Source: a virus. Taken from it: a stretch of DNA of 64,000 nt. The notes under the pieces were generated by a model. That model was not told the origin of the DNA and searched no databases. It saw only the letters and a list, made by a program, of their open reading frames with translations. Shown here one piece after another: positions 1 to 64,000 of the stretch (position 1 is its first letter; the number at the start of each line of letters is the position of its first letter). The position numbers were made by a program, and so were the translations under genes. Where the stretch lies: the IMG/VR virus record IMGVR_UViG_3300042301_004349, positions 107,172 to 171,171 of that record; one strand, given 5' to 3'.

Positions 1-639
1 TGTAATATCTAATTCAGTTACTAATCCTGTTAATCCAGCACCATTACCTACGAATGAACCACTGAATGAACCACTAACTGAAGTAAATACACCTTGTTGT
101 GCATAAATTGTTCTCCAACGTTTGCTGTTTGTACCTAAATCAAAAGCAATATCAACATCTGGTATAATAGATGAGCTGATGTCTGCGCCAAAAGTTACAA
201 AATCTGTATTAGCGTCACCAACTGTAATATTACCACCTAAAGTAATGTTACCATCAATTGTTGCGTTTCCACTTAAATATAAGTTAGAACCTGTAATTAT
301 ACCTGTAGTAATACTTAAAGGATTAATTGCGCTTCCACTTACAGCACCTGCTAAATCTAAACGAGTATTACCAGCTGCTTTTAAAATGTAAAGATTCTTA
401 TCTGTAGAATTATAGAAAGAAACACCTTCTAATTGACTGTAACTAGAGATATCTGGTGCAGAAGAACCATAGTATAATTGAGGAACTGCTTTGTATGAGG
501 TTGAATCTCCTACAAATAATACAGGACCTACTAAATTACCTATCGAGCCTGTACCTAATATAATTTCACCAGCATTAACAGGTGAAAGGGTACCGACGTT
601 GGCTATCGAACCGCGACGGTGTTTAATTATTTGGGCCAT
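1..639 (-). CDS. Tail-fibre-like virion protein, N-terminal part (runs off window)
   Basis: This gene is open from its ATG to the window edge, 213 codons without a stop. The protein starts MAQIIKHRRGSI and is rich in Gly, Ser and Thr. It contains the short repeat GSFSGSF and a NGAGLTGL segment, and a DLGTNSKRWRTIYA stretch typical of phage fibre proteins that precede a C-terminal chaperone or pyocin-knob domain. A box ATTTATA lies just upstream of the start. It follows the gp15 and SGS-rich small gene in the same direction, so a tail-fibre or tail-surface role is inferred. The rest of the protein lies outside the window and the exact role cannot be settled. Confidence 0.7.
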   Translation of the reverse strand, partial: MAQIIKHRRGSIANVGTLSPVNAGEIILGTGSIGNLVGPVLFVGDSTSYKAVPQLYYGSSAPDISSYSQLEGVSFYNSTDKNLYILKAAGNTRLDLAGAVSGSAINPLSITTGIITGSNLYLSGNATIDGNITLGGNITVGDANTDFVTFGADISSSIIPDVDIAFDLGTNSKRWRTIYAQQGVFTSVSGSFSGSFVGNGAGLTGLVTELDIT

Positions 640-688
640 ACTTTTTATTTATAATTTAATGGAATTATGTCTATTAATAAATATTAAG

Positions 689-949
689 TTAGAACGTACC
701 CAAATCAACTGATTGTGGAGTTGTTTCGTCTCCTAAAGTATCTATGTTGTCTATTGTTAGAGAAGCCGAGGATACACCAGGCATATCATGAATTACAGCA
801 TCTCCATACACGGTTATTGCGGGGATTGATGATGTTTGTTGATAGAAGGTTGAGGATCCACTAACTACAGTTAAATCACCTTCTATTACTAATCCACTAC
901 CTGATAGGCTTAATGGGGATAATATTTGTTCTAATCTAATTCGTGCCAT
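689..949 (-). CDS. Small SGS-rich virion-associated protein, unknown function
   Basis: This 86-residue protein starts MARIRLEQILSP and continues with SGSGLVIEGDLTVVSGSS, a beta-rich, Gly/Ser-rich composition like the neighbouring fibre gene. It lies just downstream of the gp15 homologue and just upstream of the fibre-like gene, in one transcription direction. No family is recognised. A small tail or fibre accessory protein is the simplest reading. Confidence 0.5.
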   Translation of the reverse strand: MARIRLEQILSPLSLSGSGLVIEGDLTVVSGSSTFYQQTSSIPAITVYGDAVIHDMPGVSSASLTIDNIDTLGDETTPQSVDLGTF

Positions 950-950
950 T

Positions 951-2183
951 TTATGTTACTTTACCTACTACTATAATGGTATCAGTTGAAACTAATGTAT
1001 ACCCTAATATTGAAGGATTAATTGTTAATATTGAATTAGCACCAACGTCTACAAACGATACAATTGCTTGGTGTGGTATATAAAGACCATTTGCTGTAAA
1101 TGTAAAGTTTGCTAATGTTGGGTTTGGTATAAGTGACCCTTCTGGTGGGTTTAGTATACTTACTCCAACAAATGTTGCTGTGTTTGATGTTACAGTTGTA
1201 GCTGTTCTTGTGTTATTTGTTTGTAAATATTCAAGATCACTAGCTGCTGTATCTGTAATAGTAACATTGGTAGAACCTTCAACAAATGATGTACCACCAC
1301 CTATATTTGGTCTAATACCAATTGTTTGTACTTCTTCAGCATCACCTGTTGTTGTTTCTAAACCAAATACTATTTGAGATTTAGAATAAAACATATCACT
1401 GTTTGCTAATTCTTTATTAATAGAATCAGGAATTATATATCCATTTAATGTAATACTAAATGTTGTTTTTGCAATTCTATCATTATCTGATTCTACTGCT
1501 ACTGTTGTTGCAAATGAATCAATTCTAGATCTAAATTGAAAACGTTTTGGATCACCCCAATATGAATCAGAAGCAAATTGTATTGCTTCAACAATTTTAT
1601 TATTTTGTTCTACATAGTTTGTAAATATAATACATTCATATGTTACAGTAACATAATCAGGTACTACAGATACATAAAATTGAGATGATGGGATTTTATT
1701 TGTTAATATTGAGAATTTATCATAATGGTTTTTAGCATTGTATTTTGTTTCAAACACTTGAAATAAATGAGCTTTGTTACCATCTATTTTATTGCCTAAA
1801 GTTCTATTTTTTTCAACATTATTACGTCTAAATACTATAATAGGGACTCTAACCTTATTATTTGAATCTCTTAAAAATCCGTCTTGTTGTATTGATTTCC
1901 ATCTTTCAGGAGAACCATATATTATAGGAACATTAATCATTTCCCCATCTTGGAATACTTGGGGTTTAATAGTGTTGTTAAAATAATATATAATAGCTGC
2001 GTCTAAATCTTGTAAACCAACAGAAAAATCTTTTATTTTATCGTTTTTACGAGAAATTTCTCTAGCACGATTTTGAGTAAAAGAAGTAGTAGAAACTGGC
2101 TTGCCTATTGATTTATCATAGGCTTCTATTTGTGACTGTGCAGCCTCAAATGGTTTTGTTGTTTCTATTGATCTTTTTCTCAT
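951..2183 (-). CDS. gp15-like tail terminator / sheath stabiliser with C-terminal extension
   Basis: In T4, gp15 caps the finished tail and joins it to the neck. The resemblance to T4 gp15 is in spaced motifs: an INVPIIYGSPERW segment near residue 80 (T4 has RVPITYAS), a YECIIFTNYVEQNNKIVEAI helix near residue 180, and a TTFSITLNGYIIPD strand near residue 250. Gene order gp13-gp14-two small genes-gp15 agrees. The protein is 410 residues against about 272 in T4. The extra 130 residues form a Ser/Thr-rich, beta-type C-terminal domain. The start codon overlaps the stop of the upstream small gene. Confidence 0.72.
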   Translation of the reverse strand: MRKRSIETTKPFEAAQSQIEAYDKSIGKPVSTTSFTQNRAREISRKNDKIKDFSVGLQDLDAAIIYYFNNTIKPQVFQDGEMINVPIIYGSPERWKSIQQDGFLRDSNNKVRVPIIVFRRNNVEKNRTLGNKIDGNKAHLFQVFETKYNAKNHYDKFSILTNKIPSSQFYVSVVPDYVTVTYECIIFTNYVEQNNKIVEAIQFASDSYWGDPKRFQFRSRIDSFATTVAVESDNDRIAKTTFSITLNGYIIPDSINKELANSDMFYSKSQIVFGLETTTGDAEEVQTIGIRPNIGGGTSFVEGSTNVTITDTAASDLEYLQTNNTRTATTVTSNTATFVGVSILNPPEGSLIPNPTLANFTFTANGLYIPHQAIVSFVDVGANSILTINPSILGYTLVSTDTIIVVGKVT

Positions 2184-2536
2184 TATATTCTACCTTGCTT
2201 TTCTAAAGCCATTAATTTATCTAAAGCATTCATTGCTCTAAATAATTGGTTGTATAGTTTACTAATTTCTTTTGCTGTAGAAGCAATATCTGGATTTGTG
2301 GAGAAAGTGAATACATCAAATTCTCTTTTATTTTGAATGATGGTTCTCTTAATATTATCAATTTTAGGTAGATTAATTACTTGAGAAGCAGACATTTCAG
2401 GACGATTTGGGTCCTGAGGTAATGGGACTAAAAGTCTACCTGTTTTATATAATTCTCTTTTTTGCTCAGGAGATAAATCTGAAATAGAAACTTCAGGACT
2501 TCCCATGATTTCGTCTAATATATCTGTTAATTTCAT
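2183..2536 (-). CDS. Small leader-bearing protein of the neck operon
   Basis: This 117-residue protein begins MKLTDILDE, matching the short leader ending in [LI]-x-E that recurs in many proteins here and resembles the T4 capsid-targeting sequence. The rest is mainly helical and charged, ending in NALDKLMALEKQGRI. It sits between the gp14-like and gp15-like genes and overlaps the next start by one base. No family is recognised. It may be a head- or neck-associated protein processed by the gp21 homologue, which is inference. Confidence 0.6.
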   Translation of the reverse strand: MKLTDILDEIMGSPEVSISDLSPEQKRELYKTGRLLVPLPQDPNRPEMSASQVINLPKIDNIKRTIIQNKREFDVFTFSTNPDIASTAKEISKLYNQLFRAMNALDKLMALEKQGRI

Positions 2537-2538
2537 AA

Positions 2539-2877
2539 TTAATATTGTCCTATTTTTTCAATTGTTTGTAATCTAGGAATAAATTGTAATAAACCGTCTA
2601 CTTTATGAGTAGTTGATGAAGCTATTTTAATTTTTTGAATATCTTCTTCTGGTGTTGTTGATACAATGTATTTAAGTTTTAGTAAAGCAAATTCAGCTAC
2701 ATTAGTTGCTTTTGCGTCTAAAAAATCACTTTGTTGTACAGTTACAACCACAACTCCAGGAAGAGCTCTAATCTCATTATAAATCAATACTTGATTATAA
2801 TTTGAATTAGTTTTTATCAATACTTCTATTCGGTATATAGATAAAATCTCGTTTAATATATTTTCTAGTTTCATCAT
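2539..2877 (-). CDS. Small leader-bearing protein of the neck operon
   Basis: I chose the ATG that overlaps the upstream stop as ATGA, giving MMKLENILNEIL; a longer start would overlap the neck gene by 45 bases. The N-terminus is again a leader of the [LI]-x-E type. The body resembles a small alpha/beta fold: IYNEIRALPGVVVVTV and FALLKLKYIVST suggest an ACT- or ferredoxin-like pattern. Function is unknown. The location between neck genes suggests a head-tail joining or packaged protein. Confidence 0.6.
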   Translation of the reverse strand: MMKLENILNEILSIYRIEVLIKTNSNYNQVLIYNEIRALPGVVVVTVQQSDFLDAKATNVAEFALLKLKYIVSTTPEEDIQKIKIASSTTHKVDGLLQFIPRLQTIEKIGQY

Positions 2878-3467
2878 GATTCTAATATATTTAATCTTGT
2901 CATTCTTGTTAGAGAACAAGTCAAGATATATATAATAAGGTTACCAGTTGCATTTGCCGATTGAGCTGATATAGGAGTTCCAGCAGCTGTATAAAACTGA
3001 GCATCTGTTGATGTTACCTCATAATATCTGTCTCTATCAACTACTATATCTCCAACCTCTGGTGTGAAATTGAATTGTTCAACTGTTAATTTTGGTATAC
3101 TTATTGTAATGTTTTGAGTAGGGTCGGAACCATATTCAGCATCTACATAAGATAAAGCAGTTCTTTCAATTAAACACTTTATTTCCATTGGAGGATAATA
3201 CCACTTCTCCATTGACTCACCATACATATTAGCTACTGTATTATCTAGGTCACATTTAAAGTATCCTACTTTCATACCAGCAAAATTAATTGCTTGTTGA
3301 ACAGTAGCTGCTGCCTGTCCACTAGGACCAGGAGATGGAGTTGGTGGTGCTGGTGGTGGAGTCGGTGTGGTAGGAGCAGGAGAGCCTATTCCACCTCCCC
3401 TTGGTGGGGGAGCAACAATAGGAGCCTGTGAAACTGTTCCTCCTTCTTTTATAATTCCTTTAGCCAT
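2874..3467 (-). CDS. gp14-like neck protein with Pro-rich N-terminus
   Basis: The first 50 residues are a Pro/Gly/Thr-rich linker. The remainder contains NMYGESMEKWYYPPMEI and then a VGDIVVDRDRYYEV segment, a pattern seen in T4-type gp14 neck proteins: a YGE motif followed by a strand-rich domain. It lies immediately after the gp13 homologue, as in T4, with a one-base overlap. Neck proteins seal the filled head and attach the tail. The assignment rests on motifs and position only. The poly-proline segment at the N-terminus is unusual for gp14. Confidence 0.55.
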   Translation of the reverse strand: MAKGIIKEGGTVSQAPIVAPPPRGGGIGSPAPTTPTPPPAPPTPSPGPSGQAAATVQQAINFAGMKVGYFKCDLDNTVANMYGESMEKWYYPPMEIKCLIERTALSYVDAEYGSDPTQNITISIPKLTVEQFNFTPEVGDIVVDRDRYYEVTSTDAQFYTAAGTPISAQSANATGNLIIYILTCSLTRMTRLNILES

Positions 3468-5464
3468 TATTTAATATAAATTGGTAATGGAATAGATGCT
3501 AAAGTATCTTTTAAGAATCCAGCTTCTTGTTGTTTTCTTTCAAGTTGACTCTTACGAGAAACTTCATTTAGCATCTCTTTTAATTCCAAAATTAAATCTT
3601 CTTTTTCTTTTCTAGCATCTGTAATCAATTCAGAACCATTTATTGGTCCTATACCTTGAATACTTGTAGAAGAATATTGAATACGAATATGTGCTTCAAC
3701 TTCCCTAGCTAATGCTAAAGTATATTTAAATATCCACATTCTACCAACAGTATTAATGTTCATATATACAGGATTTCTATAAGGAACATTCATTACATCA
3801 GTAACAACGTTCTTTCTTCTATCTCTTAATATAGAATTTTTATTACTCTTTTTAACATATTCAAAGAATAAGTTTAAATCGATAGAAGGTCTTGGGAATA
3901 TTCTTAATTTATTATTTTGTAATTCAAATGAATAACCAGCACGTCTGATAGTGTCATTTAATTCAATTGATTGAATCTTTTGTAAGTCAAAATTCATAGG
4001 CATTAGCAAAAAGTTAATACCAGGGGAGAATTGACCAAATCCAAATGTTTCAAGTAATGATTGAACACCAGTACCTGTGCCTGCATATGGGTCAAAATAT
4101 CTAGCGATTGCTGGAGGTTGTTCATGATATACTCTTCGAACCTCAATTGTATCTCCAAGTTCTAATGACTCTGATACAGCAGCCCATTCATTTAAATCAT
4201 AATCCTGTTCACCAGGAATTAATTTCAAACTACCTTTTTTAATATCATAATTTCCACCAACACTTGCTTCAGCTCCATAACCATCAGCAATAACTGATGT
4301 TATTGTTGTTAAGTTGTTGCTTAATACTTTATCATTAAATGTATCAACAGTTGTTTGAATATAAACTGTTGGGATAGTACCATTTGATCCTGTAAATCTT
4401 GCTCCATTACCTGCAATATTAGGTGTTGTAGTAAAGAAATAGATATGAGAATAACCTTCAGGTATACTATAATTAGATCCTGAAGTTACTCCTGTGAATT
4501 GAGCACTAGTTCCATTAATTCTAAAATTAGTAATATTAGAATATGATAATGAAGAAGAAATATTTAAAGTTGTTGCAGGAGAACCTGTAACAAATGTCAT
4601 AGGTGTACCAAATGAAGCAGAAGATACTGCAGTTAATTTAGCTGCTATATTTGCTGCTGTTAATGCTGCTGTACTTCCAGTTACAATATAAAAATTAGTA
4701 TCTGTATCAACCCCTGTATCATCTCCTACATAGAAATTAGTAATTGTATTGTTACTACCTGTAACAACAAATGATGTTGAACCTGATGTAATACTAACAC
4801 TAGCTGCATTCCATGATGAAGTAGCAGCATTATAATATGGTGTAACAACAGTTGCACCACCCGTTCTATTAAATTGATTATACACAAACTGGCTCAAATC
4901 CATTACAAGATTACCTGGTCCTGTGTATGTTGGATCAACAAATCCAGATCCCAAAGTAAATGAGTTGATATAGCTAAAGTCAGGCGCGATAAAATCGTTG
5001 ATAGAGGCGGAAATAACCCAGATCTCATTATCTACGATAGACGCTGAATAAGACTGATTAAAGTTTACTTCAGCCCAATTCGCTGGTCTTGGAGCAGACC
5101 AACTAACAGGAGAACCAATATCATCACTTAATATATGAGTATAACCTATATTTGAAAATGGAGAGGTTTCTGAGCCTTCCATGTTGATATAGTTGTCTCT
5201 AATTTTATATTGGTAAACTAAGTTACCATATGTAGTAACTGCTTCTTCAAAAGCAGCATATATAGTTAAATCGCTAATGTTTAATGTTGACAAACCTATA
5301 CCTGTACCTAAACGTTGAGCAACGTACTTAGCAGCATTCTTAGCATCACGTAAGAATTCAGGATCATCAGTATAATATTCAAAGGGGCAATTGCCCTTTA
5401 CATTTGAAAGATATGATACATCACCATTGTAATTATCATATAGTTGCATTAAGTTAATCGCCAT
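3467..5464 (-). CDS. gp13-like neck (head completion) protein with large internal insertion
   Basis: Both ends resemble T4 gp13. Near residue 65 is ISDLTIYAAFEEAVTTYG, like the T4 helix in TPDQIYDCIQRALELYG. Near residue 600 is WIFKYTLALAREVEAH followed by ELITDARKEKEDLILEL, like T4 WVKDYATALAKELNG and LIEEARLEKEALREEL. Between about residues 100 and 400 lies a Ser/Thr/Gly/Asn-rich beta-type insertion, making the protein 665 residues against about 309 in T4. The role is closing the portal vertex after DNA packaging. A candidate late promoter box lies 22 bases upstream of the start. The insertion could be a surface decoration on the neck. Confidence 0.7.
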   Translation of the reverse strand: MAINLMQLYDNYNGDVSYLSNVKGNCPFEYYTDDPEFLRDAKNAAKYVAQRLGTGIGLSTLNISDLTIYAAFEEAVTTYGNLVYQYKIRDNYINMEGSETSPFSNIGYTHILSDDIGSPVSWSAPRPANWAEVNFNQSYSASIVDNEIWVISASINDFIAPDFSYINSFTLGSGFVDPTYTGPGNLVMDLSQFVYNQFNRTGGATVVTPYYNAATSSWNAASVSITSGSTSFVVTGSNNTITNFYVGDDTGVDTDTNFYIVTGSTAALTAANIAAKLTAVSSASFGTPMTFVTGSPATTLNISSSLSYSNITNFRINGTSAQFTGVTSGSNYSIPEGYSHIYFFTTTPNIAGNGARFTGSNGTIPTVYIQTTVDTFNDKVLSNNLTTITSVIADGYGAEASVGGNYDIKKGSLKLIPGEQDYDLNEWAAVSESLELGDTIEVRRVYHEQPPAIARYFDPYAGTGTGVQSLLETFGFGQFSPGINFLLMPMNFDLQKIQSIELNDTIRRAGYSFELQNNKLRIFPRPSIDLNLFFEYVKKSNKNSILRDRRKNVVTDVMNVPYRNPVYMNINTVGRMWIFKYTLALAREVEAHIRIQYSSTSIQGIGPINGSELITDARKEKEDLILELKEMLNEVSRKSQLERKQQEAGFLKDTLASIPLPIYIK

Positions 5465-5485
5465 TATTCACTAGTATTTGTCATG

Positions 5486-5494
5486 TATAAATAT
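5486..5494 (-). promoter_or_regulatory. Candidate late promoter box ATATTTATA before gp13
   Basis: On the minus strand the gap before the gp13-like gene carries ATATTTATAC, 22 bases from the ATG. The same box stands in most inter-operon gaps of the structural half and has no conserved upstream partner. Confidence 0.5.
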
Positions 5495-5502
5495 TGAATA
5501 TA

Positions 5503-6171
5503 TTATTTCCCATATTCATAATCCAATATCTTACCAACTAGGTCCGATCTATGGTTAGTTGCTAATTTAATCCACTGAATTTCTTCAATTTTTTTAGATA
5601 ATTCAATGACATACAACAATCCATTTAATTCACCTGTTGGATTTTTAATATCAGTTTGTTCATTATCCCCATTAATTACTATCTTACCATTTTTACCTAA
5701 ACGTGTTAATATAGCTAACATTTCACCTTTAGTTAGATTTTGAGCTTCTTCAACAATTAAAATATCATCAATTGTTTTACCACGAATGAATTGAACAGGT
5801 AATGCTTTAATTTTTTCTTCTTGTACTAACTTCGCAACCTCATTTTTATCAGAACAACATTTAGATAGGTTTTCTAACAACGCTTCCATATATGGATCAA
5901 ATTTTTCACTTAAGGCTCCTGGTAGGAATCCTAAACTTTTGCCTACTTCAACAGCAGCACGTGTATTGTATATACAATCTATTTGTTTTCTTTTAAGGAA
6001 ATCTAATGCTGCTTGTGCACATACTAATGATTTACCACTTCCTGCTCTACCTGTTATTATAACAATTTGGTTTTCTACTATTAATCGTTTTGCTTCTTTT
6101 TGTTCTTCATTTAATTGAACTGCGTTAATTGATTTAATTTCACTTTTGCGTTCGCGATTAGGTTCTCTCAT
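5503..6171 (-). CDS. phoH: PhoH-like P-loop ATPase
   Basis: PhoH family proteins are ATPases found in many phages; their phage role is unsettled and may involve RNA handling. The Walker A motif is ITGRAGSGKSLV near residue 40 and the Walker B motif is ILIVEEAQNL near residue 140, followed by VINGDNEQTD, a typical PhoH segment. I start at the first ATG (MREPNRER); an in-frame TTG lies eight codons earlier. The gene lies between the capsid protein terminator and gp13, with its own candidate late promoter. The protein has about 222 residues, the usual size for the ATPase domain alone. Confidence 0.88.
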   Translation of the reverse strand: MREPNRERKSEIKSINAVQLNEEQKEAKRLIVENQIVIITGRAGSGKSLVCAQAALDFLKRKQIDCIYNTRAAVEVGKSLGFLPGALSEKFDPYMEALLENLSKCCSDKNEVAKLVQEEKIKALPVQFIRGKTIDDILIVEEAQNLTKGEMLAILTRLGKNGKIVINGDNEQTDIKNPTGELNGLLYVIELSKKIEEIQWIKLATNHRSDLVGKILDYEYGK

Positions 6172-6193
6172 ATGTAACGGTTGTTTAATTTCC

Positions 6194-6202
6194 AATAAAT
6201 AT
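6194..6202 (-). promoter_or_regulatory. Candidate late promoter box before phoH
   Basis: The minus strand reads ATATTTATT immediately after the T-tract of the capsid gene terminator and 23 bases before the phoH ATG, the same spacing as at other operon heads. Confidence 0.45.
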
Positions 6203-6206
6203 TAAC

Positions 6207-6236
6207 AAAAAAAGCCCGACCTTACGGGGTCGGGCT
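6207..6236 (-). terminator. Rho-independent terminator after major capsid gene
   Basis: Minus-strand RNA would form AGCCCGAC paired with GTCGGGCT around a short loop, followed by seven T residues. This is a strong intrinsic terminator directly downstream of the major capsid gene. Confidence 0.92.
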
Positions 6237-6279
6237 ATTTAGAACTATAATACTGAGATTATAGTGGGGCTAGTTTAGA

Positions 6280-7875
6280 TTAAACTGTTTCTAAACCGTG
6301 TACAATCACTTTACCATAGAATTCAGGACGAACCATTTTCTTAGCGTAACGAGTCATCAAACCTTTACGTGGAGTAAATGTTGTTGGATCGTATACTAAT
6401 GGAGTCATCATTACTGGGATATATGGAGCGAATACAGCACCTGTTTCCAAGAACTGAGCACCTTTGTAACCCATCAAGATGATGTTTTCAGTGAAGTAAG
6501 GGTTTTTGTAAACTTTGTAACGGCTGTTTAAAGAACCGATCTTTTGGATACCGAAGTTGAATTCAGCTTTATCACCATCACCATCAGAAGCAAATCCTGG
6601 GATTGATTCTAAGATAGTAGCTACAGTTGGAGATACTACTAAGAAGTTAGCACCACCACGTAATGTTAATTGGTGAATCTTGTTAGAAACTTTCTGTAAT
6701 TTAGTTCCTAAAGTTTGGAACCAACCACCTTGAGTGTTGAAGAAAGTGTTTGTTAAAGCAGCGAAAGAGCTACCGTTCCAAGCCACGTTGTTCTGAGCTG
6801 ACCAATATTCAGTTGTAGAAGTTGGTACGTTCTTAATCAACATTTCTAAGATTTCTAAATCGATTTCCATAGAGATGTACTGGCTCATTAAGCTAGTTAA
6901 TTCAGCTTCAGCATCGATTGAATGGTAAGCATTCAAATCCTGAGCGAATTCTGGAGTCCATTGTGCTTTTAACTTACGAGTCTTAGCAACAACTGCTTCA
7001 GACTTCATGTTAACATCCAATGAAGGGATAACGATTTGAGAAGCGCTATTAGCGTTAGGAACGCTATAATCAGCTCTATCTTCGAAATCACCACGAGCGT
7101 TATCACGGTTAGCTTTGTTGAAGAACAATACTACGTTTTCTTTAGCACCACCGTCTACTACGTAAACGATATCGCTACCTACAACTTTAGTGTACTGAGG
7201 TAATACTTTAGATTCGTCAGCAGTAGAACCACTAATGAAAGTACCACGAACAGCTTCAACATCTAAATCTGTAATACCAGCAGCACCAGTAACAGTTACT
7301 TTTTTCAAAGTAGTTAAAGATACTGTTGTATCATAATTAACATCAGCTAAAGTAGCAGAAGCAGTAGCAACTGAAGCAGAAGCAAATGATTGAGAGAATT
7401 GGTTGATTGAATAACCAAATTTACCAACACCATACAAACCTTTTGCTGTATCAGTTGATTTTAAATCAGTAGAAGCACCATATAAAGATCCTTCAAATGC
7501 TTTCTTATCTGTACCATATTTGAAGTCAAGATAGAAAATAAGACCTGAAGGTAAGCTCATAGATTGAACTGAAACGAATTCTTTAGCGCTGATATCACCG
7601 AATACACGACGAACTAACGGTAAAGCAACTCCAGCCCAGTTCTCACCGAAACCAGCACCGAAAGTAGCTGCACCACCACCTAAACCAGTGTTGTTGCTTT
7701 CTACTACTAATTGCTTAGCTTGGTTTTCTAACAAGATAGCCATGTTGTTCTTCTCGATTTCATTCTTAAGACCTTCTAAAAGGCCAGACTTAGTCCACTT
7801 AGAAACTAAGGTATTAGCTGTATCCATTACACGAGCGTAAGGATTAGCTGATTCTAATAATTGTTGAATTTCCAT
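6280..7875 (-). CDS. gp23-like major capsid protein
   Basis: At 531 residues it is close to T4 gp23 (521). The region after residue 65 matches the T4-type mature N-terminus: a Gly-rich stretch, then WAGVALPLVRRVFGDI and FVSVQSMSLPSGLIFYLDFKYG, an arrangement shared with gp23. The C-terminus TRYAKKMVRPEFYGKVIVHG is also typical. The first 60 residues form a helical propeptide ending KQLVVE before SNNTGLGGG, which I predict as the prohead protease cleavage site. The very N-terminus, MEIQQLLES, also has the leader pattern. It follows the scaffold gene and ends in a strong terminator. Many SGS-type insertions appear in the central domain. Confidence 0.93.
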   Translation of the reverse strand: MEIQQLLESANPYARVMDTANTLVSKWTKSGLLEGLKNEIEKNNMAILLENQAKQLVVESNNTGLGGGAATFGAGFGENWAGVALPLVRRVFGDISAKEFVSVQSMSLPSGLIFYLDFKYGTDKKAFEGSLYGASTDLKSTDTAKGLYGVGKFGYSINQFSQSFASASVATASATLADVNYDTTVSLTTLKKVTVTGAAGITDLDVEAVRGTFISGSTADESKVLPQYTKVVGSDIVYVVDGGAKENVVLFFNKANRDNARGDFEDRADYSVPNANSASQIVIPSLDVNMKSEAVVAKTRKLKAQWTPEFAQDLNAYHSIDAEAELTSLMSQYISMEIDLEILEMLIKNVPTSTTEYWSAQNNVAWNGSSFAALTNTFFNTQGGWFQTLGTKLQKVSNKIHQLTLRGGANFLVVSPTVATILESIPGFASDGDGDKAEFNFGIQKIGSLNSRYKVYKNPYFTENIILMGYKGAQFLETGAVFAPYIPVMMTPLVYDPTTFTPRKGLMTRYAKKMVRPEFYGKVIVHGLETV

Positions 7876-7901
7876 TTTTAAATGAATTTTTGTTTTTAAT
7901 T

Positions 7902-9053
7902 TTAATACTTTGTTATACCTGCTAACTTTTGGAATCTAGAAATTTGTTCGTTTGTTTCAACGATTTGTTTGCTAGGTGAATTGCCAGCTGGTTTTGAAGC
8001 GAATCCTTTAATGATTCCTTCTTTTACCATACCTTTTGAAGTTTCTTTAGCTTCTAAAGACTCGTTAAGAGCTTCAAATACTAATTTAGCTTCGTTTGGT
8101 GTAGTTGCTTTGTCAAAAGCGTTAATTACTTTAATTTTGTTGTCTTCAGATAAATTTTTAGCTTTGAAAATCTTGTTAACATACAATAACTTAGCGTTCA
8201 ATAAGTTAACTTCATTCAATTCATTACGTAAAGTTTTGATTGTAGCAACTGCTTCATCCAATTCTTTTTCGTCTTTTTTAGCTTTCTTAGCTTCATCTAC
8301 TACATCTTCATTTGCTTCGTTTGTATCTAAAGCATCTAATTCAGCTAATAGTTCTTCTAAGTTGATTTCGTCTTCTGCCATTTCTGGTTCAGCACCATCC
8401 ATTTCAACTTCATCATCCATCATTTCTTCTTCACCTTCAGCTTCGCCGCCTTCTAATTCAGAATCTACGATGTCTTTGATAATGTCTTTTAAATCTTCGA
8501 TGGTTAAATCAGCTACTGACATTTCTTCTTCAGGCATTTCTTCAGTCTCTTCTTCAGTTTCTTCTTGACCTTCGTTTCTGGCACTGAAATCAGATCCAGA
8601 ATGTGTACCCATTTTTGAGGTACCAGCAGCTGCTAATTTTTCTAATTCAGCATACGCTTTCTTAGCCATAGGTCCACCTTTTTTAATAAGAGATTTAATA
8701 CCGTTGATGATAACTTCTAAACCAGCACCGGCTGCATTAGATGGATCATATCCACCACTTGCTCCAGTTACTTCGTCAATCTCTTCATCAGAACCTTCTT
8801 CAAGTTCTAATTCAGCTAAAAACTCGTCTAAATTCAACTCTTCTTCCATGTTTTCTTCATAGGAAGGAGCTACTTCATCGATTTCTTCTTTACCTTCGTC
8901 ATCTTTTGCCATTTCTTCTAACTTAGAAGCTAACATAGACTGTAGATGAGGAGTTAAAGTTTCTTCAAGAGCAGCTTTTGCATTAACTAACGCAGCTTCG
9001 CGAATAGTTTTTGCTTCAGCAATTGCTTGCTTAAATAATTCTTTGTTTGTCAT
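7902..9053 (-). CDS. gp22-like prohead scaffold protein
   Basis: The scaffold forms the core around which the capsid assembles and is then degraded by the prohead protease. This protein is 383 residues, very acidic (long runs of Glu and Asp from about 50-110 and 170-260) and largely helical, and lies between the protease and capsid genes as in T4. It starts MTNKELFKQAIAEAK, with a cleavable AIAE site. Its last 16 residues, NEQISRFQKLAGITKY, match the leader peptides of several other proteins in the window, which suggests that this tail is the element binding the shell or core. A Gly-rich segment lies between the acidic runs near residue 100. Confidence 0.85.
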   Translation of the reverse strand: MTNKELFKQAIAEAKTIREAALVNAKAALEETLTPHLQSMLASKLEEMAKDDEGKEEIDEVAPSYEENMEEELNLDEFLAELELEEGSDEEIDEVTGASGGYDPSNAAGAGLEVIINGIKSLIKKGGPMAKKAYAELEKLAAAGTSKMGTHSGSDFSARNEGQEETEEETEEMPEEEMSVADLTIEDLKDIIKDIVDSELEGGEAEGEEEMMDDEVEMDGAEPEMAEDEINLEELLAELDALDTNEANEDVVDEAKKAKKDEKELDEAVATIKTLRNELNEVNLLNAKLLYVNKIFKAKNLSEDNKIKVINAFDKATTPNEAKLVFEALNESLEAKETSKGMVKEGIIKGFASKPAGNSPSKQIVETNEQISRFQKLAGITKY

Positions 9054-9131
9054 TTGTCCTTAAATTTTTTTCGGAAATAAGCTTATTAGAGGGGAAGCTT
9101 AATAGAGGGTTGTATAATACCTGAACTACAA

Positions 9132-9162
9132 TAAAAAATGGGTAGTCCATTTTAGGCTACCC
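9132..9162 (-). terminator. Terminator between prohead protease and scaffold genes
   Basis: The minus strand carries GGGTAG and CTACCC arms around a short loop, followed by a run of T. It separates the protease transcript from the scaffold-capsid pair. A CATAAATAT/ATATTTATG box abuts its right arm. Confidence 0.8.
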
Positions 9163-9196
9163 ATAAATATATGTAGATACGAAAAACCGTGAACTG

Positions 9197-9805
9197 CTAG
9201 CAAAGAGGGCAAACGCCTGTTTGGTTGCAAATAATTTCTGTGATTAATCCGCTTACTTTACTATAATCTTTACTAACTTGTGTTGTTTTACCTTCAGATA
9301 ATGACATGTAAGCACCAGGTGTTGAAGGTACTGATACTAGATCCCAACATAATAGTTCGAAATCGTCTTGTACTTCTACTGTTTCACCCAATTGCTTAAC
9401 ACTACCCATACCACGAGATGAAATACCTAATGGAATGCCTGCTAATACAATTTCTTGTGCGATTTTACCTGATGGGGTGTTTAGTAATTCTAATTCACCC
9501 ATAACATCGTTACCTTCCCACCACACTTTAGTAATGATGTGAGAAACGTTATTTAAATTAATAATTGATGATTCTGGGTGGTCTAATTCACCTGTTGCTG
9601 TTCTAGTAGCTACCGGCCCTTTAGTATACATTTCCACTTGCTTTCTAAGAATATTCATAGGGTAAACACGTCCATTGCCGTTTTTAACTTCGGCTTCTTG
9701 TAATTTACCTTTGATACGCATTCTACTACCATTCATTTCTTTACCTTCAGATAAAGTAAGTTTGGCTACGTGGAATGGTGTATGGTCTACTAATAGTTGT
9801 TTCAT
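9197..9805 (-). CDS. gp21-like prohead core protease
   Basis: This serine protease matures the T4-type prohead by cutting after [L/I]-x-E. The 202-residue protein has the family hallmarks: ATGELDHPESSIIN with the candidate catalytic His near residue 75, and PLGISSRGMGSV with the candidate nucleophile Ser near residue 132, then a Trp-Asp segment (CWDLVSVPSTPGAYM). It is about the T4 length (212). Two possible self-cleavage sites, KLTLSEG and MSLSEG, are present. It ends with an odd Cys-rich tail NQTGVCPLC. It lies directly upstream of the scaffold and capsid genes. Confidence 0.9.
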   Translation of the reverse strand: MKQLLVDHTPFHVAKLTLSEGKEMNGSRMRIKGKLQEAEVKNGNGRVYPMNILRKQVEMYTKGPVATRTATGELDHPESSIINLNNVSHIITKVWWEGNDVMGELELLNTPSGKIAQEIVLAGIPLGISSRGMGSVKQLGETVEVQDDFELLCWDLVSVPSTPGAYMSLSEGKTTQVSKDYSKVSGLITEIICNQTGVCPLC

Positions 9806-9807
9806 AT

Positions 9808-10905
9808 TTATTTACTATTTTCTTCTGCTAGTACTTCACGTACAATATTTTCTAATGTTGCTTTAAATTTATCAAAAGCAGCACCCACATCTACTTTACC
9901 AATTGGTCTTAATGGAGTTAAAATATAAGCAGTTGTTGGTAATCTATCATCATGTTCTTCTACATCTTCTTCAACATTAAATTGTAATTTGAATTTTTCT
10001 AAAAGAGTTGATGGTAATTTTGCCCAATAACTATATCTTAATACGGCTCTATTATTATCTGTACCAATATTTTGTAAAACAAATTTATCTGAGAATGGTT
10101 TTAGAGTGTCATTCATTTCAATGAATTTAGCTGCTTGTTTTACAGTGTCATTTGGTTCTTCACCAGGAAACATATTTAATTTAGTTTCTTGAAGATTATT
10201 TACAAAATCTCTACCTACATAATAGCTATCACCTTTTACTCTAATATAACCACCTTGAATAATTGGATTTTTTTCAATTTTTGCAGTTCCATATTCTTTT
10301 TCACGTGGGATTCTTGAACCAGCACCACTTTGTCTATATCTAGAATTAGGAATAATTACATAATCAATTTCAAAATATTCAGGAGTATTATCAATTACTT
10401 TAAATTCAATTGAAGATCCAGTATCACCCATATTCTGTCCAGTACCACCAAATACTTTATTGGCCCAGTCTAAATTTTCTTTAACAACCTTCATACCATT
10501 TTCTTTATCAACTAATTCACCTTTCTTTGGTGATTTAGGAGATTTAGTTTTAGCTTTCGCTTTTGGTCTTTCTTGATGAGAATCAATACCAGATAATTTC
10601 AATTGACTATAGTATGATGGATTTTCTTTTAAATGATCCATAGCAATTTTTTCTGCTTTTTTAGGATCATCTGTATGTTCCATTTCAACTTTAATACCCA
10701 TTGCTAATTCAACTGGATTGCACTGGTATTCTTGTTTTTTAACTTCAGATAAAATTCCTTTATTTTTTAGAATTTTAACTGAGTCATCAAATGATGTTAT
10801 ATTGTTAATGTATTGAGGAAAAGTCATACGAATAGCTCTCATGAAGTTAGCTTGAGATAAATTTCCTTCTAATAATTGGGTGTATTGATTTTGTATACTT
10901 TTCAT
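9808..10905 (-). CDS. Leader-bearing head protein with DUF5661-like segment
   Basis: The N-terminus MKSIQNQYTQLLEG contains a predicted gp21 cleavage site after QLLE. Near residue 70 lies PVELAMGIKVEMEHTDDP followed by AMDHLKENPSYYSQL, the pattern of a small phage domain known as DUF5661. A Lys/Pro/Ser-rich linker follows, then a mixed alpha/beta C-terminal region. It is just upstream of the prohead protease. I infer a packaged or core-associated head protein. The function of the C-terminal domain is unknown. Confidence 0.6.
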   Translation of the reverse strand: MKSIQNQYTQLLEGNLSQANFMRAIRMTFPQYINNITSFDDSVKILKNKGILSEVKKQEYQCNPVELAMGIKVEMEHTDDPKKAEKIAMDHLKENPSYYSQLKLSGIDSHQERPKAKAKTKSPKSPKKGELVDKENGMKVVKENLDWANKVFGGTGQNMGDTGSSIEFKVIDNTPEYFEIDYVIIPNSRYRQSGAGSRIPREKEYGTAKIEKNPIIQGGYIRVKGDSYYVGRDFVNNLQETKLNMFPGEEPNDTVKQAAKFIEMNDTLKPFSDKFVLQNIGTDNNRAVLRYSYWAKLPSTLLEKFKLQFNVEEDVEEHDDRLPTTAYILTPLRPIGKVDVGAAFDKFKATLENIVREVLAEENSK

Positions 10906-10918
10906 ATGTGTTTATATT

Positions 10919-11047
10919 TTATCTACCTTGTCCTCTATATTTTTTTGGTTTTTGTTCTGTTGGGCCATAACCTTTTTTTGCTTTACCCGTTGTTTTTTTA
11001 CCAAATGAAATCTTTTGAGAAGAAGATGATGATTTTGCCTTTGCCAT
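10919..11047 (-). CDS. Small basic head-operon protein (42 residues)
   Basis: This short gene was found by reading the gap between two head genes. Its ATG overlaps the upstream stop as TAATG, which supports translational coupling. The product is MAKAKSSSSSQKISFGKK followed by a Lys/Gly-rich tail ending KKYRGQGR, very basic and probably disordered. T4 also encodes small core proteins (gp67, gp68) between the portal and protease genes, so a prohead core or DNA-binding role is possible. I see no direct similarity to those proteins. Confidence 0.7.
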   Translation of the reverse strand: MAKAKSSSSSQKISFGKKTTGKAKKGYGPTEQKPKKYRGQGR

Positions 11048-12207
11048 TATTGGTTTAAGTTTTTAATTTTGTTATTAAGTTGATTAACCATTTCTGAGAT
11101 ATTAGCAACATTCTTTTGGGTTGCTTTCCAATATTTAATTCCTTCTTCCCCTTCACTTAATTCTTGTTTCATACGAGATGTATATTCAACAATACGATCA
11201 ATTTCAGCTAATTTACGTTTTACTTCACGGATAGCTTTATGTAATTGTTCAGATTTAGTTCTATATGTTACTTCTTTTTTGAACTTACCATAGGATACTT
11301 CATTAAGTACTCCTTGTTCAATAATATCGTTTAATTTCATTTCGTATATTTTTTTATAATCAAACATTTTTGAGTTTTTTGGTAGTGTTAAATCTGCTAC
11401 TGTCCAACCCATTTTCTTTAAAAATTTTACTGCTCTATTTTCACCTTTTTTCTTCCCAAAAGCACGAGGTGTAGCATAATTTTCACCTGATCCTGCACTA
11501 AAAGAAGCACCACTACCAGTTACATTTTCCTCGTTCATTATTTCACGAGCGTATGCTTTAATAGCTGATTTTAATGCTGCTCTTTTTTCTTCATCTAGTC
11601 CTTCTCTTCTTATTAAATTTATATTTTGTGTAAAAAGTTGGGTATGAGATTTAAATATATCAATAGTTGATTTCATTACTTTATAAAGTATTTCAACCCC
11701 TTTGATAATTGGTTGTATCCATCCTAAATAAGAACTCCAATCTGTAAAGGTAGAAATAAGCTTGTCTAACCCTGCTTCAGATATATATTTTTTAATAAAA
11801 TCTTCAATTGAAGTTGGTATAACACTACGCATCTTATCTATCACATATGTAGCAATAGATGCAATTCCTGTAGCTGCTAAAAGTTTCTTCCACCCTTCAA
11901 GACTAGTAATTCGAGCTACTATATCATTGATAGAAGTAACTAAATTATTTAATCCTTTTTCATTTAAAAAGTTTGTTAAGAGTCTTAATGTGCCTGTTCT
12001 AAATCTATACCAAATATCATCTGCAAAACGATGTAATATTCTTGAATTTTGGATTACCTGCCACATAACAGCAGCAGCATCTTTCCAATCATTAATTTTA
12101 GTAATTACATCATCATATTTGTCTTGAGCATATGCTTTCACACTATCCAAGAATGCTTCTTGTAATAGTTGTTCTTGTAAAAGTTTATTTTCTATGCTCA
12201 ATTCCAT
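11047..12207 (-). CDS. Leader-bearing helical head protein, unknown function
   Basis: The 386-residue protein begins MELSIENKLLQEQLLQEAF, containing two LxQE sites suited to prohead protease cleavage. The body is helical with hydrophobic stretches (GWKKLLAATGIASIATYVI near residue 110) and a charged C-terminal coiled coil (residues 310-386). It sits in the head operon between another leader-bearing gene and the small basic gene, with one-base overlaps on both sides. A packaged internal or core protein is inferred; no family is recognised. Confidence 0.55.
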   Translation of the reverse strand: MELSIENKLLQEQLLQEAFLDSVKAYAQDKYDDVITKINDWKDAAAVMWQVIQNSRILHRFADDIWYRFRTGTLRLLTNFLNEKGLNNLVTSINDIVARITSLEGWKKLLAATGIASIATYVIDKMRSVIPTSIEDFIKKYISEAGLDKLISTFTDWSSYLGWIQPIIKGVEILYKVMKSTIDIFKSHTQLFTQNINLIRREGLDEEKRAALKSAIKAYAREIMNEENVTGSGASFSAGSGENYATPRAFGKKKGENRAVKFLKKMGWTVADLTLPKNSKMFDYKKIYEMKLNDIIEQGVLNEVSYGKFKKEVTYRTKSEQLHKAIREVKRKLAEIDRIVEYTSRMKQELSEGEEGIKYWKATQKNVANISEMVNQLNNKIKNLNQ

Positions 12208-12899
12208 TATTTGTATCCTAACTTAGTTAATACTTTTTCAACTTCGCTACGTACAGTAGATTTACTAATTTTACCTGGTTCAAATCCTAAAGTTTTAAAC
12301 CAAGCTTCAAAAGCTCCAGGAAATTCCTGAATGCTGTTAATATTTTTGGATTTATTAGCTACAGTAGTTGCAGATGATTGAGCTCTATTTAAAGCAGCAA
12401 CATCTGAAGGTATGTTAGATGATTTTTCAGGAGCTGTTGCTTCTTCATTTAAATTCTTACCTAACTCATCTACTATTTGATAAACAATAGATTGTTGTGC
12501 TTTTAAATATCCTGCTTCTGCTTCAACAGCCTCATCATATCCTCTATATGTGCTTCCCTCTTGTCTACCTATAATAAGAGAAAGACCATTTGGTTGAATA
12601 CTAATAGTGCTTTGAGTACTGTTTTTATCAGCTGTATTTACTCCTTTTGATAATGAACTGTTTCTATTACCAGCAAATTCTTTTGCTAATTCTACTAATG
12701 CTTTAGCTTCTTCAGTAGAAAGAGTTACTTCATTCTCACTCCAACCACCACCTAATACACTAAGGGTTATTTGATTATTACCCTCTTTACTAGTACCTTT
12801 TTGAATATTTAAAGTATCAACAGCTTCGTCTAGTTTAGATTCAGTTATTAAACCAGCTAATTGCTGCATTCTTCTAATTTCGTTAATTTGTGTTTTCAT
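12207..12899 (-). CDS. Leader-bearing head protein (QLAGLITE type)
   Basis: The first 20 residues are MKTQINEIRRMQQLAGLITE, the leader type shared with two proteins at 21.8-22.9 kb and with the C-terminus of the scaffold; cleavage is predicted after LITE. The mature part is 210 residues, Asn/Ser-rich, with no recognised domain. A C-terminal segment from about residue 190 (FPGAFEAWFKTLGFEPGKIS) resembles a small helical domain. The operon position among head genes supports packaging into the head. Confidence 0.6.
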   Translation of the reverse strand: MKTQINEIRRMQQLAGLITESKLDEAVDTLNIQKGTSKEGNNQITLSVLGGGWSENEVTLSTEEAKALVELAKEFAGNRNSSLSKGVNTADKNSTQSTISIQPNGLSLIIGRQEGSTYRGYDEAVEAEAGYLKAQQSIVYQIVDELGKNLNEEATAPEKSSNIPSDVAALNRAQSSATTVANKSKNINSIQEFPGAFEAWFKTLGFEPGKISKSTVRSEVEKVLTKLGYK

Positions 12900-12900
12900 T

Positions 12901-13755
12901 TTATTTAACAGATTTTAATTCGGCTACTAATTGATGATAAGTTAAAAGTGTAATGATGTCTTCATCTTTTACACTTTGATTTTTGTCTAAAGGTTTAATT
13001 AAATTAACTACTTCATTGATTTTAATCTTGATAGTATTATCTTCAACCTTTTCAACTAATTTAATTAATTGTTTTTTAATTCCGTCTATGTTGTTATTAA
13101 CAAAATCTTTTAATTTTGTAGTACTAGACACGTTATTGATAAATTCTTTTAGTACTAATTTTTGATCATTAGTTAAATCGCCATATTTCTCATTGAATTT
13201 TTCAATAAGCATTTTGTAAGCTAAAATACGAGTGCTCTTATCCATTGCACTATATTCTTCCATTACACGGTCCTTAACTTCTTCTTTATTTATCTCTTTA
13301 CGAGTAATATGCTCAAGTAAAGTTACTTTATTATCAATAACATTAGCTGGGTCTACAAATTCTAATGTAGAATAAGCTTCCATTAGTGTATAAACAGCAG
13401 CGTGTTGTTTGTAGTTATTTACTTTTGCTTTGAAGAATTCTTCTAAATTATAGTGTGACTTAATTTCTTTAATTAAGTTATACTTTTCTTTACGAAGAGC
13501 CGTACGATTTAAACGGGAATGAATTTCTAAGGTAGTATTAATTAGCGATTCAGCTTTACCTTCAGAAATAGCTTTATTAGCAGTTAATGTTTGGTATAAT
13601 TTATATTCCTTAGCTAATTCAGATTTGCTAAAATACTTTTTAATTAATGGTAAAGATGCGGAATCCTTACCAGAAATAGTGTCGGATGTTACTTGTCTCA
13701 ATAAGAGTTCAAATAAAATTCCAGTATTTTTGTATTTGTTATGTTTTATTTTCAT
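12901..13755 (-). CDS. Conserved T4-like head-operon protein, helical
   Basis: The 284-residue, Lys/Glu/Asn-rich protein is predicted to be all helical. Its start, MKIKHNKYKNTGILFELLLRQ, is like an opening I associate with uncharacterised proteins beside the portal gene of environmental T4-like phages. It has no leader of the [LI]-x-E type. It lies directly downstream of the portal gene behind a candidate late promoter. A head-assembly role is inferred from position; its biochemical function is unknown. Confidence 0.6.
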   Translation of the reverse strand: MKIKHNKYKNTGILFELLLRQVTSDTISGKDSASLPLIKKYFSKSELAKEYKLYQTLTANKAISEGKAESLINTTLEIHSRLNRTALRKEKYNLIKEIKSHYNLEEFFKAKVNNYKQHAAVYTLMEAYSTLEFVDPANVIDNKVTLLEHITRKEINKEEVKDRVMEEYSAMDKSTRILAYKMLIEKFNEKYGDLTNDQKLVLKEFINNVSSTTKLKDFVNNNIDGIKKQLIKLVEKVEDNTIKIKINEVVNLIKPLDKNQSVKDEDIITLLTYHQLVAELKSVK

Positions 13756-13776
13756 AAAAAGTATATAATCACTGCG

Positions 13777-13785
13777 TATAAATAT
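13777..13785 (-). promoter_or_regulatory. Candidate late promoter box after portal gene
   Basis: The minus strand reads ATATTTATAC 22 bases before the ATG of the helical head protein, identical in sequence and spacing to the box before gp13. Confidence 0.5.
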
Positions 13786-13786
13786 G

Positions 13787-15649
13787 TTATTTTTCTATAC
13801 CCTTGATGTTATCTTCATTTAATAAATTAGATTCTACAGGTTTTGTATTCTCGTATAATGTTATCTTTTTCTGTTCAGCAGCTTCTTTAGCTTTTTTCAA
13901 TTCAGATAATGCTAGTGGTGAACCACCCTTATACGCTGTTTGCATTGGGTTTTTATCCTGGTTAGCAGTCATATTGTATTCCTTACTACCAATTGGGTCT
14001 TTACCAAATGAACTTTTCTGAGTGCCGAATATAGATGCTTTTTGTGTTGGGCGACCAACTGGATCTTTTTCATCATATCCTATTGGTACAGCACCTTGTC
14101 CACTTCTACCCTTACCATATAGTGAAGCTAAGTCATGTGGTGTACCGAATGATCTACCTGTTTTAGCTGGGTCATTACCTTCATTTTCAACTTGTTGAAG
14201 TCTAAATGCACGTTTTTTATCCTCTAATACTAAATCACGATATTCATCTATTTGATCATCACTAAATTGGAATATTCTATCGTATATAAAATCAGATGGG
14301 ATAATACCTGTATCAAGAGCATCTTTAGCTAATGATACTTTTTCCTTCCACATTGCTACCTGTTCTTGTTGGTAGATGATTGAAGGAGGTGTTAATGATA
14401 ATTCAAAGCTTGTTAATGAATCACCATCAAATCCTTGTGTATATAAGTGTACTAATGCAATTTTATGCAATTCAGATACAATTACTTTTTGGATACGTTC
14501 AATTGTACGAGCAAATCGAATATCTTCAGCAGCTAATGTAGCCTTACCAGTTAAATCTTTTTCAAATCCAAAGAATGCTTTAGGTACCTTAAGAGCAGCT
14601 AACATTTCATCACGTAAGAAGTTTACATCCTCAATACCGTTGTATTCTAAACCTTTTAAGGTATCAATTTTAGTATTTTGGTTTGCACCCCTAACTGGTA
14701 TAATAAAATCTTCAAGTGAATTTTGAATATTGAAACGTAAATTATATTCACCTGTTTGAGCATCCATGAATGGAGTCTTCTTCATTTTATTGGTGATACG
14801 CTCCATGTAGTTATCAACTTCATGAGCTGGTATTCCACCTACGTCTACATAAAAAATACGTTTTTCTGGAGATCTCATAATACGATGTATTAACATCGCA
14901 TCTTTCATTAATGTATATTGCTTGTAAACCTTACGAGCTGGTTCAATAAATGAACGTCCATAAGGAAGATAATTAGCATCAGCATATAATCTAAAGTGAG
15001 CAACTTCATAGTTTTCAAAGCGCTTCTTCATATTACTTTTATCCATATGAAGCGTACTTGCTAATGCATTTGGATCATATTCATAATAAACCTCAAATGG
15101 GTTTTCAGGATTTAAACCTTCTCTTCTAGCTAACTCATATGATGATAAAGGCATAACATTATATACCCCCATTTCACTATTAATTTCTAAGAATAAGTAA
15201 AAATCACCGTATTTACACATTTGGCGAGTCCAGGGCCAAAGATTAAATTCGATATTTAATATATCATAAAATAAATTATAAAGTACTCTTTGTACTTTTT
15301 CATCTGAAGAACGTATTTGTAATACTTCTCCAGCTTCATTTTTTAATGTAGTTTCATCAGCAACAATATCAAGAGCAGAAGCAATAATCGATTCTGAATC
15401 CATTGCTTCGTAATCATTGTATAATTGTGTTCTTAATGTCTGATAGTTAATAGCAGGATTGAACATAGCTGACATGCTAGTTCTATGTAAACGTGTAAAA
15501 CGGTCTACTAAGCTATTTGTTTGTACACTTCCATAGGCTTGAACACGATCCGTGTCTACCACTTTTAATTGATTTCCACCAATGTTTCTTACGATAACAT
15601 CAGTTGAAAATAATCTTCTTAGCCTTGAAAATAAATCTGTATTAGCCAT
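13787..15649 (-). CDS. gp20-like portal protein
   Basis: The portal is the dodecameric ring at the head vertex through which DNA enters and leaves. The 620-residue protein has T4 gp20-type features: an N-terminal MDSESIIASALDIVADE segment, a central QYTLMKDAMLIHRIMRSPEKRIFYVDVG segment, and LKVPKAFFGFEKDLTGKATLAAED further on. The C-terminal 120 residues are Gly/Lys/Asp-rich and probably disordered. It follows the terminase gene with only a short gap, rather than being separated by sheath and tube genes as in T4. Confidence 0.92.
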   Translation of the reverse strand: MANTDLFSRLRRLFSTDVIVRNIGGNQLKVVDTDRVQAYGSVQTNSLVDRFTRLHRTSMSAMFNPAINYQTLRTQLYNDYEAMDSESIIASALDIVADETTLKNEAGEVLQIRSSDEKVQRVLYNLFYDILNIEFNLWPWTRQMCKYGDFYLFLEINSEMGVYNVMPLSSYELARREGLNPENPFEVYYEYDPNALASTLHMDKSNMKKRFENYEVAHFRLYADANYLPYGRSFIEPARKVYKQYTLMKDAMLIHRIMRSPEKRIFYVDVGGIPAHEVDNYMERITNKMKKTPFMDAQTGEYNLRFNIQNSLEDFIIPVRGANQNTKIDTLKGLEYNGIEDVNFLRDEMLAALKVPKAFFGFEKDLTGKATLAAEDIRFARTIERIQKVIVSELHKIALVHLYTQGFDGDSLTSFELSLTPPSIIYQQEQVAMWKEKVSLAKDALDTGIIPSDFIYDRIFQFSDDQIDEYRDLVLEDKKRAFRLQQVENEGNDPAKTGRSFGTPHDLASLYGKGRSGQGAVPIGYDEKDPVGRPTQKASIFGTQKSSFGKDPIGSKEYNMTANQDKNPMQTAYKGGSPLALSELKKAKEAAEQKKITLYENTKPVESNLLNEDNIKGIEK

Positions 15650-15672
15650 TTGCTTATTTTAGTATGTATAAT

Positions 15673-15681
15673 AATAAATAT
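15673..15681 (-). promoter_or_regulatory. Candidate late promoter box before portal gene
   Basis: The minus strand reads ATATTTATTATTATAC starting 24 bases upstream of the portal ATG, in the gap after the terminase stop. Confidence 0.45.
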
Positions 15682-15682
15682 T

Positions 15683-17260
15683 CTAACCCAACAACCATCG
15701 TGTATCTTCTACATTTCCACGACCATCATCTATTTTGTATGGGTTGCCACCAGATATCCACTGCCCACCCCCATACATTTGATCTCCAGTTTTTCTAAAG
15801 TTTAATAAACTAGAAACCGCTAAATCACGACCTATTTGCGCAAATCTGGATGCTGTGTCTCTAATAAACAGACCCATTGATAATGATAATACTAAATCAT
15901 CATTGTACCCATTTTGTGCTTGTCCCTTACCGTGCATCCATATAAACACTCTTAATTCTTCAAGTAAGCGTTTCGAATGAAAGGTAAATGATTTGTCTCG
16001 AAGGTACGACTCCATTTTTGAGATAACAAGTGGTCTTGTCTTTGCTGATGTAGTAAATCCAGGAACTGTTTGCCCTGAGTCTAATTTTGATAGATATTTG
16101 TCAGCACTTAATTCACCATATGAACGAGGTGAATAGTATAAATTAGCGTATTCACGGTCTATAATAGTATTTACAACATCCCAACCAATATTAGCATTTT
16201 CCACCACTAAAAGCGCATTATTATATTCAGTAGCAACTGATACTAACATGTTTCCATATTCACGTGTGCCTATTTGAGATTTAAATTCAGCCACTTGTTG
16301 ACATGCTTCAAGATCAATAACTTGGAATGCAGAATAGTCACTTCCATCACCTCGGGCCACGTCAGCCGATACAATATAATTTTTATTATAATCCGGGTAT
16401 TGCCATATCCAAAAATCACCACCCATGAATCGACGTTCAACAGGGTCCATTATAAACCCATCATAATATTCTAATGTTTCTGGGTCAATTACTGTTGCTC
16501 CAGATCCTAAAAAGTCACAATCATATTCCTGCGCGAAATCTCTTGCAGTCATATTTTCTTTTTCATTCTTAACCCAAGCAGCATCTCTATCAGGGTGAAC
16601 ATCCCATTTTAGTTGGATAGGAACAAAACTATTTTTACTTAATTCTGCTTCAACCCAAGTTTTATGGAACCAGTTACCTACACCGTTTGGTGAAGATAAT
16701 GCTACGCAACCACCCCCTGTTGAAATGGTAGGTTTAATCGCGGTATAAATTTTATCAATACCTTCAATAAAGGCGGCCTCATCCATAATCAACCAAGATA
16801 CAGCAAATGAACGACCAGCATCACTAGAGGCTGATGTTGCTTTAATAAATGATCCGTTTGATAATTTTAATGAGGTTTGGTTTGATGCTACTGGTTTAGA
16901 ACCTTTTAACCATGATGGTAAGTTATTATACATGAATTGAACTTTCTCAACCATGTTTTGTGCAGTAAGTTGCTTAGTAGCAATACACAATATTGCTTTG
17001 TCTTTATGGAATAACATTAACCACAAAGCATAACCAGCACATAATGTAGAAATACCTAACTGACGAGACTTATTAATAATATTGTAATCGTTTGCTCGAA
17101 ATGATTTTAATACATCTTCCTGGAAAGGGTATAGATGGAATAAAATTCTGCCTTTAATTGGGTGGGTAATGAAACAATATTTTCTAAAGAAATGGACAGG
17201 ATCAGAAGCACATTTAATGTATTCCTGTTTAATTATATCTTTTATATTTTGATCACTCAT
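15683..17260 (-). CDS. gp17-like terminase large subunit
   Basis: This is the DNA-packaging motor: an N-terminal ATPase and a C-terminal headful nuclease. Visible motifs are a Q-motif region, the Walker A-type SRQLGIST near residue 60, Walker B SWLIMDEAAFIEG near residue 155, and the coupling motif ALSSPNG. The nuclease has SADVARGDGSDYSA near residue 298, VVENANIGWD near 350 and YNDDLVLSLSMG near 452, giving acidic metal ligands. The usual Walker A lysine (SRQLGKT in T4) is replaced, so the Arg of SRQ or another residue must take its role. It lies behind a terminator and candidate late promoter. No separate small terminase was recognised. Confidence 0.93.
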   Translation of the reverse strand: MSDQNIKDIIKQEYIKCASDPVHFFRKYCFITHPIKGRILFHLYPFQEDVLKSFRANDYNIINKSRQLGISTLCAGYALWLMLFHKDKAILCIATKQLTAQNMVEKVQFMYNNLPSWLKGSKPVASNQTSLKLSNGSFIKATSASSDAGRSFAVSWLIMDEAAFIEGIDKIYTAIKPTISTGGGCVALSSPNGVGNWFHKTWVEAELSKNSFVPIQLKWDVHPDRDAAWVKNEKENMTARDFAQEYDCDFLGSGATVIDPETLEYYDGFIMDPVERRFMGGDFWIWQYPDYNKNYIVSADVARGDGSDYSAFQVIDLEACQQVAEFKSQIGTREYGNMLVSVATEYNNALLVVENANIGWDVVNTIIDREYANLYYSPRSYGELSADKYLSKLDSGQTVPGFTTSAKTRPLVISKMESYLRDKSFTFHSKRLLEELRVFIWMHGKGQAQNGYNDDLVLSLSMGLFIRDTASRFAQIGRDLAVSSLLNFRKTGDQMYGGGQWISGGNPYKIDDGRGNVEDTRWLLG

Positions 17261-17275
17261 ATATTAATTGTTGTA

Positions 17276-17284
17276 TATAAATAT
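17276..17284 (-). promoter_or_regulatory. Candidate late promoter box before terminase gene
   Basis: The minus strand reads TATATATTTATATAC 16 bases upstream of the terminase ATG, directly after the T-rich tail of a terminator. Confidence 0.5.
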
Positions 17285-17340
17285 ATAAAAGAAACCCCAA
17301 CTTACGTTGGGGTCGGTCCTACAAGACTATTGTAGGAGGG
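17285..17340 (-). terminator. Double hairpin terminator upstream of terminase gene
   Basis: Two hairpins stand in series on the minus strand: TCCTACA with TGTAGGA, then CCCCAAC with GTTGGGG followed by TTTCTTTT. The second has the form of an intrinsic terminator and separates the transmembrane-protein gene from the packaging operon. Confidence 0.85.
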
Positions 17341-17356
17341 GAGCTTTTATAAATAA

Positions 17357-18052
17357 TTATTTTACTAACATTAAGTAACCTAAACCTCCGATTACTATAT
17401 AACTTCCTATACGTTGGAATTTAGATTTTACTTTTAATTTCTTTAATTGTAAATCTATTTGATTGTATTGATCTTCCCAACCTGCAATTTCTTTATCTTT
17501 ATTGATTAAGATTGTTTTATACTTATTTTCTTTATTTTCAAAACCAGTAATAATATTATCTTTAATAACTACTTTTGCTTCTAATGTAGAAATAGTACTA
17601 TCTTTCAATATAATAATTTCTTTAGTTCCATCTAATTCTACTAAATCTTTAGCAGCAGCAACTAATACTGGTTGGGCTACTGGTAGTGGGTTAGTAATTG
17701 TGTCTTTAGGATAACGAGTGTTAAATGAACTAACTAATTCGTGTTCTGTAAACGTATCAACTTTGTTTTTTTCTACCTCAATAGTTTCAACAATTTTAAT
17801 TACTTTTGTCTTTTGGTGTTCTATATTATATGTTAATACTTCACTAACTTCATTTAACGAATCAATGACAGCATCATCTTTTTTAATTTCAGCAAATAAT
17901 GAATCATTTACTTTATGTAAACTATCCATTTCAACTAGAAATGCTTTGTGATCAGCATTGCTACTACACTTTTCGAACAATACACCACCTATTGCTATAA
18001 TAGCTACTACTATAATAACTTTTGGTAACCATTTTTTAACTAATAACATCAT
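17357..18052 (-). CDS. Membrane-anchored coiled-coil protein
   Basis: The 231-residue protein has an N-terminal membrane segment (PKVIIVVAIIAIGGVLF, residues 10-26) followed by Cys-Ser-Ser, a long coiled coil, and a second hydrophobic stretch at the C-terminus (IGSYIVIGGLGYLMLV). Such architecture fits an inner-membrane protein with a periplasmic coiled coil, as in spanins, but the C-terminal hydrophobic end is not typical. It precedes the terminase behind a strong terminator. A lysis or superinfection role is possible and unproven. Confidence 0.55.
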   Translation of the reverse strand: MMLLVKKWLPKVIIVVAIIAIGGVLFEKCSSNADHKAFLVEMDSLHKVNDSLFAEIKKDDAVIDSLNEVSEVLTYNIEHQKTKVIKIVETIEVEKNKVDTFTEHELVSSFNTRYPKDTITNPLPVAQPVLVAAAKDLVELDGTKEIIILKDSTISTLEAKVVIKDNIITGFENKENKYKTILINKDKEIAGWEDQYNQIDLQLKKLKVKSKFQRIGSYIVIGGLGYLMLVK

Positions 18053-18056
18053 ATCT

Positions 18057-19217
18057 TTATTTTTTTATTCCTGCGTAATATTGCATTCTGTGTTTAAATG
18101 CACTTTCATTTAAATTATCCATTTCATCTTCATCCTCAAGTGGATTTTCGATTGGTGGTGTTGGGATGTATTCTTTACCTGCTTTTTTAGCAATATCTTT
18201 TTGCAAATATTCTGATTTAGCAACTAAAGCATCAATTCTTTGTTCTAAGCTTGCTTTTAAGTCAGTTAAACCCTTAATTTCTCTAGCGGTACTACCTACG
18301 TCATTAATGTCGCCAGGTGTACTTCTATATCTTTTAGTTTTTAATAGATTAGATTTAACACTTCTTAAACGATCAGATAATTTTGAATATTCCATCCAAT
18401 CTTGATAATCTTCATCTGAAATAGTTGATGCAGATTTTGATTTTGTTGCTGTTGCCATTTCAGGTTCTGGTTCTTCTCCTGATGCTTTTGCTGCTGCAAA
18501 TGCTGCTTCTACTTCTTCATCTGACATATCTTCTTGTCCTGATATTCCTAGTGATGTTAACTCACGTGGAGTGAACATATTGCCTAAGTCTCTTCTACCT
18601 CTTGGGTTATAAAATAATTCCTCATCCCCCGTTGCTGTTGCAGACGGAGCTGCAGCTGGTCTTGGATTTGTTAGACGAGGTGCTGCTTGTTCAGATGATG
18701 AAACAATAACACCAGCATCAACTAATTCCATAAAATCTTTATTGATTGGGTTTTGTTTGTTGTAACCCATATCACCAGCTACGTTCATTTTTGATACTGC
18801 TGATCCTGCTGCTTGAAGAGCGGCTAATATTTTAGCTTTTTTACCTGAGAATCCTGCAATTTGCTCATCAGTAACATCATCTGATAGTTGATAACGAACA
18901 CCAACATTTGCCATTTCATCCAATTCTGTTGAAGACATACCTGGTTTAGATAGTTTATTAACTCTAATTTGAGCTGCTTGCATATTTTTATTAATAGCAT
19001 TTATTTCAGCATCCTTTCCAGGTTTGTCTGCTGGGGCTACTTGTTGGGTACTTAATTCTTGTCTTTTCTTATTAAGTGCGGCCAATTGTGCTTTTTCAGC
19101 AGCCAATGCCATATCTTGTGCTTTTTTATCCTCAGCAGCACCTTCTTCAATTACTTCAAGTAATGCTTCACGGATAATATCTTGCAGTTCAGATTTTTTC
19201 ATAGTATCGTTATTCAT
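18057..19217 (-). CDS. Leader-bearing protein with scaffold-like C-terminal peptide
   Basis: I start at the first ATG after the promoter box (MNNDTMKKSELQ); the next ATG five codons on gives MKKSELQDIIREALLE, which fits the leader family exactly and may be the true start. The protein is Ala/Glu/Lys-rich and largely helical or disordered. Its C-terminus, LNESAFKHRMQYYAGIKK, resembles the scaffold tail NEQISRFQKLAGITKY. Having targeting-like peptides at both ends suggests a core component of the prohead. No enzymatic domain is seen. Confidence 0.6.
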   Translation of the reverse strand: MNNDTMKKSELQDIIREALLEVIEEGAAEDKKAQDMALAAEKAQLAALNKKRQELSTQQVAPADKPGKDAEINAINKNMQAAQIRVNKLSKPGMSSTELDEMANVGVRYQLSDDVTDEQIAGFSGKKAKILAALQAAGSAVSKMNVAGDMGYNKQNPINKDFMELVDAGVIVSSSEQAAPRLTNPRPAAAPSATATGDEELFYNPRGRRDLGNMFTPRELTSLGISGQEDMSDEEVEAAFAAAKASGEEPEPEMATATKSKSASTISDEDYQDWMEYSKLSDRLRSVKSNLLKTKRYRSTPGDINDVGSTAREIKGLTDLKASLEQRIDALVAKSEYLQKDIAKKAGKEYIPTPPIENPLEDEDEMDNLNESAFKHRMQYYAGIKK

Positions 19218-19228
19218 AATTTTATACG

Positions 19229-19237
19229 TATAAATAT
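19229..19237 (-). promoter_or_regulatory. Candidate late promoter box
   Basis: The minus strand reads ATATTTATACGTATA across the stop of the kinase-like gene and just before the leader-bearing core gene. Confidence 0.45.
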
Positions 19238-19755
19238 TAAAGATTTTGTAAAATTGTAGCGATACGTTCTTCTGTTGTACCTTCAACCTTAATTAATTTA
19301 TTAGGTTTATATTCATCTAATGATAATTGTATAGCTACATCTATTTTTCTACGATATTCTAAATCAGTTTCACGAATACCATTATCTTCCATTTCAACGC
19401 CATTGGGAGATACATAAATAACCAAATCATAATAACCACGAAGATGCATAGCTGCTTCAACAAATGAACGTTTTTCCCAACCACCAATAGTTTTTGATGA
19501 TAAAGTAAACGAACACACATCCCATATTGTACGATCTGTAATAATCTTAGGTTGTAATAATTCACTAGCACGTTCTGCTAGAAATATAAATTGTCCTGGT
19601 AGTATAGAATCTGTATTCAAAGGAATACCTAATCCGCTAAGATATTTACTACGTTCAGTTTGAATAATATAGTCTTTAAATTGTTCTACCTCACCCAATG
19701 CTTTGGCTAATGTAGTTTTACCTACAGACATTGTTCCTGCTAATCCTATTCTCAT
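19237..19755 (-). CDS. NadR-like P-loop kinase
   Basis: The 172-residue protein opens with MRIGLAGTMSVGKTTLAKAL, a Walker A loop, and has LQPKIITDRTIWDVCSF near residue 90 as the Walker B/DR region. The pattern matches AAA_28-type ATPases, the family containing the ribosylnicotinamide kinase domain of NadR and phage nucleoside kinases. It may phosphorylate a nucleoside or NAD precursor in host cytoplasm. It lacks the capsid leader seen in its neighbours. The start overlaps the upstream gene by four bases. Confidence 0.7.
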   Translation of the reverse strand: MRIGLAGTMSVGKTTLAKALGEVEQFKDYIIQTERSKYLSGLGIPLNTDSILPGQFIFLAERASELLQPKIITDRTIWDVCSFTLSSKTIGGWEKRSFVEAAMHLRGYYDLVIYVSPNGVEMEDNGIRETDLEYRRKIDVAIQLSLDEYKPNKLIKVEGTTEERIATILQNL

Positions 19756-20009
19756 TTTTTATTCCTTTCGTTTATTTTTTTCATCTGACGCGCTACTTTT
19801 TTCTGTTGCAGTGCTTCTTTAACCTGTTGTTTTATACGCTTCTCAGCACCTGGTTTATATTTGATATCTACCTCAATAGGTCCTTTATCAAATTTATCCA
19901 AATCATACTTCCATGTTTCGATAGTGTTATCATCCTCGTAAACTCTGTTGAATTTACGAGGTTGATCTACTGGTTGTGTTTCTTTAGGTCTACCTCTTCT
20001 TTCTTCCAT
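19752..20009 (-). CDS. Small AT-hook-like protein
   Basis: The 85-residue, highly charged protein starts MEERRGRPKETQ, where RRGRPK is an AT-hook core that binds the minor groove of AT-rich DNA. The C-terminal half is a Lys/Arg/Gln-rich helix (QVKEALQQKKVARQMKK). It overlaps the kinase-like gene by four bases. Sequence-tolerant DNA binding is inferred. Confidence 0.55.
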   Translation of the reverse strand: MEERRGRPKETQPVDQPRKFNRVYEDDNTIETWKYDLDKFDKGPIEVDIKYKPGAEKRIKQQVKEALQQKKVARQMKKINERNKK

Positions 20010-20035
20010 ACTTAAATATATGAATTGAATCTTGC

Positions 20036-20266
20036 CTAAACTCTAGCACCTGCTGCTTTACCTGCTGCTGTTTTGTGGAATGGTTGACCGTTACCGTCTT
20101 TTTTTCGATCATCCCATTGTTCTTTAGTGAATTGGAAACCAAATAACCAATATTCAGCTAAACGCTTATTACCTTGTGGTATATAAGCGGGACCATCCCA
20201 GTTATGCATTTTTCCATCTAGATAGTATACTATACTTCCATCTGCTGTTTTAATTCTTCTTGTCAT
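20036..20266 (-). CDS. Small protein with MORN-like pattern
   Basis: The 76-residue protein reads YYLDGKMHNWDGPAYI and later EYWLFGFQFTKEQWDDR, resembling the toxin-immunity or MORN-type repeats (G-x-x-H-N-x-x-G-P-A) often seen in phage and Bacteroidota proteins. The C-terminus is Gly/Ala/Lys-rich. It lies between the FAD enzyme and the AT-hook gene. Function is unknown. Confidence 0.5.
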   Translation of the reverse strand: MTRRIKTADGSIVYYLDGKMHNWDGPAYIPQGNKRLAEYWLFGFQFTKEQWDDRKKDGNGQPFHKTAAGKAAGARV

Positions 20267-20270
20267 TGTT

Positions 20271-21671
20271 TTATTTTAAAAGTGATTCTGCTACGTAAAT
20301 ACCATGTGCACCTGAAACTGTAATACCACGAGCTGATAGAGCATCACCTACAAAGTGTACATTTGAATAATTTGTTAATGATAGATCATTGTAATTAACT
20401 AAAGGCTCAGGTGATAGATATTTTACCTCAGGCATGTAAATACCCCAATCATTTTTCAATTTTGGGAATACAATCTGCATATTAGTAATAAAATCTTCAA
20501 TATATTGAGCATATTCTTCTCCTAATGCATTAAATAAAACATCCATTGTATCTACCTGTACAGCAGATACTGTATTATTTTCTGATGTTAATCCTGGTTT
20601 GCGAGTTTTGTTTGGTGAATAGTAAGTACCAGTTCCATCAATCTGTAGTTTTTGAACTACATCGCGTGACCAAGCAAATGGATCTTCAATACCTTTAATT
20701 TCCATTAATATACCAAAGTTAGTCATTTGATTTTCAAATTCCTTACCTTTTTTAGCATGACCATTATAACTTACATCCCCATAAGTTTCTTCCACAGCGA
20801 CGTAAGCAGCATTGTTGTTAGTACAAAAGCTACGGAGAGATACATTATCAAATTTTTGATAGAGCTTAAAATCATAACTTATATCAATTAGTTTTTGGAA
20901 ATATTTTTGTGGTGCTTCAAATCGAACACCAATTTGTACTGATTTAGGCTCAGTTGGTAATTTGTAAGTATCAGACAATTGTTGAGCAAAGTCAATACCT
21001 GATTTACCTACAGCAAATATTAGTTTTTCATAGGCATTTATTGCTACAAACTCATTTTCGCCTTGTTTATACTTAATAATTAAATCTTGGAAATCAATAT
21101 CAGTAATAGTAGTATTCCAACTAAACTTAACACCTTTATCTAACAAATATTGATACCATGTTTTAGCAATTTCATGTAAGAAATTAGATCCAATGTGCCA
21201 TACAGGAAACATTCTCAAACCAAAATATGGTTTAATGAATTCAGGTTCTTTTTGTGGATCAGACATAAATATTTCTTCTGGTTTAGGGTGAAAACGAGTA
21301 AAGTTGTCTACTACTTGTTTCATTAATTCCATTGCTTTTTCTTCACCACAATATTTAGCTAATTGACCACCAATTGCAGTGTGGTATGTTAATTTACCAT
21401 CACTCCAACCACCAGCACCTAACATACCAGTCATTACTTCTTCAGGTAAACGATTAATTGGATCGTTACCTTTATCCATAATGGTAATAAATTCACCCGG
21501 GTACCCATTATCTACTAATTTAGTAGCAGCGTTAATACCTGCTACACCCGCACCAACAATAACAATATTTTTATATTGTTTTTCTGGTTTTGTTCTTACA
21601 ATCCTTGATGTTGATCTAGGAGTATCAAACAGCTCCTGTGTTCGTCTAAATGAATTTTGATAGTCTCTCAT
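20271..21671 (-). CDS. FAD-dependent dehydrogenase (COG2509-like)
   Basis: The Rossmann FAD-binding motif VIVGAGVAGINAATKL lies near residue 33, an acidic IMDKG follows, and GAGGWSDGKLTYHT near residue 90 matches the GGAGxxSDGKL signature of the uncharacterised COG2509 dehydrogenases. A GDALSARGITVSGAHGIYVAESL segment at the C-terminus completes the FAD site. At 466 residues it is full length, with no capsid leader. A redox enzyme of this type is rare in phages; its substrate is unknown. It is followed by small genes of the accessory block and preceded by a terminator. Confidence 0.8.
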   Translation of the reverse strand: MRDYQNSFRRTQELFDTPRSTSRIVRTKPEKQYKNIVIVGAGVAGINAATKLVDNGYPGEFITIMDKGNDPINRLPEEVMTGMLGAGGWSDGKLTYHTAIGGQLAKYCGEEKAMELMKQVVDNFTRFHPKPEEIFMSDPQKEPEFIKPYFGLRMFPVWHIGSNFLHEIAKTWYQYLLDKGVKFSWNTTITDIDFQDLIIKYKQGENEFVAINAYEKLIFAVGKSGIDFAQQLSDTYKLPTEPKSVQIGVRFEAPQKYFQKLIDISYDFKLYQKFDNVSLRSFCTNNNAAYVAVEETYGDVSYNGHAKKGKEFENQMTNFGILMEIKGIEDPFAWSRDVVQKLQIDGTGTYYSPNKTRKPGLTSENNTVSAVQVDTMDVLFNALGEEYAQYIEDFITNMQIVFPKLKNDWGIYMPEVKYLSPEPLVNYNDLSLTNYSNVHFVGDALSARGITVSGAHGIYVAESLLK

Positions 21672-21717
21672 AAATTTTTCTTAATTATTAAATATACTAT
21701 TTTGTTTTGCCATTCCC

Positions 21718-21749
21718 AAAAAAGAAAGGGCGCACCTTTTGAGTGCGCC
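21718..21749 (-). terminator. Rho-independent terminator upstream of FAD enzyme gene
   Basis: Minus-strand arms GGCGCAC and GTGCGCC enclose a short loop and are followed by CTTTCTTTTTT. It ends the transcript of the leader-bearing genes and isolates the FAD enzyme gene. Confidence 0.92.
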
Positions 21750-21807
21750 ACAGCTGCATTAATATTGTTAAATGCGACAGGCTATGAATCTGTCTATATG
21801 TTTAGTT

Positions 21808-22296
21808 TTAGTTATTTTCTTTATCTCTTACTACAGCACCTACAAGTAATCCTAGGAATAATACTAAAGCCCCAGCAGCAAATAACATTACACCTCGCTC
21901 ATCACTCCATGCCCAGTTACCACCAATAAAGAAACTAGGAAGGCCTATAGCTATAGCAACTTGTTGTATTTTATCACCTAATCCTTCTTCTAACATTCCT
22001 TCATTTAAATTTGAAAGAACTTTACTTACTTTTTTAATATTATCGATAGTAATATCTGACATTGAAAGTTGGTCTGCAGGTTTTCCAATTGCTTGAGCAG
22101 CCATGTCTTTCATTTTAGAAATTTCTTCATCAGAAAATTTATTAGCAACTTGTTTAACTTTATCAGCAATTTTATTTTTTACTTTATCAAAAATCCCAGA
22201 TAAAGATATTTCTTCAAGTTTTTCAGCATATTGTCCCTCAGTTATAATGCCTGCTAATTTTTGCATTTTGAGAGTTTGTTCATTTAAGATAGTCAT
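21808..22296 (-). CDS. Leader-bearing small membrane protein
   Basis: The leader MTILNEQTLKMQKLAGIITE carries the NEQxxxxQKLAGI module of the scaffold tail, with predicted cleavage after IITE. The mature protein has an amphipathic helical region, then two hydrophobic segments near residues 110-130 and 135-155 (MLFAAGALVLFLGLLVGAVV), ending in charged residues. It is a close architectural relative of the next gene upstream. A packaged membrane protein delivered on infection is the inference. Confidence 0.6.
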   Translation of the reverse strand: MTILNEQTLKMQKLAGIITEGQYAEKLEEISLSGIFDKVKNKIADKVKQVANKFSDEEISKMKDMAAQAIGKPADQLSMSDITIDNIKKVSKVLSNLNEGMLEEGLGDKIQQVAIAIGLPSFFIGGNWAWSDERGVMLFAAGALVLFLGLLVGAVVRDKENN

Positions 22297-22317
22297 ATTT
22301 TTAAATTTAAATTATTA

Positions 22318-22911
22318 TTAAACAGAGGCTATTTTTTGTGCCAATTGCATTACTTCTGCTGTTTTAAACGCTGCTGCCCCCCCTTCTAATCCTTTTACAA
22401 TTAAATTAACAGCATTAACTGCTTCTACTCCTGAACCTATAGCGGCGGCTGCTAATATAGCTGCATATATTCCATGAGCCATATCATGTAAATTTGATGA
22501 TTCATCAAATGGGTCTTGATCACCATATTTTTTAGGATATGCTTTTTTTAATAAAAATGCAATTCCTTCAATATATTTGTGTTCTAATTTATGACCTGCT
22601 TTTTGTAAAGCAGATCCTATTTTTGTAGACCCTATAGCCCCATAAGAAAAATATTGAGCAATTAAATCAGCACCTTTACCTAATAAATTTAATAAACCAG
22701 GTGCACCTGCTGTAACTGCAAATAAGGTTAAAAGTCCTTCTTTCATTTCTCCATCTTTAGGAGATGGTTTGATTGATGATGAAGCTGATTTGAGATCCCC
22801 TAAGAAATCTAATAAACCTTTCTCAGCAGCTTGTTCAGCTTTAGCTTCTTCCTCAGTAAGGATTCCTGCTAATTTTTGCATCCGAAAGTATTGTTCATTT
22901 AACATTGTCAT
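22318..22911 (-). CDS. Leader-bearing small protein with hydrophobic segments
   Basis: I start at MTMLNEQ because a promoter box lies inside the longer reading frame and because this aligns with the neighbouring paralogous leader MTILNEQ. The leader ends QKLAGILTE. The body has hydrophobic stretches (LLTLFAVTAGAPGLLNLLG and GIYAAILAAAAIGSGVEA). It probably arose with the neighbouring gene by duplication of the leader at least. It is predicted to enter the head; function is unknown. Confidence 0.6.
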   Translation of the reverse strand: MTMLNEQYFRMQKLAGILTEEEAKAEQAAEKGLLDFLGDLKSASSSIKPSPKDGEMKEGLLTLFAVTAGAPGLLNLLGKGADLIAQYFSYGAIGSTKIGSALQKAGHKLEHKYIEGIAFLLKKAYPKKYGDQDPFDESSNLHDMAHGIYAAILAAAAIGSGVEAVNAVNLIVKGLEGGAAAFKTAEVMQLAQKIASV

Positions 22912-22923
22912 AATTTTATATTT

Positions 22924-22932
22924 TATAAATAT
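22924..22932 (-). promoter_or_regulatory. Candidate late promoter box before the membrane-protein pair
   Basis: The minus strand reads ATATTTATAAAAT 13 bases before the preferred ATG of the downstream leader-bearing gene. Confidence 0.45.
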
Positions 22933-22933
22933 A

Positions 22934-24088
22934 CTAATGCAGTGAAGGAGTTTTTTCATAGTCTAAGACTAATGTTTTTCCTCCTTTAGTTGGTTCTAAT
23001 TTTGCTTGTTTCAAAGGAATTGTTCTAAAATCAATTCCGTATGTTTGATTCTCATGGCGAGCCAATGATATAATAGGCATATCCTCTGGTTTTAGGTCAT
23101 TTATATCATTCATATTTTTAGTTGTTTTAATGGTTAATACACCATTTTGAAAACTATAATCTGTAGATGCAAACGAACGTTGAACTATTTTTGCTTTATC
23201 AGGACCAAAAGTAATATTTTCTAAATTTTCTTCTATTCCTGGGTAATTTAATATAAAAATCCTGCCATATTTTCTTTCATCTTCAGGATCCATCATATCA
23301 AATATCTTAGGATTAAACATATTTGGTTTTAGGATTAATTTATCAATTTTTCCTTCTTTACCATTTTCTATAAATTTGTTTAATAAATCACCAAACTTTT
23401 TTCTCTCACTGCTCCACCAATATGGGCCATCTTTTTTAACTGATATGTTTTGTTCTCCATCTGATGTAGTTAAAGATACATCTCCTTTAAGACCTATTTT
23501 ACTCCCTGTAGTTCCCATACCTGATGCTTTTGTGACATTAGGTATATTAATTTCTTTATTTTCTTTATCTATAAATTTAACATCTATAGGTCCCCCGTTT
23601 TCTTCTATAAAATTATTTACAGCGTCAACTAATTCTTTTTCATTAGATACACCAGCACCACCACCTGTTTGTCCACCCAAATTTGATGATTTATATATTG
23701 AACTTATATTTACAGTAGTTTCTTGGTTATTTAGTTGTCCTGTAATTTTAACATTACGAGCATTATTAACATTTCTGATGGCTCCAATTAAATTAGATTT
23801 TTCTTCTGGTTGATCTGATTTAAAAATTTCATCACCCACTATTATAGTATTAGCAACAAAATCATCCTCACCTTTATTTCCTAATTTAAATGATTCTTGA
23901 CTATAAAATATATTTACAAACTGTTCAGGACGTTTTTTAATTGTATTTAACGATAACATAGCTTCTTCTAATTCGATTTCGCTTATTATTTCTTGTAAAA
24001 TAGATAACTTTGTAGGATTATTCATATCAACAATCCCATCATGGCAACGAAATGACCACTCATTTAATATTTTATCTATAACTGTCAT
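22934..24088 (-). CDS. Leader-bearing protein, unknown function
   Basis: The 384-residue protein starts MTVIDKILNEWSF; a later segment KLSILQEIISEIELEEAML also contains possible cleavage sites. The body is Asn/Lys/Asp-rich with strand-like segments and a Gly-rich run (GGQTGGGAGVSNE) near residue 130. KKDGPYWWSSERKKFGDLL near residue 222 resembles part of a nuclease-like or restriction-like fold, but no catalytic motif is certain. It sits in the accessory cargo block, tightly packed against its neighbours. Confidence 0.5.
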   Translation of the reverse strand: MTVIDKILNEWSFRCHDGIVDMNNPTKLSILQEIISEIELEEAMLSLNTIKKRPEQFVNIFYSQESFKLGNKGEDDFVANTIIVGDEIFKSDQPEEKSNLIGAIRNVNNARNVKITGQLNNQETTVNISSIYKSSNLGGQTGGGAGVSNEKELVDAVNNFIEENGGPIDVKFIDKENKEINIPNVTKASGMGTTGSKIGLKGDVSLTTSDGEQNISVKKDGPYWWSSERKKFGDLLNKFIENGKEGKIDKLILKPNMFNPKIFDMMDPEDERKYGRIFILNYPGIEENLENITFGPDKAKIVQRSFASTDYSFQNGVLTIKTTKNMNDINDLKPEDMPIISLARHENQTYGIDFRTIPLKQAKLEPTKGGKTLVLDYEKTPSLH

Positions 24089-24089
24089 A

Positions 24090-24632
24090 TTATGCTTCTG
24101 CTGGAGTTTCTTCTGCTGGTGCTTCAGGAGTAGGTGGGGATTCAGTTCCTGCTAAATCATTAAATGCTGCTTCACCAGCATCTGGTGCTGGTGCTTCTGC
24201 AGGAGCTGCGGCATCGCCTGCACCCGCATCTGCTACTGATCCTGCATCTTCTTTAAGTGCAGGAGATAATGATAATAAATTTGATACAGCTTGGCTTGCT
24301 CTATTTGTAGCGCTACCCATAGCTAAATCATATCTTTTACCTGCTATTTTAGCTATAAAAGTACCACCTGAATATATTAACTGAAAGTCTAATCCATTGA
24401 TTAATTCAATATTGAGTGTTGTTGGTTTTGGAGCAACAACAGTAACGCTGCTTAAATATCTACTAAATGAAGGAGACATTATTGATTCAACAGCATCTTT
24501 TAATTTAGGAAAACGATATATTAAATATAAAGATTTTTCAGCACGCTTGATAGCCTGCTCTTCCTCTTGCAATCTTTGTTTGATTGCTTTTTTAATATAT
24601 TTTTCTAATAATATTTTTTTAATATTCTCCAT
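24090..24632 (-). CDS. Leader-bearing protein with Pro/Ala-rich C-terminal tail
   Basis: The leader [10 protein letters not shown] precedes a strongly basic helical segment ([16 protein letters not shown]). A central alpha/beta region follows, and the last 60 residues are an Ala/Pro/Glu-rich disordered tail. A predicted cleavage site lies after ILLE. The start overlaps the upstream gene by 14 bases. No domain is recognised. Confidence 0.5.
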
Positions 24633-24990
24633 TATTTTCGATTTCGCTAGTTTCTTCAGTTAAATATTGTTCTATACTATTCATGTAATCTGAAGCTAGA
24701 GTAATATATGCTGATACCCAACCTGGTAGTTGTTGGTTTGGTTCGATCATTTTATAAATTTTGGTTGCATTTTCAACCATACTTCTTAATTCACTTTTAG
24801 CCATTGTAGCTTCATGATCTTCAGTTTTAGGCCAAGATAAGTGAGTTTCTTTGACCAAAGCAACAGCAATTTTTTTACGACGGCTAGCAAGATAAGAATC
24901 TGTCTTATTTACTTTACCATCGTTATTGATGTCTTTATCTTCTTTTCCTACTGGATCTAAACCTTCTACTAAATGTGTTAATTTAATCAT
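24619..24990 (-). CDS. Leader-bearing protein with EF-hand-like loop
   Basis: The leader [10 protein letters not shown] is followed by [17 protein letters not shown], a calcium-binding loop pattern of the EF-hand or dockerin type (D-x-N-x-D-G-x-V-x-x-x-D). The remainder is helical and ends in an acidic tail. It fits the cargo pattern; whether it binds calcium is untested. It overlaps its neighbour by 14 bases. Confidence 0.55.
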
Positions 24991-24992
24991 TG

Positions 24993-25424
24993 TTATTTCA
25001 TTGATTGTTTTGTAGCTGTAGCATACATAACTTTTTCAGCGTCTTTGCCATATTTGTCAAAGCTGTCTGATTTTTTCATTGCTTTAACATTTTTTTCTTT
25101 TTTGGCTTTTTCACCTTTAGTCATTTTACGCTCTTTAACTGGTTTGTCCATTGCTTTTAATTGTTCTTCAAGCTCTTTTTTCTTAGCCTCAAGTTCAGCA
25201 ATGCTGTTATCCATATCATCCATCATATCACCAACGATTTCTGAATCTACATATTGGTTAATATTGGAAGGGATTGCAGATTTGATTTGATGTGCTTCTT
25301 CAATCTCTTCTTCGATTTTATTAATTTTAGCTGTTAAAGCAGCTTTATCACCAGCCTCGTCAATCATTTTTAAACGATCTACAATTGCTTCTTTGATAAG
25401 TTGACGTAATTGATTAGTGTTCAT
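24993..25424 (-). CDS. Leader-bearing coiled-coil protein
   Basis: The leader [18 protein letters not shown] belongs to the third leader family (Q-L-x-x-x-I-[KR]-E-A). The rest is a charged coiled coil (residues 25-100) and a Lys-rich tail. A candidate late promoter precedes it. Function is unknown. Confidence 0.55.
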
Positions 25425-25438
25425 TGTGTGTGTTTATA

Positions 25439-25447
25439 TATAAATAT
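25439..25447 (-). promoter_or_regulatory. Candidate late promoter box
   Basis: The minus strand reads ATATTTATATATAA 15 bases before the ATG of the leader-bearing coiled-coil gene. Confidence 0.45.
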
Positions 25448-25454
25448 GTAAATT

Positions 25455-26471
25455 TTAATCTAAATCTTGTAATCCTGTATCATCCTTTGTTAAATCACGA
25501 GCAATATCTCTAATTTCCATTTCAGCCCAACGTTTTTGGGATGGAGTTAATGTACCATTGATTGCTTTTTCAACAAACGGAAAAAATTCATTATCGGATA
25601 ATTTGTAAACAGATGCAAAAAATAATTCACGAACACGTGGATCATCTACATCAGATGAAATGTATAAATCATTAATAGCATCATAAATAAATTTACCATA
25701 ACGTAAATCTTCAGGTTCATTTGAAACCTTATCTACAGCGTTAATAATTGATTGATTTTTTTCTTTATCTGATCCAAATCCTTCTGTGCCTACGATTTCA
25801 TACAATCCTTTTATAATCTCATGTACTAACATAGGAAAACACATTGCTTGTGCTTTAATTATAAACTGATCATTTTCATCATCATATTCCATTTCGCTTT
25901 CACCGCCTTGCATTTTTTGACCTTGTGCAATTGCGGCTAACATCATTGCAATAGCATTATCATCATCATAAGTACCAAATACTAATTTTAATATTTCACT
26001 ATATTTGCCTACTAATTCTGGATTGATTTGGTCTATGTATTCTTTAAATAACATGAATGCAAAAGCTCCTCTAACAGAAGCACCTTGAGTGATACCGTTG
26101 ATAAGACGACGTTTTGCTTTCATCTTTTCAGGATCATCTTCACCAAACTCAGGTTGTGAAGGGTCTTCATTATTAGGATTCATTTCAATATCCATATCAT
26201 TACCTATGCTAGCAATAATTTTAATATTAGCATAATCAATAATTGGGTAAGCATCAGTAACCATTTGAACAGCTATTGCTTCTAATTCATCATGGTATCC
26301 TTCTTCAGCGGCTACTATTTGATCTAATACTTCTTTAGAACGCATCATTGTTTGCATCAAGGGTCTATTACCAACCATTTGACGTAATGATTCACCAGAC
26401 TTGCCTTTTAAGGCAGCCATAGTTTCAGGGGAGAATATTCTATCGTATTCTACTTCTAATAATTTAGCCAT
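25455..26471 (-). CDS. Helical protein of the cargo block, unknown
   Basis: The 338-residue acidic, mainly helical protein begins MAKLLEVEYD, with a short LLE site that could be cut, although the leader is shorter than in other members. Segments such as MCFPMLVHEIIKGLYEIVG and DVDDPRVRELFFASVYKLSD may be conserved in marine T4-like phages, but I cannot name a family. It overlaps the next gene by one base. A head-packaged or head-assembly protein is the inference. Confidence 0.5.
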   Translation of the reverse strand: MAKLLEVEYDRIFSPETMAALKGKSGESLRQMVGNRPLMQTMMRSKEVLDQIVAAEEGYHDELEAIAVQMVTDAYPIIDYANIKIIASIGNDMDIEMNPNNEDPSQPEFGEDDPEKMKAKRRLINGITQGASVRGAFAFMLFKEYIDQINPELVGKYSEILKLVFGTYDDDNAIAMMLAAIAQGQKMQGGESEMEYDDENDQFIIKAQAMCFPMLVHEIIKGLYEIVGTEGFGSDKEKNQSIINAVDKVSNEPEDLRYGKFIYDAINDLYISSDVDDPRVRELFFASVYKLSDNEFFPFVEKAINGTLTPSQKRWAEMEIRDIARDLTKDDTGLQDLD

Positions 26472-26722
26472 TATTTTCTAGATTGAAATCTTTTAACAAT
26501 TTTATCTACCATTTCTTCTTCATTCATTGAAGCCTTTGGTTTTGGCTTAACATCAGGATTTCCTAATGGACGACGTGGTTTTGGTTTATCAGTACCTGGT
26601 TTAGCAGGGATTGTTGTAGGTTCTGGGCTGATGCCTGGTTTAGAAGGGGCTAAAGCAGGATTTTCTGCTAATACCTTTTCTATCGCTTCACGGATAGCTT
26701 GTTTTAATTGATTAATTTGCAT
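26471..26722 (-). CDS. Small leader-bearing Pro/Lys-rich protein
   Basis: The 83-residue protein starts MQINQLKQAIREAIEKVLAE, a clear member of the Q-L-x-x-x-I-[KR]-E-A leader family, then becomes Pro/Lys/Thr-rich and disordered (KPGTDKPKPRRPLGNP) and ends with a basic helix. Processing after IRE would release a mainly disordered basic peptide, as for T4 internal proteins. Confidence 0.55.
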   Translation of the reverse strand: MQINQLKQAIREAIEKVLAENPALAPSKPGISPEPTTIPAKPGTDKPKPRRPLGNPDVKPKPKASMNEEEMVDKIVKRFQSRK

Positions 26723-29339
26723 TATTTTTTTCGTTTATATGTTTACGAAGTAATTCTTTAAATTCTTTTATATGGCCTGGGTGGTCTGCTAAATATTCAT
26801 TTACAATATACTTATGTGCCTCTGCCAACCCTCGTTGTTGTAATACTGTTAATAAATCTGCTGGTGAAGCTAATGGTAAAGCATTGTTACCACCCTCATT
26901 ACCAACCAATACATAGTTACTATTACCTGGTTGTACGTTAATGGATGCTATAATTTGTTGGTTTGCTAATCTAATAATATAGATTTTACTAGCACCAATT
27001 TGGATTACTCTTCCTACTCTACCTGAAGTACCTAATAAATTATTACGACGAGAAGCACCTCTATCACCATTCGGATCAACACGGGATGCATTAATTGCAT
27101 TTATTCTTCTAAATATAGCTCTTGGTAAACGAAGGAAAGCTGCTTCTAATCCTATTGCATTCATTTCTTCACGAACGTTAATATCACCTGTTAGTGGAGC
27201 TGCTTGAGTTTGTTGACGAGGAGCATTTGGAACACCAGCTGGTCTTCCTCTTCTACCTGTTGTTGGGGCTGCTGCCACACCAGCGGCAGCTGGAGCTGCA
27301 GTGCCTAATATTTGTGCTACTTTTGAAGTAGGAATATTTACAACAACTAATTTACCTGATGTAGAAGATATTGAGTAACTTGTTCTTGGATTTGCAGTAT
27401 TAACAATATAAGGAACATCATTGTATATAACAGATCTAAGTCTGCTACCAGCTTGCATCGGTGGGTTAGCACCAATAATAGCTTTTCTAACATCACCCCC
27501 TTGATAACTTGCTACATTTTTCATAGCATTGATATATTGTTCATCACTAAATGCCATGTTTTTAGATCTAAAATGATCAAATAAAGCAGAATATACTGCT
27601 GTATCTCTGGAAGGGGAATTTAAGGTTTTTTGTCTCCAATCTAATCCTTGTCGACCATAAAGTGCTGTTGGTATTAAACTATTTAATCCTCGGGCCAATT
27701 CATGAACAATTATTGGTGATTCCTCACTATTAGTTAAAATTACATCAGCGGGACTGCCTCTCCATTCAACTGTTCTTTTATCTTGAGGGACAGATCTTAG
27801 GAATGAAACATATGCTTCTTTATCTATAGTAGCAGGAATATTTTCTTCATATCTAATCAATGATAAGGCATTCTTTTGGAACCCTTCATTATCTTTTTGT
27901 TGAGAAAATATTTCTTGTACATCTTCATCATCAAAAGGTACTTTAGAAACTTTATCATTTTCTATTTTATATGAAGCAAATGAATTAGAATCAATTAATA
28001 TTGTTTTATTCTTAAGGTCTTTAGCAATAATAGATGAATTATCATCTGTTTTTGCCTTTTCAATTACATTATTTAATACACTTTTATCAATAATTTCATC
28101 AGAAACTAATGATATTAAATTTTTAAAAGGTATTTGACTTAAATCTGGGTAGTCTAGTAAGTATTTTGATGTACGTTTATTTAATTTAATATTTGGATAA
28201 TCATCTTCTTCAGTAAATAGACCTACTTTAATATCATCTCCTAAAGTTAATTTAATAATATTTTCATTATCTTTAGTAACATATATTCTTTCATTTTTAG
28301 GAAGTTCCCATTTTTCAAATTTAACTAAAAACTTTTTAACTTCAAATGGAATAGAATCTAAAGATAAAAATTTCAAATTGATTTTATCTCTCATATTTGC
28401 TATGATAGACTTTACATCTTGATTTGAAAATTTATCTAAGTTTTTAACTAAAGTAAGACTATCTAAAATACCAAAATTAGTAGCAATAGTATTAGCAATT
28501 TGAGGATATTTAGGTAAATATTTTTCTACGAAAGTATCATTACTAATATCTTGAAATAGGTCTTTACCTTTTCTAACAACTAAATATTGTTCTTTAACTT
28601 GAAAAGAAAATTTAATCCATTCTCTAATACCAACAGGTCTATTTTTATAAGATTGATTTAATTTTTCTTTAGAAGATAAGGGGATGTACTTAAATACACT
28701 TCTTAAACCAACAACTGAAGGAAAATTAGATTCAATAAAACTCCATGGTTCCCATCTATCCCACTCTGTAGCTCTACCACCAACATCATTGTTTGATCTA
28801 TCTGATGCTTTATAAGTATTATCACTACCAACAACAACCACAAAGAAACTCTTACGATCACTATTAGGTAGATTTGTATCTTTTACAAGATAAAATGTTG
28901 GGTTTTTTCTACCATCATCGTAACGATAGTTACCAAATGAACCTCTAGTAATACACCAAGATTCACCTCTACCAAAAGTTAAACAATTTTCTTCTTTAGA
29001 ACCATTATAAATAATTAAACCATTTTGATCATAAACAACATCTGGTGTAGTGTCTACTTCATCTTCAGGTTCTTCAACACCTTTAGTTGATGTAACTAAT
29101 TTTATTAATTTAGATAAATTATATTTACGTAAATCTTTTTCAGTAACTTTAGGTGAATTTTTTAAAGAATCAAAACGTTCAATATATGCTTTTAATTGAG
29201 CATCACTTATTTGAATATTTAAATCATCAGCTTCTTCCCTAAATTTAGCCATCAATTTATTAATCTCACCTTCTGAATATTCATTAAGTGGGAATAAATT
29301 ATGGGTTACGTGTAATATAAATTTGTCTATTGCTCTCAT
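26712..29339 (-). CDS. Large cargo-block protein with WCI motif and AT-hook
   Basis: The 875-residue protein has a helical N-terminus, then ENCLTFGRGESWCITRGSF near residue 118 and NPTFYLVKD, a motif block I recall from uncharacterised phage proteins. A central strand-rich region of about 400 residues follows. Near residue 695 is a Pro/Ala-rich linker with TGRRGRPAGVP, a classic AT-hook. A C-terminal alpha/beta domain ends in a basic helix. The leader is less clear than in its neighbours (FPLNEYSEG near residue 20). An injected DNA-binding protein is possible; no catalytic site is identified. Confidence 0.5.
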   Translation of the reverse strand: MRAIDKFILHVTHNLFPLNEYSEGEINKLMAKFREEADDLNIQISDAQLKAYIERFDSLKNSPKVTEKDLRKYNLSKLIKLVTSTKGVEEPEDEVDTTPDVVYDQNGLIIYNGSKEENCLTFGRGESWCITRGSFGNYRYDDGRKNPTFYLVKDTNLPNSDRKSFFVVVVGSDNTYKASDRSNNDVGGRATEWDRWEPWSFIESNFPSVVGLRSVFKYIPLSSKEKLNQSYKNRPVGIREWIKFSFQVKEQYLVVRKGKDLFQDISNDTFVEKYLPKYPQIANTIATNFGILDSLTLVKNLDKFSNQDVKSIIANMRDKINLKFLSLDSIPFEVKKFLVKFEKWELPKNERIYVTKDNENIIKLTLGDDIKVGLFTEEDDYPNIKLNKRTSKYLLDYPDLSQIPFKNLISLVSDEIIDKSVLNNVIEKAKTDDNSSIIAKDLKNKTILIDSNSFASYKIENDKVSKVPFDDEDVQEIFSQQKDNEGFQKNALSLIRYEENIPATIDKEAYVSFLRSVPQDKRTVEWRGSPADVILTNSEESPIIVHELARGLNSLIPTALYGRQGLDWRQKTLNSPSRDTAVYSALFDHFRSKNMAFSDEQYINAMKNVASYQGGDVRKAIIGANPPMQAGSRLRSVIYNDVPYIVNTANPRTSYSISSTSGKLVVVNIPTSKVAQILGTAAPAAAGVAAAPTTGRRGRPAGVPNAPRQQTQAAPLTGDINVREEMNAIGLEAAFLRLPRAIFRRINAINASRVDPNGDRGASRRNNLLGTSGRVGRVIQIGASKIYIIRLANQQIIASINVQPGNSNYVLVGNEGGNNALPLASPADLLTVLQQRGLAEAHKYIVNEYLADHPGHIKEFKELLRKHINEKNNAN

Positions 29340-30202
29340 TACTTATTGAACTTTACTTTTGCTTTATCAGTATTAGCTACAAATTGTTTACCTTTTTTAG
29401 ATCCTGCTACTTTTTTACGAGCAGTTGCTGCACGTTCTGCTTTAGTTAATCTATTTGCTTTAGCACGAGGTAAACAACGAGTAGTTGCTTTATCTTTTTT
29501 CATTGTACCACAAGGACCAGTTATGTTACCTTGTGTATCAATTCTAACCCAATCTTCTTTTTTAAACCAATCGCGTAGTGATTCAGTTAAACTTTTTACA
29601 TTGAAATATTTTTTTAAATCAATATTATTACTCTTAGCATCTTCTAAACTAATTGTTTCAGGAACTATACCTTCTTCCCACTCAGTTTCAGGGGTAGCAA
29701 GTTTAACATCACTATTATTTAAAATGATTGCTTTTATTTCTGGTATGTTTCCTATTTTAAAAGCACCTAAGCGGTGATTTCCATCTAAGATTAAATATTT
29801 TCCAGGCAATAGTGGGTGGTTTAAGGCTACGACTGGTGGGAACGATTCTATACCTTTTTCTTTAGCAACCTTTATCATTTTTTCAACATAAGATTTTTTC
29901 TCTGTGTTGAAGTAATTAAGATCTTTATTTGGTTCGTTACCAATACAATCGTTAATTTTTAAAATTTTTATTTCACCACTTATATTTTCAGCAATGTCGC
30001 TTCCTTGAAAATCCGGATATATAATAGTATTATCTTCTATATCATCTACTTCCATCAAACCTTTACATACTTTAACAGCACGGCCAGAAAGATAAGCTGA
30101 TGGTTTTTCACCAGCAGCTCTACGACGATCGTAATAGGCTTTGCCTTTTTTGCAAAGCTTTTCTAAAAGAACTTCATTTAATATTTCTTGTAGTTTTATC
30201 AC
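29339..30202 (-). CDS. Leader-bearing ParB/Srx-like fusion protein
   Basis: After the leader MIKLQEILNE comes a Lys/Arg-rich region (KKGKAYYDRRRAAGEKPSA) with two Cys. Residues 80-165 read FPPVVALNHPLLPGKYLIL followed by DGNHRLGAF, the signature of ParB/sulfiredoxin-type nucleotide-binding domains. The last 80 residues form a basic Cys-containing domain (ITGPCGTMKKDKATTRCLP, then TKAERAATARKK) known as a small stand-alone phage module. The fusion suggests a DNA-acting effector delivered with the genome, which is inference. Confidence 0.6.
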   Translation of the reverse strand: MIKLQEILNEVLLEKLCKKGKAYYDRRRAAGEKPSAYLSGRAVKVCKGLMEVDDIEDNTIIYPDFQGSDIAENISGEIKILKINDCIGNEPNKDLNYFNTEKKSYVEKMIKVAKEKGIESFPPVVALNHPLLPGKYLILDGNHRLGAFKIGNIPEIKAIILNNSDVKLATPETEWEEGIVPETISLEDAKSNNIDLKKYFNVKSLTESLRDWFKKEDWVRIDTQGNITGPCGTMKKDKATTRCLPRAKANRLTKAERAATARKKVAGSKKGKQFVANTDKAKVKFNK

Positions 30203-30468
30203 GACTTATATATCTTTAATAATAACTTATCATGGCCTTTTATAACACGATGCCAAGTATGTCTTGGTATAAATATCGGTTTGTCCATAGATATTGGTAG
30301 TTCATTTTCTAGTTGAATCAACCAATTATTAGAATTAATAGATTCTATAAGACGATTTTCATCGTCACGATGCCAAAGGAGTTCGATAGGATCTATACTC
30401 TCATCGAACTCTCTTATAATATATTCTTTTGTTGTTTCTAGATCAACATATGGTCTACCAGTATCCAC
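30199..30468 (-). CDS. Small cupin-like phage protein
   Basis: The 89-residue protein has the pattern LLWHRDDENRLIES, then LIQLENELPI, then IFIPRHTWHRVIKGHDKL, resembling a widespread family of small cupin-like proteins in T4-type phages, with candidate His ligands. It overlaps the upstream gene by 14 bases and the downstream one by four. Function is unknown. Confidence 0.6.
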   Translation of the reverse strand: MDTGRPYVDLETTKEYIIREFDESIDPIELLWHRDDENRLIESINSNNWLIQLENELPISMDKPIFIPRHTWHRVIKGHDKLLLKIYKS

Positions 30469-31093
30469 TAAATGATGTTTTAAAACCTAATAATTTAGCA
30501 TATCTTGGTAAACGACATGACCAATATGATGCTTTTGTTCTATCTTTTTTCTGAGAGCAATTATGACGAGCTGCGAATGCCTTGCGTGCTTTAGGATTAT
30601 TTAGTTTTGCACGTAATCCTGTAGTATCACCAAATGATACTTTTTTAATTTTACCTTTATCTCGAACATAAACATAGAACTTTTTAGAACCACCACGCTT
30701 TGGTTTTCCAATTGGAGGTGTTTTCTTTTTATCTTTAGTCTCGTCTATTTCCATAGACTCATGTAAATCAACTAATTCATCTAATGAAATTGGATAATCT
30801 AATGGTACTCTAATACCGTTATACACCCCATATTCACCTATGTTTGATTCTAATAATTCAGCATCATCTTCAGTTACAGATAATATACCTTTATTGTATA
30901 ATTCACGTGCTTCACGGAATAGAGAAAAATAATTTTCAGATAATGGGCGATAGATATTGTGAATTAATTGTTTACCTTCTGTGATATGATATTTCATACC
31001 TTCAGATAACATTATTTCTTGTCCTTCTGATATTAGTTGAGGGCCATTACATCCGCAATCTTGTTCTTCAATTAAATCACTTAATTTTATCAT
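30455..31093 (-). CDS. Leader-bearing protein with phage FAARHNC domain
   Basis: The leader MIKLSDLIEEQ is followed by CGCNGP and by further possible cleavage sites (QLISEG, IMLSEG, YHITEG). The C-terminal 75 residues read KKFYVYVRDKGKIKKVSFGD, then KAFAARHNCSQKKDRTKASYW and SCRLPRYAKLLGF, a domain common in myoviruses with conserved Cys and aromatic residues. Multiple tandem LxEG sites suggest that the first 60 residues are cut up during prohead maturation. The domain function is unknown. Confidence 0.65.
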   Translation of the reverse strand: MIKLSDLIEEQDCGCNGPQLISEGQEIMLSEGMKYHITEGKQLIHNIYRPLSENYFSLFREARELYNKGILSVTEDDAELLESNIGEYGVYNGIRVPLDYPISLDELVDLHESMEIDETKDKKKTPPIGKPKRGGSKKFYVYVRDKGKIKKVSFGDTTGLRAKLNNPKARKAFAARHNCSQKKDRTKASYWSCRLPRYAKLLGFKTSFSGYW

Positions 31094-31368
31094 ATACTCC
31101 CAGCGCGTTTATCAGTTAGATATTTAATTTCGGTTCTTAGTGAAGCCACTTCAGCAACTAAATCTAGTATTTGTTTACGCATTTCATCTTTCTCTTGGGA
31201 AGATTGTGCTAATAATGCTTCTAATTTAGCGATTCTATCTTTACAATCATGACGAATAAAATCATCGTCACGTTCTCTTTTCATAGCACGTTTTTCATAA
31301 AAACGAAATGCTGTGGTTCCTCCTAATACTGTTACTGCTGTAATTATTACTGAATAAATATTTTCCAT
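31090..31368 (-). CDS. Small membrane-anchored coiled-coil protein
   Basis: The 92-residue protein has one N-terminal membrane helix (YSVIITAVTVLGGTTAFRFY) followed by a charged coiled coil. The topology resembles small phage proteins annotated as holin-like or Rz-like, but length and charge do not decide. It overlaps the next gene by four bases. Confidence 0.5.
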   Translation of the reverse strand: MENIYSVIITAVTVLGGTTAFRFYEKRAMKRERDDDFIRHDCKDRIAKLEALLAQSSQEKDEMRKQILDLVAEVASLRTEIKYLTDKRAGSI

Positions 31369-31400
31369 TATATGTACTTATATATTTAGTTACTGATAGC

Positions 31401-31409
31401 AATAAATAT
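31401..31409 (-). promoter_or_regulatory. Candidate late promoter box
   Basis: The minus strand reads ATATTTATTGCTATC in the gap after the zinc-ribbon gene, 33 bases before the membrane coiled-coil ATG. Confidence 0.35.
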
Positions 31410-31993
31410 TAGGATTGTGTTATTGATTTTACTTTTTCAATATATTCTTGGAATTCTTTAATTAGTTCATTATTATTTCCACCAGACCATTGTTCCATTT
31501 CACCATTTTCAGTAACAATTTGTTCAGGATGTACATCATTTATTAAATCTTGTAATATTTGTTCAAGATCACCTATAAATCCTTTAGCGTTACGTTGAAC
31601 CATGTCTTGGACGTACGCTTCATATTTACCATCTAAACGCAATTTGGTTTCTCTTTTAATAACACAATCAAAGCATTCTTTATGTATTGCATACATTTTA
31701 GTATCCAATACTTTCTTTTTCATTGCTTTACCGCATTTAGGACATGTTAGTGGAATTTGAAGGGCTTTTTTAACTAAATCTAATTTGGATATGGTCATCT
31801 TAATACCATTCTTAATGGTCCATTTTTTACCATTCTCTTCCCAAATATCTCCTTCTTTATAATCAACGGAAACTTTAGTATAACCTACTTGAGTAGAGAT
31901 TTTATCTCCGTATTTTTTATTAACTATATTTCTTACTCTTTGTACATCTCTTTCTCGAAACTCTTTTTTCAAAACACTTTCGTTACCTATCAT
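31409..31993 (-). CDS. Zinc-ribbon protein
   Basis: I start at MIGNESVLKKEF, whose ATG overlaps the upstream stop as ATGA. The central LTCPKCGKAMKKKV pairs with HKECFDC to form a likely four-Cys zinc ribbon near residues 84-113. Helices follow, with an acidic C-terminus. Similar proteins are found in T4-like marine phages without known function. A role in transcription or packaging cannot be decided. Confidence 0.55.
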   Translation of the reverse strand: MIGNESVLKKEFRERDVQRVRNIVNKKYGDKISTQVGYTKVSVDYKEGDIWEENGKKWTIKNGIKMTISKLDLVKKALQIPLTCPKCGKAMKKKVLDTKMYAIHKECFDCVIKRETKLRLDGKYEAYVQDMVQRNAKGFIGDLEQILQDLINDVHPEQIVTENGEMEQWSGGNNNELIKEFQEYIEKVKSITQS

Positions 31994-33378
31994 AAACCTA
32001 ATTCTTTTAGTTGTTGGATTGTATCGGCAGCTGAAGTATGTAGAACACCAATACCTCCTGCTTCTTTCCATCTTTGAATATTATCTGCTCTATCATCAAT
32101 CAATATTGATCTAGGAGATGCATAAAATTGTTTGTATTCTGCTGATTTCAATAATAAAGGAACACCTGGTAAATTTGTGTTTACCCATTTTTGTTTTCCT
32201 GTTCTTGATGATTCTTGTCTTGAAGGGGCTGAGAGTAGTTTAGGTAAATATGGTTTAATGTAGCTCCATAATTCTTTGCCATCTTTCATCCATTCCATTT
32301 CAGTCCAAAATGACTCACCAGCATCAGTTATTGGTTGCCAAAAAGCAGCATCACCTTTAACATGATTTCCTCTAATGTTTTTACCTGTTAATTTTTCGTA
32401 AGCACCTTCAAAATCAGCAATAACGCCATCCATATCACAATAGATTTTGTATTGTTGTTCTTTTGATTCAAATATCATAGGATTAATTTGTGCAAATTTT
32501 CTCATTATTTGACCAGCTTTAGAATTTGCTTCATTTTCAGTATCAGAACCTGTGGTTCCGTCTAAAGGTTGGCCTTTTTGTTTTTGTGATAGGTGTACTA
32601 ATTCATGAGAAACAGTTCGGCAAATATCAGCCATATTACGATTACCCGTGTAAATCCATATCTTATCGTCTTGTGGACTATATAACCCCATTGACTTCAT
32701 TTCCCTCGCTTTCTCCGTATCCCTACTTATCACGATTTTTCCCCCTCCCCCCTCAATACCCAATTCACGTAGGGTAAATCTAATGAACTCCTTTAATAAA
32801 GTCAAGTTTTCTTTGCCTTCTTTTAACTCTTCTTTTTCTGTGTCACCCATTGTGTAACCAGCAGCATTCATGAATTGCTTCACATCGATGCCATCTGGTA
32901 AGAATTTTTTAATTAGGTTTTCACTTTTAGCTTTAATTGCTATTCTAAAATCAGTAGCACTTATATTATCAAATGTACCTGCATTAAACAATTCAGCATT
33001 CTTATATTTTTCATTTTTCAATATTGATGAAAAACGAGTAAATTCATCTTTACCAAAAGCAGCAATAATTTTTGCTTCTGGATTTGATGTGATTAGATTA
33101 TAAGTTTCACTAACAGGGTTTTCATCTACAATTAAAAAATTAACATTTCCTGGGAGTAATGTTTTGTATAGTTCCCACACTCTATAACTTTCGTCTGCAG
33201 TAACTCCTTCACGAGTTTTAGGTGAAATAAAGATTTGAACCTCATCACACATATCAGATAAACGTTTAACAACATTAAAGTGACCTTTATGTGGTGGTTT
33301 AAATGCACCCGGAAATACACCAATGATGTATTGTTTTTCCTCTAATAATTGTTTTGCTATGTGTTGTCCTAAATTCAT
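31990..33378 (-). CDS. Fusion of nucleotidyltransferase, HExxH and HAD domains with capsid leader
   Basis: The leader MNLGQHIAKQLLE precedes YIIGVFPGAFKPPHKGH, the nucleotide-binding motif of the cytidylyltransferase-like superfamily (residues 18-165). Near residue 245 is TVSHELVHLSQKQKGQ with a downstream ENEANSKAG, the pattern of a compact zinc metallopeptidase with a third Glu ligand. From about residue 310, YCDMDGVIADFEGAY begins a HAD-type phosphatase domain of the 5'-nucleotidase kind, ending with SILIDDRADNI. Three enzyme-like domains in one 462-residue chain with a cleavable leader is striking. I infer packaging into the head and action after injection. Confidence 0.75.
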   Translation of the reverse strand: MNLGQHIAKQLLEEKQYIIGVFPGAFKPPHKGHFNVVKRLSDMCDEVQIFISPKTREGVTADESYRVWELYKTLLPGNVNFLIVDENPVSETYNLITSNPEAKIIAAFGKDEFTRFSSILKNEKYKNAELFNAGTFDNISATDFRIAIKAKSENLIKKFLPDGIDVKQFMNAAGYTMGDTEKEELKEGKENLTLLKEFIRFTLRELGIEGGGGKIVISRDTEKAREMKSMGLYSPQDDKIWIYTGNRNMADICRTVSHELVHLSQKQKGQPLDGTTGSDTENEANSKAGQIMRKFAQINPMIFESKEQQYKIYCDMDGVIADFEGAYEKLTGKNIRGNHVKGDAAFWQPITDAGESFWTEMEWMKDGKELWSYIKPYLPKLLSAPSRQESSRTGKQKWVNTNLPGVPLLLKSAEYKQFYASPRSILIDDRADNIQRWKEAGGIGVLHTSAADTIQQLKELGL

Positions 33379-34214
33379 TACTGTACAAATGATTTTACTT
33401 TAGATATAATTTCTGATTCAGATAAAACGGATTCTTTGATTTTTTTATCAATATTAATAAATTCGCGTTCTAACTGCTCTACTTGTTTTTTATAGTTTTC
33501 TCTTGATTTTTCTGCCGCTTTATCTTTTTTAGCCTGCTCATCAGGTGATAAAGGTTCATCTTGAGTCTTGCGAAAAGTGGATACAAATTGTTCAGGGTTA
33601 GTTTGGGTTAGTTGTTCTAACCAATCAAATAATTTACCTTGTTGAACTGCTTGATTAAATCCATTAATTTCTTTTTGATATTCTTGATCAGGAGCTTGAT
33701 ATAATACAAAATTATCTCCTAATTTATTTTTATAAGTGTCTATGTTCCCGTAAACATTATTCCACGTTTGGATAACACCCACTTTAGGTACTTTACGTTC
33801 ACGTTTAAAGTTTCTTAAAAATGATACAATAGGGTGAGCATAAACCATGATCATTAATGTATCATAATTAGACGCAGTATTTAATAAACCTGGTACTTCC
33901 TTTCGTTTATATAAACCACCAATCAATTTAGCCGCATTAGACGCGGTAGTATCCCAAATAAACGCTTTACCTGTTGAGAGTGCATTAGGTACGTCAACAT
34001 CATCTACTTGAGCAGAAGCCGCAGTAAGATTATTGAACATTTCGCTTGATTTATCTTCAATATACTTATCTGGGTTGATTATTTCAAAACCAGGTGTTAC
34101 TCCTTTAATTTTATTTATTAAAGTAGACTTCCCGGCACCGGCGCCCCCCGCCATGATTATCATTTTATTTTGAGGCATGGCTGCTTCCATTAATAAGTCA
34201 ATTAGTTTAATCAT
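33378..34214 (-). CDS. Leader-bearing zeta-toxin-like P-loop protein
   Basis: The leader MIKLIDLLMEA is followed directly by MIIMAGGAGAGKSTLINKI, a Walker A loop, and FEIINPDKYIED, the arrangement of zeta-toxin/polynucleotide-kinase-like proteins. A basic segment RNFKRERKVPKVGVIQ fits an arginine lid. The C-terminal 60 residues are a charged coiled coil. The protein could phosphorylate a nucleotide sugar or nucleic acid. It lies downstream of the nuclease-primase pair, behind a hairpin. Confidence 0.68.
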   Translation of the reverse strand: MIKLIDLLMEAAMPQNKMIIMAGGAGAGKSTLINKIKGVTPGFEIINPDKYIEDKSSEMFNNLTAASAQVDDVDVPNALSTGKAFIWDTTASNAAKLIGGLYKRKEVPGLLNTASNYDTLMIMVYAHPIVSFLRNFKRERKVPKVGVIQTWNNVYGNIDTYKNKLGDNFVLYQAPDQEYQKEINGFNQAVQQGKLFDWLEQLTQTNPEQFVSTFRKTQDEPLSPDEQAKKDKAAEKSRENYKKQVEQLEREFINIDKKIKESVLSESEIISKVKSFVQ

Positions 34215-34229
34215 ATGTTGAATATAAAT

Positions 34230-34256
34230 AGGTGACCTGGACGGACCAAGTCACCT
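34230..34256 (-). terminator. Inverted repeat between nuclease and P-loop genes
   Basis: AGGTGACTTGG and CCAGGTCACCT pair around a four-base loop. ATATTTATA-type boxes flank it on both sides, so it may work as a terminator or as an operator for the next promoter. No long T-tract follows. Confidence 0.6.
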
Positions 34257-34264
34257 ATAAATAT
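34256..34264 (-). promoter_or_regulatory. Candidate late promoter box next to inverted repeat
   Basis: The minus strand reads ATATTTATAGG immediately before the inverted repeat; a second related box (TATTTATATTC) lies after it, nine bases from the ATG. Confidence 0.4.
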
Positions 34265-34279
34265 TTAAAATTATATTTA

Positions 34280-35062
34280 CTATGATATTTTAACACTTGT
34301 TGGCAACAACTCTGTCATAGGTTTAGAATTTGGATTTTCTAATTTATAAATTTCTTGGATATTTTTAAACATTTTAAAATTAGTTTCAATATCACTTATA
34401 ACTTTTAATTCCCATCCTTTACCTTGGATTTTATCACCTTTACCTTCACCACGTGTATTTGCTTTAACCCACAATATACCTGTATGAGTTACTTTTTCGT
34501 TATGAGTTTCATTCCAAGCTTGTGCATAAGCCGCTAATTGTAAATCATATGACGTATGTAAACTGTTAGATGTTTTAAGATCCAACAACCATATATTATC
34601 AAACAATCTAACAACTAAATCGGCAGTACCTGCATACTCATGTTCATCTGAGAATAGGTGGTATTCGGTTGCGATCAATTCTGGTTTATGTGTATTCCAA
34701 AAATCTGCAAATTTAAGAATCATTCTCCAAACATCTAAATTATATTTGGCATTACCATACTCATCAATCCAAGTAATTTCTTCTCCATTTAAGAATGCTT
34801 CTACTGCGTTGTGTACTTGAGTGCCCTCACCAGCAGCTTTACTAGCAATAATATCTGAATTATGTCCTACATCTTTTAACCAAGAATGAAAGAATTGGTT
34901 CTTAGGGAAATAATTTAAAATACTAGATACTGAAGGGTAATATTTACCACCTCTTCTGTAGAATCTTTGATCTAGTACATTTACTTGTTTATTATCATTG
35001 CTGTATTCAACGATACGCTTGATCTTTGGATCTTTGATAATATTTGAATTTTTGTCAATCAT
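34280..35062 (-). CDS. RecB/Cas4-type PD-(D/E)XK nuclease
   Basis: Nuclease motifs appear in order: GTQVHNAVEAF (His), LIATEYHLFS (Glu), YAGTADLVVRL (Asp), IWLLDLKTSNS (D-x-K) and YDLQLAAYAQAW (RecB-type Q-x-x-x-Y). This pattern identifies the RecB/Cas4 exonuclease family. At 260 residues it is a single-domain nuclease likely acting in phage DNA recombination or processing. It overlaps the primase gene by four bases, so both are translated together. Confidence 0.85.
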   Translation of the reverse strand: MIDKNSNIIKDPKIKRIVEYSNDNKQVNVLDQRFYRRGGKYYPSVSSILNYFPKNQFFHSWLKDVGHNSDIIASKAAGEGTQVHNAVEAFLNGEEITWIDEYGNAKYNLDVWRMILKFADFWNTHKPELIATEYHLFSDEHEYAGTADLVVRLFDNIWLLDLKTSNSLHTSYDLQLAAYAQAWNETHNEKVTHTGILWVKANTRGEGKGDKIQGKGWELKVISDIETNFKMFKNIQEIYKLENPNSKPMTELLPTSVKIS

Positions 35063-36027
35063 ATTAATTGTAGTTTTTTCTCAAGTAAACTCTGAAGATT
35101 CAGAGGTTCTGTTTGCTCAAGAGTAGTTAGAAATGAACCAAATCCAATTTCATTTGCATCTTTACCATCTAATTCAACCATATAGACTTCCTTACCATAC
35201 GACATTAATTTTTCGGCGTGTTTTAAGGCATCTTTTTTAGCATCATTGTCTAGTGCAATGTAAATTCTATCAACATTTGATTTGACTATTTTTTCCATTA
35301 ACTTGTTATGTAATACTTTTCCAAGTAATGGAATGCAATTACGTTTAATTGTAATAGCATCAAACATACCTTCACAAAGTATGATTGGTGCGTTCCAATT
35401 TATATATAACTCTAAACCTATAATTTCCTTAGAAGCTACAGGTGGATTTTTATATTTACGATCTGAATCTTTGTAAGCGCGAGCTACAAAATAATTTAAC
35501 ATACCGTTAGCATCATAAGAAGGAATAATAACCCTACCAGCATATGGTCCTTCTTTACAAAAACCAATATTATATTTAATAATATCATCTACTGTTATTC
35601 CACGTCTATTCAAGAATTTAAATGCATGTTTTGATTCGATTTGAGCCACACGGTCTAATCCTTTTTCATTCAATATGTGTGAAAGTGGGTTAGTTAATGG
35701 TATGAATTCTGCGGGTAAAACGATGGACTCATTAGACACATCATCTGCCTTAAAAGCAGTAGGTTGAATAAGTAAACTTAAATCTTTGAATTTATCTGGT
35801 GATGCTTGTGCTTGTTTAAATAATGCTCGTATGGTTTTCCCCTTTGCATCACAAACCCAACAATGCCAAAAATTTTCCTTTTTAGCAGTAGTACGTAAAC
35901 TAACTTCCAATTTGTTTTTGTGGTGCGAACAGAATGGGCATTTAAAGGCATAATTGCCCTTACTTGTAACCTGCCCTTTGCCTAGTACTGATTCGACTAG
36001 AACTAATAATGCTGCATTTTCAATCAT
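35059..36027 (-). CDS. DNA primase (zinc finger plus TOPRIM)
   Basis: The N-terminal zinc-binding motif is FKCPFCSHHKNKLEVS followed by HCWVCDAKG. A middle segment with FLNRRGITVDDIIKYNIGF matches the primase linker. The TOPRIM core has ILCEGMFDAITI (Glu) and IYIALDNDAKKDA (D-x-D). The protein has 322 residues and no helicase domain, so the helicase must be separate, as with T4 gp61 and gp41. It synthesises RNA primers for lagging-strand replication. Confidence 0.88.
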   Translation of the reverse strand: MIENAALLVLVESVLGKGQVTSKGNYAFKCPFCSHHKNKLEVSLRTTAKKENFWHCWVCDAKGKTIRALFKQAQASPDKFKDLSLLIQPTAFKADDVSNESIVLPAEFIPLTNPLSHILNEKGLDRVAQIESKHAFKFLNRRGITVDDIIKYNIGFCKEGPYAGRVIIPSYDANGMLNYFVARAYKDSDRKYKNPPVASKEIIGLELYINWNAPIILCEGMFDAITIKRNCIPLLGKVLHNKLMEKIVKSNVDRIYIALDNDAKKDALKHAEKLMSYGKEVYMVELDGKDANEIGFGSFLTTLEQTEPLNLQSLLEKKLQLI

Positions 36028-36047
36028 ATAAGCATCAATATACGATC

Positions 36048-36503
36048 TTACTCTGCCTCAAACAAGTCTTTGCGAAAAAATTTACCTAAAATATTATCAT
36101 TTAAATAGCGATCATCCTCTAACACATTGTGTTGAAATAGATATTTTGTTTCCCAATATGTTAGTTGTTTACTTGTTTTACACAATTTATACACATATCG
36201 TTTTAGATTTTCTTTTGGTAATTTCTTTACCTCAAGAGAAGAACCATAATAAGTCATCCAGTCGCTTTCTGATATGACTAATTTTTTGCTTGGTTTTTTA
36301 CCACGAGCCACGGGTAGTGTTGCTAGTTCTTTTTTTCCTAATTTTTTATTTTGTTTATGAAAGAATGCTTTTTTACCAATATATTGTTTGCCTGTTGTTG
36401 TATCTAAAGTACAATAAACATACCCATAATATTCAGAGGGATCAAAATTAGGATCATTGATTAGATCCTCAACCTGCATAACAGGTTCCATAACTTGTAC
36501 CAT
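36048..36503 (-). CDS. GIY-YIG-like endonuclease
   Basis: YGYVYCTLDTTTGKQYIGKK near residue 25 matches the GIY-(x)10-YIG core. SDWMTYYGSSLEVKK and YWETKYLFQHNVL supply the later conserved aromatic and Glu residues of the segE-like phage group. The protein has 151 residues. It may be a free-standing homing endonuclease or a DNA-processing enzyme; no split gene is seen nearby. Confidence 0.75.
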   Translation of the reverse strand: MVQVMEPVMQVEDLINDPNFDPSEYYGYVYCTLDTTTGKQYIGKKAFFHKQNKKLGKKELATLPVARGKKPSKKLVISESDWMTYYGSSLEVKKLPKENLKRYVYKLCKTSKQLTYWETKYLFQHNVLEDDRYLNDNILGKFFRKDLFEAE

Positions 36504-36517
36504 AACTATATTTTATT

Positions 36518-36826
36518 TTATGTGTCGTATTTAACCAAAAACGTCATATCTGTTTCTGATGAAATAGGGATTGGTTTTCCAAATTTTGCAACCATTAAAA
36601 GTTCATTTCGTTCATTATATAAACCCAATGTTGTAACATAAGGTCTAAATTCAGAACCTGTTGTAAAACCTGCTAATGATGATGATATGTTAGTTCTATT
36701 AGATAGCAAAGTAGGATTGTAAGATAAATTATATTCACTTTCCTCAACAGTACATTTTACAAAATTTTCGTAAATTGTGTGTTCATTTCTAAAATTAATA
36801 TTAAAGGATCCTGTATAAACTGCCAT
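36518..36826 (-). CDS. Small virion protein paralogous to the C-terminus of its upstream neighbour
   Basis: The segment ESEYNLSYNPTLLSN and then YVTTLGLYNERNELLMVAKF aligns with NSEYNYTSNPSIIDN and YITTVGLYNDNNELLAVAKL at the C-terminus of the 318-residue protein near 40.7 kb. The domain thus exists both alone and fused. It lies at the end of the tail gene cluster. A role in baseplate or fibre attachment is inferred. Confidence 0.6.
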   Translation of the reverse strand: MAVYTGSFNINFRNEHTIYENFVKCTVEESEYNLSYNPTLLSNRTNISSSLAGFTTGSEFRPYVTTLGLYNERNELLMVAKFGKPIPISSETDMTFLVKYDT

Positions 36827-36848
36827 AATTATTTAATTTAAAAATGTA

Positions 36849-37664
36849 TTATATTTGGGTTAGCGTTGATTGTGCAAGTGTAAATTCACCTTGAGATATT
36901 GCATTTATTGTCCAAGTACAATAATAAATTCCTGTTGCTAAAGTAATATCAAGGAATGTACTATCTCCTGCACCTTCTGGTTGTGGTGTAGGTGAAAAAC
37001 TACCATATCCCGGTATTACTAATGTTGTATTACCTCTAAAGCCTGTTGTTACTGTAATTCTTAATCTAATTGTTACTGGGCCATTTGTAATTGTTATTGT
37101 TGGATTAATTGTAGTAGTTCCAACTCCCGAAGTACTTGTATTATTACCACTGCTATAATCAAATGTAGCTGTTGGGGTTGTAGGAGGAGGTGTACAACTT
37201 CCACTAATAATTATAGTACCCGCATTATACCCATCAATATTTCCTGTTCCTACTTGATACCAAGTGCCACCAGATACATAATACCCATCTGGTGCTAATT
37301 CTAAACTTGAAGAAAGATATAAGCGAGAACCAGTATATAATGTTATATTTGCAGCTTCATCTAATACAACACCAGTATAATCTATATTAATCGCAGAAGT
37401 ATCTAAATAAAATTGATTGCAGTTACTGCTTTCACAAGCACTACCAGATGTTGAACCAGAACAAAAAGTAAAAGGACCATAAAAACAGTCTCTCCATTTT
37501 CCATTAGCTAAACTACTAGTTAAACGTTGTTCATAATAAAAATCAGTTCCACAAAAACTCTCAGTTGGAACTGTAAGAGAATGACTATACCCCACAGGTG
37601 AACTATTATCTGTAAAGTATTGTGTTACTTTTGTGTAAATTTTATTTCCTGATCTTCTTATCAT
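36849..37664 (-). CDS. Cys/Ser/Thr-rich tail-fibre-like protein
   Basis: The 271-residue protein has a beta-rich, Thr/Gly/Tyr-rich composition and several Cys (FCSGSTSGSACESSNCNQ) in its middle. The C-terminal 90 residues resemble an immunoglobulin-like or lectin-like sandwich (TITNGPVTIRLRITVTTGFRG). It stands next to the giant adhesin gene. A receptor-binding or surface protein is inferred. Confidence 0.5.
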   Translation of the reverse strand: MIRRSGNKIYTKVTQYFTDNSSPVGYSHSLTVPTESFCGTDFYYEQRLTSSLANGKWRDCFYGPFTFCSGSTSGSACESSNCNQFYLDTSAINIDYTGVVLDEAANITLYTGSRLYLSSSLELAPDGYYVSGGTWYQVGTGNIDGYNAGTIIISGSCTPPPTTPTATFDYSSGNNTSTSGVGTTTINPTITITNGPVTIRLRITVTTGFRGNTTLVIPGYGSFSPTPQPEGAGDSTFLDITLATGIYYCTWTINAISQGEFTLAQSTLTQI

Positions 37665-37668
37665 TCTT

Positions 37669-37677
37669 TATAAATAT
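37669..37677 (-). promoter_or_regulatory. ATATTTATA box close to a start codon
   Basis: The minus strand reads ATATTTATAAAGA with the ATG only five bases beyond the box. If this is a promoter the transcript would be nearly leaderless. Confidence 0.3.
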
Positions 37678-37688
37678 TTTATTTATCA

Positions 37689-40600
37689 TTATTCTGGGTT
37701 TAATTCTTCAGGGCCTCCACTACCACCTCCACTTGGTGGGGAACTTGGAGGAGATGAAGGTGGTGAACCACCTGGACTTCCCCCTGATCCTGATTGACAA
37801 GCTGAAGCATTACAATCTGCTAAAGCAGTCAAACCATCTAGAGGAATATAAGTACCATTTCCATCATTTAAACTATCAATACCTATAATCTGAGCACATG
37901 TTGTACCACCATCAATTACATAAGTAACATTAAATTGATTATATAAATTAGCATTAGTGCTTTTACCGATTACAGTACCTGATAAATCACATTTATCTAA
38001 AATATAATAAGTGTATGTTGGGCTCGGACTCGGAGACGGGCTTGGGCTAGGACTTGGACTTGGACTCGGAGATGGACTTGGACTCGGACTCGGAGACGGG
38101 CTTGGGCTAGGACTCGGAGATGGACTAGGGCTTGGAGAGGTTGTTAAATTACCTTCAGCTTTAATTAAATAATATCTACTTGAATTTGCTGTTAAACTAT
38201 ATAATGGCCAATAAGCACTTCCTGTTTCAATACTAGAAGTTGTATATGTTAATGAACCTGTAGTGAAAACAGACATTGTGTGAGATGCTGAGGTATAGTT
38301 ACCAACCCATCCACCATCAGCTGGTGGATATAAAGGTGCTTCAAATGAGTATGAAGTTCCATTATGTAGTTGAATATATTCTGCATCAGTTGTAAATAAT
38401 GTAGTTATATCTTGACCATTTCCTTTAACTTTAAGATTAGTACCGGCACCTCCAGATTCATCAACCAAAATAACAGCATTTAGTTCTTGGCAAACTGGGT
38501 CTGAATATCTATATTCACGAGCTCTTACATTTATACTACCAGTAATTGTACAACCATTAGCATCAGCAACAGTTATATTCCAAGTACCTCCATTCAATCC
38601 ATCATTTAAGTTAATAGTTGCTGGATTTGATGTTGTAGGACCTTGAGAGCGTGATGTTCCTCCTTTTTGTACCAAATAAGTGTAAGGAGAAGTTCCACCT
38701 GCAATTCCAATACTAACACTAGTATCACATTGATTATATGTCAAAGATGAAGTTATACTAGTAATACCTGGTGTAACAGTTATAGAAGCGCTTGCAGCAG
38801 ATGTACATCCTGTACTTAAATCAGTTGCTGTTAATGTATAAGTCCCTGTACTACCAGTAACTATACTTCCTGTAGCTCCTGTATTCCATAAATAACTAAA
38901 TCCAGCTCCACTACCTCCACTAACAGAAGCTGAAACTTGTCCATTACCACTACCACATGAACCATTAGTTGCTGTTAAACTAATAGATATTGAACTTACA
39001 CTACTAATTGTAGCACTACCGGTAGCAGTACAATTATTAGCATCTGTTACAGTAACATTATATGTTCCTGCAGGTAAACCTGTTGGATCTTCTGTTGTTC
39101 TAACAACTGTAGATCCTGTAACCCACGAATATGTGTATGGGGAAGTACCTCCAGAAACAGTTATACTAATAGATCCAACATCTTGACCTGGTTCAGGGCA
39201 ATCGGATGTTGTTGAATTTATGGTTACTGTAGGAGATGGTGTTTGTGTTATGGTAACTAAAGATGAAGTACTACAAATACCATCCTTAACAGTCACTGTA
39301 TAAGTAGCAGGGGATAAACTTGAAAATAAAGTATTTGAAGTAAACCCTTGCCAATTAGTACCTCCATTTATAGAAGCAGAATATGGAGCTCCATAAGTTG
39401 AAGAACCAGTAACTGCTATCTTTCCATCATTACTACCCCCACAAGTTATATTGGTTGGGTTTGTAGTAATAGTAAATACATCAGCTAATACAGTGAATGA
39501 AGAAGTAACAATTGTTCCTTCACTATCTCTAACATATAATACATTATTACCTATAGGAGCTGTTGTAGAAGCTGTTGGTTGGTACCATTCACAATTAGCT
39601 AAATTATTATAAGTTCCACCACCAACAGAAAATTGATAAGGAGGAATACCATAATTTATTGAAAAAGTAACAGCTGAAACACCCCCAACACAAACAATTG
39701 GTTGGAAGGATCTAGACATTTCTAAAGGTAACTTATAAAGTTCTAAATCAATACTGGCGGTATTACTTTTTAAACAAGTATTATCATTAACAGTATAATA
39801 TAATTTATAATTACCTGGTGTTACTCCTAAAGTTTCACATTCATCTACAAAAAGAGAACCTGTAATTAAAGTAACATCAGGAAAACTATACCCTGGGTAG
39901 GCATATGTAGCTACTGAACTAGTGGCAATTGCTGTAGAATTACAACTATCAATATAATCATTAGCTAGAATATCTAATTTTTTAGTACGTTGTACGTTTA
40001 ATATTCTAAAATAATCATTAATTGCATTGGGTGGAGTAGGTAAGAAACACTTATAATTTTGGTTTGTAATTATTACTAAACCTTGAGAATAAAATATGTT
40101 TCCTACATGAACTTTATTTTGTAATTCAGCAATATATCCTGGAGGAGCATAGTAACCTGGTTGTACATAATATCCTGTAAAAGAAATATCATAAATATTT
40201 CCATAACCATCATCTGCTAATTGGTAACTACCACTTGCAGTTAAAATAAAGTTATTAGGTTTTATCTGTTCACCGTAAATGTTTTGATTAAATGACATTA
40301 CCCTAATAATATCATTTGATGATGTTGGGAAACTATTTACAAATGATGGGTTCTCATTAAAATCAAAATAAGAACCAGTAGATATAGTACTAGACTCAGT
40401 CATGTAAGACTCATAATACATTGAATTAATCAATGAATGAGAATTAAGAATACTTGAAGAGTGGTATTGATAGTATAAGTGATTTATCTGACGATAAACC
40501 AAAGATTCATATTGGCCCTCAGTTATAGGGCCATTATCTAAATCTATACTACCTGTTATATTTTTACCTTTTAATATGGTAAAATAAGCACCATCTTGAG

Positions 40601-40691
40601 GGACACAAGCGAAATCAAGGTCCCAATTTTTATTAGCTGTATAGGGAACAACGAATACGTCTGGAGTACTCAGTTTTTTGAATGATGCCAT
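37689..40691 (-). CDS. Giant tail adhesin with SprB-like repeats and Ser-Pro tract
   Basis: The 1,000-residue protein has an N-terminal domain (residues 1-320) with a tail-attachment-like opening. Four or five repeats of about 75 residues follow (roughly 330-720), each with a Cys, a Gly-rich loop such as VSGGTSPYTYSW, and a PAGTYNVTVTDANNCT-type ending. This is the SprB repeat of Bacteroidota gliding adhesins. A variable domain, a Ser-Pro dipeptide run near residue 855-890, and a Pro/Gly/Ser-rich C-terminus complete it. It is likely the receptor-binding or adhesive tail protein. Confidence 0.75.
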   Translation of the reverse strand: MASFKKLSTPDVFVVPYTANKNWDLDFACVPQDGAYFTILKGKNITGSIDLDNGPITEGQYESLVYRQINHLYYQYHSSSILNSHSLINSMYYESYMTESSTISTGSYFDFNENPSFVNSFPTSSNDIIRVMSFNQNIYGEQIKPNNFILTASGSYQLADDGYGNIYDISFTGYYVQPGYYAPPGYIAELQNKVHVGNIFYSQGLVIITNQNYKCFLPTPPNAINDYFRILNVQRTKKLDILANDYIDSCNSTAIATSSVATYAYPGYSFPDVTLITGSLFVDECETLGVTPGNYKLYYTVNDNTCLKSNTASIDLELYKLPLEMSRSFQPIVCVGGVSAVTFSINYGIPPYQFSVGGGTYNNLANCEWYQPTASTTAPIGNNVLYVRDSEGTIVTSSFTVLADVFTITTNPTNITCGGSNDGKIAVTGSSTYGAPYSASINGGTNWQGFTSNTLFSSLSPATYTVTVKDGICSTSSLVTITQTPSPTVTINSTTSDCPEPGQDVGSISITVSGGTSPYTYSWVTGSTVVRTTEDPTGLPAGTYNVTVTDANNCTATGSATISSVSSISISLTATNGSCGSGNGQVSASVSGGSGAGFSYLWNTGATGSIVTGSTGTYTLTATDLSTGCTSAASASITVTPGITSITSSLTYNQCDTSVSIGIAGGTSPYTYLVQKGGTSRSQGPTTSNPATINLNDGLNGGTWNITVADANGCTITGSINVRAREYRYSDPVCQELNAVILVDESGGAGTNLKVKGNGQDITTLFTTDAEYIQLHNGTSYSFEAPLYPPADGGWVGNYTSASHTMSVFTTGSLTYTTSSIETGSAYWPLYSLTANSSRYYLIKAEGNLTTSPSPSPSPSPSPSPSPSPSPSPSPSPSPSPSPSPSPSPSPTYTYYILDKCDLSGTVIGKSTNANLYNQFNVTYVIDGGTTCAQIIGIDSLNDGNGTYIPLDGLTALADCNASACQSGSGGSPGGSPPSSPPSSPPSGGGSGGPEELNPE
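38019..38142 (-). repeat. Hexameric Ser-Pro coding repeat with 60-bp internal duplication
   Basis: About 20 Ser-Pro dipeptides are encoded by six-base units. A 32-base segment recurs exactly 60 bases away (38023-38054 and 38083-38114), showing past duplication. Hexamer gain or loss would keep the frame. Confidence 0.9.
38530..39735 (-). repeat. SprB-like protein repeat region
   Basis: Diverged repeats of about 225 bases encode the Cys-containing SprB-like units of the giant adhesin. They are recognisable by the recurring SGGTSPYTYxW and GTYxVTVTDAxNCT patterns rather than by DNA identity. Confidence 0.65.
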
Positions 40692-40711
40692 TTAATAACA
40701 TTTCTTTTATA

Positions 40712-41668
40712 TTAGTAGTCTAACTTAATACGAATTAATGCTTCTTTAGTAAAGTCTTTTACTAATGGTTTGCTTAGTTTAGCAACTGCTAATAATTCAT
40801 TATTATCGTTATATAACCCTACAGTTGTGATATAAGTTTGTGGATTATCAATTAATGTAGTGTGAAGGATATTACCTGTATTATCAATAATTGATGGATT
40901 CGAAGTATAATTATATTCACTGTTCTTAATTCTTGTAAAAAAGAAACGTGATGAAATAGTTTCAGAAGACTGTAATCTAAATAATCTTCCAGCAGTTGTA
41001 GCACCTAATATAGAAGTATATAACTTAGCATTGTTATTATTATTAGTATTAGCAACAGTTTCAGGAGCTGTCATAAATCCGGTTAATGCACCTGGGTTTA
41101 AAACAATTAAACCTAAATCTGGGAACATATGACCATATACTGTTGTATTAGCTGGGGTTCCTGCAGATCCACTAACAATGTTAAAATATCTGTTACTATC
41201 AATAAATTGACTAGTAGTTAAAACATTACTATTATCAGTTAATGAAATTATACCTGAACTTCCACTTAAAGCTAAAGTTAAAGATCCTGGGTGTAATGTT
41301 TCTTTATAACGAGATCTTGCTACGTTAATTACATAAAATTGGGTTACATTAGTACCACCAATTTGAAAATTAGTAGCCTCAGTTCCATAAATTAAGTTTC
41401 TATATTGTCCATATACAACTTTAGTAGGAGATGAGCTAGTTACACTTGAATTAAAATAAGTTGAACCTGAACCAGAGATATGTGCATATTCAATAGAAAA
41501 TGCTACCTCACCAGCGTTGTACACATCTAAATAAAATTGTGATGCAGTTGCTTGAGCTGAGGAAGTTGCTACGGATGATAATGTAGCATTATCTCCACTC
41601 CATAGACCACGCACTACGGTTTCTGCACTTATTACTGAGTCTTCTGTATTATATCTATTAAATGACAT
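40712..41668 (-). CDS. Virion structural protein, baseplate/tail module
   Basis: The 318-residue protein starts MSFNRYNTEDSVISAETVVRG and contains many SGS and SSP runs. It ends with the domain shared with the small gene at 36.5 kb. The mixed beta composition and position between two tail genes support a structural role. Its exact place in the tail is unknown. Confidence 0.6.
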   Translation of the reverse strand: MSFNRYNTEDSVISAETVVRGLWSGDNATLSSVATSSAQATASQFYLDVYNAGEVAFSIEYAHISGSGSTYFNSSVTSSSPTKVVYGQYRNLIYGTEATNFQIGGTNVTQFYVINVARSRYKETLHPGSLTLALSGSSGIISLTDNSNVLTTSQFIDSNRYFNIVSGSAGTPANTTVYGHMFPDLGLIVLNPGALTGFMTAPETVANTNNNNNAKLYTSILGATTAGRLFRLQSSETISSRFFFTRIKNSEYNYTSNPSIIDNTGNILHTTLIDNPQTYITTVGLYNDNNELLAVAKLSKPLVKDFTKEALIRIKLDY

Positions 41669-41675
41669 ATGTTAA

Positions 41676-42338
41676 TTAAGGATTAACTTTTTGAATAATT
41701 AAAGGAACTGTAATTCTAGAACCACTATCTCTACCAGTTACAGTAACTGTAGTAGTTAATGAAGTTGCAGTAGTACCAAATAATGTGTTGATTGTAGTTC
41801 CAGTTAATGTAAATGAAGTACCAATTTCTGCTTTAGATAATTTAGTACCACTTGTTGTATTTAAGGCATTATTACCTACAGTAGCACCAGTAATACCAGC
41901 ACCTCTAAAAGTAGAAACTAAACGAACATCAGCAACACTCATTACATATCCATTAGTTTCAAAAGTACTATTTGCACCTAGATAATTTAATGTTTGTGGA
42001 GTAATGCTTAATGAAGCTCCTTGTCTTAAAAGAATTGAGGTAACACCTAAAGAAATAACAGGAAGTTTACTTGTACCTCTTGGTAAAGTTACTAACTTAT
42101 ATCTCATAATTTGAGCTTCATCTGGGAATGCTTCAATAATAGGCATAGCTTCAATTGCTTCACCATAATATGCTGAGCCTGATGGGTGAGTTGGGTTATA
42201 TAGAGTATAATCAACTTCATCATCTGCTAATGAAAATTGTGTAATCTGGAATGAGCCGTCATTACGAGCCAACAATTCGCGGCCCTTTTTGGTTAAAACC
42301 GCATCAACAGTTACAAAAGAAGGATTTAATATTGCCAT
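41676..42338 (-). CDS. Conserved T4-like marine phage structural protein
   Basis: The start MAILNPSFVTVDAVLTKKGR and the following ELLARNDGSFQITQFSLADD resemble structural proteins of environmental T4-like myoviruses, where the gene lies among baseplate genes. The 220-residue protein is beta-rich. A baseplate or fibre-connector role is inferred. Confidence 0.65.
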   Translation of the reverse strand: MAILNPSFVTVDAVLTKKGRELLARNDGSFQITQFSLADDEVDYTLYNPTHPSGSAYYGEAIEAMPIIEAFPDEAQIMRYKLVTLPRGTSKLPVISLGVTSILLRQGASLSITPQTLNYLGANSTFETNGYVMSVADVRLVSTFRGAGITGATVGNNALNTTSGTKLSKAEIGTSFTLTGTTINTLFGTTATSLTTTVTVTGRDSGSRITVPLIIQKVNP

Positions 42339-42356
42339 AGTTTATTAGTTACTGTA

Positions 42357-42365
42357 TATAAATAT
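42357..42365 (-). promoter_or_regulatory. Candidate late promoter box before structural gene
   Basis: The minus strand reads ATATTTATATACAG 19 bases before the ATG, in the gap downstream of the giant structural gene. Confidence 0.5.
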
Positions 42366-42382
42366 ACAAGTTTTAAATTTTA

Positions 42383-45300
42383 TTATAATGTACCACCATC
42401 TAAACTACCACCCTCAAGCATTTTTGTTTTTACCTCACGAGTAATGGTATCAATGTTTGCAAACACATCTGGATGTAGGTTATCTGGGATTATAAAACCG
42501 TATGATGTTTTGCCGTCTCTTTTGATAAAGTTTATAATGGCATTTGTTTCATCTCTTAATCTTTTTAAGAATAATATTTTTGTGTATTTTGATGGATCCT
42601 CAAAATTATTAGCTTTAGTGCTATTATCAAATGCAGGGAAAATATCTAATACTAATTTATTATTTACAATTCTAGTATTTAAAATTCTATACTCAGATAC
42701 TTGTCCACTATTATTGTGGTGAACTATCATGTCGTAGTATCCTAGTTCAAATTTATAATCAACATCTCCATAAGTAGGATATAAAGAATGTTGTGGCAAA
42801 CCAGACCCTGTTGGTGGTTGTGGAATAAAGTTATATCCTATAAAACTAGTTAACTGGGTATTTAGAGTAATACTACTGGTTATAGCACCTGCAGTAAATT
42901 GTACAGAATCTATAAATCCTGTTGATCCAGAAACAGCACTAGGTAGTTGGTCTATTTGGTTTGATACTGATGCTATTCTTAAAAAACCAGGAGAATTAAA
43001 TTTAACGATGTAATTAGTTGCAGATAAATTCTTTTGTTTTATTCTAATTTCAATATTATCGTCCTTTGTTAAACTTTGTTGAGTTGTTACATTAAGACTA
43101 GTAATAGTAGACTCAGCAACACGGTATATATCTGGGATTAAATATAAATTATTAGTATCAAATGATTCATAATAATTATAAAACCCACAAGATGTTGTAA
43201 ATCCTCCTAACCCACCATTTGAGTAACAAAATCCTCCATCCTGCCACATTGTTATAGTATCGGTTAATCCCCATAACGTTATACTATTTGAAAAAGAAGC
43301 ATTACAATCTACACAATCATTTGGGTTAGGTAATGATACAGTATCAAATACAGTATATCCATAAATTGTTTGCCCCTTTTCAAATATTTTAATATTAGGA
43401 TTGTTTGGATCTACTATGTCTGTAGGTAGTAAATATGGAAATCCTGGAAGAGTTTGTATTCCGCCAAATCCTAGAGTTGTTCCACCATAACTTTGATAAT
43501 CTACATTATAAATGGCCCCTCCAGTAAATGGTGTAGCTACAACTTGGTCTAATATTGATACAACTTGACTACCACTTGCTATAACTGTACTTCCACTTAC
43601 AATTTCTAAAGACCAGGTAACGTTACCTCCATCAGACATTGTAATTTCTAATCCAATACTTGCAGTAATATTATACAATCCAGTTTCTGGTACTGAGTAT
43701 GAAGGGTATGTTTGAGACCCTGTACTTCCTATATGATAATCTGCTAATGAATCAACATTTTTAGTTACTGATGTAAATACATTAAATATAGTTTTATCTG
43801 ATCCTGTTGTGAATAAAGGATAAACTGGTACATCTCCTAATGAGCTAGTGATAAGACCTATTGAATGGGTAGCTTCTAATTCTTTAGAAACATTACCTCC
43901 TTCTGATTGAAAATATAGAACAGTATCACTTCCACTAGTATATAATAAAGGGGTATATGAGTATCCACTTTCAAATATTACTTTAGTTCCATCAAGATTT
44001 TTCTGATTGCTGAATTTCTGATTATCAAATAATGATACATCTAGAGTATCATCAGAAACGAATGTTCTTTGAACTTCTATCCAATTTTTATTTCGCTGGT
44101 TTAATTCAGTTAAATTACCTTCTTCATCTACAAGATACTTAATTACTACATCATTTCTATTTGGTAAAAATCTACTTTTAACTACTTCAGAAAATAAACC
44201 TAATTTTCTAACTTGATTATCTATAACAGCAGTTTTACCAAATGATATATCACCATCAGTATAATCATTATATGTTGCACTTGTTAATTTAACACCACTA
44301 TGTCTAGAACGTTCAAATGATTTTAAAGATTCATTACTATCTTGAACATCTGTTTGGAGTAAAATTGAACCAGATTGTTGTAAAGTTCCACTTATATAAG
44401 AATATATTGGAGTTAGTTTTGATACTTTTATTGAAGGTCTACTTACTAAAGAATTATTTAAAGTAACATTAAAATCAGTATGTTCAAATTGATATGAACT
44501 AGAAGTTGTTGTTACTAAGAATGGATTTGGGTTTGAATCTTCAAAATATTCATTAATATCAGGCCAACTTCCACTCAATTCTCCACTATAAAATGCTTCT
44601 CTATTACCAGGCAATAAACTATATAAATAATCATTATCCTCAGCAATTACCGGCCCATTATAATTAGCTTCATATATTGATTGGTTGGTAATATTAGGTT
44701 GTAGTCTTTTAAATTTAATTCTTTCTAAATTTTGAGGACGTATAGTAACACCAGTTAATAATGTAGATCTTCCAGGTACATAATCCTTTAACATTTTAAA
44801 TAAAGAATTATCAAAAAACTTTATTAACCCAATAAAACCAGCATAATCAAATTCTGTTGTGAAATTTGAACTAATATGAGAATGTCTTAAAGTGTTTAAT
44901 GTAGGATAACTTCCACTAAGTTCAAAACGAGGATCACCTATGTAATCATCAATTTCAAAATCAGAAATAACAGAAGAAATAGATGATGATAGAACATTAT
45001 CTATTTCATTTTGAGGTGAGAATGAAATATCAATTTTGTGATAATCTGTTGATCTGGTTGAAACAATATTGGTTGATTCTTCTTCAAGACGTACATGAGG
45101 AGATAAAACACTTCCTGTAATTTGAGTATTAATAACTCTAATTTTCTCACTATTACTATCTAATAATGTATTTTGTTTAGTATTACCTCCAAATTCTTTA
45201 ATAGGTAAAATACTACCTGTAATACCAAATACGTTAATCAAATGATCTAATCCTTTATTACTACCTTTTGATTTAAATAATAGAGGTAAATTATGGTATA

Positions 45301-46825
45301 TTCTCTTATATACCTCAGCAATTAAATCTTTTTTAGGAATATTATTTAAATCACCAATACTACCACTATTAGCTCCTAGTAAAGCTAAATCTAAATCTAC
45401 ATCCGCTTTACTATTATATAAATGAACTCCTAATGATTGTAAAGCATGAAATACAATATCTTTAGATATACCCTCTTCAAGATTATTTTCATTTTTATAT
45501 AAATCCGTTATTGATTTTAAATAAATCCATATATTATCAAAATACTGACCCATCATGTTAACAAATGTTAAGTATGGGGTATTTTCTGGGTCTTCAAGTA
45601 AATAACTAGGAATTAATCTTATTAAATTATCTTGATTATCTAGATCATAATCTTGTGATGATGTTATCCTACTGTTATACCAATTAGTAACAATAGATGA
45701 TGTTACTGGTTGTAATATAAAAGGTTTAGTGTTTGTTGTTTTTGGATAAGCGTATGAGCTTGATTCAAAATACATATATTTTTCATATCCATCAAAACCA
45801 GTAATAATTGAATTAATACTTGATGAATAATAAGCTAATTCTGTTGCTTTAGTGGATAAATTGCTAGATGATATAATAGATGAAGTAATCTCATAATTTT
45901 GAATCGTAGTAACTTTACTTACAAAATTTGCAATTCTACTTTCAGCTGAGCTAAATCTAATAAAATCATCAAAGTTTGTGTAATCTACGTTAAGATCAAC
46001 AGATCCTTCTAAATATTGGTTAATAAAATTAAAATTAGAACCTGTTAATTGATTAACTAAACTATTATAGTTGTGATAAGGTGTACTTATATTATTAAAA
46101 TCAACTTTAACACTAAAGTTAGGTCCTTTAATAGTTGGTCCTGCATCTAATATTAATAATCTATCTAAATTAATACTAAAGGTATAACTGTCAATAATTT
46201 CATCTACAACCCAAAAAGTATCTTTTACAGAAATGCTTTCCGAAAGTGGTTTATATAATTTGATTAGGACATAATGTGTATCTTCTGTTGTATCTAAATC
46301 AACATTAATAATAACAGGTGTATTATTTCTTCCAAAATTTGCTAAATAATATTTTAAATAAGGAGTATTATTAATCTCATTGATTAAAATATCTGTTTGT
46401 TCCTTTATTAAACTATTATTTAAAAAAGTAGAACCTACTTTAATTTCTGTTCTATCATCAGATATTTCTTTGATAAAAAGAGGTGAAAGCGGAGTACCTA
46501 TTTTATTTCTAAAAAAATTATATATTACTTGAAATTCACCATTACGATATTGTTGTTTTAAGTCTTCTATAGGATCTATCTCTAAAGAAGAATAAGTACC
46601 GTCTAAGTTTAAAGCAACATCTGATGGAGATTTATATGATAAATATGAATAAGATCGAAGTAAAGGTTTGCCTAAAATATCATTAATATGATATTCTACA
46701 TAATCTTCATCTAATCCAAAATTATTTACAATTTTGTCTTGGCCTAATAAAATAATATCTTTTTCATCAAACCTATTTGCTTGAGTAGTACTATTAATAT
46801 TTCCTATAATCCTTATCTCAGCCAT
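42383..46825 (-). CDS. Giant baseplate/tail structural protein (1,480 residues)
   Basis: This is the largest gene in the window. The N-terminal half is mixed and Asn/Ser/Tyr-rich; PYLTFVNMMGQYFDNIWIYL and PLLFKSKGSNKGLDHLINVFG near residues 410-530 resemble a conserved core seen in tail proteins of Bacteroidota phages. The C-terminal half is beta-rich with SGS linkers. It lies downstream of gp25, gp6 and the lysin, the place of gp7 or gp8 in T4, so a wedge or giant peripheral protein is inferred. No T4 similarity can be shown by eye. Confidence 0.6.
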   Translation of the reverse strand: MAEIRIIGNINSTTQANRFDEKDIILLGQDKIVNNFGLDEDYVEYHINDILGKPLLRSYSYLSYKSPSDVALNLDGTYSSLEIDPIEDLKQQYRNGEFQVIYNFFRNKIGTPLSPLFIKEISDDRTEIKVGSTFLNNSLIKEQTDILINEINNTPYLKYYLANFGRNNTPVIINVDLDTTEDTHYVLIKLYKPLSESISVKDTFWVVDEIIDSYTFSINLDRLLILDAGPTIKGPNFSVKVDFNNISTPYHNYNSLVNQLTGSNFNFINQYLEGSVDLNVDYTNFDDFIRFSSAESRIANFVSKVTTIQNYEITSSIISSSNLSTKATELAYYSSSINSIITGFDGYEKYMYFESSSYAYPKTTNTKPFILQPVTSSIVTNWYNSRITSSQDYDLDNQDNLIRLIPSYLLEDPENTPYLTFVNMMGQYFDNIWIYLKSITDLYKNENNLEEGISKDIVFHALQSLGVHLYNSKADVDLDLALLGANSGSIGDLNNIPKKDLIAEVYKRIYHNLPLLFKSKGSNKGLDHLINVFGITGSILPIKEFGGNTKQNTLLDSNSEKIRVINTQITGSVLSPHVRLEEESTNIVSTRSTDYHKIDISFSPQNEIDNVLSSSISSVISDFEIDDYIGDPRFELSGSYPTLNTLRHSHISSNFTTEFDYAGFIGLIKFFDNSLFKMLKDYVPGRSTLLTGVTIRPQNLERIKFKRLQPNITNQSIYEANYNGPVIAEDNDYLYSLLPGNREAFYSGELSGSWPDINEYFEDSNPNPFLVTTTSSSYQFEHTDFNVTLNNSLVSRPSIKVSKLTPIYSYISGTLQQSGSILLQTDVQDSNESLKSFERSRHSGVKLTSATYNDYTDGDISFGKTAVIDNQVRKLGLFSEVVKSRFLPNRNDVVIKYLVDEEGNLTELNQRNKNWIEVQRTFVSDDTLDVSLFDNQKFSNQKNLDGTKVIFESGYSYTPLLYTSGSDTVLYFQSEGGNVSKELEATHSIGLITSSLGDVPVYPLFTTGSDKTIFNVFTSVTKNVDSLADYHIGSTGSQTYPSYSVPETGLYNITASIGLEITMSDGGNVTWSLEIVSGSTVIASGSQVVSILDQVVATPFTGGAIYNVDYQSYGGTTLGFGGIQTLPGFPYLLPTDIVDPNNPNIKIFEKGQTIYGYTVFDTVSLPNPNDCVDCNASFSNSITLWGLTDTITMWQDGGFCYSNGGLGGFTTSCGFYNYYESFDTNNLYLIPDIYRVAESTITSLNVTTQQSLTKDDNIEIRIKQKNLSATNYIVKFNSPGFLRIASVSNQIDQLPSAVSGSTGFIDSVQFTAGAITSSITLNTQLTSFIGYNFIPQPPTGSGLPQHSLYPTYGDVDYKFELGYYDMIVHHNNSGQVSEYRILNTRIVNNKLVLDIFPAFDNSTKANNFEDPSKYTKILFLKRLRDETNAIINFIKRDGKTSYGFIIPDNLHPDVFANIDTITREVKTKMLEGGSLDGGTL

Positions 46826-47154
46826 TATTTTTTATTCTTTGTATAATCTGTAATAATTGTTTTTGCTTCTAAGAGTTGTTGTCTTAAAGAAGTAATTTCA
46901 TCAAGCAATGCTTGAATATCTAAATCATCTGCTAATTTAACTCCTAAATATTCTGCTTCTTTATCTAAAATATATCTATGAGATTCAACCTCTCCTTCTT
47001 TAGGAATTTGAAAAAATAATTCTTCATACAGCTGGAAGAAATCTTCAATAGTAAAGTCAGGAGTAACTATAGTTTTAGAAAAAAAACTAAAATTTGTGTC
47101 TAATACACTTTCATTTCTTCTTAAAATAGTTTTATCAACTCTTATAGTAGTCAT
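46825..47154 (-). CDS. Small baseplate-operon protein
   Basis: The 109-residue protein starts MTTIRVDKTILRRNES, is acidic in the middle (IPKEGEVESHRYILDKEAEYLG) and ends with a Leu-rich coiled coil. It overlaps both neighbours by one base. A baseplate linker or chaperone is possible; no family is recognised. Confidence 0.55.
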   Translation of the reverse strand: MTTIRVDKTILRRNESVLDTNFSFFSKTIVTPDFTIEDFFQLYEELFFQIPKEGEVESHRYILDKEAEYLGVKLADDLDIQALLDEITSLRQQLLEAKTIITDYTKNKK

Positions 47155-48221
47155 TATCTAATTACTTTAAAAATATAATCTTCATCAAACACAATAGTTG
47201 AACCATCAATTATAGATTTAATTAAAATCTTATAAAATCTTTCAGGTTGTAATCCACTCATGTGAACTGTAAAGAAACTTGAAGTTGGATCAGCACTGAT
47301 TTTAGTGTAATTAGTATCAAAATCTACTATCCATTCATCTGTATCTAAATCTTTAATAGCCCAATATGATGAACTAGGTAATAATTTAGAACCAGTTACA
47401 TACAATTGATTTGCATTAAATGTTCTTGGTGGGTATTGATCTCTAACTCCTAATCTAAATTTATTAACTGAGTCTTGTTGAAATTCTTGTTTATTATTCT
47501 TTAATGAGACTACAGCTTTATGATTGTTAGTTACAGTTAAACTACCAGTAACGAATGTACTATCATCCCATCTGATTTCCAAACAAGGTGGGTAGATTGT
47601 GTGAGTATCTGAAGAGAAATATTTTAATTCAAATGGTGAACTTCCTGTTGAAAATTCAATACTACTTGAATGTTTTAAAATAAATCCTTCATTTTGTATT
47701 TTTACTGCAGCAAATGGATTTGTTTCAAAAGCATAAAAAGCAGCTACAGTTGGTGTAACATCTATTTCAATATCTTTTTCATCATTATTAGTAAATAATT
47801 GAGAAGCTGTTGGTGTTGCAAACCAATCACCCCCACCACTCACCCAAGTATTTATTAAAGTTTTATAATTCCAACTTACACCACCAGTTGTAGATGGAAC
47901 ATTTGCTAAACGACCTGTACCAACATCCCAAGATCCTGAGATAGGATGGCACATTATTCTATAGTCTAAAGGAATTTCAGAGGCATTTGCTAGGTATAAC
48001 TTTAAGTATGCTTTATAGCTGCTTCCAGACACTTTGCTAGCAATGGTATTAACTATTTCGCTAGTTGAAAATTTAATAAGTGCTCTAGAAGATTCTCTAG
48101 TATTTTCAATAGCACTTTCAAATGTACTAATTTCTAGAATTTCGTCCATCCCTGTATTAATTGCAGGGTAATATGAGAAAATTGTTGCGTCCTTTTCAGG
48201 GAATAGTTTGTATACGGCCAT
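47154..48221 (-). CDS. DNRLRE-like domain virion protein
   Basis: The opening KDATIFSYYPAINTGMDEIL, then RALIKFSTSEIV, and SGSWDVGTGRLANVP with GVSWNY match the DNRLRE domain pattern of Bacteroidota cell-surface proteins. The C-terminal 140 residues form a second beta domain. The 355-residue product lies between the lysin and the giant structural gene. I infer a virion surface protein that may contact host glycans or proteins. Confidence 0.6.
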   Translation of the reverse strand: MAVYKLFPEKDATIFSYYPAINTGMDEILEISTFESAIENTRESSRALIKFSTSEIVNTIASKVSGSSYKAYLKLYLANASEIPLDYRIMCHPISGSWDVGTGRLANVPSTTGGVSWNYKTLINTWVSGGGDWFATPTASQLFTNNDEKDIEIDVTPTVAAFYAFETNPFAAVKIQNEGFILKHSSSIEFSTGSSPFELKYFSSDTHTIYPPCLEIRWDDSTFVTGSLTVTNNHKAVVSLKNNKQEFQQDSVNKFRLGVRDQYPPRTFNANQLYVTGSKLLPSSSYWAIKDLDTDEWIVDFDTNYTKISADPTSSFFTVHMSGLQPERFYKILIKSIIDGSTIVFDEDYIFKVIR

Positions 48222-48227
48222 GTAAAA

Positions 48228-48271
48228 GAGTTTCCGGTTATGCTACATATAAATATAGCAACCGGAAACTC
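48228..48271 (-). terminator. Long perfect hairpin with late promoter box in its loop
   Basis: GAGTTTCCGGTT pairs with AACCGGAAACTC and the stem continues with TGCTA/TAGCA. The loop holds the box TATATTTATA. A T-rich tail follows the stem. It terminates the lysin transcript and may also restart transcription for the next gene. Confidence 0.85.
48248..48256 (-). promoter_or_regulatory. Candidate late promoter box inside hairpin loop
   Basis: ATATTTATATG lies in the loop of the preceding hairpin, 27 bases before the ATG of the DNRLRE-like gene. Confidence 0.4.
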
Positions 48272-48297
48272 CTATTTAATTATGTGTTATTTAAATA

Positions 48298-48897
48298 TTA
48301 TGCTAACAATGCATGATATTCTTTAAAATGTTTAATTCTATCTGCCAATCCAATTGTTCCACCATTAACACGCTTAGTAATTTGTGTAACAACAGCATCT
48401 GTTGCACCACCATCGGCTAATTTATGTAAACCATTCTTACTAAAGAACCACGCTGCAGAAAGTAATGCATATTTGTCTGATACTACATCAGGATTTAATG
48501 TTATATTCTCATTAATTGCTTTCCCAAATTCGGTATAATTTGCTTTACCTGTTAATTGAATATATCCTCTACCTCTAAACTTAAATCCATCACCAGATGC
48601 TTCATCACCATTCGCCATGCGATTTGCATAAACTTTATTAGCAATCTTTTGTGGGTTTCTAGCATATGGGGTAGCTGCTGCTTCGGTTGGAAAATACTTT
48701 TTAAAAGTACCAACTAATCCTTTAGCAGAATAATTTAAATTTTCTTTTGTTGCTCTAAATCCACCGGATTCATGACCACATTGTGCCAAAAAATGAGCTA
48801 AACGTAATGGAGTATTTATTTGGAATTTTTCCATAACTCCTGGAATTTGGGCTATAACAGCCTCAGGAATGTGTCCTTTTAATTTTTCTAGGTTCAT
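48298..48897 (-). CDS. GH19 chitinase-like endolysin
   Basis: The protein has the GH19 lysozyme/chitinase pattern: LAQCGHESGGFRATKENLNY with the candidate catalytic Glu residues, SAKGLVGTFKKYFP, and GDGFKFRGRGYIQLTGKANY, the substrate-binding core. At 199 residues it is a single catalytic domain with no signal peptide or wall-binding domain. It cleaves peptidoglycan at lysis, or locally during entry. Its place inside the baseplate operon, between gp6 and a structural gene, is unusual for a lysis gene and allows a virion-associated role. Confidence 0.88.
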   Translation of the reverse strand: MNLEKLKGHIPEAVIAQIPGVMEKFQINTPLRLAHFLAQCGHESGGFRATKENLNYSAKGLVGTFKKYFPTEAAATPYARNPQKIANKVYANRMANGDEASGDGFKFRGRGYIQLTGKANYTEFGKAINENITLNPDVVSDKYALLSAAWFFSKNGLHKLADGGATDAVVTQITKRVNGGTIGLADRIKHFKEYHALLA

Positions 48898-48909
48898 ATT
48901 TTATTTAAT

Positions 48910-50739
48910 TTATAGTGTTACAATTCGTCCTTGAATATCTATATCAGGAAATCTAACTTCAAATATAGAAGGATCTAATGATGGGTATAGTATGTTATTT
49001 CTAATAGCACCTGGAATATCATAGCTATATATAGAATAATTACCTCCAGATTTATTTACAATTTCTACCTTAGATATTGATTGAACTCCTCTAACTTGTA
49101 ATAAAGTTGAATTCACATCAGATATAACTAATGGTTTATTTATCTGCATGTTTTCAATGCTAAATCTATCTTTTAAAGCTTTTATACAATTACTTAATAC
49201 TTCTTTATTATTAAATGTTGGTAAAACAGAAATATCAAAATTAATACCTATATTAATATAATAAGCATTTTTAATATTAATAGCATCTGTAGCCATTCTA
49301 TATTGTGATAAATAATTTTTAATATTATTTTTTAATACAGATGATGGCATAACTAGTTGTTTACTGGCGTTGTATCCTAAAGTATATAAACTGATAGATA
49401 ATGGATTATTATCTAATAATCGATCATTTCCTGAATTTTGAGATAAAGCAAAATCATTAATTGCATATACTTTAGCTACTGATCCAAAATGACTAGGCAT
49501 GCTAAGTACTCTATTAATATAATCTTCTTTAGTCACTACTCTGTTTTGAGAAGAAAATGAATAGAGAGTATTTTGTCTAATTTCTTCAACAGTATCTTCA
49601 TTTCTACCCCCAACCGCAGGTTCAGGATTAGTAATAATCATACTATTAAAAATATCTACATTTTGTGGAGAAGATACATTACCATTAAAAGTAATGTCAT
49701 TTAGGTTAAATTTTCTATTTACAATCTCATTAGATGAAATATTAGATGCAATTCCACCCCCCACTAGATATTTTATAGTTAACACACCTGTTGGTGCTAA
49801 TCCATATTCTCTGGTAGTTACTACTGTTGCCTTGTTAAATGAATTATTTGGATCATAAACATTAGCATTTATACCAATATTTAGATTATTTGGATTTGGT
49901 AGTATAGTAGAATCTGAAGAGGTATTAATTCCTGCTCCAAATTGTAATTCTAAATCACCATTTTCTTTAAATCTAGTAACAAATCTTTTAGGTGTTTCTA
50001 TATAACTTAATAAATAAGGAATAGAATCTGTATTATAGGATGGATTTGTAGCTTTTTGTGGTATACCTTGTTGAGCTAAATATGGTACTTCATACCAAAT
50101 TCCATTTGTACTATCTGTTACTTGTAATATATTTAATATTTGATCATCAGCTATAGTAGTACTGGTGAATTTTTGTGGAGTTGATCCAAAATCAACAGTA
50201 GTTGTTTTAATTTCTGCTGAAATAGCTTTTACAATTTTTGTAACTCTAGCAAATCCTGTACCTTCAAAAAATATAGTTCTGTTTTCTTCTTTTGAAAAAT
50301 CAACTAATTCCGTAGTTAAAAATTTTACACCATTTATACTTTCAACAACACTATTTTCAGGAATTATCATATAATAATTACTATCTGGGATTTGTGTATT
50401 GTTTAGTAGATTAGTAATTAATGGTACTCGTTGAGATATTTGTAAATCAACATATGAAGCATATGACATTTTAGGTCTATACCCCAATGCATAAGCTAAG
50501 GAAATAGCATTACTTTTTTCTTTTGTATATAAAAGTAAATTTTCTTGAAACTGAGTATCTAAATAGAAAGATAAAACATCCCCTACATAAGAAGCCATTT
50601 CAATAAACATCATCCCTGGTGATGCATCTGAGAAATCATTATGTACTGAAGGAAAGTAAGTTTTAGCATGATTAATCAAAGTTGATTTAAAATCACTAAA
50701 ACTTTTATTTAAATACGATATGTTTTTTGTTTCAGACAT
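48910..50739 (-). CDS. gp6-like baseplate wedge protein
   Basis: The opening SDFKSTLINHAKTYFPSVHN, then ASPGMMFIEMASYVGDVLSF and YLDTQFQENLL match the T4 gp6/phage J-type wedge protein. Later RNEDTVEEIRQNTLYSFSSQ and RVVTKEDYINRVLSMPSHFG are also diagnostic. At 609 residues it is close to T4 gp6 (660). It forms the baseplate wedge ring with gp25, whose gene overlaps it by one base. Confidence 0.88.
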   Translation of the reverse strand: MSETKNISYLNKSFSDFKSTLINHAKTYFPSVHNDFSDASPGMMFIEMASYVGDVLSFYLDTQFQENLLLYTKEKSNAISLAYALGYRPKMSYASYVDLQISQRVPLITNLLNNTQIPDSNYYMIIPENSVVESINGVKFLTTELVDFSKEENRTIFFEGTGFARVTKIVKAISAEIKTTTVDFGSTPQKFTSTTIADDQILNILQVTDSTNGIWYEVPYLAQQGIPQKATNPSYNTDSIPYLLSYIETPKRFVTRFKENGDLELQFGAGINTSSDSTILPNPNNLNIGINANVYDPNNSFNKATVVTTREYGLAPTGVLTIKYLVGGGIASNISSNEIVNRKFNLNDITFNGNVSSPQNVDIFNSMIITNPEPAVGGRNEDTVEEIRQNTLYSFSSQNRVVTKEDYINRVLSMPSHFGSVAKVYAINDFALSQNSGNDRLLDNNPLSISLYTLGYNASKQLVMPSSVLKNNIKNYLSQYRMATDAINIKNAYYINIGINFDISVLPTFNNKEVLSNCIKALKDRFSIENMQINKPLVISDVNSTLLQVRGVQSISKVEIVNKSGGNYSIYSYDIPGAIRNNILYPSLDPSIFEVRFPDIDIQGRIVTL

Positions 50740-51149
50740 TATTCAAAGTTAATTTGTATTTCATCACTTTCTCCTGATATTTTCATACTATATTCAACTT
50801 TCACATTTACATAGTTTTGATCTGGTTCTGGAGTAATGATTACATTTTCTAAATTTATTTCAGGTATAAATGTTTGTATACCAACTCTTATATTATTATT
50901 AATTTTATTAATATTATCAGAATTGATAAAATCAAATATAGATTTTTTTATATCACACCCAAATTCAGGATTTTCAATCCTTTCACCTTTATTAGTTAAT
51001 AAAAGGTTAATTAAATTGTATTTTACTTGTTCTTTAGTACTATATGTGCTTCTAAAAGCAGAAGGCTTATTAAAAGGGATACTAAGACCAACTGCAATAT
51101 TCTTTTGCAAGTCTCTAGGATCGACACGATATATTGTTGGTGTAGGCAT
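50739..51149 (-). CDS. gp25-like baseplate wedge protein
   Basis: The 136-residue protein contains LTNKGERIENPEFGCDIKK and FIPEINLENVIITPEPDQN, typical of gp25/W-type wedge proteins (lysozyme-like baseplate family). It pairs with gp6 in the wedge core. Length agrees with T4 gp25 (132). The gene directly precedes gp6. Confidence 0.92.
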   Translation of the reverse strand: MPTPTIYRVDPRDLQKNIAVGLSIPFNKPSAFRSTYSTKEQVKYNLINLLLTNKGERIENPEFGCDIKKSIFDFINSDNINKINNNIRVGIQTFIPEINLENVIITPEPDQNYVNVKVEYSMKISGESDEIQINFE

Positions 51150-51151
51150 TA

Positions 51152-51502
51152 TTATCCTTGTTGCATCATTTGTCTCATTTCTTGAGGGCTGAGGTTATTA
51201 GCAGTATCATTAATAAAAGCAGCAAACGGATTATCACTGTTTGGAATTACTTGTAAATTAGATTGAGGTTTATTACCTGCGGGCATTCCGAACATTTCGG
51301 CCATTTTATTACCCATTTGTGATCTCATTCCAACACTATGAACATCACCACTATCAAATGATAATGAGCGATTTTCAGTAAGTGGTTGACTTTGTACAGC
51401 ATTTCCACTTTTTAATTGTTCCAATAACATTAAGCCAATTTCTTCACGAACTGCTTCGCGAACTGCTTCTTTAATAACTGATTTGAATTGTTTAGCATCC
51501 AT
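51152..51502 (-). CDS. Leader-bearing small protein within baseplate operon
   Basis: The N-terminus MDAKQFKSVIKEAVREAV fits the third leader family, with predicted cleavage after VIKE. The rest is Met/Gln/Asn-rich and probably disordered, ending MRQMMQQG. It is the only leader-like protein in the baseplate cluster, which is odd. It may be a packaged protein or a baseplate chaperone whose helix resembles the leader by chance. Confidence 0.5.
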   Translation of the reverse strand: MDAKQFKSVIKEAVREAVREEIGLMLLEQLKSGNAVQSQPLTENRSLSFDSGDVHSVGMRSQMGNKMAEMFGMPAGNKPQSNLQVIPNSDNPFAAFINDTANNLSPQEMRQMMQQG

Positions 51503-51505
51503 AAT

Positions 51506-51514
51506 AATAAATAT
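51506..51514 (-). promoter_or_regulatory. ATATTTATT box close to a start codon
   Basis: ATATTTATTATTATG on the minus strand places the box four bases from the ATG of the leader-bearing baseplate-operon gene, across the stop of the previous gene. Confidence 0.25.
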
Positions 51515-52785
51515 TAAGCTTTAAGATTTCGTTGATCTATGATTAATTTAAGTTCTTCAATGAGGATATCAGGATCTAATGTAAATGAACGTGATGATTG
51601 TAATACTTCATTTTTATCTGCATTTAAAGCAACGGCATAACGACGTGCATTTCCTGCTACGACGAATCTTGAATCGTTTTCTTCTTTTATAGCAAATGTA
51701 AATCCTTTGTAATCTGATGTGATTGCACCTAAATTTCCTGATGGTGAAAGTGCTGATAGAAGATTATCTAAATCGGTTCTATCAAATGCTGTTAGATTTG
51801 AAGGTTCTTCAAAAAATCCATCAATTTCTTTAAGTCTTTCTTTTTGTTCTTCTAATTCTTCAATAATCCTATCTAATAACAATCGTATAATAGAAACAGC
51901 AGCTAGTAATCCTGTTATTATTTTAATAGCTAATTCGTATTTTTTTCTAAATCTTTCTTTAGCAGGTGTAACAACATCAGGTAACGGACCTGGTGGGGTA
52001 GGTAATGGTAAGATTACATCAGCTAGTACTAATACTATATCTAGTACCGATAATATAAGTGAAATTCTTTCTAAAATATTTTTTATTGAATTAATTTTAG
52101 CTTCATTTTCATTTATAATTCTAATAGCATTATTTCTTAATAAAGTTGCTTTTCTAATGTCATCGTTAGATTGAATATTATCAATAACATCATTAACATT
52201 ATCAACTAATTCTTCAATTCTTTTATTTCTTACTGATATTAATTGACTGGTTATGGTTAAAGAGGCCATAATCAGTGGAATAGGATTTTTTTTAGCTGAT
52301 GCTGCAGCTCCTCTTAATAAATCTTTTATTATCCTAGCGTTTTTCCCTTTAACTCTCTTATGACTTCTTTTTAAAAATCCATTAATTTTCCCATCAGCTG
52401 CATTTAATTTTATTAGAATTGCGTCTCTACTATTATTAATTAATGTTTGGTAGTTTGCTGTTTTGCTAGTTATAAAATCTTGTAATTCTTTTATTTCTCT
52501 ATCAAAATTTCCCTGAAGGGTTTCTTTAATTCTGTCAACTTCTTCTCTAGTAATTGATTTATTTTCAATGCGTTTATCTAAATCAGCAAATTTTTTAAAT
52601 AAATCTTTTGTTAGACTTTCAATTTTATTTTTAGCTTCTTCAATATCATTTAAGATAAGTTGAATGGGGTTAGTACTTATTTGTCTTTTAATTATTTCAC
52701 CAACATTGCTTTTAAGAGATTTTAATTTACTCTTAGCTGATGCTGCTTTAGATACTAATCCTGATACGTTGAATAAATTAGCCAT
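51514..52785 (-). CDS. Coiled-coil protein with hydrophobic segments, baseplate operon
   Basis: The 423-residue protein has a long charged coiled coil (residues 30-130), a hydrophobic stretch near 165-185 (PIPLIMASLTITSQLI), a second near 240-260 (ISLILSVLDIVLVLADVILPL) and a third near 290-305. The C-terminus is a small alpha/beta region. It lies between the hub/spike gene and gp25. A tape-measure-like or membrane-penetrating tail protein is possible; its length is short for a tape measure. Confidence 0.5.
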   Translation of the reverse strand: MANLFNVSGLVSKAASAKSKLKSLKSNVGEIIKRQISTNPIQLILNDIEEAKNKIESLTKDLFKKFADLDKRIENKSITREEVDRIKETLQGNFDREIKELQDFITSKTANYQTLINNSRDAILIKLNAADGKINGFLKRSHKRVKGKNARIIKDLLRGAAASAKKNPIPLIMASLTITSQLISVRNKRIEELVDNVNDVIDNIQSNDDIRKATLLRNNAIRIINENEAKINSIKNILERISLILSVLDIVLVLADVILPLPTPPGPLPDVVTPAKERFRKKYELAIKIITGLLAAVSIIRLLLDRIIEELEEQKERLKEIDGFFEEPSNLTAFDRTDLDNLLSALSPSGNLGAITSDYKGFTFAIKEENDSRFVVAGNARRYAVALNADKNEVLQSSRSFTLDPDILIEELKLIIDQRNLKA

Positions 52786-53969
52786 TATTTTGCTACTCTT
52801 ACTTTTTGTGATTTAATTTTTTCTAATTTAGGAATTAAATTATCTACTGATTCTTTTAATCCTCTAGCAGCAGTATTAAGCTGAGTCATAGGACTACCTT
52901 CAGATCCATTTAATGCTGATGAACATATAGTACTAAAGGAAGATAAACCTATTAATAATGAGTTTAATAATCTAATAGTTTCATTACCTAACAATGCTGG
53001 TTCTTCAGGAACTGAATTACCATTTAATCCTAGTAAAATGGTTGGTGAATTAATTACAAATTTATCATCAGCATCTAAACTAATTGTATTTTTTGTATAT
53101 AATTCAATATTATTTTGAGCAAATATTAAAACATTTTCTTTTTTAGAGTTTATAATAACTCTATCAGATGTTAATATAGCTTGAGAACCTTCTAAATATT
53201 TGTTTGGTAATGAAGTAGTAGTAAGAGGATTTAATTTTGTCTTAGATACTTCTAATGGAACTTTTTGAGTAGATGTTAAATATAAAGCAGAAGCATCTTT
53301 ATTAATATCTTCAACATATAATTTACCACTTCCAAAACTATGACCATTGGTTAAAATAGTAATTGGATCACCATTTTGTCCACTATCACTCCAAAAATTT
53401 TCTCCTGTATTTATTTTATTTGTACTACCAAATCTTAAGGTATTTCCAAATCTTCCTTCAAGTATATAATCACCTTCAAAAGGTAAGATTGATTCAATAT
53501 TTTGATTTTCTTCAAAACCTAAACCTAAAGGAGCTTCAGGATCTGCTGTTTGAGCATTTTGGTGATTATTACCCCATAAATTTATATTTGTAATATAATA
53601 ATATGATGGAGTTGATCTTGAATTAGATGATTGTGACTTTACTGAAGGTAAAGAAAATACTAGAACTAATTCTCCTTTTAAAGGATAATATTTTTGATTT
53701 GGAAAAAGAGGCTTAGCTGTTGAATAACCTAATACAGTTTTACTTGTTTGGTTTTCTACGTAGTTATCCTCATTTTTACTACTATCATAAGATTTAAACA
53801 GAACAGTACCTATCCCTTGCCACCCACCACATTCTTCAAAAACCTTTTTAGAAGGTGTTTTTTCATCCATAACCGTAGCAAATACCTTTCCAACCTTAAA
53901 TCTAAAGGGAGGGGTAGATGATCCTGATGATGATTTTGTTATAGATGATAAACCATACTTAATTGCCAT
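52785..53969 (-). CDS. gp5-like baseplate hub/spike protein
   Basis: The N-terminal half contains FKVGKVFATVMDEKTPSKK, YYPLKGELVLVFSLPS and EGDYILEGRFGNTLRFGSTN, an OB-fold-like region of gp5/VgrG type. The C-terminal part has strand repeats (QAILTSDRVIINSKKENVLI, NTISLDADDKFVINSPTI) like the beta-helix spike stem of cyanophage gp5 homologues. No lysozyme domain is seen, unlike T4 gp5. At 394 residues it would be the membrane-piercing spike. Confidence 0.68.
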   Translation of the reverse strand: MAIKYGLSSITKSSSGSSTPPFRFKVGKVFATVMDEKTPSKKVFEECGGWQGIGTVLFKSYDSSKNEDNYVENQTSKTVLGYSTAKPLFPNQKYYPLKGELVLVFSLPSVKSQSSNSRSTPSYYYITNINLWGNNHQNAQTADPEAPLGLGFEENQNIESILPFEGDYILEGRFGNTLRFGSTNKINTGENFWSDSGQNGDPITILTNGHSFGSGKLYVEDINKDASALYLTSTQKVPLEVSKTKLNPLTTTSLPNKYLEGSQAILTSDRVIINSKKENVLIFAQNNIELYTKNTISLDADDKFVINSPTILLGLNGNSVPEEPALLGNETIRLLNSLLIGLSSFSTICSSALNGSEGSPMTQLNTAARGLKESVDNLIPKLEKIKSQKVRVAK

Positions 53970-54354
53970 TTTCTAATATTTTAGTAGCATTAGTATCAAT
54001 ATGTTCTAATTGTTTTGTTTCATCTCCCATTTTCTTTACTTCAAGTAATAATTGCTCTTTTTCTTCTTCAGAAATTAGTAAGTCATTACTACCAGCAGAA
54101 GCACTATTAGTCATAGCTCTCTGTACAACAGATGCCATTCTTACTAAGTGATCATTGTTTTTTACCTGAACGTCCAAATATTCTTTAATAAGTGGAACGA
54201 TCATCACAGCATCCGCGGGGGTATTGATAAATGGTTTAAGAGCCATAATTAGCTCTTCGATTCTATCCTCAGTTTTTTTCGTAGTCTTGTATATATCCTG
54301 CAATAGATCCGAGAAAGTTTTTTTACCAAATATAACTTGGTTGAAATTTTCCAT
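53959..54354 (-). CDS. Small helical protein of the hub operon
   Basis: The 131-residue, acidic, coiled-coil-rich protein starts MENFNQVIFGKKTFSDLL and overlaps the hub gene by 11 bases. A candidate late promoter precedes it. It may be a baseplate-assembly or hub chaperone; no family is recognised. Confidence 0.55.
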   Translation of the reverse strand: MENFNQVIFGKKTFSDLLQDIYKTTKKTEDRIEELIMALKPFINTPADAVMIVPLIKEYLDVQVKNNDHLVRMASVVQRAMTNSASAGSNDLLISEEEKEQLLLEVKKMGDETKQLEHIDTNATKILENGN

Positions 54355-54375
54355 GATATTTATGTGTTATTTACG

Positions 54376-54384
54376 TATAAATAT
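54376..54384 (-). promoter_or_regulatory. Candidate late promoter at head of baseplate operon
   Basis: The minus strand reads ATATTTATACG 22 bases before the first baseplate-operon ATG, with the same spacing as before gp13 and the head protein. Confidence 0.5.
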
Positions 54385-54398
54385 GAAAAAAATAAAGG

Positions 54399-55193
54399 TT
54401 ACATTTTTATATACCCGTGTTCATAAAATTCACTAAATAATCTAAGACGTATTGTATCTAATTTTTTAATAATTTTAGTAATTTGGGGTGTATCAACGTC
54501 CGTAATTTCACGAATATAAATGTATAATGCCTTTTTATTAAATATTTCTAAATTTTCTCGTTTACGGAATAATTCAATAATAGCATCTGCTGTTCGTGCA
54601 TCCTGTTGTTTTGGAAATATTGTAAATATATGCTTATCAACATAAGCAACATATTGATCTAAAAACATATTAAGCTCATTCTTCTCCTCATCTAGACCTA
54701 TATTATTATCGACGAATACATCATTTTCATCGTTTACTTCGTCCATATTTACCTTTTCTTGTAGTTTCTTATAGTTGTTCTGGTTGTAAACTATTAAGTA
54801 ACGTTTAGCAATGGTACCAAAATATGAATAAGCTTTACCTTTATCTTGATTATATAAGTGAAGTTTCTCAAGAAGAAAAGCTACTACTTCATGTTTTAAA
54901 TCCTCAATTGTATCTGTGTCGGTATAATAAAACTTAAATGTATGAATAATATTTTCTGCTAGTTTATAAAAACCGTATGCAATGCGAGAATTATATATTT
55001 TATTACGAATATCCTGATCAGTGTGTGACAGGTATTCAACAATAGCATTTTCAGTGTCCTCTGTAAAATATATTCTAGGCTGTTTTGGTTTACGTTTACG
55101 TACGCTTCCCTTCTTAGTTAAAGCAGGACCTAATTGTTCATCTAAAAACTTAGCAGCATCAAAATTATCATTATCGTAATATCCGTTATACAT
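54399..55193 (-). CDS. gp55-like late sigma factor
   Basis: T4 gp55 directs host RNA polymerase to late promoters. This 264-residue protein carries a sigma-70 region 2-like core: TDTIEDLKHEVVAFLLEKLH, then YNQDKGKAYSYFGTIAKRYLI (residues 95-145). A basic segment RKRKPKQP lies upstream. The C-terminal part has EITDVDTPQITKIIKKLDTIR, a helix-turn-helix-like segment. The gene sits just before the baseplate operon and small regulators. It is the obvious candidate to read the ATATTTATA boxes. Confidence 0.78.
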   Translation of the reverse strand: MYNGYYDNDNFDAAKFLDEQLGPALTKKGSVRKRKPKQPRIYFTEDTENAIVEYLSHTDQDIRNKIYNSRIAYGFYKLAENIIHTFKFYYTDTDTIEDLKHEVVAFLLEKLHLYNQDKGKAYSYFGTIAKRYLIVYNQNNYKKLQEKVNMDEVNDENDVFVDNNIGLDEEKNELNMFLDQYVAYVDKHIFTIFPKQQDARTADAIIELFRKRENLEIFNKKALYIYIREITDVDTPQITKIIKKLDTIRLRLFSEFYEHGYIKM

Positions 55194-55473
55194 TATTCTC
55201 TATCTTTTTATCTAAGTTGTTTAATAAAGTATCTCTCATACTTTTTATTTGTTCAAAAAATGTTCCTATCTCATCATCATTTTCAAAAGCACCTGATGAG
55301 TCTAATTGTGTAATAGTTTCATCTATTTTAATTACACTTGAAGTTAAATTACTGATCAATGTATCTTGTTCGTTAATTAAATCTTCGGCTTTTTCATTTT
55401 TCATTAATAAATTCCAAGTTGTAAAACCTAGAACTATAATTATTAATCCTAATATTCCAATTATGATTTCCAT
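55186..55473 (-). CDS. Membrane-anchored small coiled-coil protein
   Basis: The 95-residue protein has one N-terminal membrane helix (EIIIGILGLIIIVLGFTTW) and an acidic coiled coil. It overlaps the sigma gene by eight bases and follows the small gene that I consider a possible coactivator. Function is unknown. Confidence 0.55.
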   Translation of the reverse strand: MEIIIGILGLIIIVLGFTTWNLLMKNEKAEDLINEQDTLISNLTSSVIKIDETITQLDSSGAFENDDEIGTFFEQIKSMRDTLLNNLDKKIENNV

Positions 55474-55474
55474 A

Positions 55475-55726
55475 TTAAAATCCTTTTAAAATGTTTTGTA
55501 AATTATCTGCGTTGGGGTTTTCCGATATAAGTTTATTCTGTATGTCTCTTTTAGATTGGCGTTTTGGTTTCGCTTCGGTTTCTAGTTTAAAAAAAGGTTT
55601 ATCGGATGTTTTGGGAGATTGGGTCGCCTCAAACTCCTTACATAATGTAAGAAGTTGAGTGCGTTGAGGTTCGTTTAATTCTGTTTCAACCCAATGTAAT
55701 ATGTTTTGCCATTCTTGACTTAACAT
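55475..55726 (-). CDS. Small regulator-like protein, possible late coactivator
   Basis: The 83-residue protein has a helical N-terminal half (MLSQEWQNILHWVETELN) and a basic linker, and ends in NLQNILKGF, which loosely resembles a sliding-clamp-binding peptide. In T4 the late coactivator gp33 is small, helical and clamp-bound by its C-terminus. The position two genes before the gp55-like gene makes the idea worth testing, but there is no direct similarity. Confidence 0.45.
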   Translation of the reverse strand: MLSQEWQNILHWVETELNEPQRTQLLTLCKEFEATQSPKTSDKPFFKLETEAKPKRQSKRDIQNKLISENPNADNLQNILKGF

Positions 55727-55729
55727 ATA

Positions 55730-55897
55730 TTAGTCTTCGTTTTCTAATGAAATTTGATAACGAATTTCCTCAATTTGTTCTTTTAATTGTTCAAAGTGAC
55801 CATCATTGATTTGTCCTTCTCTAGCAATTAGATTTAGATTGTTAATCATAATGTCCAATTGCTCAACCTTTGCTAATAGTAGATCTTTGTATCTCAT
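55730..55897 (-). CDS. Small coiled-coil protein
   Basis: I use the ATG giving MRYKDLLLAKVEQLD because the longer frame extends through a promoter-like region and a terminator. The 55-residue product is one acidic coiled coil. It heads the group of small genes before the sigma gene. Function is unknown. Confidence 0.5.
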   Translation of the reverse strand: MRYKDLLLAKVEQLDIMINNLNLIAREGQINDGHFEQLKEQIEEIRYQISLENED

Positions 55898-55943
55898 TAT
55901 TTTATTATTTTTAATACTCAATATACGAACGAAGAATGGCGTA

Positions 55944-55979
55944 GCCAAAGAAAGAGCGACTTGTTTTCACAAGCCGCTC
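55944..55979 (-). terminator. Rho-independent terminator downstream of small helical gene
   Basis: GAGCGGCTTGT pairs with ACAAGTCGCTC (one G-U pair) around a four-base loop, followed by TTTCTTT. It separates the 56-kb gene from the sigma-factor cluster. Confidence 0.9.
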
Positions 55980-56003
55980 GATAATTGTATTATTTTGTAA
56001 ATA

Positions 56004-56531
56004 TTAGAAGCCTTTAGATTTGCTGATTTGGCTAGCAACGCTTTGTAATACTTGCTTCTTTTCTTCTGGAGTTTTTGCTTTTCTTAAGTCATTGATGATT
56101 GAAGCCGCTAATGTACCGCCTACACCAAGTAAAGTAGCTAAAATTGGAGCAGCATCAGCAAGTAAACTTTCGCTTACATCTTCGTTCTCATCAATTTTTT
56201 CTTTCTTATCTTCGTCTTTAACTTTCTTTTTCTCAGCTAATACAGCTTGTAATTCTTGACGAACCATTTCTTTTAATTCGTCCTTAGTCATTTTTTTCTT
56301 TTTTGTTTCCATTTCGCTTATTTTATTTATTGCGGGTGAATGATTTAATATTGAGTTAATTTTTTCTTCTTGTTCAGGATCGTTAACAGACAATTCAAAA
56401 TAATTTACAACAGTTCCATTTTGGAATGCAGATTTATTTTTTAAATCATTTGAGCTAACATTAACGTTTAATTTTTCTAAACGATTTAATAATGCTGCTT
56501 TATCTTCTGCTTTTATTTTATAAATTGCCAT
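56004..56531 (-). CDS. Helical protein with C-terminal hydrophobic segment
   Basis: I start at MAIYKIKAEDKAALLNRLEK, the only plausible ATG after the promoter region. The 175-residue product has a small N-terminal alpha/beta domain, a highly charged linker (EKKKVKDEDKKEKIDEN), then LLADAAPILATLLGVGGTLAA, a hydrophobic helix, and a Lys-rich end. A similar lysine/glutamate linker is seen in head-core proteins. Function is unknown. Confidence 0.55.
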   Translation of the reverse strand: MAIYKIKAEDKAALLNRLEKLNVNVSSNDLKNKSAFQNGTVVNYFELSVNDPEQEEKINSILNHSPAINKISEMETKKKKMTKDELKEMVRQELQAVLAEKKKVKDEDKKEKIDENEDVSESLLADAAPILATLLGVGGTLAASIINDLRKAKTPEEKKQVLQSVASQISKSKGF

Positions 56532-56537
56532 GCTACT

Positions 56538-56546
56538 AATAAATAT
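56538..56546 (-). promoter_or_regulatory. ATATTTATT box before helical gene
   Basis: The minus strand reads ATATTTATTAGTAGC seven bases before the chosen ATG; a second box at 56624-56632 lies further upstream. Confidence 0.3.
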
Positions 56547-56622
56547 AAATAATTTAAACAAAACATAGCTCCCCTTGGCCAAAACCGTTTGAGAGCCACT
56601 ACCCTACAACTATCCGTATATA

Positions 56623-56817
56623 CTATAAATATGTAGAAACCTTAGATGTCATATGAGTAGCCAAACGATAATGCGCAAATACCGCAAGTAAAAACAAAGC
56701 CAACATAAGATGAACATAATGACCATAAATTCCTACTAATAGGGTATGGGTGGCATAAACTAGCATATGCCCTGTTATCCAAAGCATAATAACCATTAAC
56801 AGATTAATTTTATTCAT
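56623..56817 (-). CDS. Small membrane protein
   Basis: The 64-residue protein has two hydrophobic helices (INLLMVIMLWITGHMLVYA and YVHLMLALFLLAVFAHY). It lies in a tight run with two other small genes. A holin-like or membrane-modifying role is possible but not shown. Confidence 0.5.
   Translation of the reverse strand: MNKINLLMVIMLWITGHMLVYATHTLLVGIYGHYVHLMLALFLLAVFAHYRLATHMTSKVSTYL
56624..56632 (-). promoter_or_regulatory. Candidate late promoter box at end of small membrane gene
   Basis: The minus strand reads ATATTTATAGTATATAC right at the stop of the membrane-protein gene, about 93 bases before the next gene downstream. Confidence 0.4.
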
Positions 56818-56819
56818 AA

Positions 56820-57050
56820 TTATTTATTTTCATTATTAAAACCCACACGTACGCGATGGGTGTGATTCGATTTAGAAATATACGATATGCTGGGTGAAGA
56901 TATATGACGATAATAAATTACATCATCCCACCCAGGATTATTAGATGATGGGATAAGATCGTAATGGGTAGCCTTCTGACACACGTACGGGTCACTTGAA
57001 TCGAGCTGGGTATAATGGTTAAGATCGTGATTGTGTGGGAGGCGTATCAT
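56820..57050 (-). CDS. Small protein, unknown
   Basis: The 76-residue protein is His/Ser/Tyr/Asn-rich (LPHNHDLNHYTQLDSSDPY) with no recognised domain. It is closely packed between the membrane protein and the PGDY-like gene. It may be translated as part of one small operon driven by the early-type promoter upstream. Confidence 0.45.
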   Translation of the reverse strand: MIRLPHNHDLNHYTQLDSSDPYVCQKATHYDLIPSSNNPGWDDVIYYRHISSPSISYISKSNHTHRVRVGFNNENK

Positions 57051-57052
57051 GG

Positions 57053-57349
57053 CTAATGGTTTACTTGTTCGTATGTTTTTTCGAATATCTCTTTATCCAC
57101 TAACCAACGTTCACCGGTGATACCAACACATATATATTCTCTACCAAATCCTTTACTTAAATGCTTTTGGTTCTCCAATGTGGAAACATAAGGTACTTTA
57201 ATTTCATTCTTACCCACAAATCCGGAAGTACTAATACTACCATCTTCGTTTACATCTTCATCATCATAGTATCTACTGATGAATCCATCTTCATCCCCTT
57301 CTTCAAATATCTTAGCTTCAACTGTTGCTGTTTTTCTATATGTTTTCAT
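57053..57349 (-). CDS. PGDYG-like small phage protein
   Basis: I use the only ATG (MKTYRKTATVEAKIFEEG); a GTG lies 10 codons earlier but inside the promoter. The protein contains TLENQKHLSKGFGREYICVG and then ITGERWLVDKEIFEKTYEQV, like small phage or bacterial proteins of the PGDYG type. The ATG lies only four bases after the -7 box, implying a nearly leaderless mRNA. Function is unknown. Confidence 0.5.
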   Translation of the reverse strand: MKTYRKTATVEAKIFEEGDEDGFISRYYDDEDVNEDGSISTSGFVGKNEIKVPYVSTLENQKHLSKGFGREYICVGITGERWLVDKEIFEKTYEQVNH

Positions 57350-57352
57350 GTT

Positions 57353-57379
57353 GTAAATATAACGTATATACCTTGCCAC
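57353..57379 (-). promoter_or_regulatory. Early-type promoter (TGGCA-N12-TATATTTAC)
   Basis: The minus strand reads GTGGCA, 12 bases, TATATTTAC. It has the same layout as the 16 promoters further right, but the coding start is unusually close. Confidence 0.65.
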
Positions 57380-57385
57380 TTGAAA

Positions 57386-57523
57386 CTAGTTTTGTTCAAG
57401 ACCTCTTTTTGGACCTATGCAAACGTGGGACAAAGGGGTATTTTCGGAAATGGTATATGCGTATATACCCATCGGCCCATGTTTACGGTGTTTGTGTTGA
57501 GAATACCCATAGTTTTTTTGCAT
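57386..57523 (-). CDS. Possible small protein (45 residues)
   Basis: An ATG-started frame of 45 codons reads MQKNYGYSQHKHRKHGPMG and continues to a TAG just upstream of the next promoter. Composition is plausible for a small basic protein. No promoter box of the usual type precedes it, so it may also be chance. Confidence 0.35.
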   Translation of the reverse strand: MQKNYGYSQHKHRKHGPMGIYAYTISENTPLSHVCIGPKRGLEQN

Positions 57524-57661
57524 TGACCACGGCCCGTCGATTGACCGCAATTACCGTGGGAGCACTTCGCTATCAAACCGCTATTGTACCGCTATCGTCT
57601 CGATACCGTCTGTAACCTTTTTTCGGTCACACGCCCGAGTGCCCGGTTGCCCGGGTGCCCG
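57524..57661. other. Non-coding GC-rich stretch with short iterated motifs
   Basis: This stretch lacks a convincing gene. It contains iterated TGCCCGG units (57635-57661) and a run with ATAGCGGT repeated at 11-12-base intervals (57568-57605). Such clusters occur at replication origins and at protein-binding sites, but could also be remnant sequence. It is much richer in GC than the flanking DNA. Confidence 0.4.
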
Positions 57662-57835
57662 TTATAGCTCGTTGGGTTGTTTCTTACGATGGCGTCTACC
57701 TATCATCCATGTTTTCACACACACGGTAAGCGGACCTACCAGAATCACTAATTCACTATCGTTTATTGCGATACCGAATACTAGACCCTTAATCAATTGC
57801 AATTCAATCCACCTGTTTCTAAATAATACGTTCAT
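57662..57835 (-). CDS. Small basic protein (57 residues)
   Basis: A clear ATG frame gives MNVLFRNRWIELQLIKGLVF, with a hydrophobic segment and a basic end (MIGRRHRKKQPNEL). It is preceded by an AT-rich leader like other right-arm genes but without a TGGKCA box. A membrane-associated small protein is likely. Confidence 0.5.
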   Translation of the reverse strand: MNVLFRNRWIELQLIKGLVFGIAINDSELVILVGPLTVCVKTWMIGRRHRKKQPNEL

Positions 57836-57894
57836 GTTATTATACTTTTAATGTAATGGTTAATTTATTATTTTATCTAGCTGATTATCTAGTT

Positions 57895-58086
57895 TTAATT
57901 GACTAGTTCATCCAATATCGCTTGCGCTTCAGATTTACTTACCCAACCATCACCGTCTACATCTACTAGATTGCCTACGTAATACATATCGTTCATGTTC
58001 ATTAGGCTATTCACATTCACCTTACTAGCAGCCTGCTCAATTGCGTCGGCTTGTCTTTCTAAATCTCTTAATCGTTTCGTTAACAT
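57895..58086 (-). CDS. Small EF-hand-like protein
   Basis: The 63-residue protein has an N-terminal helix and then VDVDGDGWVSKSEAQAIL, an EF-hand calcium loop with Asp at positions 1, 3 and 5 and Glu at 12. It is monocistronic behind an early-type promoter. Calcium binding is predicted, the role unknown. Confidence 0.55.
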   Translation of the reverse strand: MLTKRLRDLERQADAIEQAASKVNVNSLMNMNDMYYVGNLVDVDGDGWVSKSEAQAILDELVN

Positions 58087-58107
58087 ATCTTTTAATTTTA
58101 TTATGAC

Positions 58108-58140
58108 GTGAATATACGCTGCGAGCTCTGACCATCCACG
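58108..58140 (-). promoter_or_regulatory. Early-type promoter
   Basis: CGTGGATGGTCAGAG, then TATATTCAC; the TGGTCA to -7 spacing is 12 bases and the ATG lies 22 bases beyond. Confidence 0.75.
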
Positions 58141-58359
58141 TTATAGTCGATCGTCGTTTCTGAAGTCGATCTCATCCTGCTTTCTCATTTGAGCAAGCTG
58201 ATAGTTAGTGAATTCGATGTATTTCTTACCTTCAAGAGCATCATTCACAGCCATCATTCTATTCTCACCCACCACATACAGTCCGTCTTTTCGTCTTTCT
58301 AAACGTAATGGACCACTTAAATCGAACTTTTCCCCGTCATTGAATTTTAACATGCTCAT
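58141..58359 (-). CDS. Small early-arm protein, unknown
   Basis: The 72-residue protein reads MSMLKFNDGEKFDLSGPLR and then LERRKDGLYVVGENRMMAVN, a compact alpha/beta pattern, ending in charged residues. Single gene behind its own promoter. No family is recognised. Confidence 0.55.
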   Translation of the reverse strand: MSMLKFNDGEKFDLSGPLRLERRKDGLYVVGENRMMAVNDALEGKKYIEFTNYQLAQMRKQDEIDFRNDDRL

Positions 58360-58382
58360 ATTGTTTAATTATTTATTACGAC

Positions 58383-58415
58383 GTAAATATACATAGCCAA
58401 CCCTGACCAACCACG
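58383..58415 (-). promoter_or_regulatory. Early-type promoter
   Basis: CGTGGTTGGTCAGGG, then TATATTTACG with 12-base spacing; ATG 24 bases away. Confidence 0.75.
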
Positions 58416-58634
58416 TTAGAACGTAGTTGGACGGTTTTTCTTAGGTGCCTCGTCATCGTAGGCTTTATTAGCTATCCATACAGCCAGGTAGATGAACATT
58501 ACTTGAACGGTGTAGCCTAACCAGTTGTATGTTTCAAACTTAAACGCGGCGCCGAATGTGACGATACCCTCTATAAACGCTAATACCACTAACCCAATAA
58601 TTGAATACCCAATACGATCTAATACTTGCTTCAT
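58416..58634 (-). CDS. Small membrane protein
   Basis: The 72-residue protein has two hydrophobic helices (IGYSIIGLVVLAFIEGIVTF and YTVQVMFIYLAVWIANKAY) and a basic C-terminus. Early expression would fit a membrane-acting host-takeover or exclusion protein, which is speculative. Confidence 0.6.
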   Translation of the reverse strand: MKQVLDRIGYSIIGLVVLAFIEGIVTFGAAFKFETYNWLGYTVQVMFIYLAVWIANKAYDDEAPKKNRPTTF

Positions 58635-58655
58635 AACTTTAATTTTTATTATATG

Positions 58656-58683
58656 GTGAATATATGAACTGTGTTTTGACCCA
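58656..58683 (-). promoter_or_regulatory. Early-type promoter
   Basis: TGGGTCA, 12 bases, TATATTCAC; ATG 22 bases beyond the box. Confidence 0.7.
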
Positions 58684-58694
58684 TCACGCTTTAT

Positions 58695-58979
58695 TTAAGC
58701 GAAGTGAGGCCACATCATTATTGTTCCTGGATCGTTCCACTCGAAGCACCATCCGTTTTCATCAGCCCACTCGTTAATGGAGTTATGAACACCGAATTCG
58801 TACTGATCGTAATTTTCATTACCGTAATCGAATAGCTCCCATCCGTCAGCATTCGTTTCCCCGTTCTCACCAGACATCCAGATGCCGTCACCTAGGTCGT
58901 CATCGAATTCCTCTACCGGTCTCACGAATTCCACCCCCCACTTTTGTCTCAATTCAGACATCATTTTTTCTCTCTTCAT
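58695..58979 (-). CDS. Acidic small protein, unknown
   Basis: I start at MKREKMMSELRQKWG, the first ATG after the promoter; a longer frame would run into it. The 94-residue product is Asp/Glu/Trp/Asn-rich (GIWMSGENGETNADGWELF), ends with WNDPGTIMMWPHFA, and is strongly acidic like DNA-mimic or anti-restriction proteins, but that is only a composition argument. Confidence 0.55.
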   Translation of the reverse strand: MKREKMMSELRQKWGVEFVRPVEEFDDDLGDGIWMSGENGETNADGWELFDYGNENYDQYEFGVHNSINEWADENGWCFEWNDPGTIMMWPHFA

Positions 58980-59001
58980 AACCATTAATTTTAAGTACGA
59001 C

Positions 59002-59034
59002 GTAAATGTACGCGGCTGGCCTTGACCAGCCACG
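59002..59034 (-). promoter_or_regulatory. Early-type promoter
   Basis: CGTGGCTGGTCAAGG, 12-base spacing, TACATTTACG; ATG 23 bases away. Confidence 0.75.
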
Positions 59035-59044
59035 TTTCACTTAC

Positions 59045-59323
59045 TTACTTTGAAGTGTACTGAGCTTTAAGCTCATCAATTATCGGCTCCATGTACTCAT
59101 TAATCTTGTCGGCGTCAGCCTTAATTTCATCACTAGCCCAATTCAACACACATGTATCATGGTAACTGCGATCCCACTCGATCGTGTCATCATGACGCTT
59201 AGCGTCTGGCTTGATGAATGTAACTGATGCACCCATCCCATCATCGTGAACCTCATATCCTAATGACTCAGCGAACTGGTAGGCGGCTTTGTTAATCGCG
59301 CTTTTAATTTCTTTCTTATTCAT
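59045..59323 (-). CDS. Small early-arm protein, unknown
   Basis: The first ATG after the A-rich leader gives MNKKEIKSAINKAAYQF. The 92-residue acidic product has an alpha/beta pattern (FAESLGYEVHDDGMGASVTF). Single gene behind its own promoter. No family is recognised. Confidence 0.5.
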   Translation of the reverse strand: MNKKEIKSAINKAAYQFAESLGYEVHDDGMGASVTFIKPDAKRHDDTIEWDRSYHDTCVLNWASDEIKADADKINEYMEPIIDELKAQYTSK

Positions 59324-59345
59324 AACCATTAATTTTTAGTACGTT

Positions 59346-59380
59346 GTAAAGATACGAACGGGGCTTTGCCCCGCCCCGTT
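59346..59380 (-). promoter_or_regulatory. Early-type promoter with GC hairpin
   Basis: GGGGCAAAGCCCC forms a hairpin between the upstream and -7 boxes (TATCTTTAC). This may also terminate the preceding transcript. Confidence 0.65.
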
Positions 59381-59393
59381 TTACTTAATTTTT

Positions 59394-59669
59394 TTAATTT
59401 TCTTCCCAATACACATCCATAATTTCTTCTACTTCTTCATCTTCCATATTATAATCTTCATATAACATCTCTGCTATATAATCACTATCACCATAATCAT
59501 CACTCCATTCAACCCAATACTTATTAAATTCACTTAAAAATTCTTTAATTCCAACTTCTTCTTCACTTATATTATTACTAATCCACTCTCTTCTCTTCAC
59601 ATCCAATTCACCACCATCCCATTCTTCACTCATCAACACTTCTTTCATTACTCTCAAATCGATTTTCAT
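59394..59669 (-). CDS. Very acidic small protein
   Basis: The 91-residue protein is dominated by Glu, Asp, Tyr and Trp (WSDDYGDSDYIAEMLYEDYN). It is far more AT-rich than its neighbours at DNA level, which hints at separate acquisition. An acidic DNA-mimic protein is one possibility; there is no motif to prove it. Confidence 0.5.
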   Translation of the reverse strand: MKIDLRVMKEVLMSEEWDGGELDVKRREWISNNISEEEVGIKEFLSEFNKYWVEWSDDYGDSDYIAEMLYEDYNMEDEEVEEIMDVYWEEN

Positions 59670-59691
59670 AGCTTTTAATTTTTAGTACGTT

Positions 59692-59724
59692 GTAAATATA
59701 CGCTGCGAGCCCTGCCCATCCACG
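59692..59724 (-). promoter_or_regulatory. Early-type promoter
   Basis: CGTGGATGGGCAGGG, 12-base spacing, TATATTTAC; ATG 23 bases away. Confidence 0.75.
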
Positions 59725-59937
59725 TTAAGCTAACTTGTAGCTCCAACGGATAAGGTCCTCGTCCTCTATCTCATCCTCAAACACCATCGCTTGTGAGCCT
59801 AGGATGTCTTGAAGCTGGTAAAGGTTAACGCGCTTCCAGAAGCCGAAGCGTAGGGCGAACCGGCCACCCACTTGATAAATTGAGAAATCACCGATTTCAG
59901 ATCGGATTAGTGCGAGAGTATCTGCGCTTATGTTCAT
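59725..59937 (-). CDS. Small early-arm protein, unknown
   Basis: The 70-residue protein reads MNISADTLALIRSEIGDFSI and has FALRFGFWKRVNLYQLQDIL. Single gene with its own promoter. No family is recognised. Confidence 0.5.
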   Translation of the reverse strand: MNISADTLALIRSEIGDFSIYQVGGRFALRFGFWKRVNLYQLQDILGSQAMVFEDEIEDEDLIRWSYKLA

Positions 59938-59959
59938 ACTTTTTAAATTTAATTACGTT

Positions 59960-59993
59960 ATAAATATACGCACTGAACTCTGCCCCGCCACGT
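59960..59993 (-). promoter_or_regulatory. Early-type promoter
   Basis: CGTGGCGGGGCAGAG, 12-base spacing, TATATTTAT; ATG 23 bases away. Confidence 0.72.
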
Positions 59994-59999
59994 TCCGTC

Positions 60000-60269
60000 T
60001 TAAAAGAAGAACGCGTTCCAAGCGAACGGATTCAGTACCTTGTACCTTACACCTACGCCCGCTTGAGGCGCTTTAACGTAAGGTGATTGAACGGCTTCAA
60101 ACACGCAGTTGGTCTTACCCACACGGATCAATTTCCCTCGGCAAGTGGGTGAGTGGTTCTCGGATGTCTCTTTACCGATCACTGCCTTCAGATCTGAGAT
60201 CTGATCGTTCGGGCCGATGCTTTTTCTCGCGGCTATTAATTTGTTTGAAACGTAAATACCAATGCTCAT
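60000..60269 (-). CDS. Small early-arm protein, unknown
   Basis: The 89-residue basic protein starts MSIGIYVSNKLIAARKSIG and ends NPFAWNAFFF. Its codons are richer in GC than the head genes. Single gene with its own promoter. No family is recognised. Confidence 0.5.
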   Translation of the reverse strand: MSIGIYVSNKLIAARKSIGPNDQISDLKAVIGKETSENHSPTCRGKLIRVGKTNCVFEAVQSPYVKAPQAGVGVRYKVLNPFAWNAFFF

Positions 60270-60290
60270 AACTTTTAATTTAATTGTGAT

Positions 60291-60323
60291 GTAAATGTAC
60301 GAACGGGGTCTTGCCCCGCCTCG
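60291..60323 (-). promoter_or_regulatory. Early-type promoter with GC hairpin
   Basis: CGAGGCGGGGCAAGACCCC, then TACATTTAC with 12-base spacing; ATG 22 bases away. The GC-rich part could form a hairpin. Confidence 0.7.
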
Positions 60324-60479
60324 TTAGAACTGGATGTAATCAATTGCTTTTTCACCTATTGACTTACCGTCTCTAGTAATTTCGTAATTAGGATCCATTC
60401 CTGAGATCATGATGTGAGCAATTAAGTCACCAATGCAAGTGAACTCAGCTCCGTAATATTCACATTTTAAACTGTACAT
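60324..60479 (-). CDS. Small protein (51 residues)
   Basis: This short gene was found by reading the gap between two promoters. It encodes MYSLKCEYYGAEFTCIGDLI and ends with GKSIGEKAIDYIQF. An own promoter of the early type with correct spacing supports it. No family is recognised. Confidence 0.7.
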   Translation of the reverse strand: MYSLKCEYYGAEFTCIGDLIAHIMISGMDPNYEITRDGKSIGEKAIDYIQF

Positions 60480-60501
60480 AATATTAATTTTTAAGTGCAA
60501 C

Positions 60502-60534
60502 GTAAATATACGCTACTCACTTTGACCATCCACG
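60502..60534 (-). promoter_or_regulatory. Early-type promoter
   Basis: CGTGGATGGTCAAAG, 12-base spacing, TATATTTAC; ATG 23 bases away. Confidence 0.75.
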
Positions 60535-60543
60535 TACGAACAG

Positions 60544-60576
60544 AAAGAGGGAGCCGGGTAGACACCCAGCTCCTCT
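60544..60576 (-). terminator. Rho-independent terminator
   Basis: GAGGAGCTGGGT pairs with ACCCGGCTCCCTC, followed by TTTC. It ends the transcript of the conserved protein gene before the next promoter. Confidence 0.85.
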
Positions 60577-60607
60577 AACCATTAAAAATTAAAAGTATGA
60601 ACCGTTT

Positions 60608-61000
60608 TTAAGCCACGTCGGCTATTATCGTTAATGGGGTTAATGTACGGGGCTCGTAGCCTACCTTATAACAATCCCATTCAAATTTATCGTTAAAAAC
60701 ATAAACGTAATCTACTCCATAATCGGAAGCAACCGTCTCTAGTTCGTTAATCTTCACATCCCTAGACTCAGTCATCCATTTAGGTTCTTTCTTATCGCGA
60801 TGGTAAGCAACACTTTCATCTGTTGTTTTACCCAGTGCGCTCAAATCACCCAACTCTAACAACTCAGCTACTGTAGCGGGTGTGTTGTAGTGTTCCACTA
60901 GTAGCTGCCCTACGTGATCTGGGTATCCATCCCAGTGACAGTAGATTATATTAGCAATTTCACCGTTTACTTGAGTTCCAATCAATGATCTTGTAGCCAT
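60608..61000 (-). CDS. Conserved phage protein of the MATRS family
   Basis: The opening MATRSLIGTQVNGEIANIIY followed by CHWDGYPDHVGQLLVEHY resembles a conserved family of small phage and bacterial proteins (MATRSxI...YxHWDGYxxxxGxxLxxxY). The 130-residue product is full length. The function of the family is unknown. It lies behind its own promoter and before a terminator, a complete transcription unit. Confidence 0.75.
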   Translation of the reverse strand: MATRSLIGTQVNGEIANIIYCHWDGYPDHVGQLLVEHYNTPATVAELLELGDLSALGKTTDESVAYHRDKKEPKWMTESRDVKINELETVASDYGVDYVYVFNDKFEWDCYKVGYEPRTLTPLTIIADVA

Positions 61001-61022
61001 AACTTTAATTTTAATTTATGAT

Positions 61023-61055
61023 GTAAACATACGCTAAAAAACTATGCCACCCAAC
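61023..61055 (-). promoter_or_regulatory. Early-type promoter (degenerate)
   Basis: GGGTGGCA, 13 bases, TATGTTTAC; ATG 23 bases away. Confidence 0.6.
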
Positions 61056-61310
61056 CTATGCCTCAGCAACAGGTTTCACACCACCCAACATGTTAAGGAC
61101 ATCATCCTCACTCAATCCCTCAACACCGTTTTCCTCATCTTTTCTCATGGAAACAGCCATCAAAGCCAATGTGATCACTTCAGCCAGATCAGGATTGTCG
61201 TTAATAACATTTGCAAACAAATTCATTAACTCTTGACCCGAGCCATCACATTCTACGTGGATCTGGTCCTCATCTGTTAATTCTACTCTAAAAAACGGTT
61301 TCTTGTTCAT
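61056..61310 (-). CDS. Small acidic early-arm protein
   Basis: The 84-residue protein starts MNKKPFFRVELTDEDQIHVE and contains a helical middle (LAEVITLALMAVSMRKDEE). No family is recognised. Single gene with a degenerate early promoter. Confidence 0.55.
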   Translation of the reverse strand: MNKKPFFRVELTDEDQIHVECDGSGQELMNLFANVINDNPDLAEVITLALMAVSMRKDEENGVEGLSEDDVLNMLGGVKPVAEA

Positions 61311-61340
61311 AACAATTAATTTTTTAAATTTTATTTATGT

Positions 61341-61370
61341 GGGAAAAATACGAAAACTTACTCTGACCTC
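61341..61370 (-). promoter_or_regulatory. Early-type promoter (degenerate)
   Basis: GGAGGTCAGAG, 13 bases, TATTTTTCC; ATG 31 bases away. Weaker match than its neighbours. Confidence 0.45.
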
Positions 61371-61381
61371 CAAATTTATTT

Positions 61382-61597
61382 TTAATAAAACACCCTTTGA
61401 TGTACCCCATGGAGTGAACTCACCCTCAGCTCACGCATCCAGCTGAACTGGTCTGGTTGGCTCTGGGGCTTCACCGTACGCTTCGGTTGCTCAACACCGT
61501 ACTCTAAATTGATGGGTTCACCCTCCGTACGTACTCCGAACAAAAACACCGTAAAAAATTGCAATAAGTTCACTTGAAAACCAAATAGTTTGATCAT
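61382..61597 (-). CDS. Small early-arm protein with hydrophobic N-terminus
   Basis: The 71-residue protein has a hydrophobic start (MIKLFGFQVNLLQFFTVFLF) and a Gln/Arg/Ser-rich tail. It resembles in its first residues the MIKL leaders, but there is no [LI]-x-E site, so I do not count it among the cargo proteins. Function is unknown. Confidence 0.45.
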   Translation of the reverse strand: MIKLFGFQVNLLQFFTVFLFGVRTEGEPINLEYGVEQPKRTVKPQSQPDQFSWMRELRVSSLHGVHQRVFY

Positions 61598-61616
61598 AAT
61601 TTAATGTTTTAATGAT

Positions 61617-61644
61617 GTAAATGTAATAACCTACCTTTGCCAAA
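61617..61644 (-). promoter_or_regulatory. Early-type promoter (degenerate)
   Basis: TTTGGCAAAG, 12 bases, TACATTTAC; ATG 20 bases away. Confidence 0.6.
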
Positions 61645-61768
61645 CCGCTCTACGATCCCCTATTATACAGACCTGGCGTTTAGGTGCTTTAAAGCGTCTA
61701 ATCTTTCGTTCCACTGAACATGAAACACAGAGCGAGATTAATACAACCGCTACGATAAACTTTTTCAT
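61631..61768 (-). CDS. Small predicted lipoprotein
   Basis: I start at MKKFIVAVVLISLCVSC, a signal peptide with a lipobox-like LCVSC; the longer frame would run through the upstream terminator. The mature part is a short Arg/Lys-rich peptide. A phage lipoprotein with superinfection-exclusion or lysis-related role is possible. Confidence 0.6.
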   Translation of the reverse strand: MKKFIVAVVLISLCVSCSVERKIRRFKAPKRQVCIIGDRRAVWQR

Positions 61769-61797
61769 TGTAATAGTATTGATGTTAAAAAAATAAA

Positions 61798-61832
61798 GCC
61801 CGTGGGGTGGGTGAAACCCACCCTTCACGGAC
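61798..61832 (-). terminator. Rho-independent terminator after AT-hook gene
   Basis: GGGTGGGTTTCACCCACCC forms a strong hairpin with flanking GTG/CAC pairs; a T-rich tract follows on the minus strand (GGGCTTTATTTTTTT). Confidence 0.9.
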
Positions 61833-61834
61833 AA

Positions 61835-62086
61835 TTAAGCAGCCACCTGTGAACTGATCGGTGATGCTTTCTTAGGAGCACCACGCTTGATCACCTCACC
61901 AGCTGCGATCTTCGCTGCGCGCTCAGCTAACTTTCTTTGACGTGCTGATTCACCATTTGCAGGACGACCCCTACCGATTGATCCACCCGCGGCTGCTCTA
62001 GCTGCTCTGGCTGCTAGACGTGCTTGACGAGCTGATGTGTTAGATACTGGGCGACCTCTTTGTGCTGATTTTACTTCTGTTGACAT
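61835..62086 (-). CDS. AT-hook-like basic protein
   Basis: The 83-residue protein has RGRPVSN and GRGRPANG motifs and a RGAPKKA variant, separated by Ala/Arg-rich helices (ARLAARAARAAAGG and AERAAKIAAGEV). It looks like a small nucleoid-type protein that bends or coats AT-rich DNA. It ends at a strong terminator. GC content is clearly higher than in the head genes. Confidence 0.65.
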   Translation of the reverse strand: MSTEVKSAQRGRPVSNTSARQARLAARAARAAAGGSIGRGRPANGESARQRKLAERAAKIAAGEVIKRGAPKKASPISSQVAA

Positions 62087-62120
62087 AACCTTGATTTTGT
62101 TTTTTATTTAATTTTATATT

Positions 62121-62148
62121 TTAAAGATAAGACGTTTTGTTCTGACCA
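62121..62148 (-). promoter_or_regulatory. Early-type promoter (degenerate)
   Basis: GGTGGTCAGAAC, 13 bases, TATCTTTAA; ATG 35 bases away. Confidence 0.5.
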
Positions 62149-62154
62149 CCACCT

Positions 62155-62454
62155 TTATTGTTCGACGGGCTCACTAATTGCTTTTAGTGTCTCGTAAAAC
62201 TCATAGGTGAAGATCGTTCTGGGTTCACCAAAAATGATCTCGTGATCAATCCGCTCGTAACGATAGTGGTTATTAGTTCGGGTTAAAAGGATCTTATCGA
62301 TTGCCTTTAAGCACATTTCTTCACCGTAGAAAAAATCATCACTGTCAGCCATCAAATTAAACTCCTGGCCACCTTTTGCTTTCCAATATGGGGTCTCTTC
62401 TGAACCGTAGTTTTCCCAGACCTGAGCCGTAATTCTAATCAATGTGTTTTTCAT
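62155..62454 (-). CDS. Small early-arm protein, unknown
   Basis: The 99-residue protein starts MKNTLIRITAQVWENYGSEE with a compact alpha/beta pattern, and has a YEFYETLKAISEP end. The opening resembles a small group of phage proteins of unknown role. Single gene with its own promoter. Confidence 0.55.
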   Translation of the reverse strand: MKNTLIRITAQVWENYGSEETPYWKAKGGQEFNLMADSDDFFYGEEMCLKAIDKILLTRTNNHYRYERIDHEIIFGEPRTIFTYEFYETLKAISEPVEQ

Positions 62455-62470
62455 AACCTTTAATTATAAT

Positions 62471-62500
62471 GTAAATATCGGAACAAAACCCTGCCAGACC
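62471..62500 (-). promoter_or_regulatory. Early-type promoter (degenerate)
   Basis: TCTGGCAGGG, 12 bases, GATATTTAC; ATG 17 bases away. Confidence 0.55.
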
Positions 62501-62505
62501 AACTA

Positions 62506-62691
62506 TTACTTCACAAAGCGGCCGTTGCGAACATCTCGCTTACGAACAACCCCACGACGGTCTCTCATCTCAATGATGTAACGGTTCTTAAAAAGGTTGT
62601 ACAGAAACCCAGCACCCAACACCACCAATGCTGATGTACCCAAAATTTGAAATAACTCCATTTGTTTTTTGTTTAAGTTTAAATTATTCAT
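62506..62691 (-). CDS. Small membrane protein
   Basis: The 61-residue protein has a single membrane helix (GTSALVVLGAGFLYNLF) and a very basic tail (RDRRGVVRKRDVRNG). It overlaps its upstream partner by eight bases and has no promoter of its own, so the two form an operon. Confidence 0.55.
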   Translation of the reverse strand: MNNLNLNKKQMELFQILGTSALVVLGAGFLYNLFKNRYIIEMRDRRGVVRKRDVRNGRFVK

Positions 62692-62869
62692 TTACATACT
62701 GCTCATACATTTCAAGAAGATCTTCTCCGTCTATTTCAAACGGATCTTCATCTTCAAAAAAACCATGAAACCCATTGTCTCTAACGAGGAAAACATCTTC
62801 CCCGATCTGTGTGATGTCTGCACCCGCTTTGGTAAGACTCACTAACGCATTTTCAATTTCCATTTTCAT
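62684..62869 (-). CDS. Small acidic protein, unknown
   Basis: I start at MKMEIENALVSLTKAG, the first ATG after the promoter. The 61-residue acidic product contains GFHGFFEDEDPFEIDGEDLL. It heads a two-gene operon with the membrane protein. No family is recognised. Confidence 0.55.
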   Translation of the reverse strand: MKMEIENALVSLTKAGADITQIGEDVFLVRDNGFHGFFEDEDPFEIDGEDLLEMYEQYVNE

Positions 62870-62885
62870 AACCTTTAAGTACGAT

Positions 62886-62912
62886 ATAAATGTATGAACA
62901 AAACGCTGCCCA
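62886..62912 (-). promoter_or_regulatory. Early-type promoter
   Basis: TTGGGCAGCG, 12 bases, TACATTTAT; ATG 17 bases away. Confidence 0.6.
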
Positions 62913-62918
62913 ACCAAA

Positions 62919-63131
62919 CTACTTAGGTGAAAAAACAGCTTGCATTGCGTCTAGTCCGTAACGAACTCCCGCGTGAAAAATAAACAACAAATCAGTGTCA
63001 CTAGTGATTTCAATAGCGATCCTTTGCTGACCTGTTTCTTCATCTAGGTCTCCTATGAGGGTGACCTTTTCCTTCAATTCCTCTTTTAAATAAGCGAGGC
63101 GCTCTGGGCGCATAAAGATTTCTGCTTTCAT
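62919..63131 (-). CDS. Small early-arm protein, unknown
   Basis: The 70-residue protein reads MKAEIFMRPERLAYLKEELK and has a QRIAIEITSDTDLLFIFHAG strand-helix segment. It lies 12 bases after the upstream small gene, so the two are probably one operon. Confidence 0.5.
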   Translation of the reverse strand: MKAEIFMRPERLAYLKEELKEKVTLIGDLDEETGQQRIAIEITSDTDLLFIFHAGVRYGLDAMQAVFSPK

Positions 63132-63143
63132 AACTATTAATTT

Positions 63144-63305
63144 TTATTTCAATTCCATTAATTTCTTCATCATACCCAATTCAATGATTACATCACCATT
63201 CTTCTCTAAATTCTCTTTTAATAGGGGAAGGAGATGAACTACATTAGGGTGGTTACTTATCCCTAATCCCTTAATGAATTCACTTAACAACATCTTCTCT
63301 TTCAT
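63144..63305 (-). CDS. Small early-arm protein, unknown
   Basis: I start at MKEKMLLSEFIKGLGISNHP, the first ATG after the promoter; the longer frame would overlap it. The 53-residue product is mostly helical. No family is recognised. Confidence 0.5.
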   Translation of the reverse strand: MKEKMLLSEFIKGLGISNHPNVVHLLPLLKENLEKNGDVIIELGMMKKLMELK

Positions 63306-63327
63306 AACTATTAATTTTAAATGTGAT

Positions 63328-63356
63328 GTAAATATACGAACAGAACTATGACCGAA
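63328..63356 (-). promoter_or_regulatory. Early-type promoter
   Basis: TCGGTCATAG, 12 bases, TATATTTAC; ATG 23 bases away. Confidence 0.65.
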
Positions 63357-63362
63357 CAAAAC

Positions 63363-63998
63363 TTATCGCCTAGTTGCTTTAGGGCGCCCGCGACGGCCGC
63401 CAGTGCGTGCCTTCACCAGTGCTTTTTGAGCCGCGCGGGAGGAAATCATTTCACTTGTGAGTGAAGGTCGTCCGCGCTTGCCGCCTGTAGGCTTTGATGT
63501 TTTTGATGTTACACCAGAAGCTGGGCGTCCTCTCTTACCTCCACTACGCTCTCCGCGAGCTACTTTTTCTGCTTCGCGAGCTAACCTTACCTCTGGATCA
63601 AGTGCTGGACGTCCTCTACGGCCACCCTCAACCTTCTCCTTCTTGGGTTTCATCCCACGCGCGAGCGTAGCTGCCTCACGTTCATCCGAACGATTCATCA
63701 TGCGGAGTGTCTTCTTATGTTTGATCACGGACGGGTGAATGATCACCTGATCCAAACCAAAACAACGACTCGCACCTGAAGCATCACGTACCTCATATCC
63801 ACCCTCAGGCCATCCTGGCTCACCGGCTTCACGTTGTCTGATGAGTGAAAAAAATAAACGCCCCTCATAAAAGTACGGTGCGGGTAAAACCCTATCGTGT
63901 GGTTTAAAAACAGATAACTCAGGTTCAATATCGGCGTAGCGCTTCACAGTTCCACACTGTTCACCACCAACCATAAATGGGGTTTCTACTAGTCTCAT
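63363..63998 (-). CDS. Protein with four AT-hooks
   Basis: An N-terminal domain of about 110 residues (MRLVETPFMVGGEQCG and onward) is followed by a C-terminal half with four AT-hooks: GRRGRPALD, GKRGRPASG, GKRGRPSLT and GRRGRPKAT. The hooks are spaced by about 25 residues of Ala/Lys/Arg-rich sequence. Such a protein should coat or bridge AT-rich DNA, perhaps as a phage nucleoid or anti-silencing protein. The ATG is close to the window end, so an even longer form starting outside cannot be fully excluded. Confidence 0.7.
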   Translation of the reverse strand: MRLVETPFMVGGEQCGTVKRYADIEPELSVFKPHDRVLPAPYFYEGRLFFSLIRQREAGEPGWPEGGYEVRDASGASRCFGLDQVIIHPSVIKHKKTLRMMNRSDEREAATLARGMKPKKEKVEGGRRGRPALDPEVRLAREAEKVARGERSGGKRGRPASGVTSKTSKPTGGKRGRPSLTSEMISSRAAQKALVKARTGGRRGRPKATRR

Positions 63999-64000
63999 AT

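Follow-up and report, generated by a model that had tools for sequence, protein, structure and literature searches.

A short peptide that ends the scaffold protein of a T4-type phage family recurs at the ends of many unrelated proteins, and we conclude that it is probably a protease-removable capsid-targeting sequence (CTS) that copies the scaffold's C-terminal anchor; its binding, cleavage, packaging and ejection we infer from sequence. The window, the whole stretch of 64,000 nucleotides that was analysed, covers positions 107172-171171 of the 171-kb virus record IMGVR_UViG_3300042301_004349. Its minus strand carries a T4-type head operon of terminase, portal, protease, scaffold and major capsid protein (MCP) genes (Table 1), so that a gp23-family shell protein stands among a full set of phage head genes. 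The protease is 36.5% identical to T4 gp21 and presumably cuts the sites beside the module. By capsid protein, the nearest named phages are Flavobacterium phage immuto (58%), Microcystis phage Mel-JY01 (49%) and Rhodothermus phage RM378 (37%). An earlier note had quoted five peptides from the window, namely the scaffold end, three protein starts and one further protein end; all five are present as described, in frame on the minus strand.

Table 1. Window features bearing on the module (positions are those of the window; bits are scores of the scaffold-tail profile).
Feature	Position	Strand	Basis or remark
Major capsid protein, gp23 family	6280-7875	-	PF07068, E 1.1e-75; phrog_138, E 1.2e-67
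Scaffold (gp22-like core protein), 383 aa	7902-9053	-	Directly upstream of MCP; homology to annotated relatives
Scaffold C-terminal module NEQISRFQKLAGITKY	7905-7952	-	Stop 7902-7904; R373, A378 invariant, L377 nearly
Predicted prohead-protease site I-V-E366/T before tail	7953-7964	-	Predicted cut between 7956 and 7955
Prohead protease, gp21 homologue (Peptidase_S77)	9197-9805	-	PF03420, E 9.7e-31; phrog_207, E 1.2e-53
Leader MKTQINEIRRMQQLAGLITE of protein 12207-12899, between portal and protease genes	12840-12899	-	21.3 bits
Portal	13787-15649	-	Homology to annotated relatives and position
Terminase	15683-17260	-	Homology to annotated relatives and position
C-terminal copy LNESAFKHRMQYYAGIKK of protein 18057-19286	18060-18113	-	10.2 bits
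Leader MTILNEQTLKMQKLAGIITE of protein 21808-22296	22237-22296	-	22.4 bits
Leader MTMLNEQYFRMQKLAGILTE of protein 22318-22911	22852-22911	-	29.1 bits
Second-leader proteins	2183-2536, 2539-2919, 24619-24990, 29339-30202, 30455-31093, 33378-34214	all -	

The window scaffold is acidic and helical, has a disordered linker ahead of its tail and ends in IVE/TNEQISRFQKLAGITKY (the slash marks the predicted cut). We found that the tail motif R[MWF][QK]KLA[GN][IL] ends nearly every scaffold of this gp23 family, with IISEVSEQVSRWQKLAGIIK at the C-terminus in immuto, ILNESNNVVERMKKLAGIVK in Mel-JY01 and LDLERIKRLAGL in RM378, the most distant relative. The earlier note had made its proposal depend on the presence of the module in relatives' scaffolds, and nearly every scaffold examined carries it. 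At about 79 loci with this family's capsid gene, the ORF just upstream is almost always tail-ended, and the layout is the same: a protease-like site, about six residues, R-[MWF]-[QK]-K-L-A-[GN]-[IL], and a few more residues. For G002 the tail was read from L048, a 3.5-kb part with scaffold and MCP being missing from the G002 pieces. The immuto protein gp067 (NC_055915.1, 125626-126867) is annotated as DNA polymerase phi-like; its position and tail mark it as the scaffold.

In an alignment of 53 scaffolds, two tail residues, R373 and A378, never vary, and E366 and L377 hardly do; the scaffold overall is poorly conserved, with a mean column identity of 19%. AlphaFold models (53 scaffolds; mean pLDDT 67) have a long helix at the N-terminus and, at about 250-339, a helical part predicted with confidence; next come some 28 mostly disordered residues as a linker, and then the module, predicted as a short helix (368-377; pLDDT about 77 in its block) directly behind the predicted cut at E366. 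As modelled, this layout is that of a tethered binding peptide: a conserved C-terminal helical segment behind a flexible linker, of the same type as the HSV-1 and P22 scaffold anchors. A search for comparable reuse of the scaffold N-terminus on other proteins gave nothing above background.

To locate copies, we used a profile of 12 positions built from 55 distinct scaffold tails and scanned about 700,000 positions of 20 phage records at a cut-off of 18 bits. The profile returned 18 N-terminal matches in non-scaffold proteins and none at internal positions (six of the 20 records, G011-G016, had been picked for containing a leader, the others not); its 17 C-terminal matches were the scaffolds themselves. 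Profiles with shuffled columns gave no match at 18 bits or above in the same 20 records. Because no leader entered the profile, the N-terminal matches constitute an independent test, and in related phages, too, the module lies at protein ends.

When IMG/VR was searched for exact matches to MQKLAGIITE, 116 stretches came back with 99 distinct instances, 90 of which lie at most 40 residues from the first possible start. Seven of the nine deeper instances follow directly on an NE or SE site, and two of the nine mark protein ends, exactly in L136 and a single residue short of the end in L168. A search of about 85,000 bacterial and archaeal genomes for the same pattern found no exact copy, and no paper in the library that was searched mentioned these peptides. 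In 100 genes with exactly MQKLAGIITE, the peptide is spelled by 62 different 30-base sequences in which all synonymous positions vary; identity of the peptide is a product of the exact search, and the diversity of codons is not. Judged by this free synonymous variation, selection is acting on the peptide and not on the DNA, and the diversity argues against recent spread of a DNA element.

The proteins behind the leaders have little in common. Within one subclade, 131 distinct leader proteins fall into 80 groups without a between-group blastp match at 1e-4, an upper estimate since distant homology could merge some of them. Searches of 56 representative bodies against Pfam and PHROGs yielded only scattered single weak matches. 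The leaders themselves are about 16-25 residues long, short N-terminal extensions like the T4 CTS, and the bodies are mostly small and acidic. Leader genes adjoin the scaffold gene or lie near it in the head region (L008, L012, L020, L039), and one in the window lies between the portal and protease genes, where T4 has gp67 and gp68. In immuto, gp083 and gp230 are leader proteins. Leader genes also form tandem runs; in L107:202-1177 and L165:10785-12561 three successive leader genes have different bodies, an arrangement that recalls the clustered internal-protein genes of T4.

C-terminal copies complete this picture. The weakest window copy is the C-terminal one at 18 kb, and an L195 homologue of its protein (43% identity) ends in INEVVLKRLKKLANI, a clear tail motif. 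Outside the leader group, C-terminal copies resemble the tail of their own clade: a small acidic protein ends in LNESVDMTARWKKLANIK in L317 and LNESVDVAARWKKLANIK in L346, and scaffolds sharing the exact core end in ILSEGNDLAARWKKLANLK; in G004 a 296-residue protein ends in SISKDRWAKLANIKK and the scaffold in RWKKLANLK. We did not count a degenerate candidate at the C-terminus of the window protease (KVSGLITE), relatives of which are without RxxKLAG. The earlier note's claim that the module occurs at N- or C-termini of unrelated proteins as a copy of the scaffold tail is strongly supported by the tail-only profile and the roughly 80 body groups.

The module is bordered by sites of the type cut by T4 gp21, which cleaves after L/I-X-E (PMC9026906). 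Upstream of the tail, [ILV]-x-E occurs in 71 of 72 distinct scaffold tails, and in 52 the spacing from E to R is six residues. In leaders found by the tail profile, and hence not preselected for ITE, the site directly follows LAG[IL] in 17 of 21 cases, against a background of 1.9% (p = 2e-26); these 17 have the gp21-type ending of the T4 CTS, and cutting there is predicted. As such sites adjoin the module and the window encodes a gp21 homologue, the protease probably cuts leader proteins after the module and the scaffold before it. In many leaders (L094-L209) a second (I/L)NE motif lies 3-9 residues further on (ITESQLNE, ITENQINE, ITESEYKAKLNE) and could be a second protease site.

In a capsid-protein tree, the leader-bearing records fall inside one group of 12 (support 97/100), within which no leader was detected in G001 and the partial record G007. 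Each of the 19 family members in the tree, by comparison, has the tail itself (G007 through L029). Given a widespread scaffold tail and leaders limited to a single clade, the tail is probably the older of the two, and other proteins acquired copies of it afterwards. Where both are readable in a record, the leader always occurs together with a LAGI-tailed scaffold and this MCP. Half of 26 further leader contigs (13) are without an MCP; they are probably fragments, since TerL is also missing in 11 of the 13. The N-terminal leader was not detected in several complete or long records of relatives (RM378, Mel-JY01, G001).

A second leader is likewise reiterated: M(I)KLxx(L/I)(L/V)xE (for example MIKLIDLLMEA and MKLTDILDE) starts six window proteins and was found in most relatives. 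Like the first, it has an LxE-like site at its end and could be a further propeptide for head targeting. One such protein, 33378-34214, starts with MIKLIDLLMEA and is possibly a P-loop kinase or zeta-toxin-like protein, and the protein at 31990-33378 (minus strand), which has a short N-terminal leader, is possibly a nucleotidyltransferase-like and NT5C-like fusion; both assignments come from weak Pfam matches only. By eye, 29339-30202 (ILDGNHRLGAF) and G004:49106-49996 (VIDGHHRWSQV) share a ParB/sulfiredoxin-like motif, for which Pfam gave no match in the window protein. The G004 protein starts like the second leader and has a LAN-type tail at its end.

Taken together, these results suggest the following mechanism. 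The scaffold ends in its short R-[MWF]-[QK]-K-L-A-[GN]-[IL] segment, predicted as a helix on a flexible linker. During prohead assembly this tail would bind specifically to a partner, in the likeliest case the inner face of the gp23-type shell protein, the scaffold core being a less likely one. Within one clade, numerous small proteins of unrelated kinds carrying the same helix N-terminally, or sometimes C-terminally, would make the same contact and through it be incorporated into the prohead together with the scaffold. The gp21-type protease would then cut the [ILV]-x-E sites beside the module and free the bodies inside the head, where they could remain with the DNA and be injected. The earlier note had taken the module for a docking peptide that ties cargo to the shell or core; docking is still its most likely reading, and the sequences support that note in part. 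With the bordering predicted sites, which the note lacked, the module would be not a permanently docked peptide but a targeting propeptide that can be removed.

Several observations argue for targeting. The tail ends nearly all scaffolds with its R and A invariant, and its copies are limited to protein ends and absent from shuffles; the module is joined to some 80 unrelated body groups and is selected as a peptide (62 spellings, 100 genes). Protease-type sites border it, a Peptidase_S77 protein is present, and the helix is predicted behind a disordered linker. The leader co-occurs with the LAGI-tailed scaffold and MCP, its core MQKLAGIITE is without an exact match in the cellular genomes searched, and there are precedents in the T4 CTS with gp21 L/I-X-E cleavage (PMC9026906) and in the HSV-1 scaffold C-terminus (PMC7920273). 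Against targeting count the leaderless relatives, the 13 leader contigs without an MCP, and the fact that T4's own CTS is not copied from its scaffold tail. Tail and leader also show no co-variation at the variable hydrophobic position (M/W/F), which counts against it as well; matching of leader and tail variants within genomes, tried as a sign of co-adaptation, came out negative, W leaders accompanying M tails in G020 and G022 and M leaders accompanying W tails in G014, G015 and immuto. We found no paper on the immuto virion proteome.

The tail helix might instead bind the scaffold or another core protein, so that leaders join the core rather than dock on the shell. Internal proteins of T4 are purified along with gp22, and proteins bearing a CTS are found associated with the core (PMC9026906, PMC5694885); moreover, the conserved helical region 250-339 of the scaffold could serve as a receptor; yet such a core-entry tag alone leaves the contact between scaffold and shell unexplained, and the scaffold C-termini of HSV-1 and P22 serve shell or coat assembly. 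We consider this arrangement unlikely, and by analogy we favour the shell over the core, with the gp23-type MCP as the candidate partner. It is more doubtful still that the gp21 homologue uses the module as an exosite by which proteins are marked for processing, with their location in the head a secondary matter. This would account for sites beside the module on scaffold and leaders alike, but a bare L/I-X-E motif suffices for T4 gp21 (PMC9026906), the conserved helix exceeds the length of a docking site, and many window proteins have such sites without the module.

Two explanations without any function in targeting fare worse. That an identical short sequence starts many genes, some of them in tandem runs, could point to a spreading mobile DNA element or a recombination hot spot that happens to encode a peptide at gene ends. 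We regard this as very improbable, given that the 100 genes use 62 different 30-mers and vary at every synonymous position, that the module is in frame at both N- and C-termini, and that the scaffold copy is conserved out to RM378. Chance similarity of short amphipathic helices is thinkable for so short a module, one position of which takes any large hydrophobic residue, but R, K, L, A and G/N are near-fixed and shuffled profiles gave no matches at or above 18 bits against the 18 N-terminal non-scaffold copies, which leaves it a negligible chance.

The targeting reading has a wider form, on which we are evenly divided: that a shell-binding scaffold tail is a general, protease-released ticket for entry into the prohead, naturally reused at either protein end, and that it reveals tens of unrecognised families of proteins that aquatic T4-like phages package and probably inject. 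If true, mimicry of the scaffold anchor would answer, for these phages, how T4-type core proteins are recruited. A targeting signal readable from sequence makes a specific binding test possible, and the module would allow packaged, likely injected proteins to be searched for among the relative-less ORFs of a whole phage clade. It could also serve as a short, naturally occurring tag with which to load cargo into heads of the gp23 type.

The closest known counterpart is the T4 CTS (IPII, IPIII; MKTYQEFIAE/A), likewise a short N-terminal propeptide on small, diverse, unrelated proteins, with a gp21-type L/I-X-E end and in a T4-type head (PMC9026906, PMC3012670). The leader genes and bodies resemble T4 internal proteins, which are highly diverse with only the targeting sequence conserved (PMC3012670), and a T4 CTS of about 10 residues is enough to package foreign proteins (PMC7697877). 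T4 IPII and IPIII start with MKTYQEFIAEA and the leaders are MKKQILSEEFRRMQKLAGIITE-like, with only the L/I-X-E site in common; the module would thus work like a CTS without belonging by sequence to the T4 CTS family. Unlike the T4 CTS, which other core proteins reportedly lack (PMC9958956), the signal here is the C-terminal tail of the scaffold itself; it is found at C-termini as well, and the bodies are mostly acidic. At BLAST sensitivity, 963 T4-type records have a single copy of the T4 gp22 tail per genome, and 59 records have one copy each of the cyanophage scaffold tail. T4 gp22 ends with a 24-residue segment after FVTE; by its size, this would be the 2.5-kDa gp22 fragment that stays in the mature T4 head at 115 copies (PMC9026906). 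Giant phages such as SPN3US and phiKZ have N-terminal propeptides that the prohead protease removes and that were proposed to be CTS-like (PMC5694885, PMC10052503), but their head propeptides are mostly much longer, and a counterpart of T4 gp22 had not been confirmed there (PMC5694885). The module and its predicted layout recall scaffolds of other viruses as well. We know of no natural reuse of the HSV preVP22a C-terminal segment on unrelated cargo proteins. As in preVP22a, a short hydrophobic C-terminal segment is joined to a scaffold that a maturational protease processes; the last 25 residues of the HSV-1 scaffold contact the shell protein via 12 hydrophobic residues (PMC7920273), and a similar contact would be expected here. 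The C-terminal helix-turn-helix part of the P22 scaffold is essential for capsid assembly, and scaffold-fused cargo is packaged (PMC9962691); that use of cargo is artificial, whereas here natural proteins carry a copy of the tail. Encapsulin cargo-loading peptides are likewise short N- or C-terminal peptides that load cargo into a capsid-like shell (PMC11190991), but the module belongs to a gp23 shell with a full phage head operon, a scaffold and a release protease.

Follow-up and report, generated by a model that had tools for sequence, protein, structure and literature searches.

The genes at the locus

The window analysed here is a stretch of 64,000 nucleotides, covering positions 107172-171171 of a virus record of 171,171 bases. 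T4-like head genes are present in it (Table 1), together with an open reading frame whose product carries, in order, a short leader (residues 1-13), a nucleotidyltransferase (NT, about 17-175), a zincin-like HExxH domain (MP, about 191-300) and an NT5C-like HAD nucleotidase (HAD, about 307-462).

Table 1 Features of the locus in window coordinates (a slash within a motif marks the putative cut)
Feature	Position	Strand	Details
Major head protein	6280-7875	-	phrog_138, E = 1.2e-67
Prohead (head maturation) protease, gp21/Peptidase S77 type	9197-9805	-	PF03420, E = 7.5e-32; phrog_207, E = 1.2e-53
Portal	13787-15649		
Large terminase	15683-17260		
Leader-bearing head-block protein	29339-30202	-	Internal site LTE207/S directly before C-terminal domain 208-273
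Leader-bearing head-block protein	30455-31093	-	Several [IL]xE/[GS] sites before C-terminal KKFxVYV domain
Three-domain chain, open reading frame	31990-33378	-	462 aa, ATG start, no internal stop
HAD, 5'(3')-deoxyribonucleotidase-like phosphatase	31993-32460	-	Residues 307-462; DMDGVIADF, S383, K395, DD428-429
Putative prohead-protease site IFE304/S, MP-HAD linker	32467-32475	-	Adjoins low-confidence residues 305-307
MP, zincin-like fold	32479-32808	-	Residues 191-300; HELVH 258-262; third ligand probably E281
Putative prohead-protease site LKE187/G, NT-MP linker	32818-32826	-	Inside residues 178-189, pLDDT <50
NT, HIGH-superfamily nucleotidyltransferase, PPAT/NMNAT-like	32854-33330	-	Residues 17-175; GAFKPPHKGH, ISATDFR
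Leader, predicted capsid targeting sequence MNLGQHIAKQLLE	33340-33378	-	Residues 1-13; ends L-x-E (LLE13)
Leader-bearing P-loop kinase-like neighbour	33378-34214	-	Begins MIKLIDLLME/A

An earlier, sequence-only reading of this frame as three real domains behind a capsid-type leader was borne out by profiles, motifs, structure models and orthologues. The chain is full length in six IMG/VR contigs (L003-L008), so an assembly artefact is ruled out. All three domains are under purifying selection (dN/dS of 0.04-0.29 in four pairwise comparisons, MP being lowest). The AlphaFold model of the 462 residues (mean pLDDT 83, pTM 0.40) consists of three independent domains, and its pLDDT falls below 50 solely at residues 8-11, 178-189 and 305-307. 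In a search of PDB sequences with the chain, NT matched adenylyltransferases weakly; two further matches were unrelated (residues 9-77 and 64-141, E of 0.25 and 0.63), and none fell over MP or HAD.

The kinase-like neighbour matched PF06414/PF13671 weakly and phrog_2071 (ATPase) with E = 7e-8. Relatives carry orthologues of it, leader included; a tblastn search against named phages gave no match.

The three domains

HxGH and ISxTxxR-type motifs on a Rossmann-like fold are the marks of HIGH nucleotidyltransferases. NT belongs to this superfamily (PF01467/TIGR00125): it scored 31.9 bits against TIGR00125 (cyt_tran_rel), exceeding the cut-off of 27.7, while PF01467 gave 20.1 bits (E = 7.8e-4; cut-off 21) in the protein search and 21.8 bits, over the cut-off, in the genome search. 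Counting the rows with a residue at the position, H33 is conserved in 38 of 38, H30 in 35 of 38 and R145 in 36 of 38, and A141 is conserved too. Profile matches include phrog_395 (cytidyltransferase) and phrog_3462 (nicotinamide-nucleotide adenylyltransferase). A model of residues 16-178 matched PPAT structures at Z of about 15, and the Foldseek list was headed by NadM, NadR and NadD. 'Cytidylyltransferase', the name first given to the domain, is too specific, as the nearest folds are the adenylyltransferases PPAT, NadM and NadD. Assignment as an NMN/NaMN adenylyltransferase or a PPAT was itself rejected: the equivalogs TIGR01510 (31.6 against a cut-off of 103.3), TIGR00482 and TIGR01526 all scored far below their cut-offs. 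Phage NadM and NadR are treated in the available part of PMC9503650; a complete phage NAD salvage route was rejected here, NadV (PF04095) not being found in the record, which may be incomplete.

The profile signal of MP is weak (DUF6782, E = 0.07). The same domain of a relative, L023, matched DUF6782 with E = 0.001 and M78 and Tox-MPTase3 at about 0.005, all under their cut-offs. Folded alone, MP gave a confident model (pLDDT 90, pTM 0.86), for which zincins head the structural list with Z up to 9.1; Foldseek against the PDB returned nothing at E ≤0.001. The model has the N-terminal helix, three-stranded sheet, HExxH helix and ligand-Glu helix by which the zincin-like fold is defined (PMC5512222, section 8). 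All 28 aligned sequences keep the H-E-H of HExxH together with one Glu downstream of it. Of the HExxH metallopeptidase-like domain first proposed, the fold and the motif thus stand; the peptidase role is one that we infer from them, because the zincin fold includes the ribonuclease YbeY too.

Deoxyribonucleotidases share four HAD motifs: DxDGV, S/T, K and DD. The third domain has both the motifs and the fold of the 5'(3')-deoxyribonucleotidases (NT5C), with D315, D317, K395, D428 and D429 present in 23 of 23 rows and S383 in 20 of 23. It matched phrog_2643 (5'-3' deoxyribonucleotidase) with E = 1.2e-28, and PF06941 with E = 0.0048, which is below the cut-off (17.2 against a gathering score of 24.8). 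Deoxyribonucleotidase structures matched the model at Z of about 15 (3bwv, 15.2; a human enzyme, 14.9; human cdN/mdN). On the phrog_2643 match, the Z score and the conserved catalytic motifs, the HAD phosphatase domain of the sequence-only reading is real, and it is predicted to be a 5'(3')-nucleotidase-like phosphatase.

Fused and split relatives

Among named phages 102 records match the chain, none covering 80% of the query, and the 60 matches listed all lie over the HAD end; the NT-MP part has matches in 24 named-phage records. In IMG/VR the chain is kept at 80-100% identity in contigs L003-L008, and a further copy, L009, is cut by the contig end. A profile scan gave 43 loci, some of them cut short; its profiles had been iterated on these very ORFs, which inflates the domain E-values. 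NT, MP and HAD occur in one ORF at seven of these loci (L003-L008 and L023, the last at 53%), NT and MP with a separate HAD as the neighbouring gene at eight, and MP and HAD in separate ORFs at four; nine have NT and MP only, 11 NT only, three NT and MP separately, and one none of them. The three domains are fused once more in L145 (39% over MP-HAD), a 14-kb contig that had been binned as a bacterial MAG; it and L023 are the two divergent fused contigs. Some relatives have large insertions between NT and MP.

As HAD is a separate downstream gene in other relatives, the fusion is lineage-specific. A frameshift-free split in close relatives, which the sequence-only reading had named as evidence against its fusion, was found outside the closest group (the eight loci above); the six contigs at 80-100% identity keep the domains fused. 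In ten split loci that were checked, HAD starts 2-8 bases past the upstream stop, its frame relative to that stop being +2 in nine and +1 in L028. Programmed frameshifting into HAD was rejected for these (L024-L032 and L034), in which only 3-19 codons are open upstream and no slippery run common to all was seen; coupled translation is favoured instead.

A common gene order is found in the window, contig L010 and Flavobacterium phage immuto: primase, exonuclease and, further on, the NT protein, HAD and an 'ESLLKKEF' protein. In HTVC008M the order is kinase, cytidyltransferase and KKFxVYV protein, with HAD three genes on.

The leader and packaging

The internal head proteins of T4 (IPI-III, Alt) have leaders of 10-19 residues, from which gp21 cuts after L/I-x-E, and several of them are ejected with the DNA (PMC9026906, in its available part). 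The window chain is alike: as in a T4-type capsid-targeted internal protein, its leader ends in L/I-x-E and a gp21-type protease is encoded in the genome. The leader end is [LI]LE in six of six aligned sequences (the window and five close orthologues); in the window chain the P1' residue is E (LLE/E). An [IL]xE with its Glu at residues 8-25 is found in 21 of the 31 genes of the head block (6280-34214), in 11 of the 44 other window genes and in 83 of 420 internal windows of the head block. Of the 87 minus-strand ORFs that reach 60 aa, these leader and site counts cover 75; the other 12, which are small, overlapping or at an edge, were left out by hand.

In some relatives each domain is also found free-standing behind a T4-style leader. 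For NT this is the case in L049 and, more distantly, in S-SM1 (MKKFSAFLNE/A) and S-SRM01; for MP in B23, whose domain is 45% identical to that of the window; and for HAD in immuto, L147, L156 and L158. Among 30 distinct separate HAD ORFs, [IL]xE precedes the domain in nine and is absent from 21, ORFs cut by a contig end or with HAD starting beyond residue 45 being excluded from the count. In L024-L034 the HAD ORF begins at its own domain and has no leader. HAD need not be packaged, therefore, since most of the separate HADs are leaderless.

The S-SM1 protein provides a link to virions. Its gene, SSM1_190, is T4-GC190 (annotated citidylyltransferase), which is among the proteins reported as newly detected in purified virions (PMC3037559, in its available part). 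It bears a leader of its own and shares phrog_395 (E = 5.9e-129, and 1.9e-6 for the window NT) and phrog_3041 (8.2e-63 and 3.5e-4) with the window NT. It differs in being distant and in having about 70 other residues before NT, and profile searches with it returned neither zincin nor HAD families. A profile was built from 15 window-type (MNLGQ-leader) NTs, cyanophage and SAR11-phage rows excluded; against it the S-SM1 NT scored 14.3 bits (E = 0.018), and Syn33, Melnitz, HTVC008M and S-SRM01 gave no match at E up to 10. It is through phrog_395 and phrog_3041 that S-SM1, Melnitz and HTVC008M are tied to the window NT. With the Melnitz NT as query, matches were obtained in 533 phage records.

The protease gene, the similar leaders across the head block and the leader-bearing distant NT relative in virions all support the capsid leader that had been read from the sequence, and it is likely that the chain is packaged in the capsid.

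Sites at the domain joints

In the window chain [IL]xE/[AGS] occurs only at LKE187/G and IFE304/S, that is, once per inter-domain linker; [IL]xE with another P1' residue occurs at 13, 14, 197, 205 and 459. The two joints, as [LI]KE/G and IFE/[SA], are each present in six of six aligned sequences. This pattern makes cleavage at the joints by the prohead protease plausible.

The distribution of the motif was then counted in 16 distinct related chains, which were picked by MNLGQ in the first 12 residues, so that the leader is theirs by choice, and from which identical chains had been removed. Outside the domains there are 31 occurrences in 2716 residues, inside them a single one in 4991 (11.4 and 0.2 per 1000 residues, against 2.0 in the 44 other window genes); the residues counted as outside take in entire inserted or C-terminal segments, which may be domains in their own right. 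When each group is represented by a single chain (eight in all, of our choosing), the figures are 15 outside and none inside. The p-values overstate independence because the chains are related. We also chose to restrict P1' to small residues: if any P1' is allowed, the enrichment falls to 2.5-fold (56 against 41 sites), and with the P3 and P1' range of the capsid protein it is 3.5-fold (34 against 18 sites). Control motifs showed no significant difference between outside and inside ([IL]xE with other P1', 1.15-fold; [IL]xD, 0.56; [IL]xK, 1.12; [IL]x[STN], 0.79). [IL]xQ/[AGS] was 3.1-fold more frequent outside, again without significance (5 against 3, p = 0.14), and polar-x-E/[AGS] was rarer outside than inside (0.31).

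At the NT-MP joint, 15 of the 16 chains have L or I at P3 and E at P1 around a variable residue (K, M, F, T or N); the exception is L023, which is without an [AGS] site, and L032 has LNE/E. At the end of MP, I[FY]E is found in all 11 chains that continue past the domain, with H at P1' (IYE/H) in L024, L027 and L029, and IYQ in four of the five chains that stop there; these four look closely related and so possibly represent one event. L027 and L029 have an internal leader-like stretch (KLKNILKE/A and ATKKNILKE/V) between MP and a further fused segment. The joint sites could be remnants of the leaders of fused genes. In the divergent three-domain chain L145, both [ILMV]xE/[AGS] sites fall between domains.

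The major head protein has a site of this kind at E59 (VVE/S), which from its position is likely to be the maturation site and which served to calibrate the protease rule. The count covers 79 distinct sequences of 81 rows, the matches having numbered at least 600, of which the best 80 were kept. All 79 have Glu at P1, and P2 is variable; P3 is V in 64, I in 12, L in 2 and M in 1, and P1' is A or S in 55. Strict L/I at P3 fits only 14 of these 79 capsid sites.

Two other leader-bearing proteins of the head block have a similar layout. The C-terminal domain of the protein at 29339-30202 matches phrog_23735 over residues 208-273 (E = 5.5e-13), and by eye its joint reads [LMV]xE/[SA] in 10 of 10 distinct orthologues, five of them with L; in the L004 orthologue a segment of about 150 residues is missing and the joint reads LHE/S. 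The protein at 30455-31093 matches phrog_7595 over residues 115-194 (E = 2.2e-14). Ahead of its KKFxVYV domain, which in Melnitz is fused behind NT, 14 of 16 distinct chains have [ILM]xE/[AS] at the same register, those of HTVC008M and Melnitz included. In the window the LHE/S is six residues off this common register, and L004 is without a site close by.

Proposed processing of the chain

The joints look like cut sites of the head protease and, therefore, the chain is probably packed whole and then cut inside the head. The reading that we prefer, with a confidence that is evenly divided for and against, is that it is a capsid-targeted polyprotein from which the prohead protease produces individual enzymes for injection. 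The chain would be made late and its N-terminal leader would draw it into the prohead core, where the gp21-type protease would cut after LLE13, LKE187 and IFE304. The products inside the head would be a PPAT/NMNAT-like adenylyltransferase, a zincin-like protein and a 5'(3')-nucleotidase-like HAD, three small proteins that would be ejected with the DNA and be active at the start of infection. Late expression, cleavage, injection and substrates are all things that we infer from sequence. Fold and motif suggest that NT and HAD may act on nucleotides or cofactors, and MP on protein; the targets would most likely be host nucleotides or nucleotide cofactors for NT and HAD, and a host protein for the zincin. 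The combination of an adenylyltransferase-like NT, a kinase-like neighbour and a nucleotidase hints at a nucleotide or NAD-type pathway.

The sequence-only reading had the three activities working together as one composite enzyme. An intact three-domain enzyme, packaged via its leader and injected whole, is compatible with the single ORF in L003-L008 (80-100% identity) and in the divergent L023 and L145, and packaging needs the leader alone. This is nevertheless unlikely: protease-type sites are conserved at both joints, the domains are independent in the model (pTM 0.40), and there are relatives with separate HAD genes or with large NT-MP insertions. A separate set of three proteins is, therefore, more likely than one enzyme.

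Cleavage might instead be the work of the zincin domain on its own chain. MP adjoins the joint with HAD and its HExxH and downstream Glu are invariant (28 of 28), and autoproteolysis by zincins has been proposed for P1 DdrB (PMC5512222, in its available part). However, motifs following the gp21 rule recur in the proteins at 29339 and 30455, neither of which has a Pfam zincin match, a looser form of the joint motif is found in the capsid protein, and in B23 the zincin is a gene of its own, so that self-cleavage appears rather improbable. That the chain is an intracellular enzyme of nucleotide metabolism, absent from the virion and with a leader that is fortuitous or serves another use, is a shade less probable again, for although leaderless HAD genes lie directly downstream in L024-L034, [IL]xE is missing in front of the domain in 21 of the 30 distinct separate HAD ORFs and NT5C-like nucleotidases with a metabolic annotation occur in many phages, the leader end is [LI]LE in six of six close sequences, the gene lies in a leader-rich block and a leader-bearing distant NT relative has been reported in the virion.

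The polyprotein reading may extend beyond this chain. Tentatively, and with slightly more doubt than belief, it is proposed that cleavable polyproteins are the form in which a group of T4-like phages, one relative of which infects Flavobacterium, packages internal enzymes. A single capsid-entry tag would bring several enzyme modules into the prohead, the head protease would release them at L/I-x-E joints, and modules would be swapped between these joints. NT, zincin, HAD, ParB-like, KKFxVYV and other modules might on this proposal be gained, lost and swapped, and the fused and the split layouts might yield similar sets of packaged proteins.

If the proposal is true, the head protease of T4-like phages also yields separate effectors, beyond trimming propeptides and clearing the scaffold, and the processing of tagged polyproteins would be comparable to that by the proteases of animal viruses. 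It would account for the occurrence of the same domains as a fusion in some phages and as separate genes in others. It would supply a sequence rule by which injected enzymes could be listed and mature ends predicted from a genome, a prediction that could be checked directly against the termini of proteins in virions. Genes usually annotated as metabolic, namely those for HIGH nucleotidyltransferases and for some NT5C-like nucleotidases, would become candidates for encoding injected proteins.

Comparison with known systems

In T4, gp21 removes terminal propeptides (from both ends of Alt) or breaks up the scaffold, according to the available part of PMC9026906; in the window chain, unlike the T4 internal proteins, the putative sites would part three enzyme domains. 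Propeptide removals are likewise reported in the available part of a paper on SPN3US (PMC10052503). In a literature search over titles and the starts of abstracts, cleavage by a prohead protease between the enzyme domains of a packaged chain was not found.

The chain also joins at least two disparate domains in a single polypeptide, as do the polyvalent proteins described by Iyer et al. in 2017 (PMC5512222), which are alike in having a zincin-like domain and predicted injection as well. In the part of that paper available, processing of polyvalent proteins is ascribed to zincin or assemblin-like domains and the combination of NT, zincin and NT5C-like HAD is not met among them; for the window chain, unlike these, processing is ascribed to a separate head protease acting at L/I-x-E joints.

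Immuto (QQO92100 and QQO92101) has the domains and gene order of the window, and its NT matches the window-type NT profile with E = 2.2e-25. It differs in that HAD is a separate gene bearing its own leader. At 907 aa, the first of the two immuto proteins has additional sequence N-terminally and, by eye, a second HExxH.

Judged by its sequence, the L041 chain from a relative's contig is a bigger fusion of the same module set as the window protein: it carries the PPAT/NMNAT-like nucleotidyltransferase domain (NT) and the zincin-like HExxH domain (MP), together with a match to the DNA polymerase beta palm that fell under the cut-off of the profile search (E = 3.4e-4). The top viral structure match to the predicted structure of the full window chain was BFVD A0A6J5LVS0 (657 aa, E = 5.8e-17, 379 alignment columns), a protein of an uncultured phage which may be a further multi-domain chain. 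By eye, the C-terminal stretch of the L032 chain resembles an ADP-ribosyltransferase; a Pfam search of this chain gave DUF6782 as the sole match and no ADP-ribosyltransferase family.

The KKFxVYV domain has its own gene in the window phage and in HTVC008M, whereas in Melnitz it is fused to NT. The ParB-like segment noted by eye in another leader-bearing protein of the window is an insertion when compared with L004, which carries a GNTR segment of similar kind within a separate leader-bearing gene.

Coordinates of the genes and chains discussed
Source	Position	Feature
Window phage record (L001), outside the window	G000:C1:12650-12946	second CTP_transf_like gene, stand-alone
Window	29339-30202 (-)	ParB-like segment with GNHR, residues about 56-204
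Melnitz	L011:3608-5560	NT and KKFxVYV domain in one chain
Relative	L041:2111-6718	1535 aa; palm match, NT, MP
Relative	L032:3491-4960	leader, MP, C-terminal stretch
Relative	L008:1832-5104	1090-aa ORF

The L008 ORF is flanked by exonuclease and kinase genes, and its first 40 residues resemble, by eye, the N-terminus of a Bacteroidota secreted/TonB-dependent outer-membrane protein.

Follow-up and report, generated by a model that had tools for sequence, protein, structure and literature searches.

Introduction

Little is known of how Bacteroidota myoviruses programme their transcription, and the closest described systems are those of T4, of Bacteroidota sigma-A and of the Flavobacterium phage immuto (Immutovirus). 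The late box of T4 gp55 is TATAAATA, and Arbiol et al. reportedly described in 2010 the PeSL mobile regulatory cassettes of T4-type phages, in which an early promoter is joined to a stem-loop. Sigma-A promoters of Bacteroidota comprise TTTG at -33 and TAnnTTTG at -7. In published work (PMC9723704, PMC7366714, PMC2988021, PMC4177764), the sigma-A box of F. psychrophilum is placed at -12 to -5, T4 MotA boxes lie 12 ± 1 from the -10 element, and T4 early promoters carry extra consensus. A literature search, conducted mostly outside subscription journals, found no description of Bacteroidota myovirus promoters such as those considered here. In this study, we focus on a window of 64,000 nucleotides (positions 107,172 to 171,171 of IMG/VR record IMGVR_UViG_3300042301_004349), the source record being that of a circular, 171-kb, T4-like myovirus. 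The repeats in this window are very probably pre-replicative promoters, one of two promoter classes in a T4-like phage with probable Flavobacteriales hosts.

The Promoter Array and Its Leaders

Seventeen promoter copies lie on the minus strand between 57.36 and 63.36 kb of the window, and the array that a sequence-only reading had claimed, with its gap of 12 or 13 bases from the ...CA to the box, proved real (12 bases in 14 copies, 13 bases in three). Every small gene is preceded by a copy of its own, which usually begins directly past the stop codon of the preceding gene. From right to left, with the first base of the minus-strand 9-mer in parentheses, alignment and pattern scan place TTTGTTCGGTCA-N12-TATATTTAC at 63328..63360 (63336), followed by TTTGGTTGGGCA-N12-TACATTTAT at 62886..62918 (62894), GTTGGTCTGGCA-N12-GATATTTAC, with a weak box, at 62471..62503 (62479), and a weak copy with a 13-base gap and a long leader, preceding the gene of a protein with three AT-hooks, at 62121..62154 (62129). 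Next come TTGGCA-N12-TACATTTAC at 61617..61649 (61625), a copy with a 13-base gap and the weak box TATTTTTCC at 61342..61375 (61350), GTGGCA-N13-TATGTTTAC at 61023..61056 (61031), CGTGGATGGTCA-N12-TATATTTAC at 60502..60534 (60510), and CGAGGCGGGGCA-N12-TACATTTAC at 60291..60323 (60299), whose spacer holds a short hairpin with a 5-bp stem by eye. These are succeeded by CGTGGCGGGGCA-N12-TATATTTAT at 59960..59992 (59968), CGTGGATGGGCA-N12-TATATTTAC at 59692..59724 (59700), and two copies with spacer hairpins, namely CGGGGCGGGGCA-N12-TATCTTTAC at 59346..59378 (59354; 8 bp) and CGTGGCTGGTCA-N12-TACATTTAC at 59002..59034 (59010; 6 bp). The array ends with CGTGATGGGTCA-N12-TATATTCAC at 58656..58688 (58664), CGTGGTTGGTCA-N12-TATATTTAC at 58383..58415 (58391), CGTGGATGGTCA-N12-TATATTCAC at 58108..58140 (58116) and GTGGCA-N12-TATATTTAC at 57353..57385 (57361).

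The strict pattern G[G/T]CA-N11-13-TAnnTTnA is matched by 15 of the 17 copies, the two at 62479 and 61350 failing it. On the minus strand between 57 and 64 kb it occurs 15 times, against a mean of 0.22 and a maximum of 2 in 200 first-order shuffles, and 4 times between 1 and 57 kb, where 3.55 are expected. The best copies (58.1–60.5 kb) carry CGTGG or close variants upstream of the element, as had been noticed from the letters. The ATG, supposed to lie usually 22–24 bases on, is instead found 16–23 bases from the box end in 14 of the 17 copies, and 31 and 34 bases from it in two; in the copy at 57361 this distance is 3 bases, with the ATG 12 bases past the first T of the box (leaderless type). 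Among other promoter types considered, the words of sigma-54 (GG-N10-GC) and the AAC of ECF promoters (AAC / CGT) are absent by eye from the array alignment.

Distribution over the Phage Record and Position of the Start

The limits first drawn for this class, 17 copies in the right arm, are too narrow, since it continues over the circular junction; the whole record has 40 gene-preceding copies, mostly in its non-structural half. A position weight matrix (PWM) scan of the record gave 32 matches that reach 15 bits or more; 17 of these do not belong to the training set, and 10 shuffles yielded a mean of 0.3 and a maximum of 2. All these matches are on the minus strand, and the stretch of the record from 50.4 to 165.2 kb has none. 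The search across the genome bears out the earlier idea of a coordinated promoter family, to which the use of one strand and the rigid gap in relatives also point.

Among the 40 copies of the record, the distance from the first T of the box to the ATG is exactly 12 bases in 7 and 24–45 bases in 30, and 16–23 bases in none. Because of this leaderless pile-up at 12 bases, the transcription start is placed 12 bases past the first T of the box. The box position of about -12 to -5 is accordingly an indirect one, derived from leaderless copies, and it agrees with that of the F. psychrophilum sigma-A box. Host RNA polymerase with sigma-A would contact the TAtaTTnA box at about -12 to -5, while (T)GG[G/T]CA, observed at a rigid gap of 12 bases upstream (about -28 to -25), may supplement or largely replace the contact at -33. 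Taken as a whole, we assign a probability of roughly 0.5 to the reading in which host polymerase acts on the -12 box together with a phage-specific -28 element ahead of pre-replicative genes, the timing being that suggested by the two promoter classes.

Conservation in Relatives and Comparison with Host Promoters

Family counts were made on 42 of 80 loci selected by upstream length (38 were excluded); the first of them used narrower boxes and were superseded by a count of TAnnTTnA in 484 boxes. In these relatives, G[G/T]CA stands exactly 12 bases ahead of the box in 120 of the 484, as against 7 copies with a gap of 11 and 2 with a gap of 13, and the reversed word never exceeded 14 at any gap. 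By the narrower-box count, no more than 19 of the 77 family copies retain TG at -34/-33. Of the 206 element-bearing boxes, 186 have A at position -5 and 5 have G. The consistent avoidance of G at this position would be odd if host sigma-A read the class at time zero.

The host side of the comparison was represented by G001, a single related Flavobacteriaceae MAG, which was chosen since one of its contigs carries a relative of the terminase, possibly through a binning error. The host box is clearly visible in 1.14 Mb of this MAG, with 299 occurrences of TAnnTTTG against 95 of the reversed word. Ahead of its intergenic boxes, G[G/T]CA shows no enrichment at gap 12 (5 of 1916 boxes, reversed 2 of 1808), whereas the whole-genome pattern test of G001 went in the opposite direction, with 18 elements against 6 reversed. 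The whole-genome tests of sets of genomes gave 11 against 6 (3 genomes), 84 against 107 (100 genomes) and 732 against 862 (41 genomes), in tests whose positive control, TTTG-N20-TAnnTTTG, was itself not enriched (1564 against 1553 reversed), and therefore the host comparison rests on the intergenic test in G001. Together with the A at -5, that test upholds the proposed difference from the plain TTTG/TAnnTTTG consensus.

These counts bear on a reading in which the repeats are extra-strong host promoters, the holoenzyme alone recognizing the -33, -28 and -12 positions and the word merely setting promoter strength, so that no phage protein would be needed. The extra consensus beyond host elements in T4 early promoters, the frequency of TTTG or TTG at -33 among the scattered copies of the record, and the whole-genome result for G001 are all in its favour, but host-type G is avoided at -5 and the intergenic boxes of G001 show no enrichment of GGCA at gap 12, and we regard this reading as doubtful. 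Since host-type promoters did not show the word, the reader of the element in the preferred reading is taken to be a phage protein, either injected or made very early, at about even odds.

Middle-class promoters with a phage activator are possible by analogy, since the gap, fixed at 12 bases, agrees with the reported one of T4 MotA boxes (12 ± 1 from -10). In the specific form of this idea, an activator made after infection would bind GGCA at about -28, replace sigma region 4 and cooperate at the -12 box with host sigma-A, as MotA and AsiA do, through unrelated proteins and at another site. GGCA is not a host element in the single MAG examined and the -33 contact is often missing, both of which would suit such appropriation. 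However, no other early class is visible, TAnnTTTG standing ahead of genes in only 10 of its 255 occurrences on both strands of the record, and a newly made activator would thus have no promoter; the word also differs from the MotA consensus, and MotCF was not found in a search that lacked a working positive control. Sigma appropriation of this middle type therefore appears quite improbable.

AT-Hook Proteins Alongside the Arrays

Two window proteins with AT-hook-like motifs are encoded on the minus strand. The first (61835..62086), of 83 aa with three RGRP/RGAP motifs, co-occurs with the arrays: all 12 sources that have 7 kb or more of upstream sequence and 8 or more copies of the element encode it, and the 7 without an array (immuto, L151, L153, L155, L167, L175 and L176) all lack it, a co-occurrence that may amount to a single split in the family tree. 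The second (63363..63998), of 211 aa with four such motifs and an N-terminal beta-rich domain, lies at the end repeat of the record; its model is of low confidence (pLDDT 67) and gave only weak barrel-like matches, with E values of 0.11 or worse.

A broader proposal, which we put forward tentatively and consider rather unlikely as a whole, is that Bacteroidota T4-like phages evolved a co-option of sigma-A independent of MotA/AsiA. A phage protein, perhaps one of the two AT-hook proteins, would recognize a word particular to its lineage, at a distance of 12 bases from the -12 box; the words would be uniform within an array and differ by lineage, and in some copies the promoter and the prior gene's terminator would be fused.

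The Late-Type Box and a Probable gp55-Like Sigma Factor

Upstream of structural genes stands another box, TATTTATA, which precedes genes in 30 of its 60 occurrences, 22 of these 30 falling in the structural half. On the minus strand of the window, it lies upstream of the terminase large subunit gene (17276..17283), of a 284-aa gene that is itself downstream of the portal gene (13777..13784), and of a 665-aa gene with a weak head-tail adaptor match (5486..5493). In immuto, TATTTATA is likewise found upstream of genes, with 21 of 30 on the coding strand. The T4 late box itself precedes genes in 3 of 60 occurrences, as against the 30 of 60 for TATTTATA, the box present here in its stead.

A 264-aa protein (54399..55193, minus strand), a homologue of immuto gp118, is the probable late sigma factor. 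Its Pfam match to sigma region 2 (E 1.2e-4) is below the cut-off, and Foldseek returned no match to its model below E 0.014, so the gp55-like case rests on VIA-align. The best match there was T4 gp55 in the complex 7d7c_F (Z 9.7, 113 residues, rmsd 4.8), tied with other sigma factors among the rows within 1 of it, at Z values that helical proteins may reach by chance. The model thus predicts a sigma region 2 fold resembling that of T4 gp55, and the assignment as a gp55-like sigma is fairly well supported, with weak support from sequence. Structural genes would be read later by this sigma factor from lone TATTTATA boxes. The presence of a separate promoter class ahead of structural genes makes a pre-replicative role of the array class likely.

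The array promoters could also be read by an RNA polymerase that the phage packages in its virion, in the way of N4 or crAss-like phages, and in favour of this are two large structural-region proteins (773 and 889 aa) and two large window proteins (1480 and 875 aa) without PHROG match. Nevertheless, the beta-prime-type domain PF04998 is absent (control positive in 14 of 14), a search for the T7 type (PF00940), run without a working control, was negative, and the box occupies the sigma-A position, which together render a virion polymerase highly improbable.

Hairpins and Transcript Ends

An earlier count on all boxes found stems of at least 8 in 6 of 231, against 0.5, and was later redone on element-bearing copies only, with a stem of at least 6 including at least 4 GC pairs. 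By the latter measure, a GC-rich hairpin centred on the element occurs in 23 of 167 copies (about 1 in 7), compared with 1.2 in shuffles, and is lacking in the other 144. The hairpins of this minority could end the preceding transcript. The suggestion of many monocistronic units can accordingly be kept in part, for the copies with a terminator-like hairpin; at copies without one, read-through is likely. The same hairpins could be taken to mean that the repeats serve chiefly in termination or as operator sites rather than as promoters, a reading that we consider extremely improbable, as most copies have no hairpin and the conserved parts are the box, the fixed gap and a structured distance to the ATG.

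Comparison with Known Systems

If pre-replicative promoters of the array class and late-type boxes form a two-class code (GGCA-N12-TAtaTTnA for non-structural and TATTTATA for structural genes, with a gp55-like sigma), it would allow the genes of many uncultured relatives to be placed in likely time classes, and the scheme can be tested directly in the immuto phages, which are cultured. A promoter spacer doubling as a hairpin would be a compact design.

The class shares with the Bacteroidota sigma-A promoter a TAnnTT box in what, judging from leaderless copies, would be the same place relative to the start, as well as the G at -33, present in all 15 aligned window copies. It differs in having A rather than G at -5 and in the added GGCA at -28 with its rigid gap, and its relatives often lose the -33 word. 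Like the T4 middle promoter, it has a word upstream of the -12 box at a distance of about 12 bases (near -30), frequently with no contact at -33/-35, and 120 of the 129 relatives' copies with gaps of 11–13 have the gap of 12, within the 12 ± 1 of T4; its word, however, is GG[G/T]CA and not the TGCTT of the MotA-box consensus (a/t)3TGCTTtA. T4 early promoters, too, are numerous, show extra consensus and stand in a region where genes are small and mostly lack names, while the box, the upstream word and the leader of the array class have other sequences than in T4, as had been claimed for the element. The PeSL cassettes are reportedly also repeated intergenic promoters with a stem-loop in a variable region, whereas the stem-loop of this phage sits within the promoter itself, in the interval from the -33 region to the box, in only the minority of copies counted above. 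The array of immuto, in the same genomic place, is a homogeneous promoter array of its own with A at -5, a rigid gap and a box given as TATATTTAG; there, however, the upstream word in its 20 copies is GTTG[C/G][C/T], TTG stands 20 bases from the box in all of them, and a GGCA array is absent, with 0 copies in the relatives' box count.

Promoter Array and Its Extent

The promoter family in the right arm of the window is one of two classes in this phage lineage, and pairs its box with a phage-specific word at a fixed spacing. When the minus strand at 57-64 kb was read and boxes like TATATTTAC were tabulated with their flanking sequence, the 17 copies and the 12- to 13-base spacing of the sequence-only reading were found again, the gap from ...CA to the box being 12 bases in 14 copies and 13 in three; its usual box-to-ATG distance of 22-24 bases, however, was misjudged, since 14 of the 17 copies lie at 16-23 bases. 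A strict pattern occurs 15 times in this stretch against a mean of 0.22 (maximum 2) in 200 shuffles, and four times on the remaining minus strand of the window, where 3.55 were expected; the array is thus both real and, within the window, local. The sequence-only reading had picked out a genuine promoter family. G occupies -33 in all 15 aligned copies. G+C is ~0.40-0.42 in the right arm (58-64 kb) vs. ~0.27-0.37 in other parts of the window.

The record of 171,171 bases (the window being its 107172-171171) is probably circular, because its ends repeat by 127 bases (window copy at 63874-64000). With a weight matrix built from 15 right-arm copies and a cut-off of at least 15 bits, 32 matches were obtained in the record, 17 of them outside the training set, against 0.3 per record in 10 shuffled records. 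Every match lies on the minus strand, in two stretches of the record (0.15-50.4 kb and 165.2-170.5 kb), and the region between them has none. Forty gene-preceding boxes have G[G/T]CA at 11-13 bases, a few of these being in the structural half (127-143 kb of the record).

Element and Spacing in Relatives

Eighty loci with the 264-aa gene that neighbors the array were fetched, and the 42 with more upstream DNA were analyzed together with the window and the cultured Flavobacterium phage immuto; many of the 42 carry the same kind of array. Among 484 gene-preceding TAnnTTnA-type boxes from 40 sources, to which neither the window nor the three relatives nearest to it contribute, G[G/T]CA stands at gap 12 in 120, gap 11 in seven, gap 13 in two and any other gap in at most five, while the reversed word reaches at most 14 at any gap. 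The family is also unlike the known consensus, as had been held: of 206 element-bearing boxes, 186 have A at -5 and five have G (in a prior count, 108 and 3 of 123, compared with 428 and 193 of 944 control boxes). The -33 word is weaker in relatives (TG at -34/-33 in 19 of 77 copies). In immuto the word is GTTG[C/G][C/T], its TTG being separated from the box by exactly 20 bases in 20/20 copies, and two further loci, read by eye, have TTGACCGC (L151) and TTTGG[C/T]TACC (L176); the GGCA element is not used by every lineage.

Stems of at least 6 pairs with at least 4 GC pairs occur in 23 of 167 element-bearing copies (1.2 in dinucleotide shuffles), spread over 13 sources and differing in stem sequence, with the element's CA or CAAA mostly in the loop. 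The window has two such hairpins, at 59354 and 59010, and a shorter one was seen by eye at 60299. In this minority of copies, they are predicted to be terminators of the preceding gene overlaid on the promoter spacer.

Two AT-hook protein families, candidate readers of the element, co-occur with GGCA arrays, and the 3-hook protein is present in 12/12 sources having arrays and adequate upstream DNA but in 0/7 lacking arrays, an association that common descent could explain. The phage's own AT-hook (RGRP) proteins are encoded on the minus strand at 61835-62086, 63363-63998 and 19752-20009, the last judged from its first residues only. A search of the phage for a cellular-type polymerase found none.

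Phage Identity and Host-Type Promoters

The terminase, portal, major head and baseplate wedge proteins have matches in T4-type families. Among isolates, the Flavobacterium phages immuto come nearest (terminase identity 53.6%, gene order in common). Seven terminase relatives lie in bacterial assemblies, all MAGs, four labeled Flavobacteriaceae, Flavobacteriales or Bacteroidetes, one Spirosoma (a very short match) and two "bacterium" only; by these labels, the host is probably a member of the Flavobacteriales. FolE, QueC, QueD and DpdA homologues at 48.8-54.3 kb of the record suggest 7-deazaguanine DNA modification. Both promoter boxes avoid G, possibly by coincidence.

As a host stand-in, 568 intergenic upstream regions within 1.14 Mb of G001, a Flavobacteriaceae MAG with a terminase relative, were compared with their reversed sequence. 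Host promoters are visible in this test, as TAnnTTTG (299 vs. 95) and TATATTTG (55 vs. 3) are in excess; TAnnTTTA gave 305 vs. 266. The host also has some TATATTTAC boxes (12 vs. 1), none of the 12 with GGCA at gap 12 by eye, and G[G/T]CA precedes any TAnnTTnn at that gap in 5/1916 vs. 2/1808 reversed. Whole-genome pattern counts lacked power, and that of G001 (18 vs. 6) contradicts its intergenic result. G001 also holds a repeated element, in which TATATTTAC and, after it, CGCGAAAGGATTCGCGC-like hairpins recur in three intergenic stretches that are nearly identical. Another bacterial genome, in contrast to 40 others, has TTTG-N20-TAnnTTTG 188 times vs. 19 reversed.

Second Promoter Class

TATTTATA occurs 60 times, 30 times ahead of a gene; 22 of those 30 are in the structural half, at the terminase and large tail-region genes among others. 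Minus-strand examples of this late-type box before structural genes, from 1-57 kb of the window, are at 17276-17283, 13777-13784 and 5486-5493. In immuto it is found 30 times on the coding strand, 21 times ahead of a gene, and 14 of these lie in the structural half. The 264-aa protein (54399-55193, minus strand), whose immuto counterpart gp118 is annotated only as hypothetical, has a weak sigma region 2 match and none to region 4. The best match of its model (pLDDT 72.7) is T4 gp55 as seen in the gp55 open complex (7d7c_F, Z 9.7, 113 residues, 4.8 A). Other sigma factors score within 1 of it, effectively a tie, and the matches are apparently all sigma factors; Foldseek E-values are weak (0.014 or worse), and the alignment with gp55 is in register with a low score. 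We infer that this gp55-like sigma factor reads TATTTATA.

Predicted Transcript Start and Comparison with Known Systems

The ATG lies exactly 12 bases from the first T of the box in seven of the 40 record copies, at 11, 14 or 15 in three, at 16-23 in none and at 24-45 in 30. In 141 copies from relatives it is at 12 in five, at 13 in three and at 21 or more in all others, while 166 element-less boxes have no such empty interval. This pile-up would be expected of leaderless mRNAs, were transcription to begin at the A of that ATG. The start so placed, by indirect evidence, agrees with the sigma-A box of Flavobacterium psychrophilum, which lies at -12 to -5 (PMC9723704).

The cultured immuto phages offer a way to test the putative early timing, the proposed hairpin function and what reads the element. 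The T4 late box is TATAAATA, which is hardly present before the structural genes of this phage (gene-preceding in 3 of 60 occurrences), where TATTTATA is found instead. The G[G/T]CA family resembles T4 middle promoters in layout but differs in sequence.
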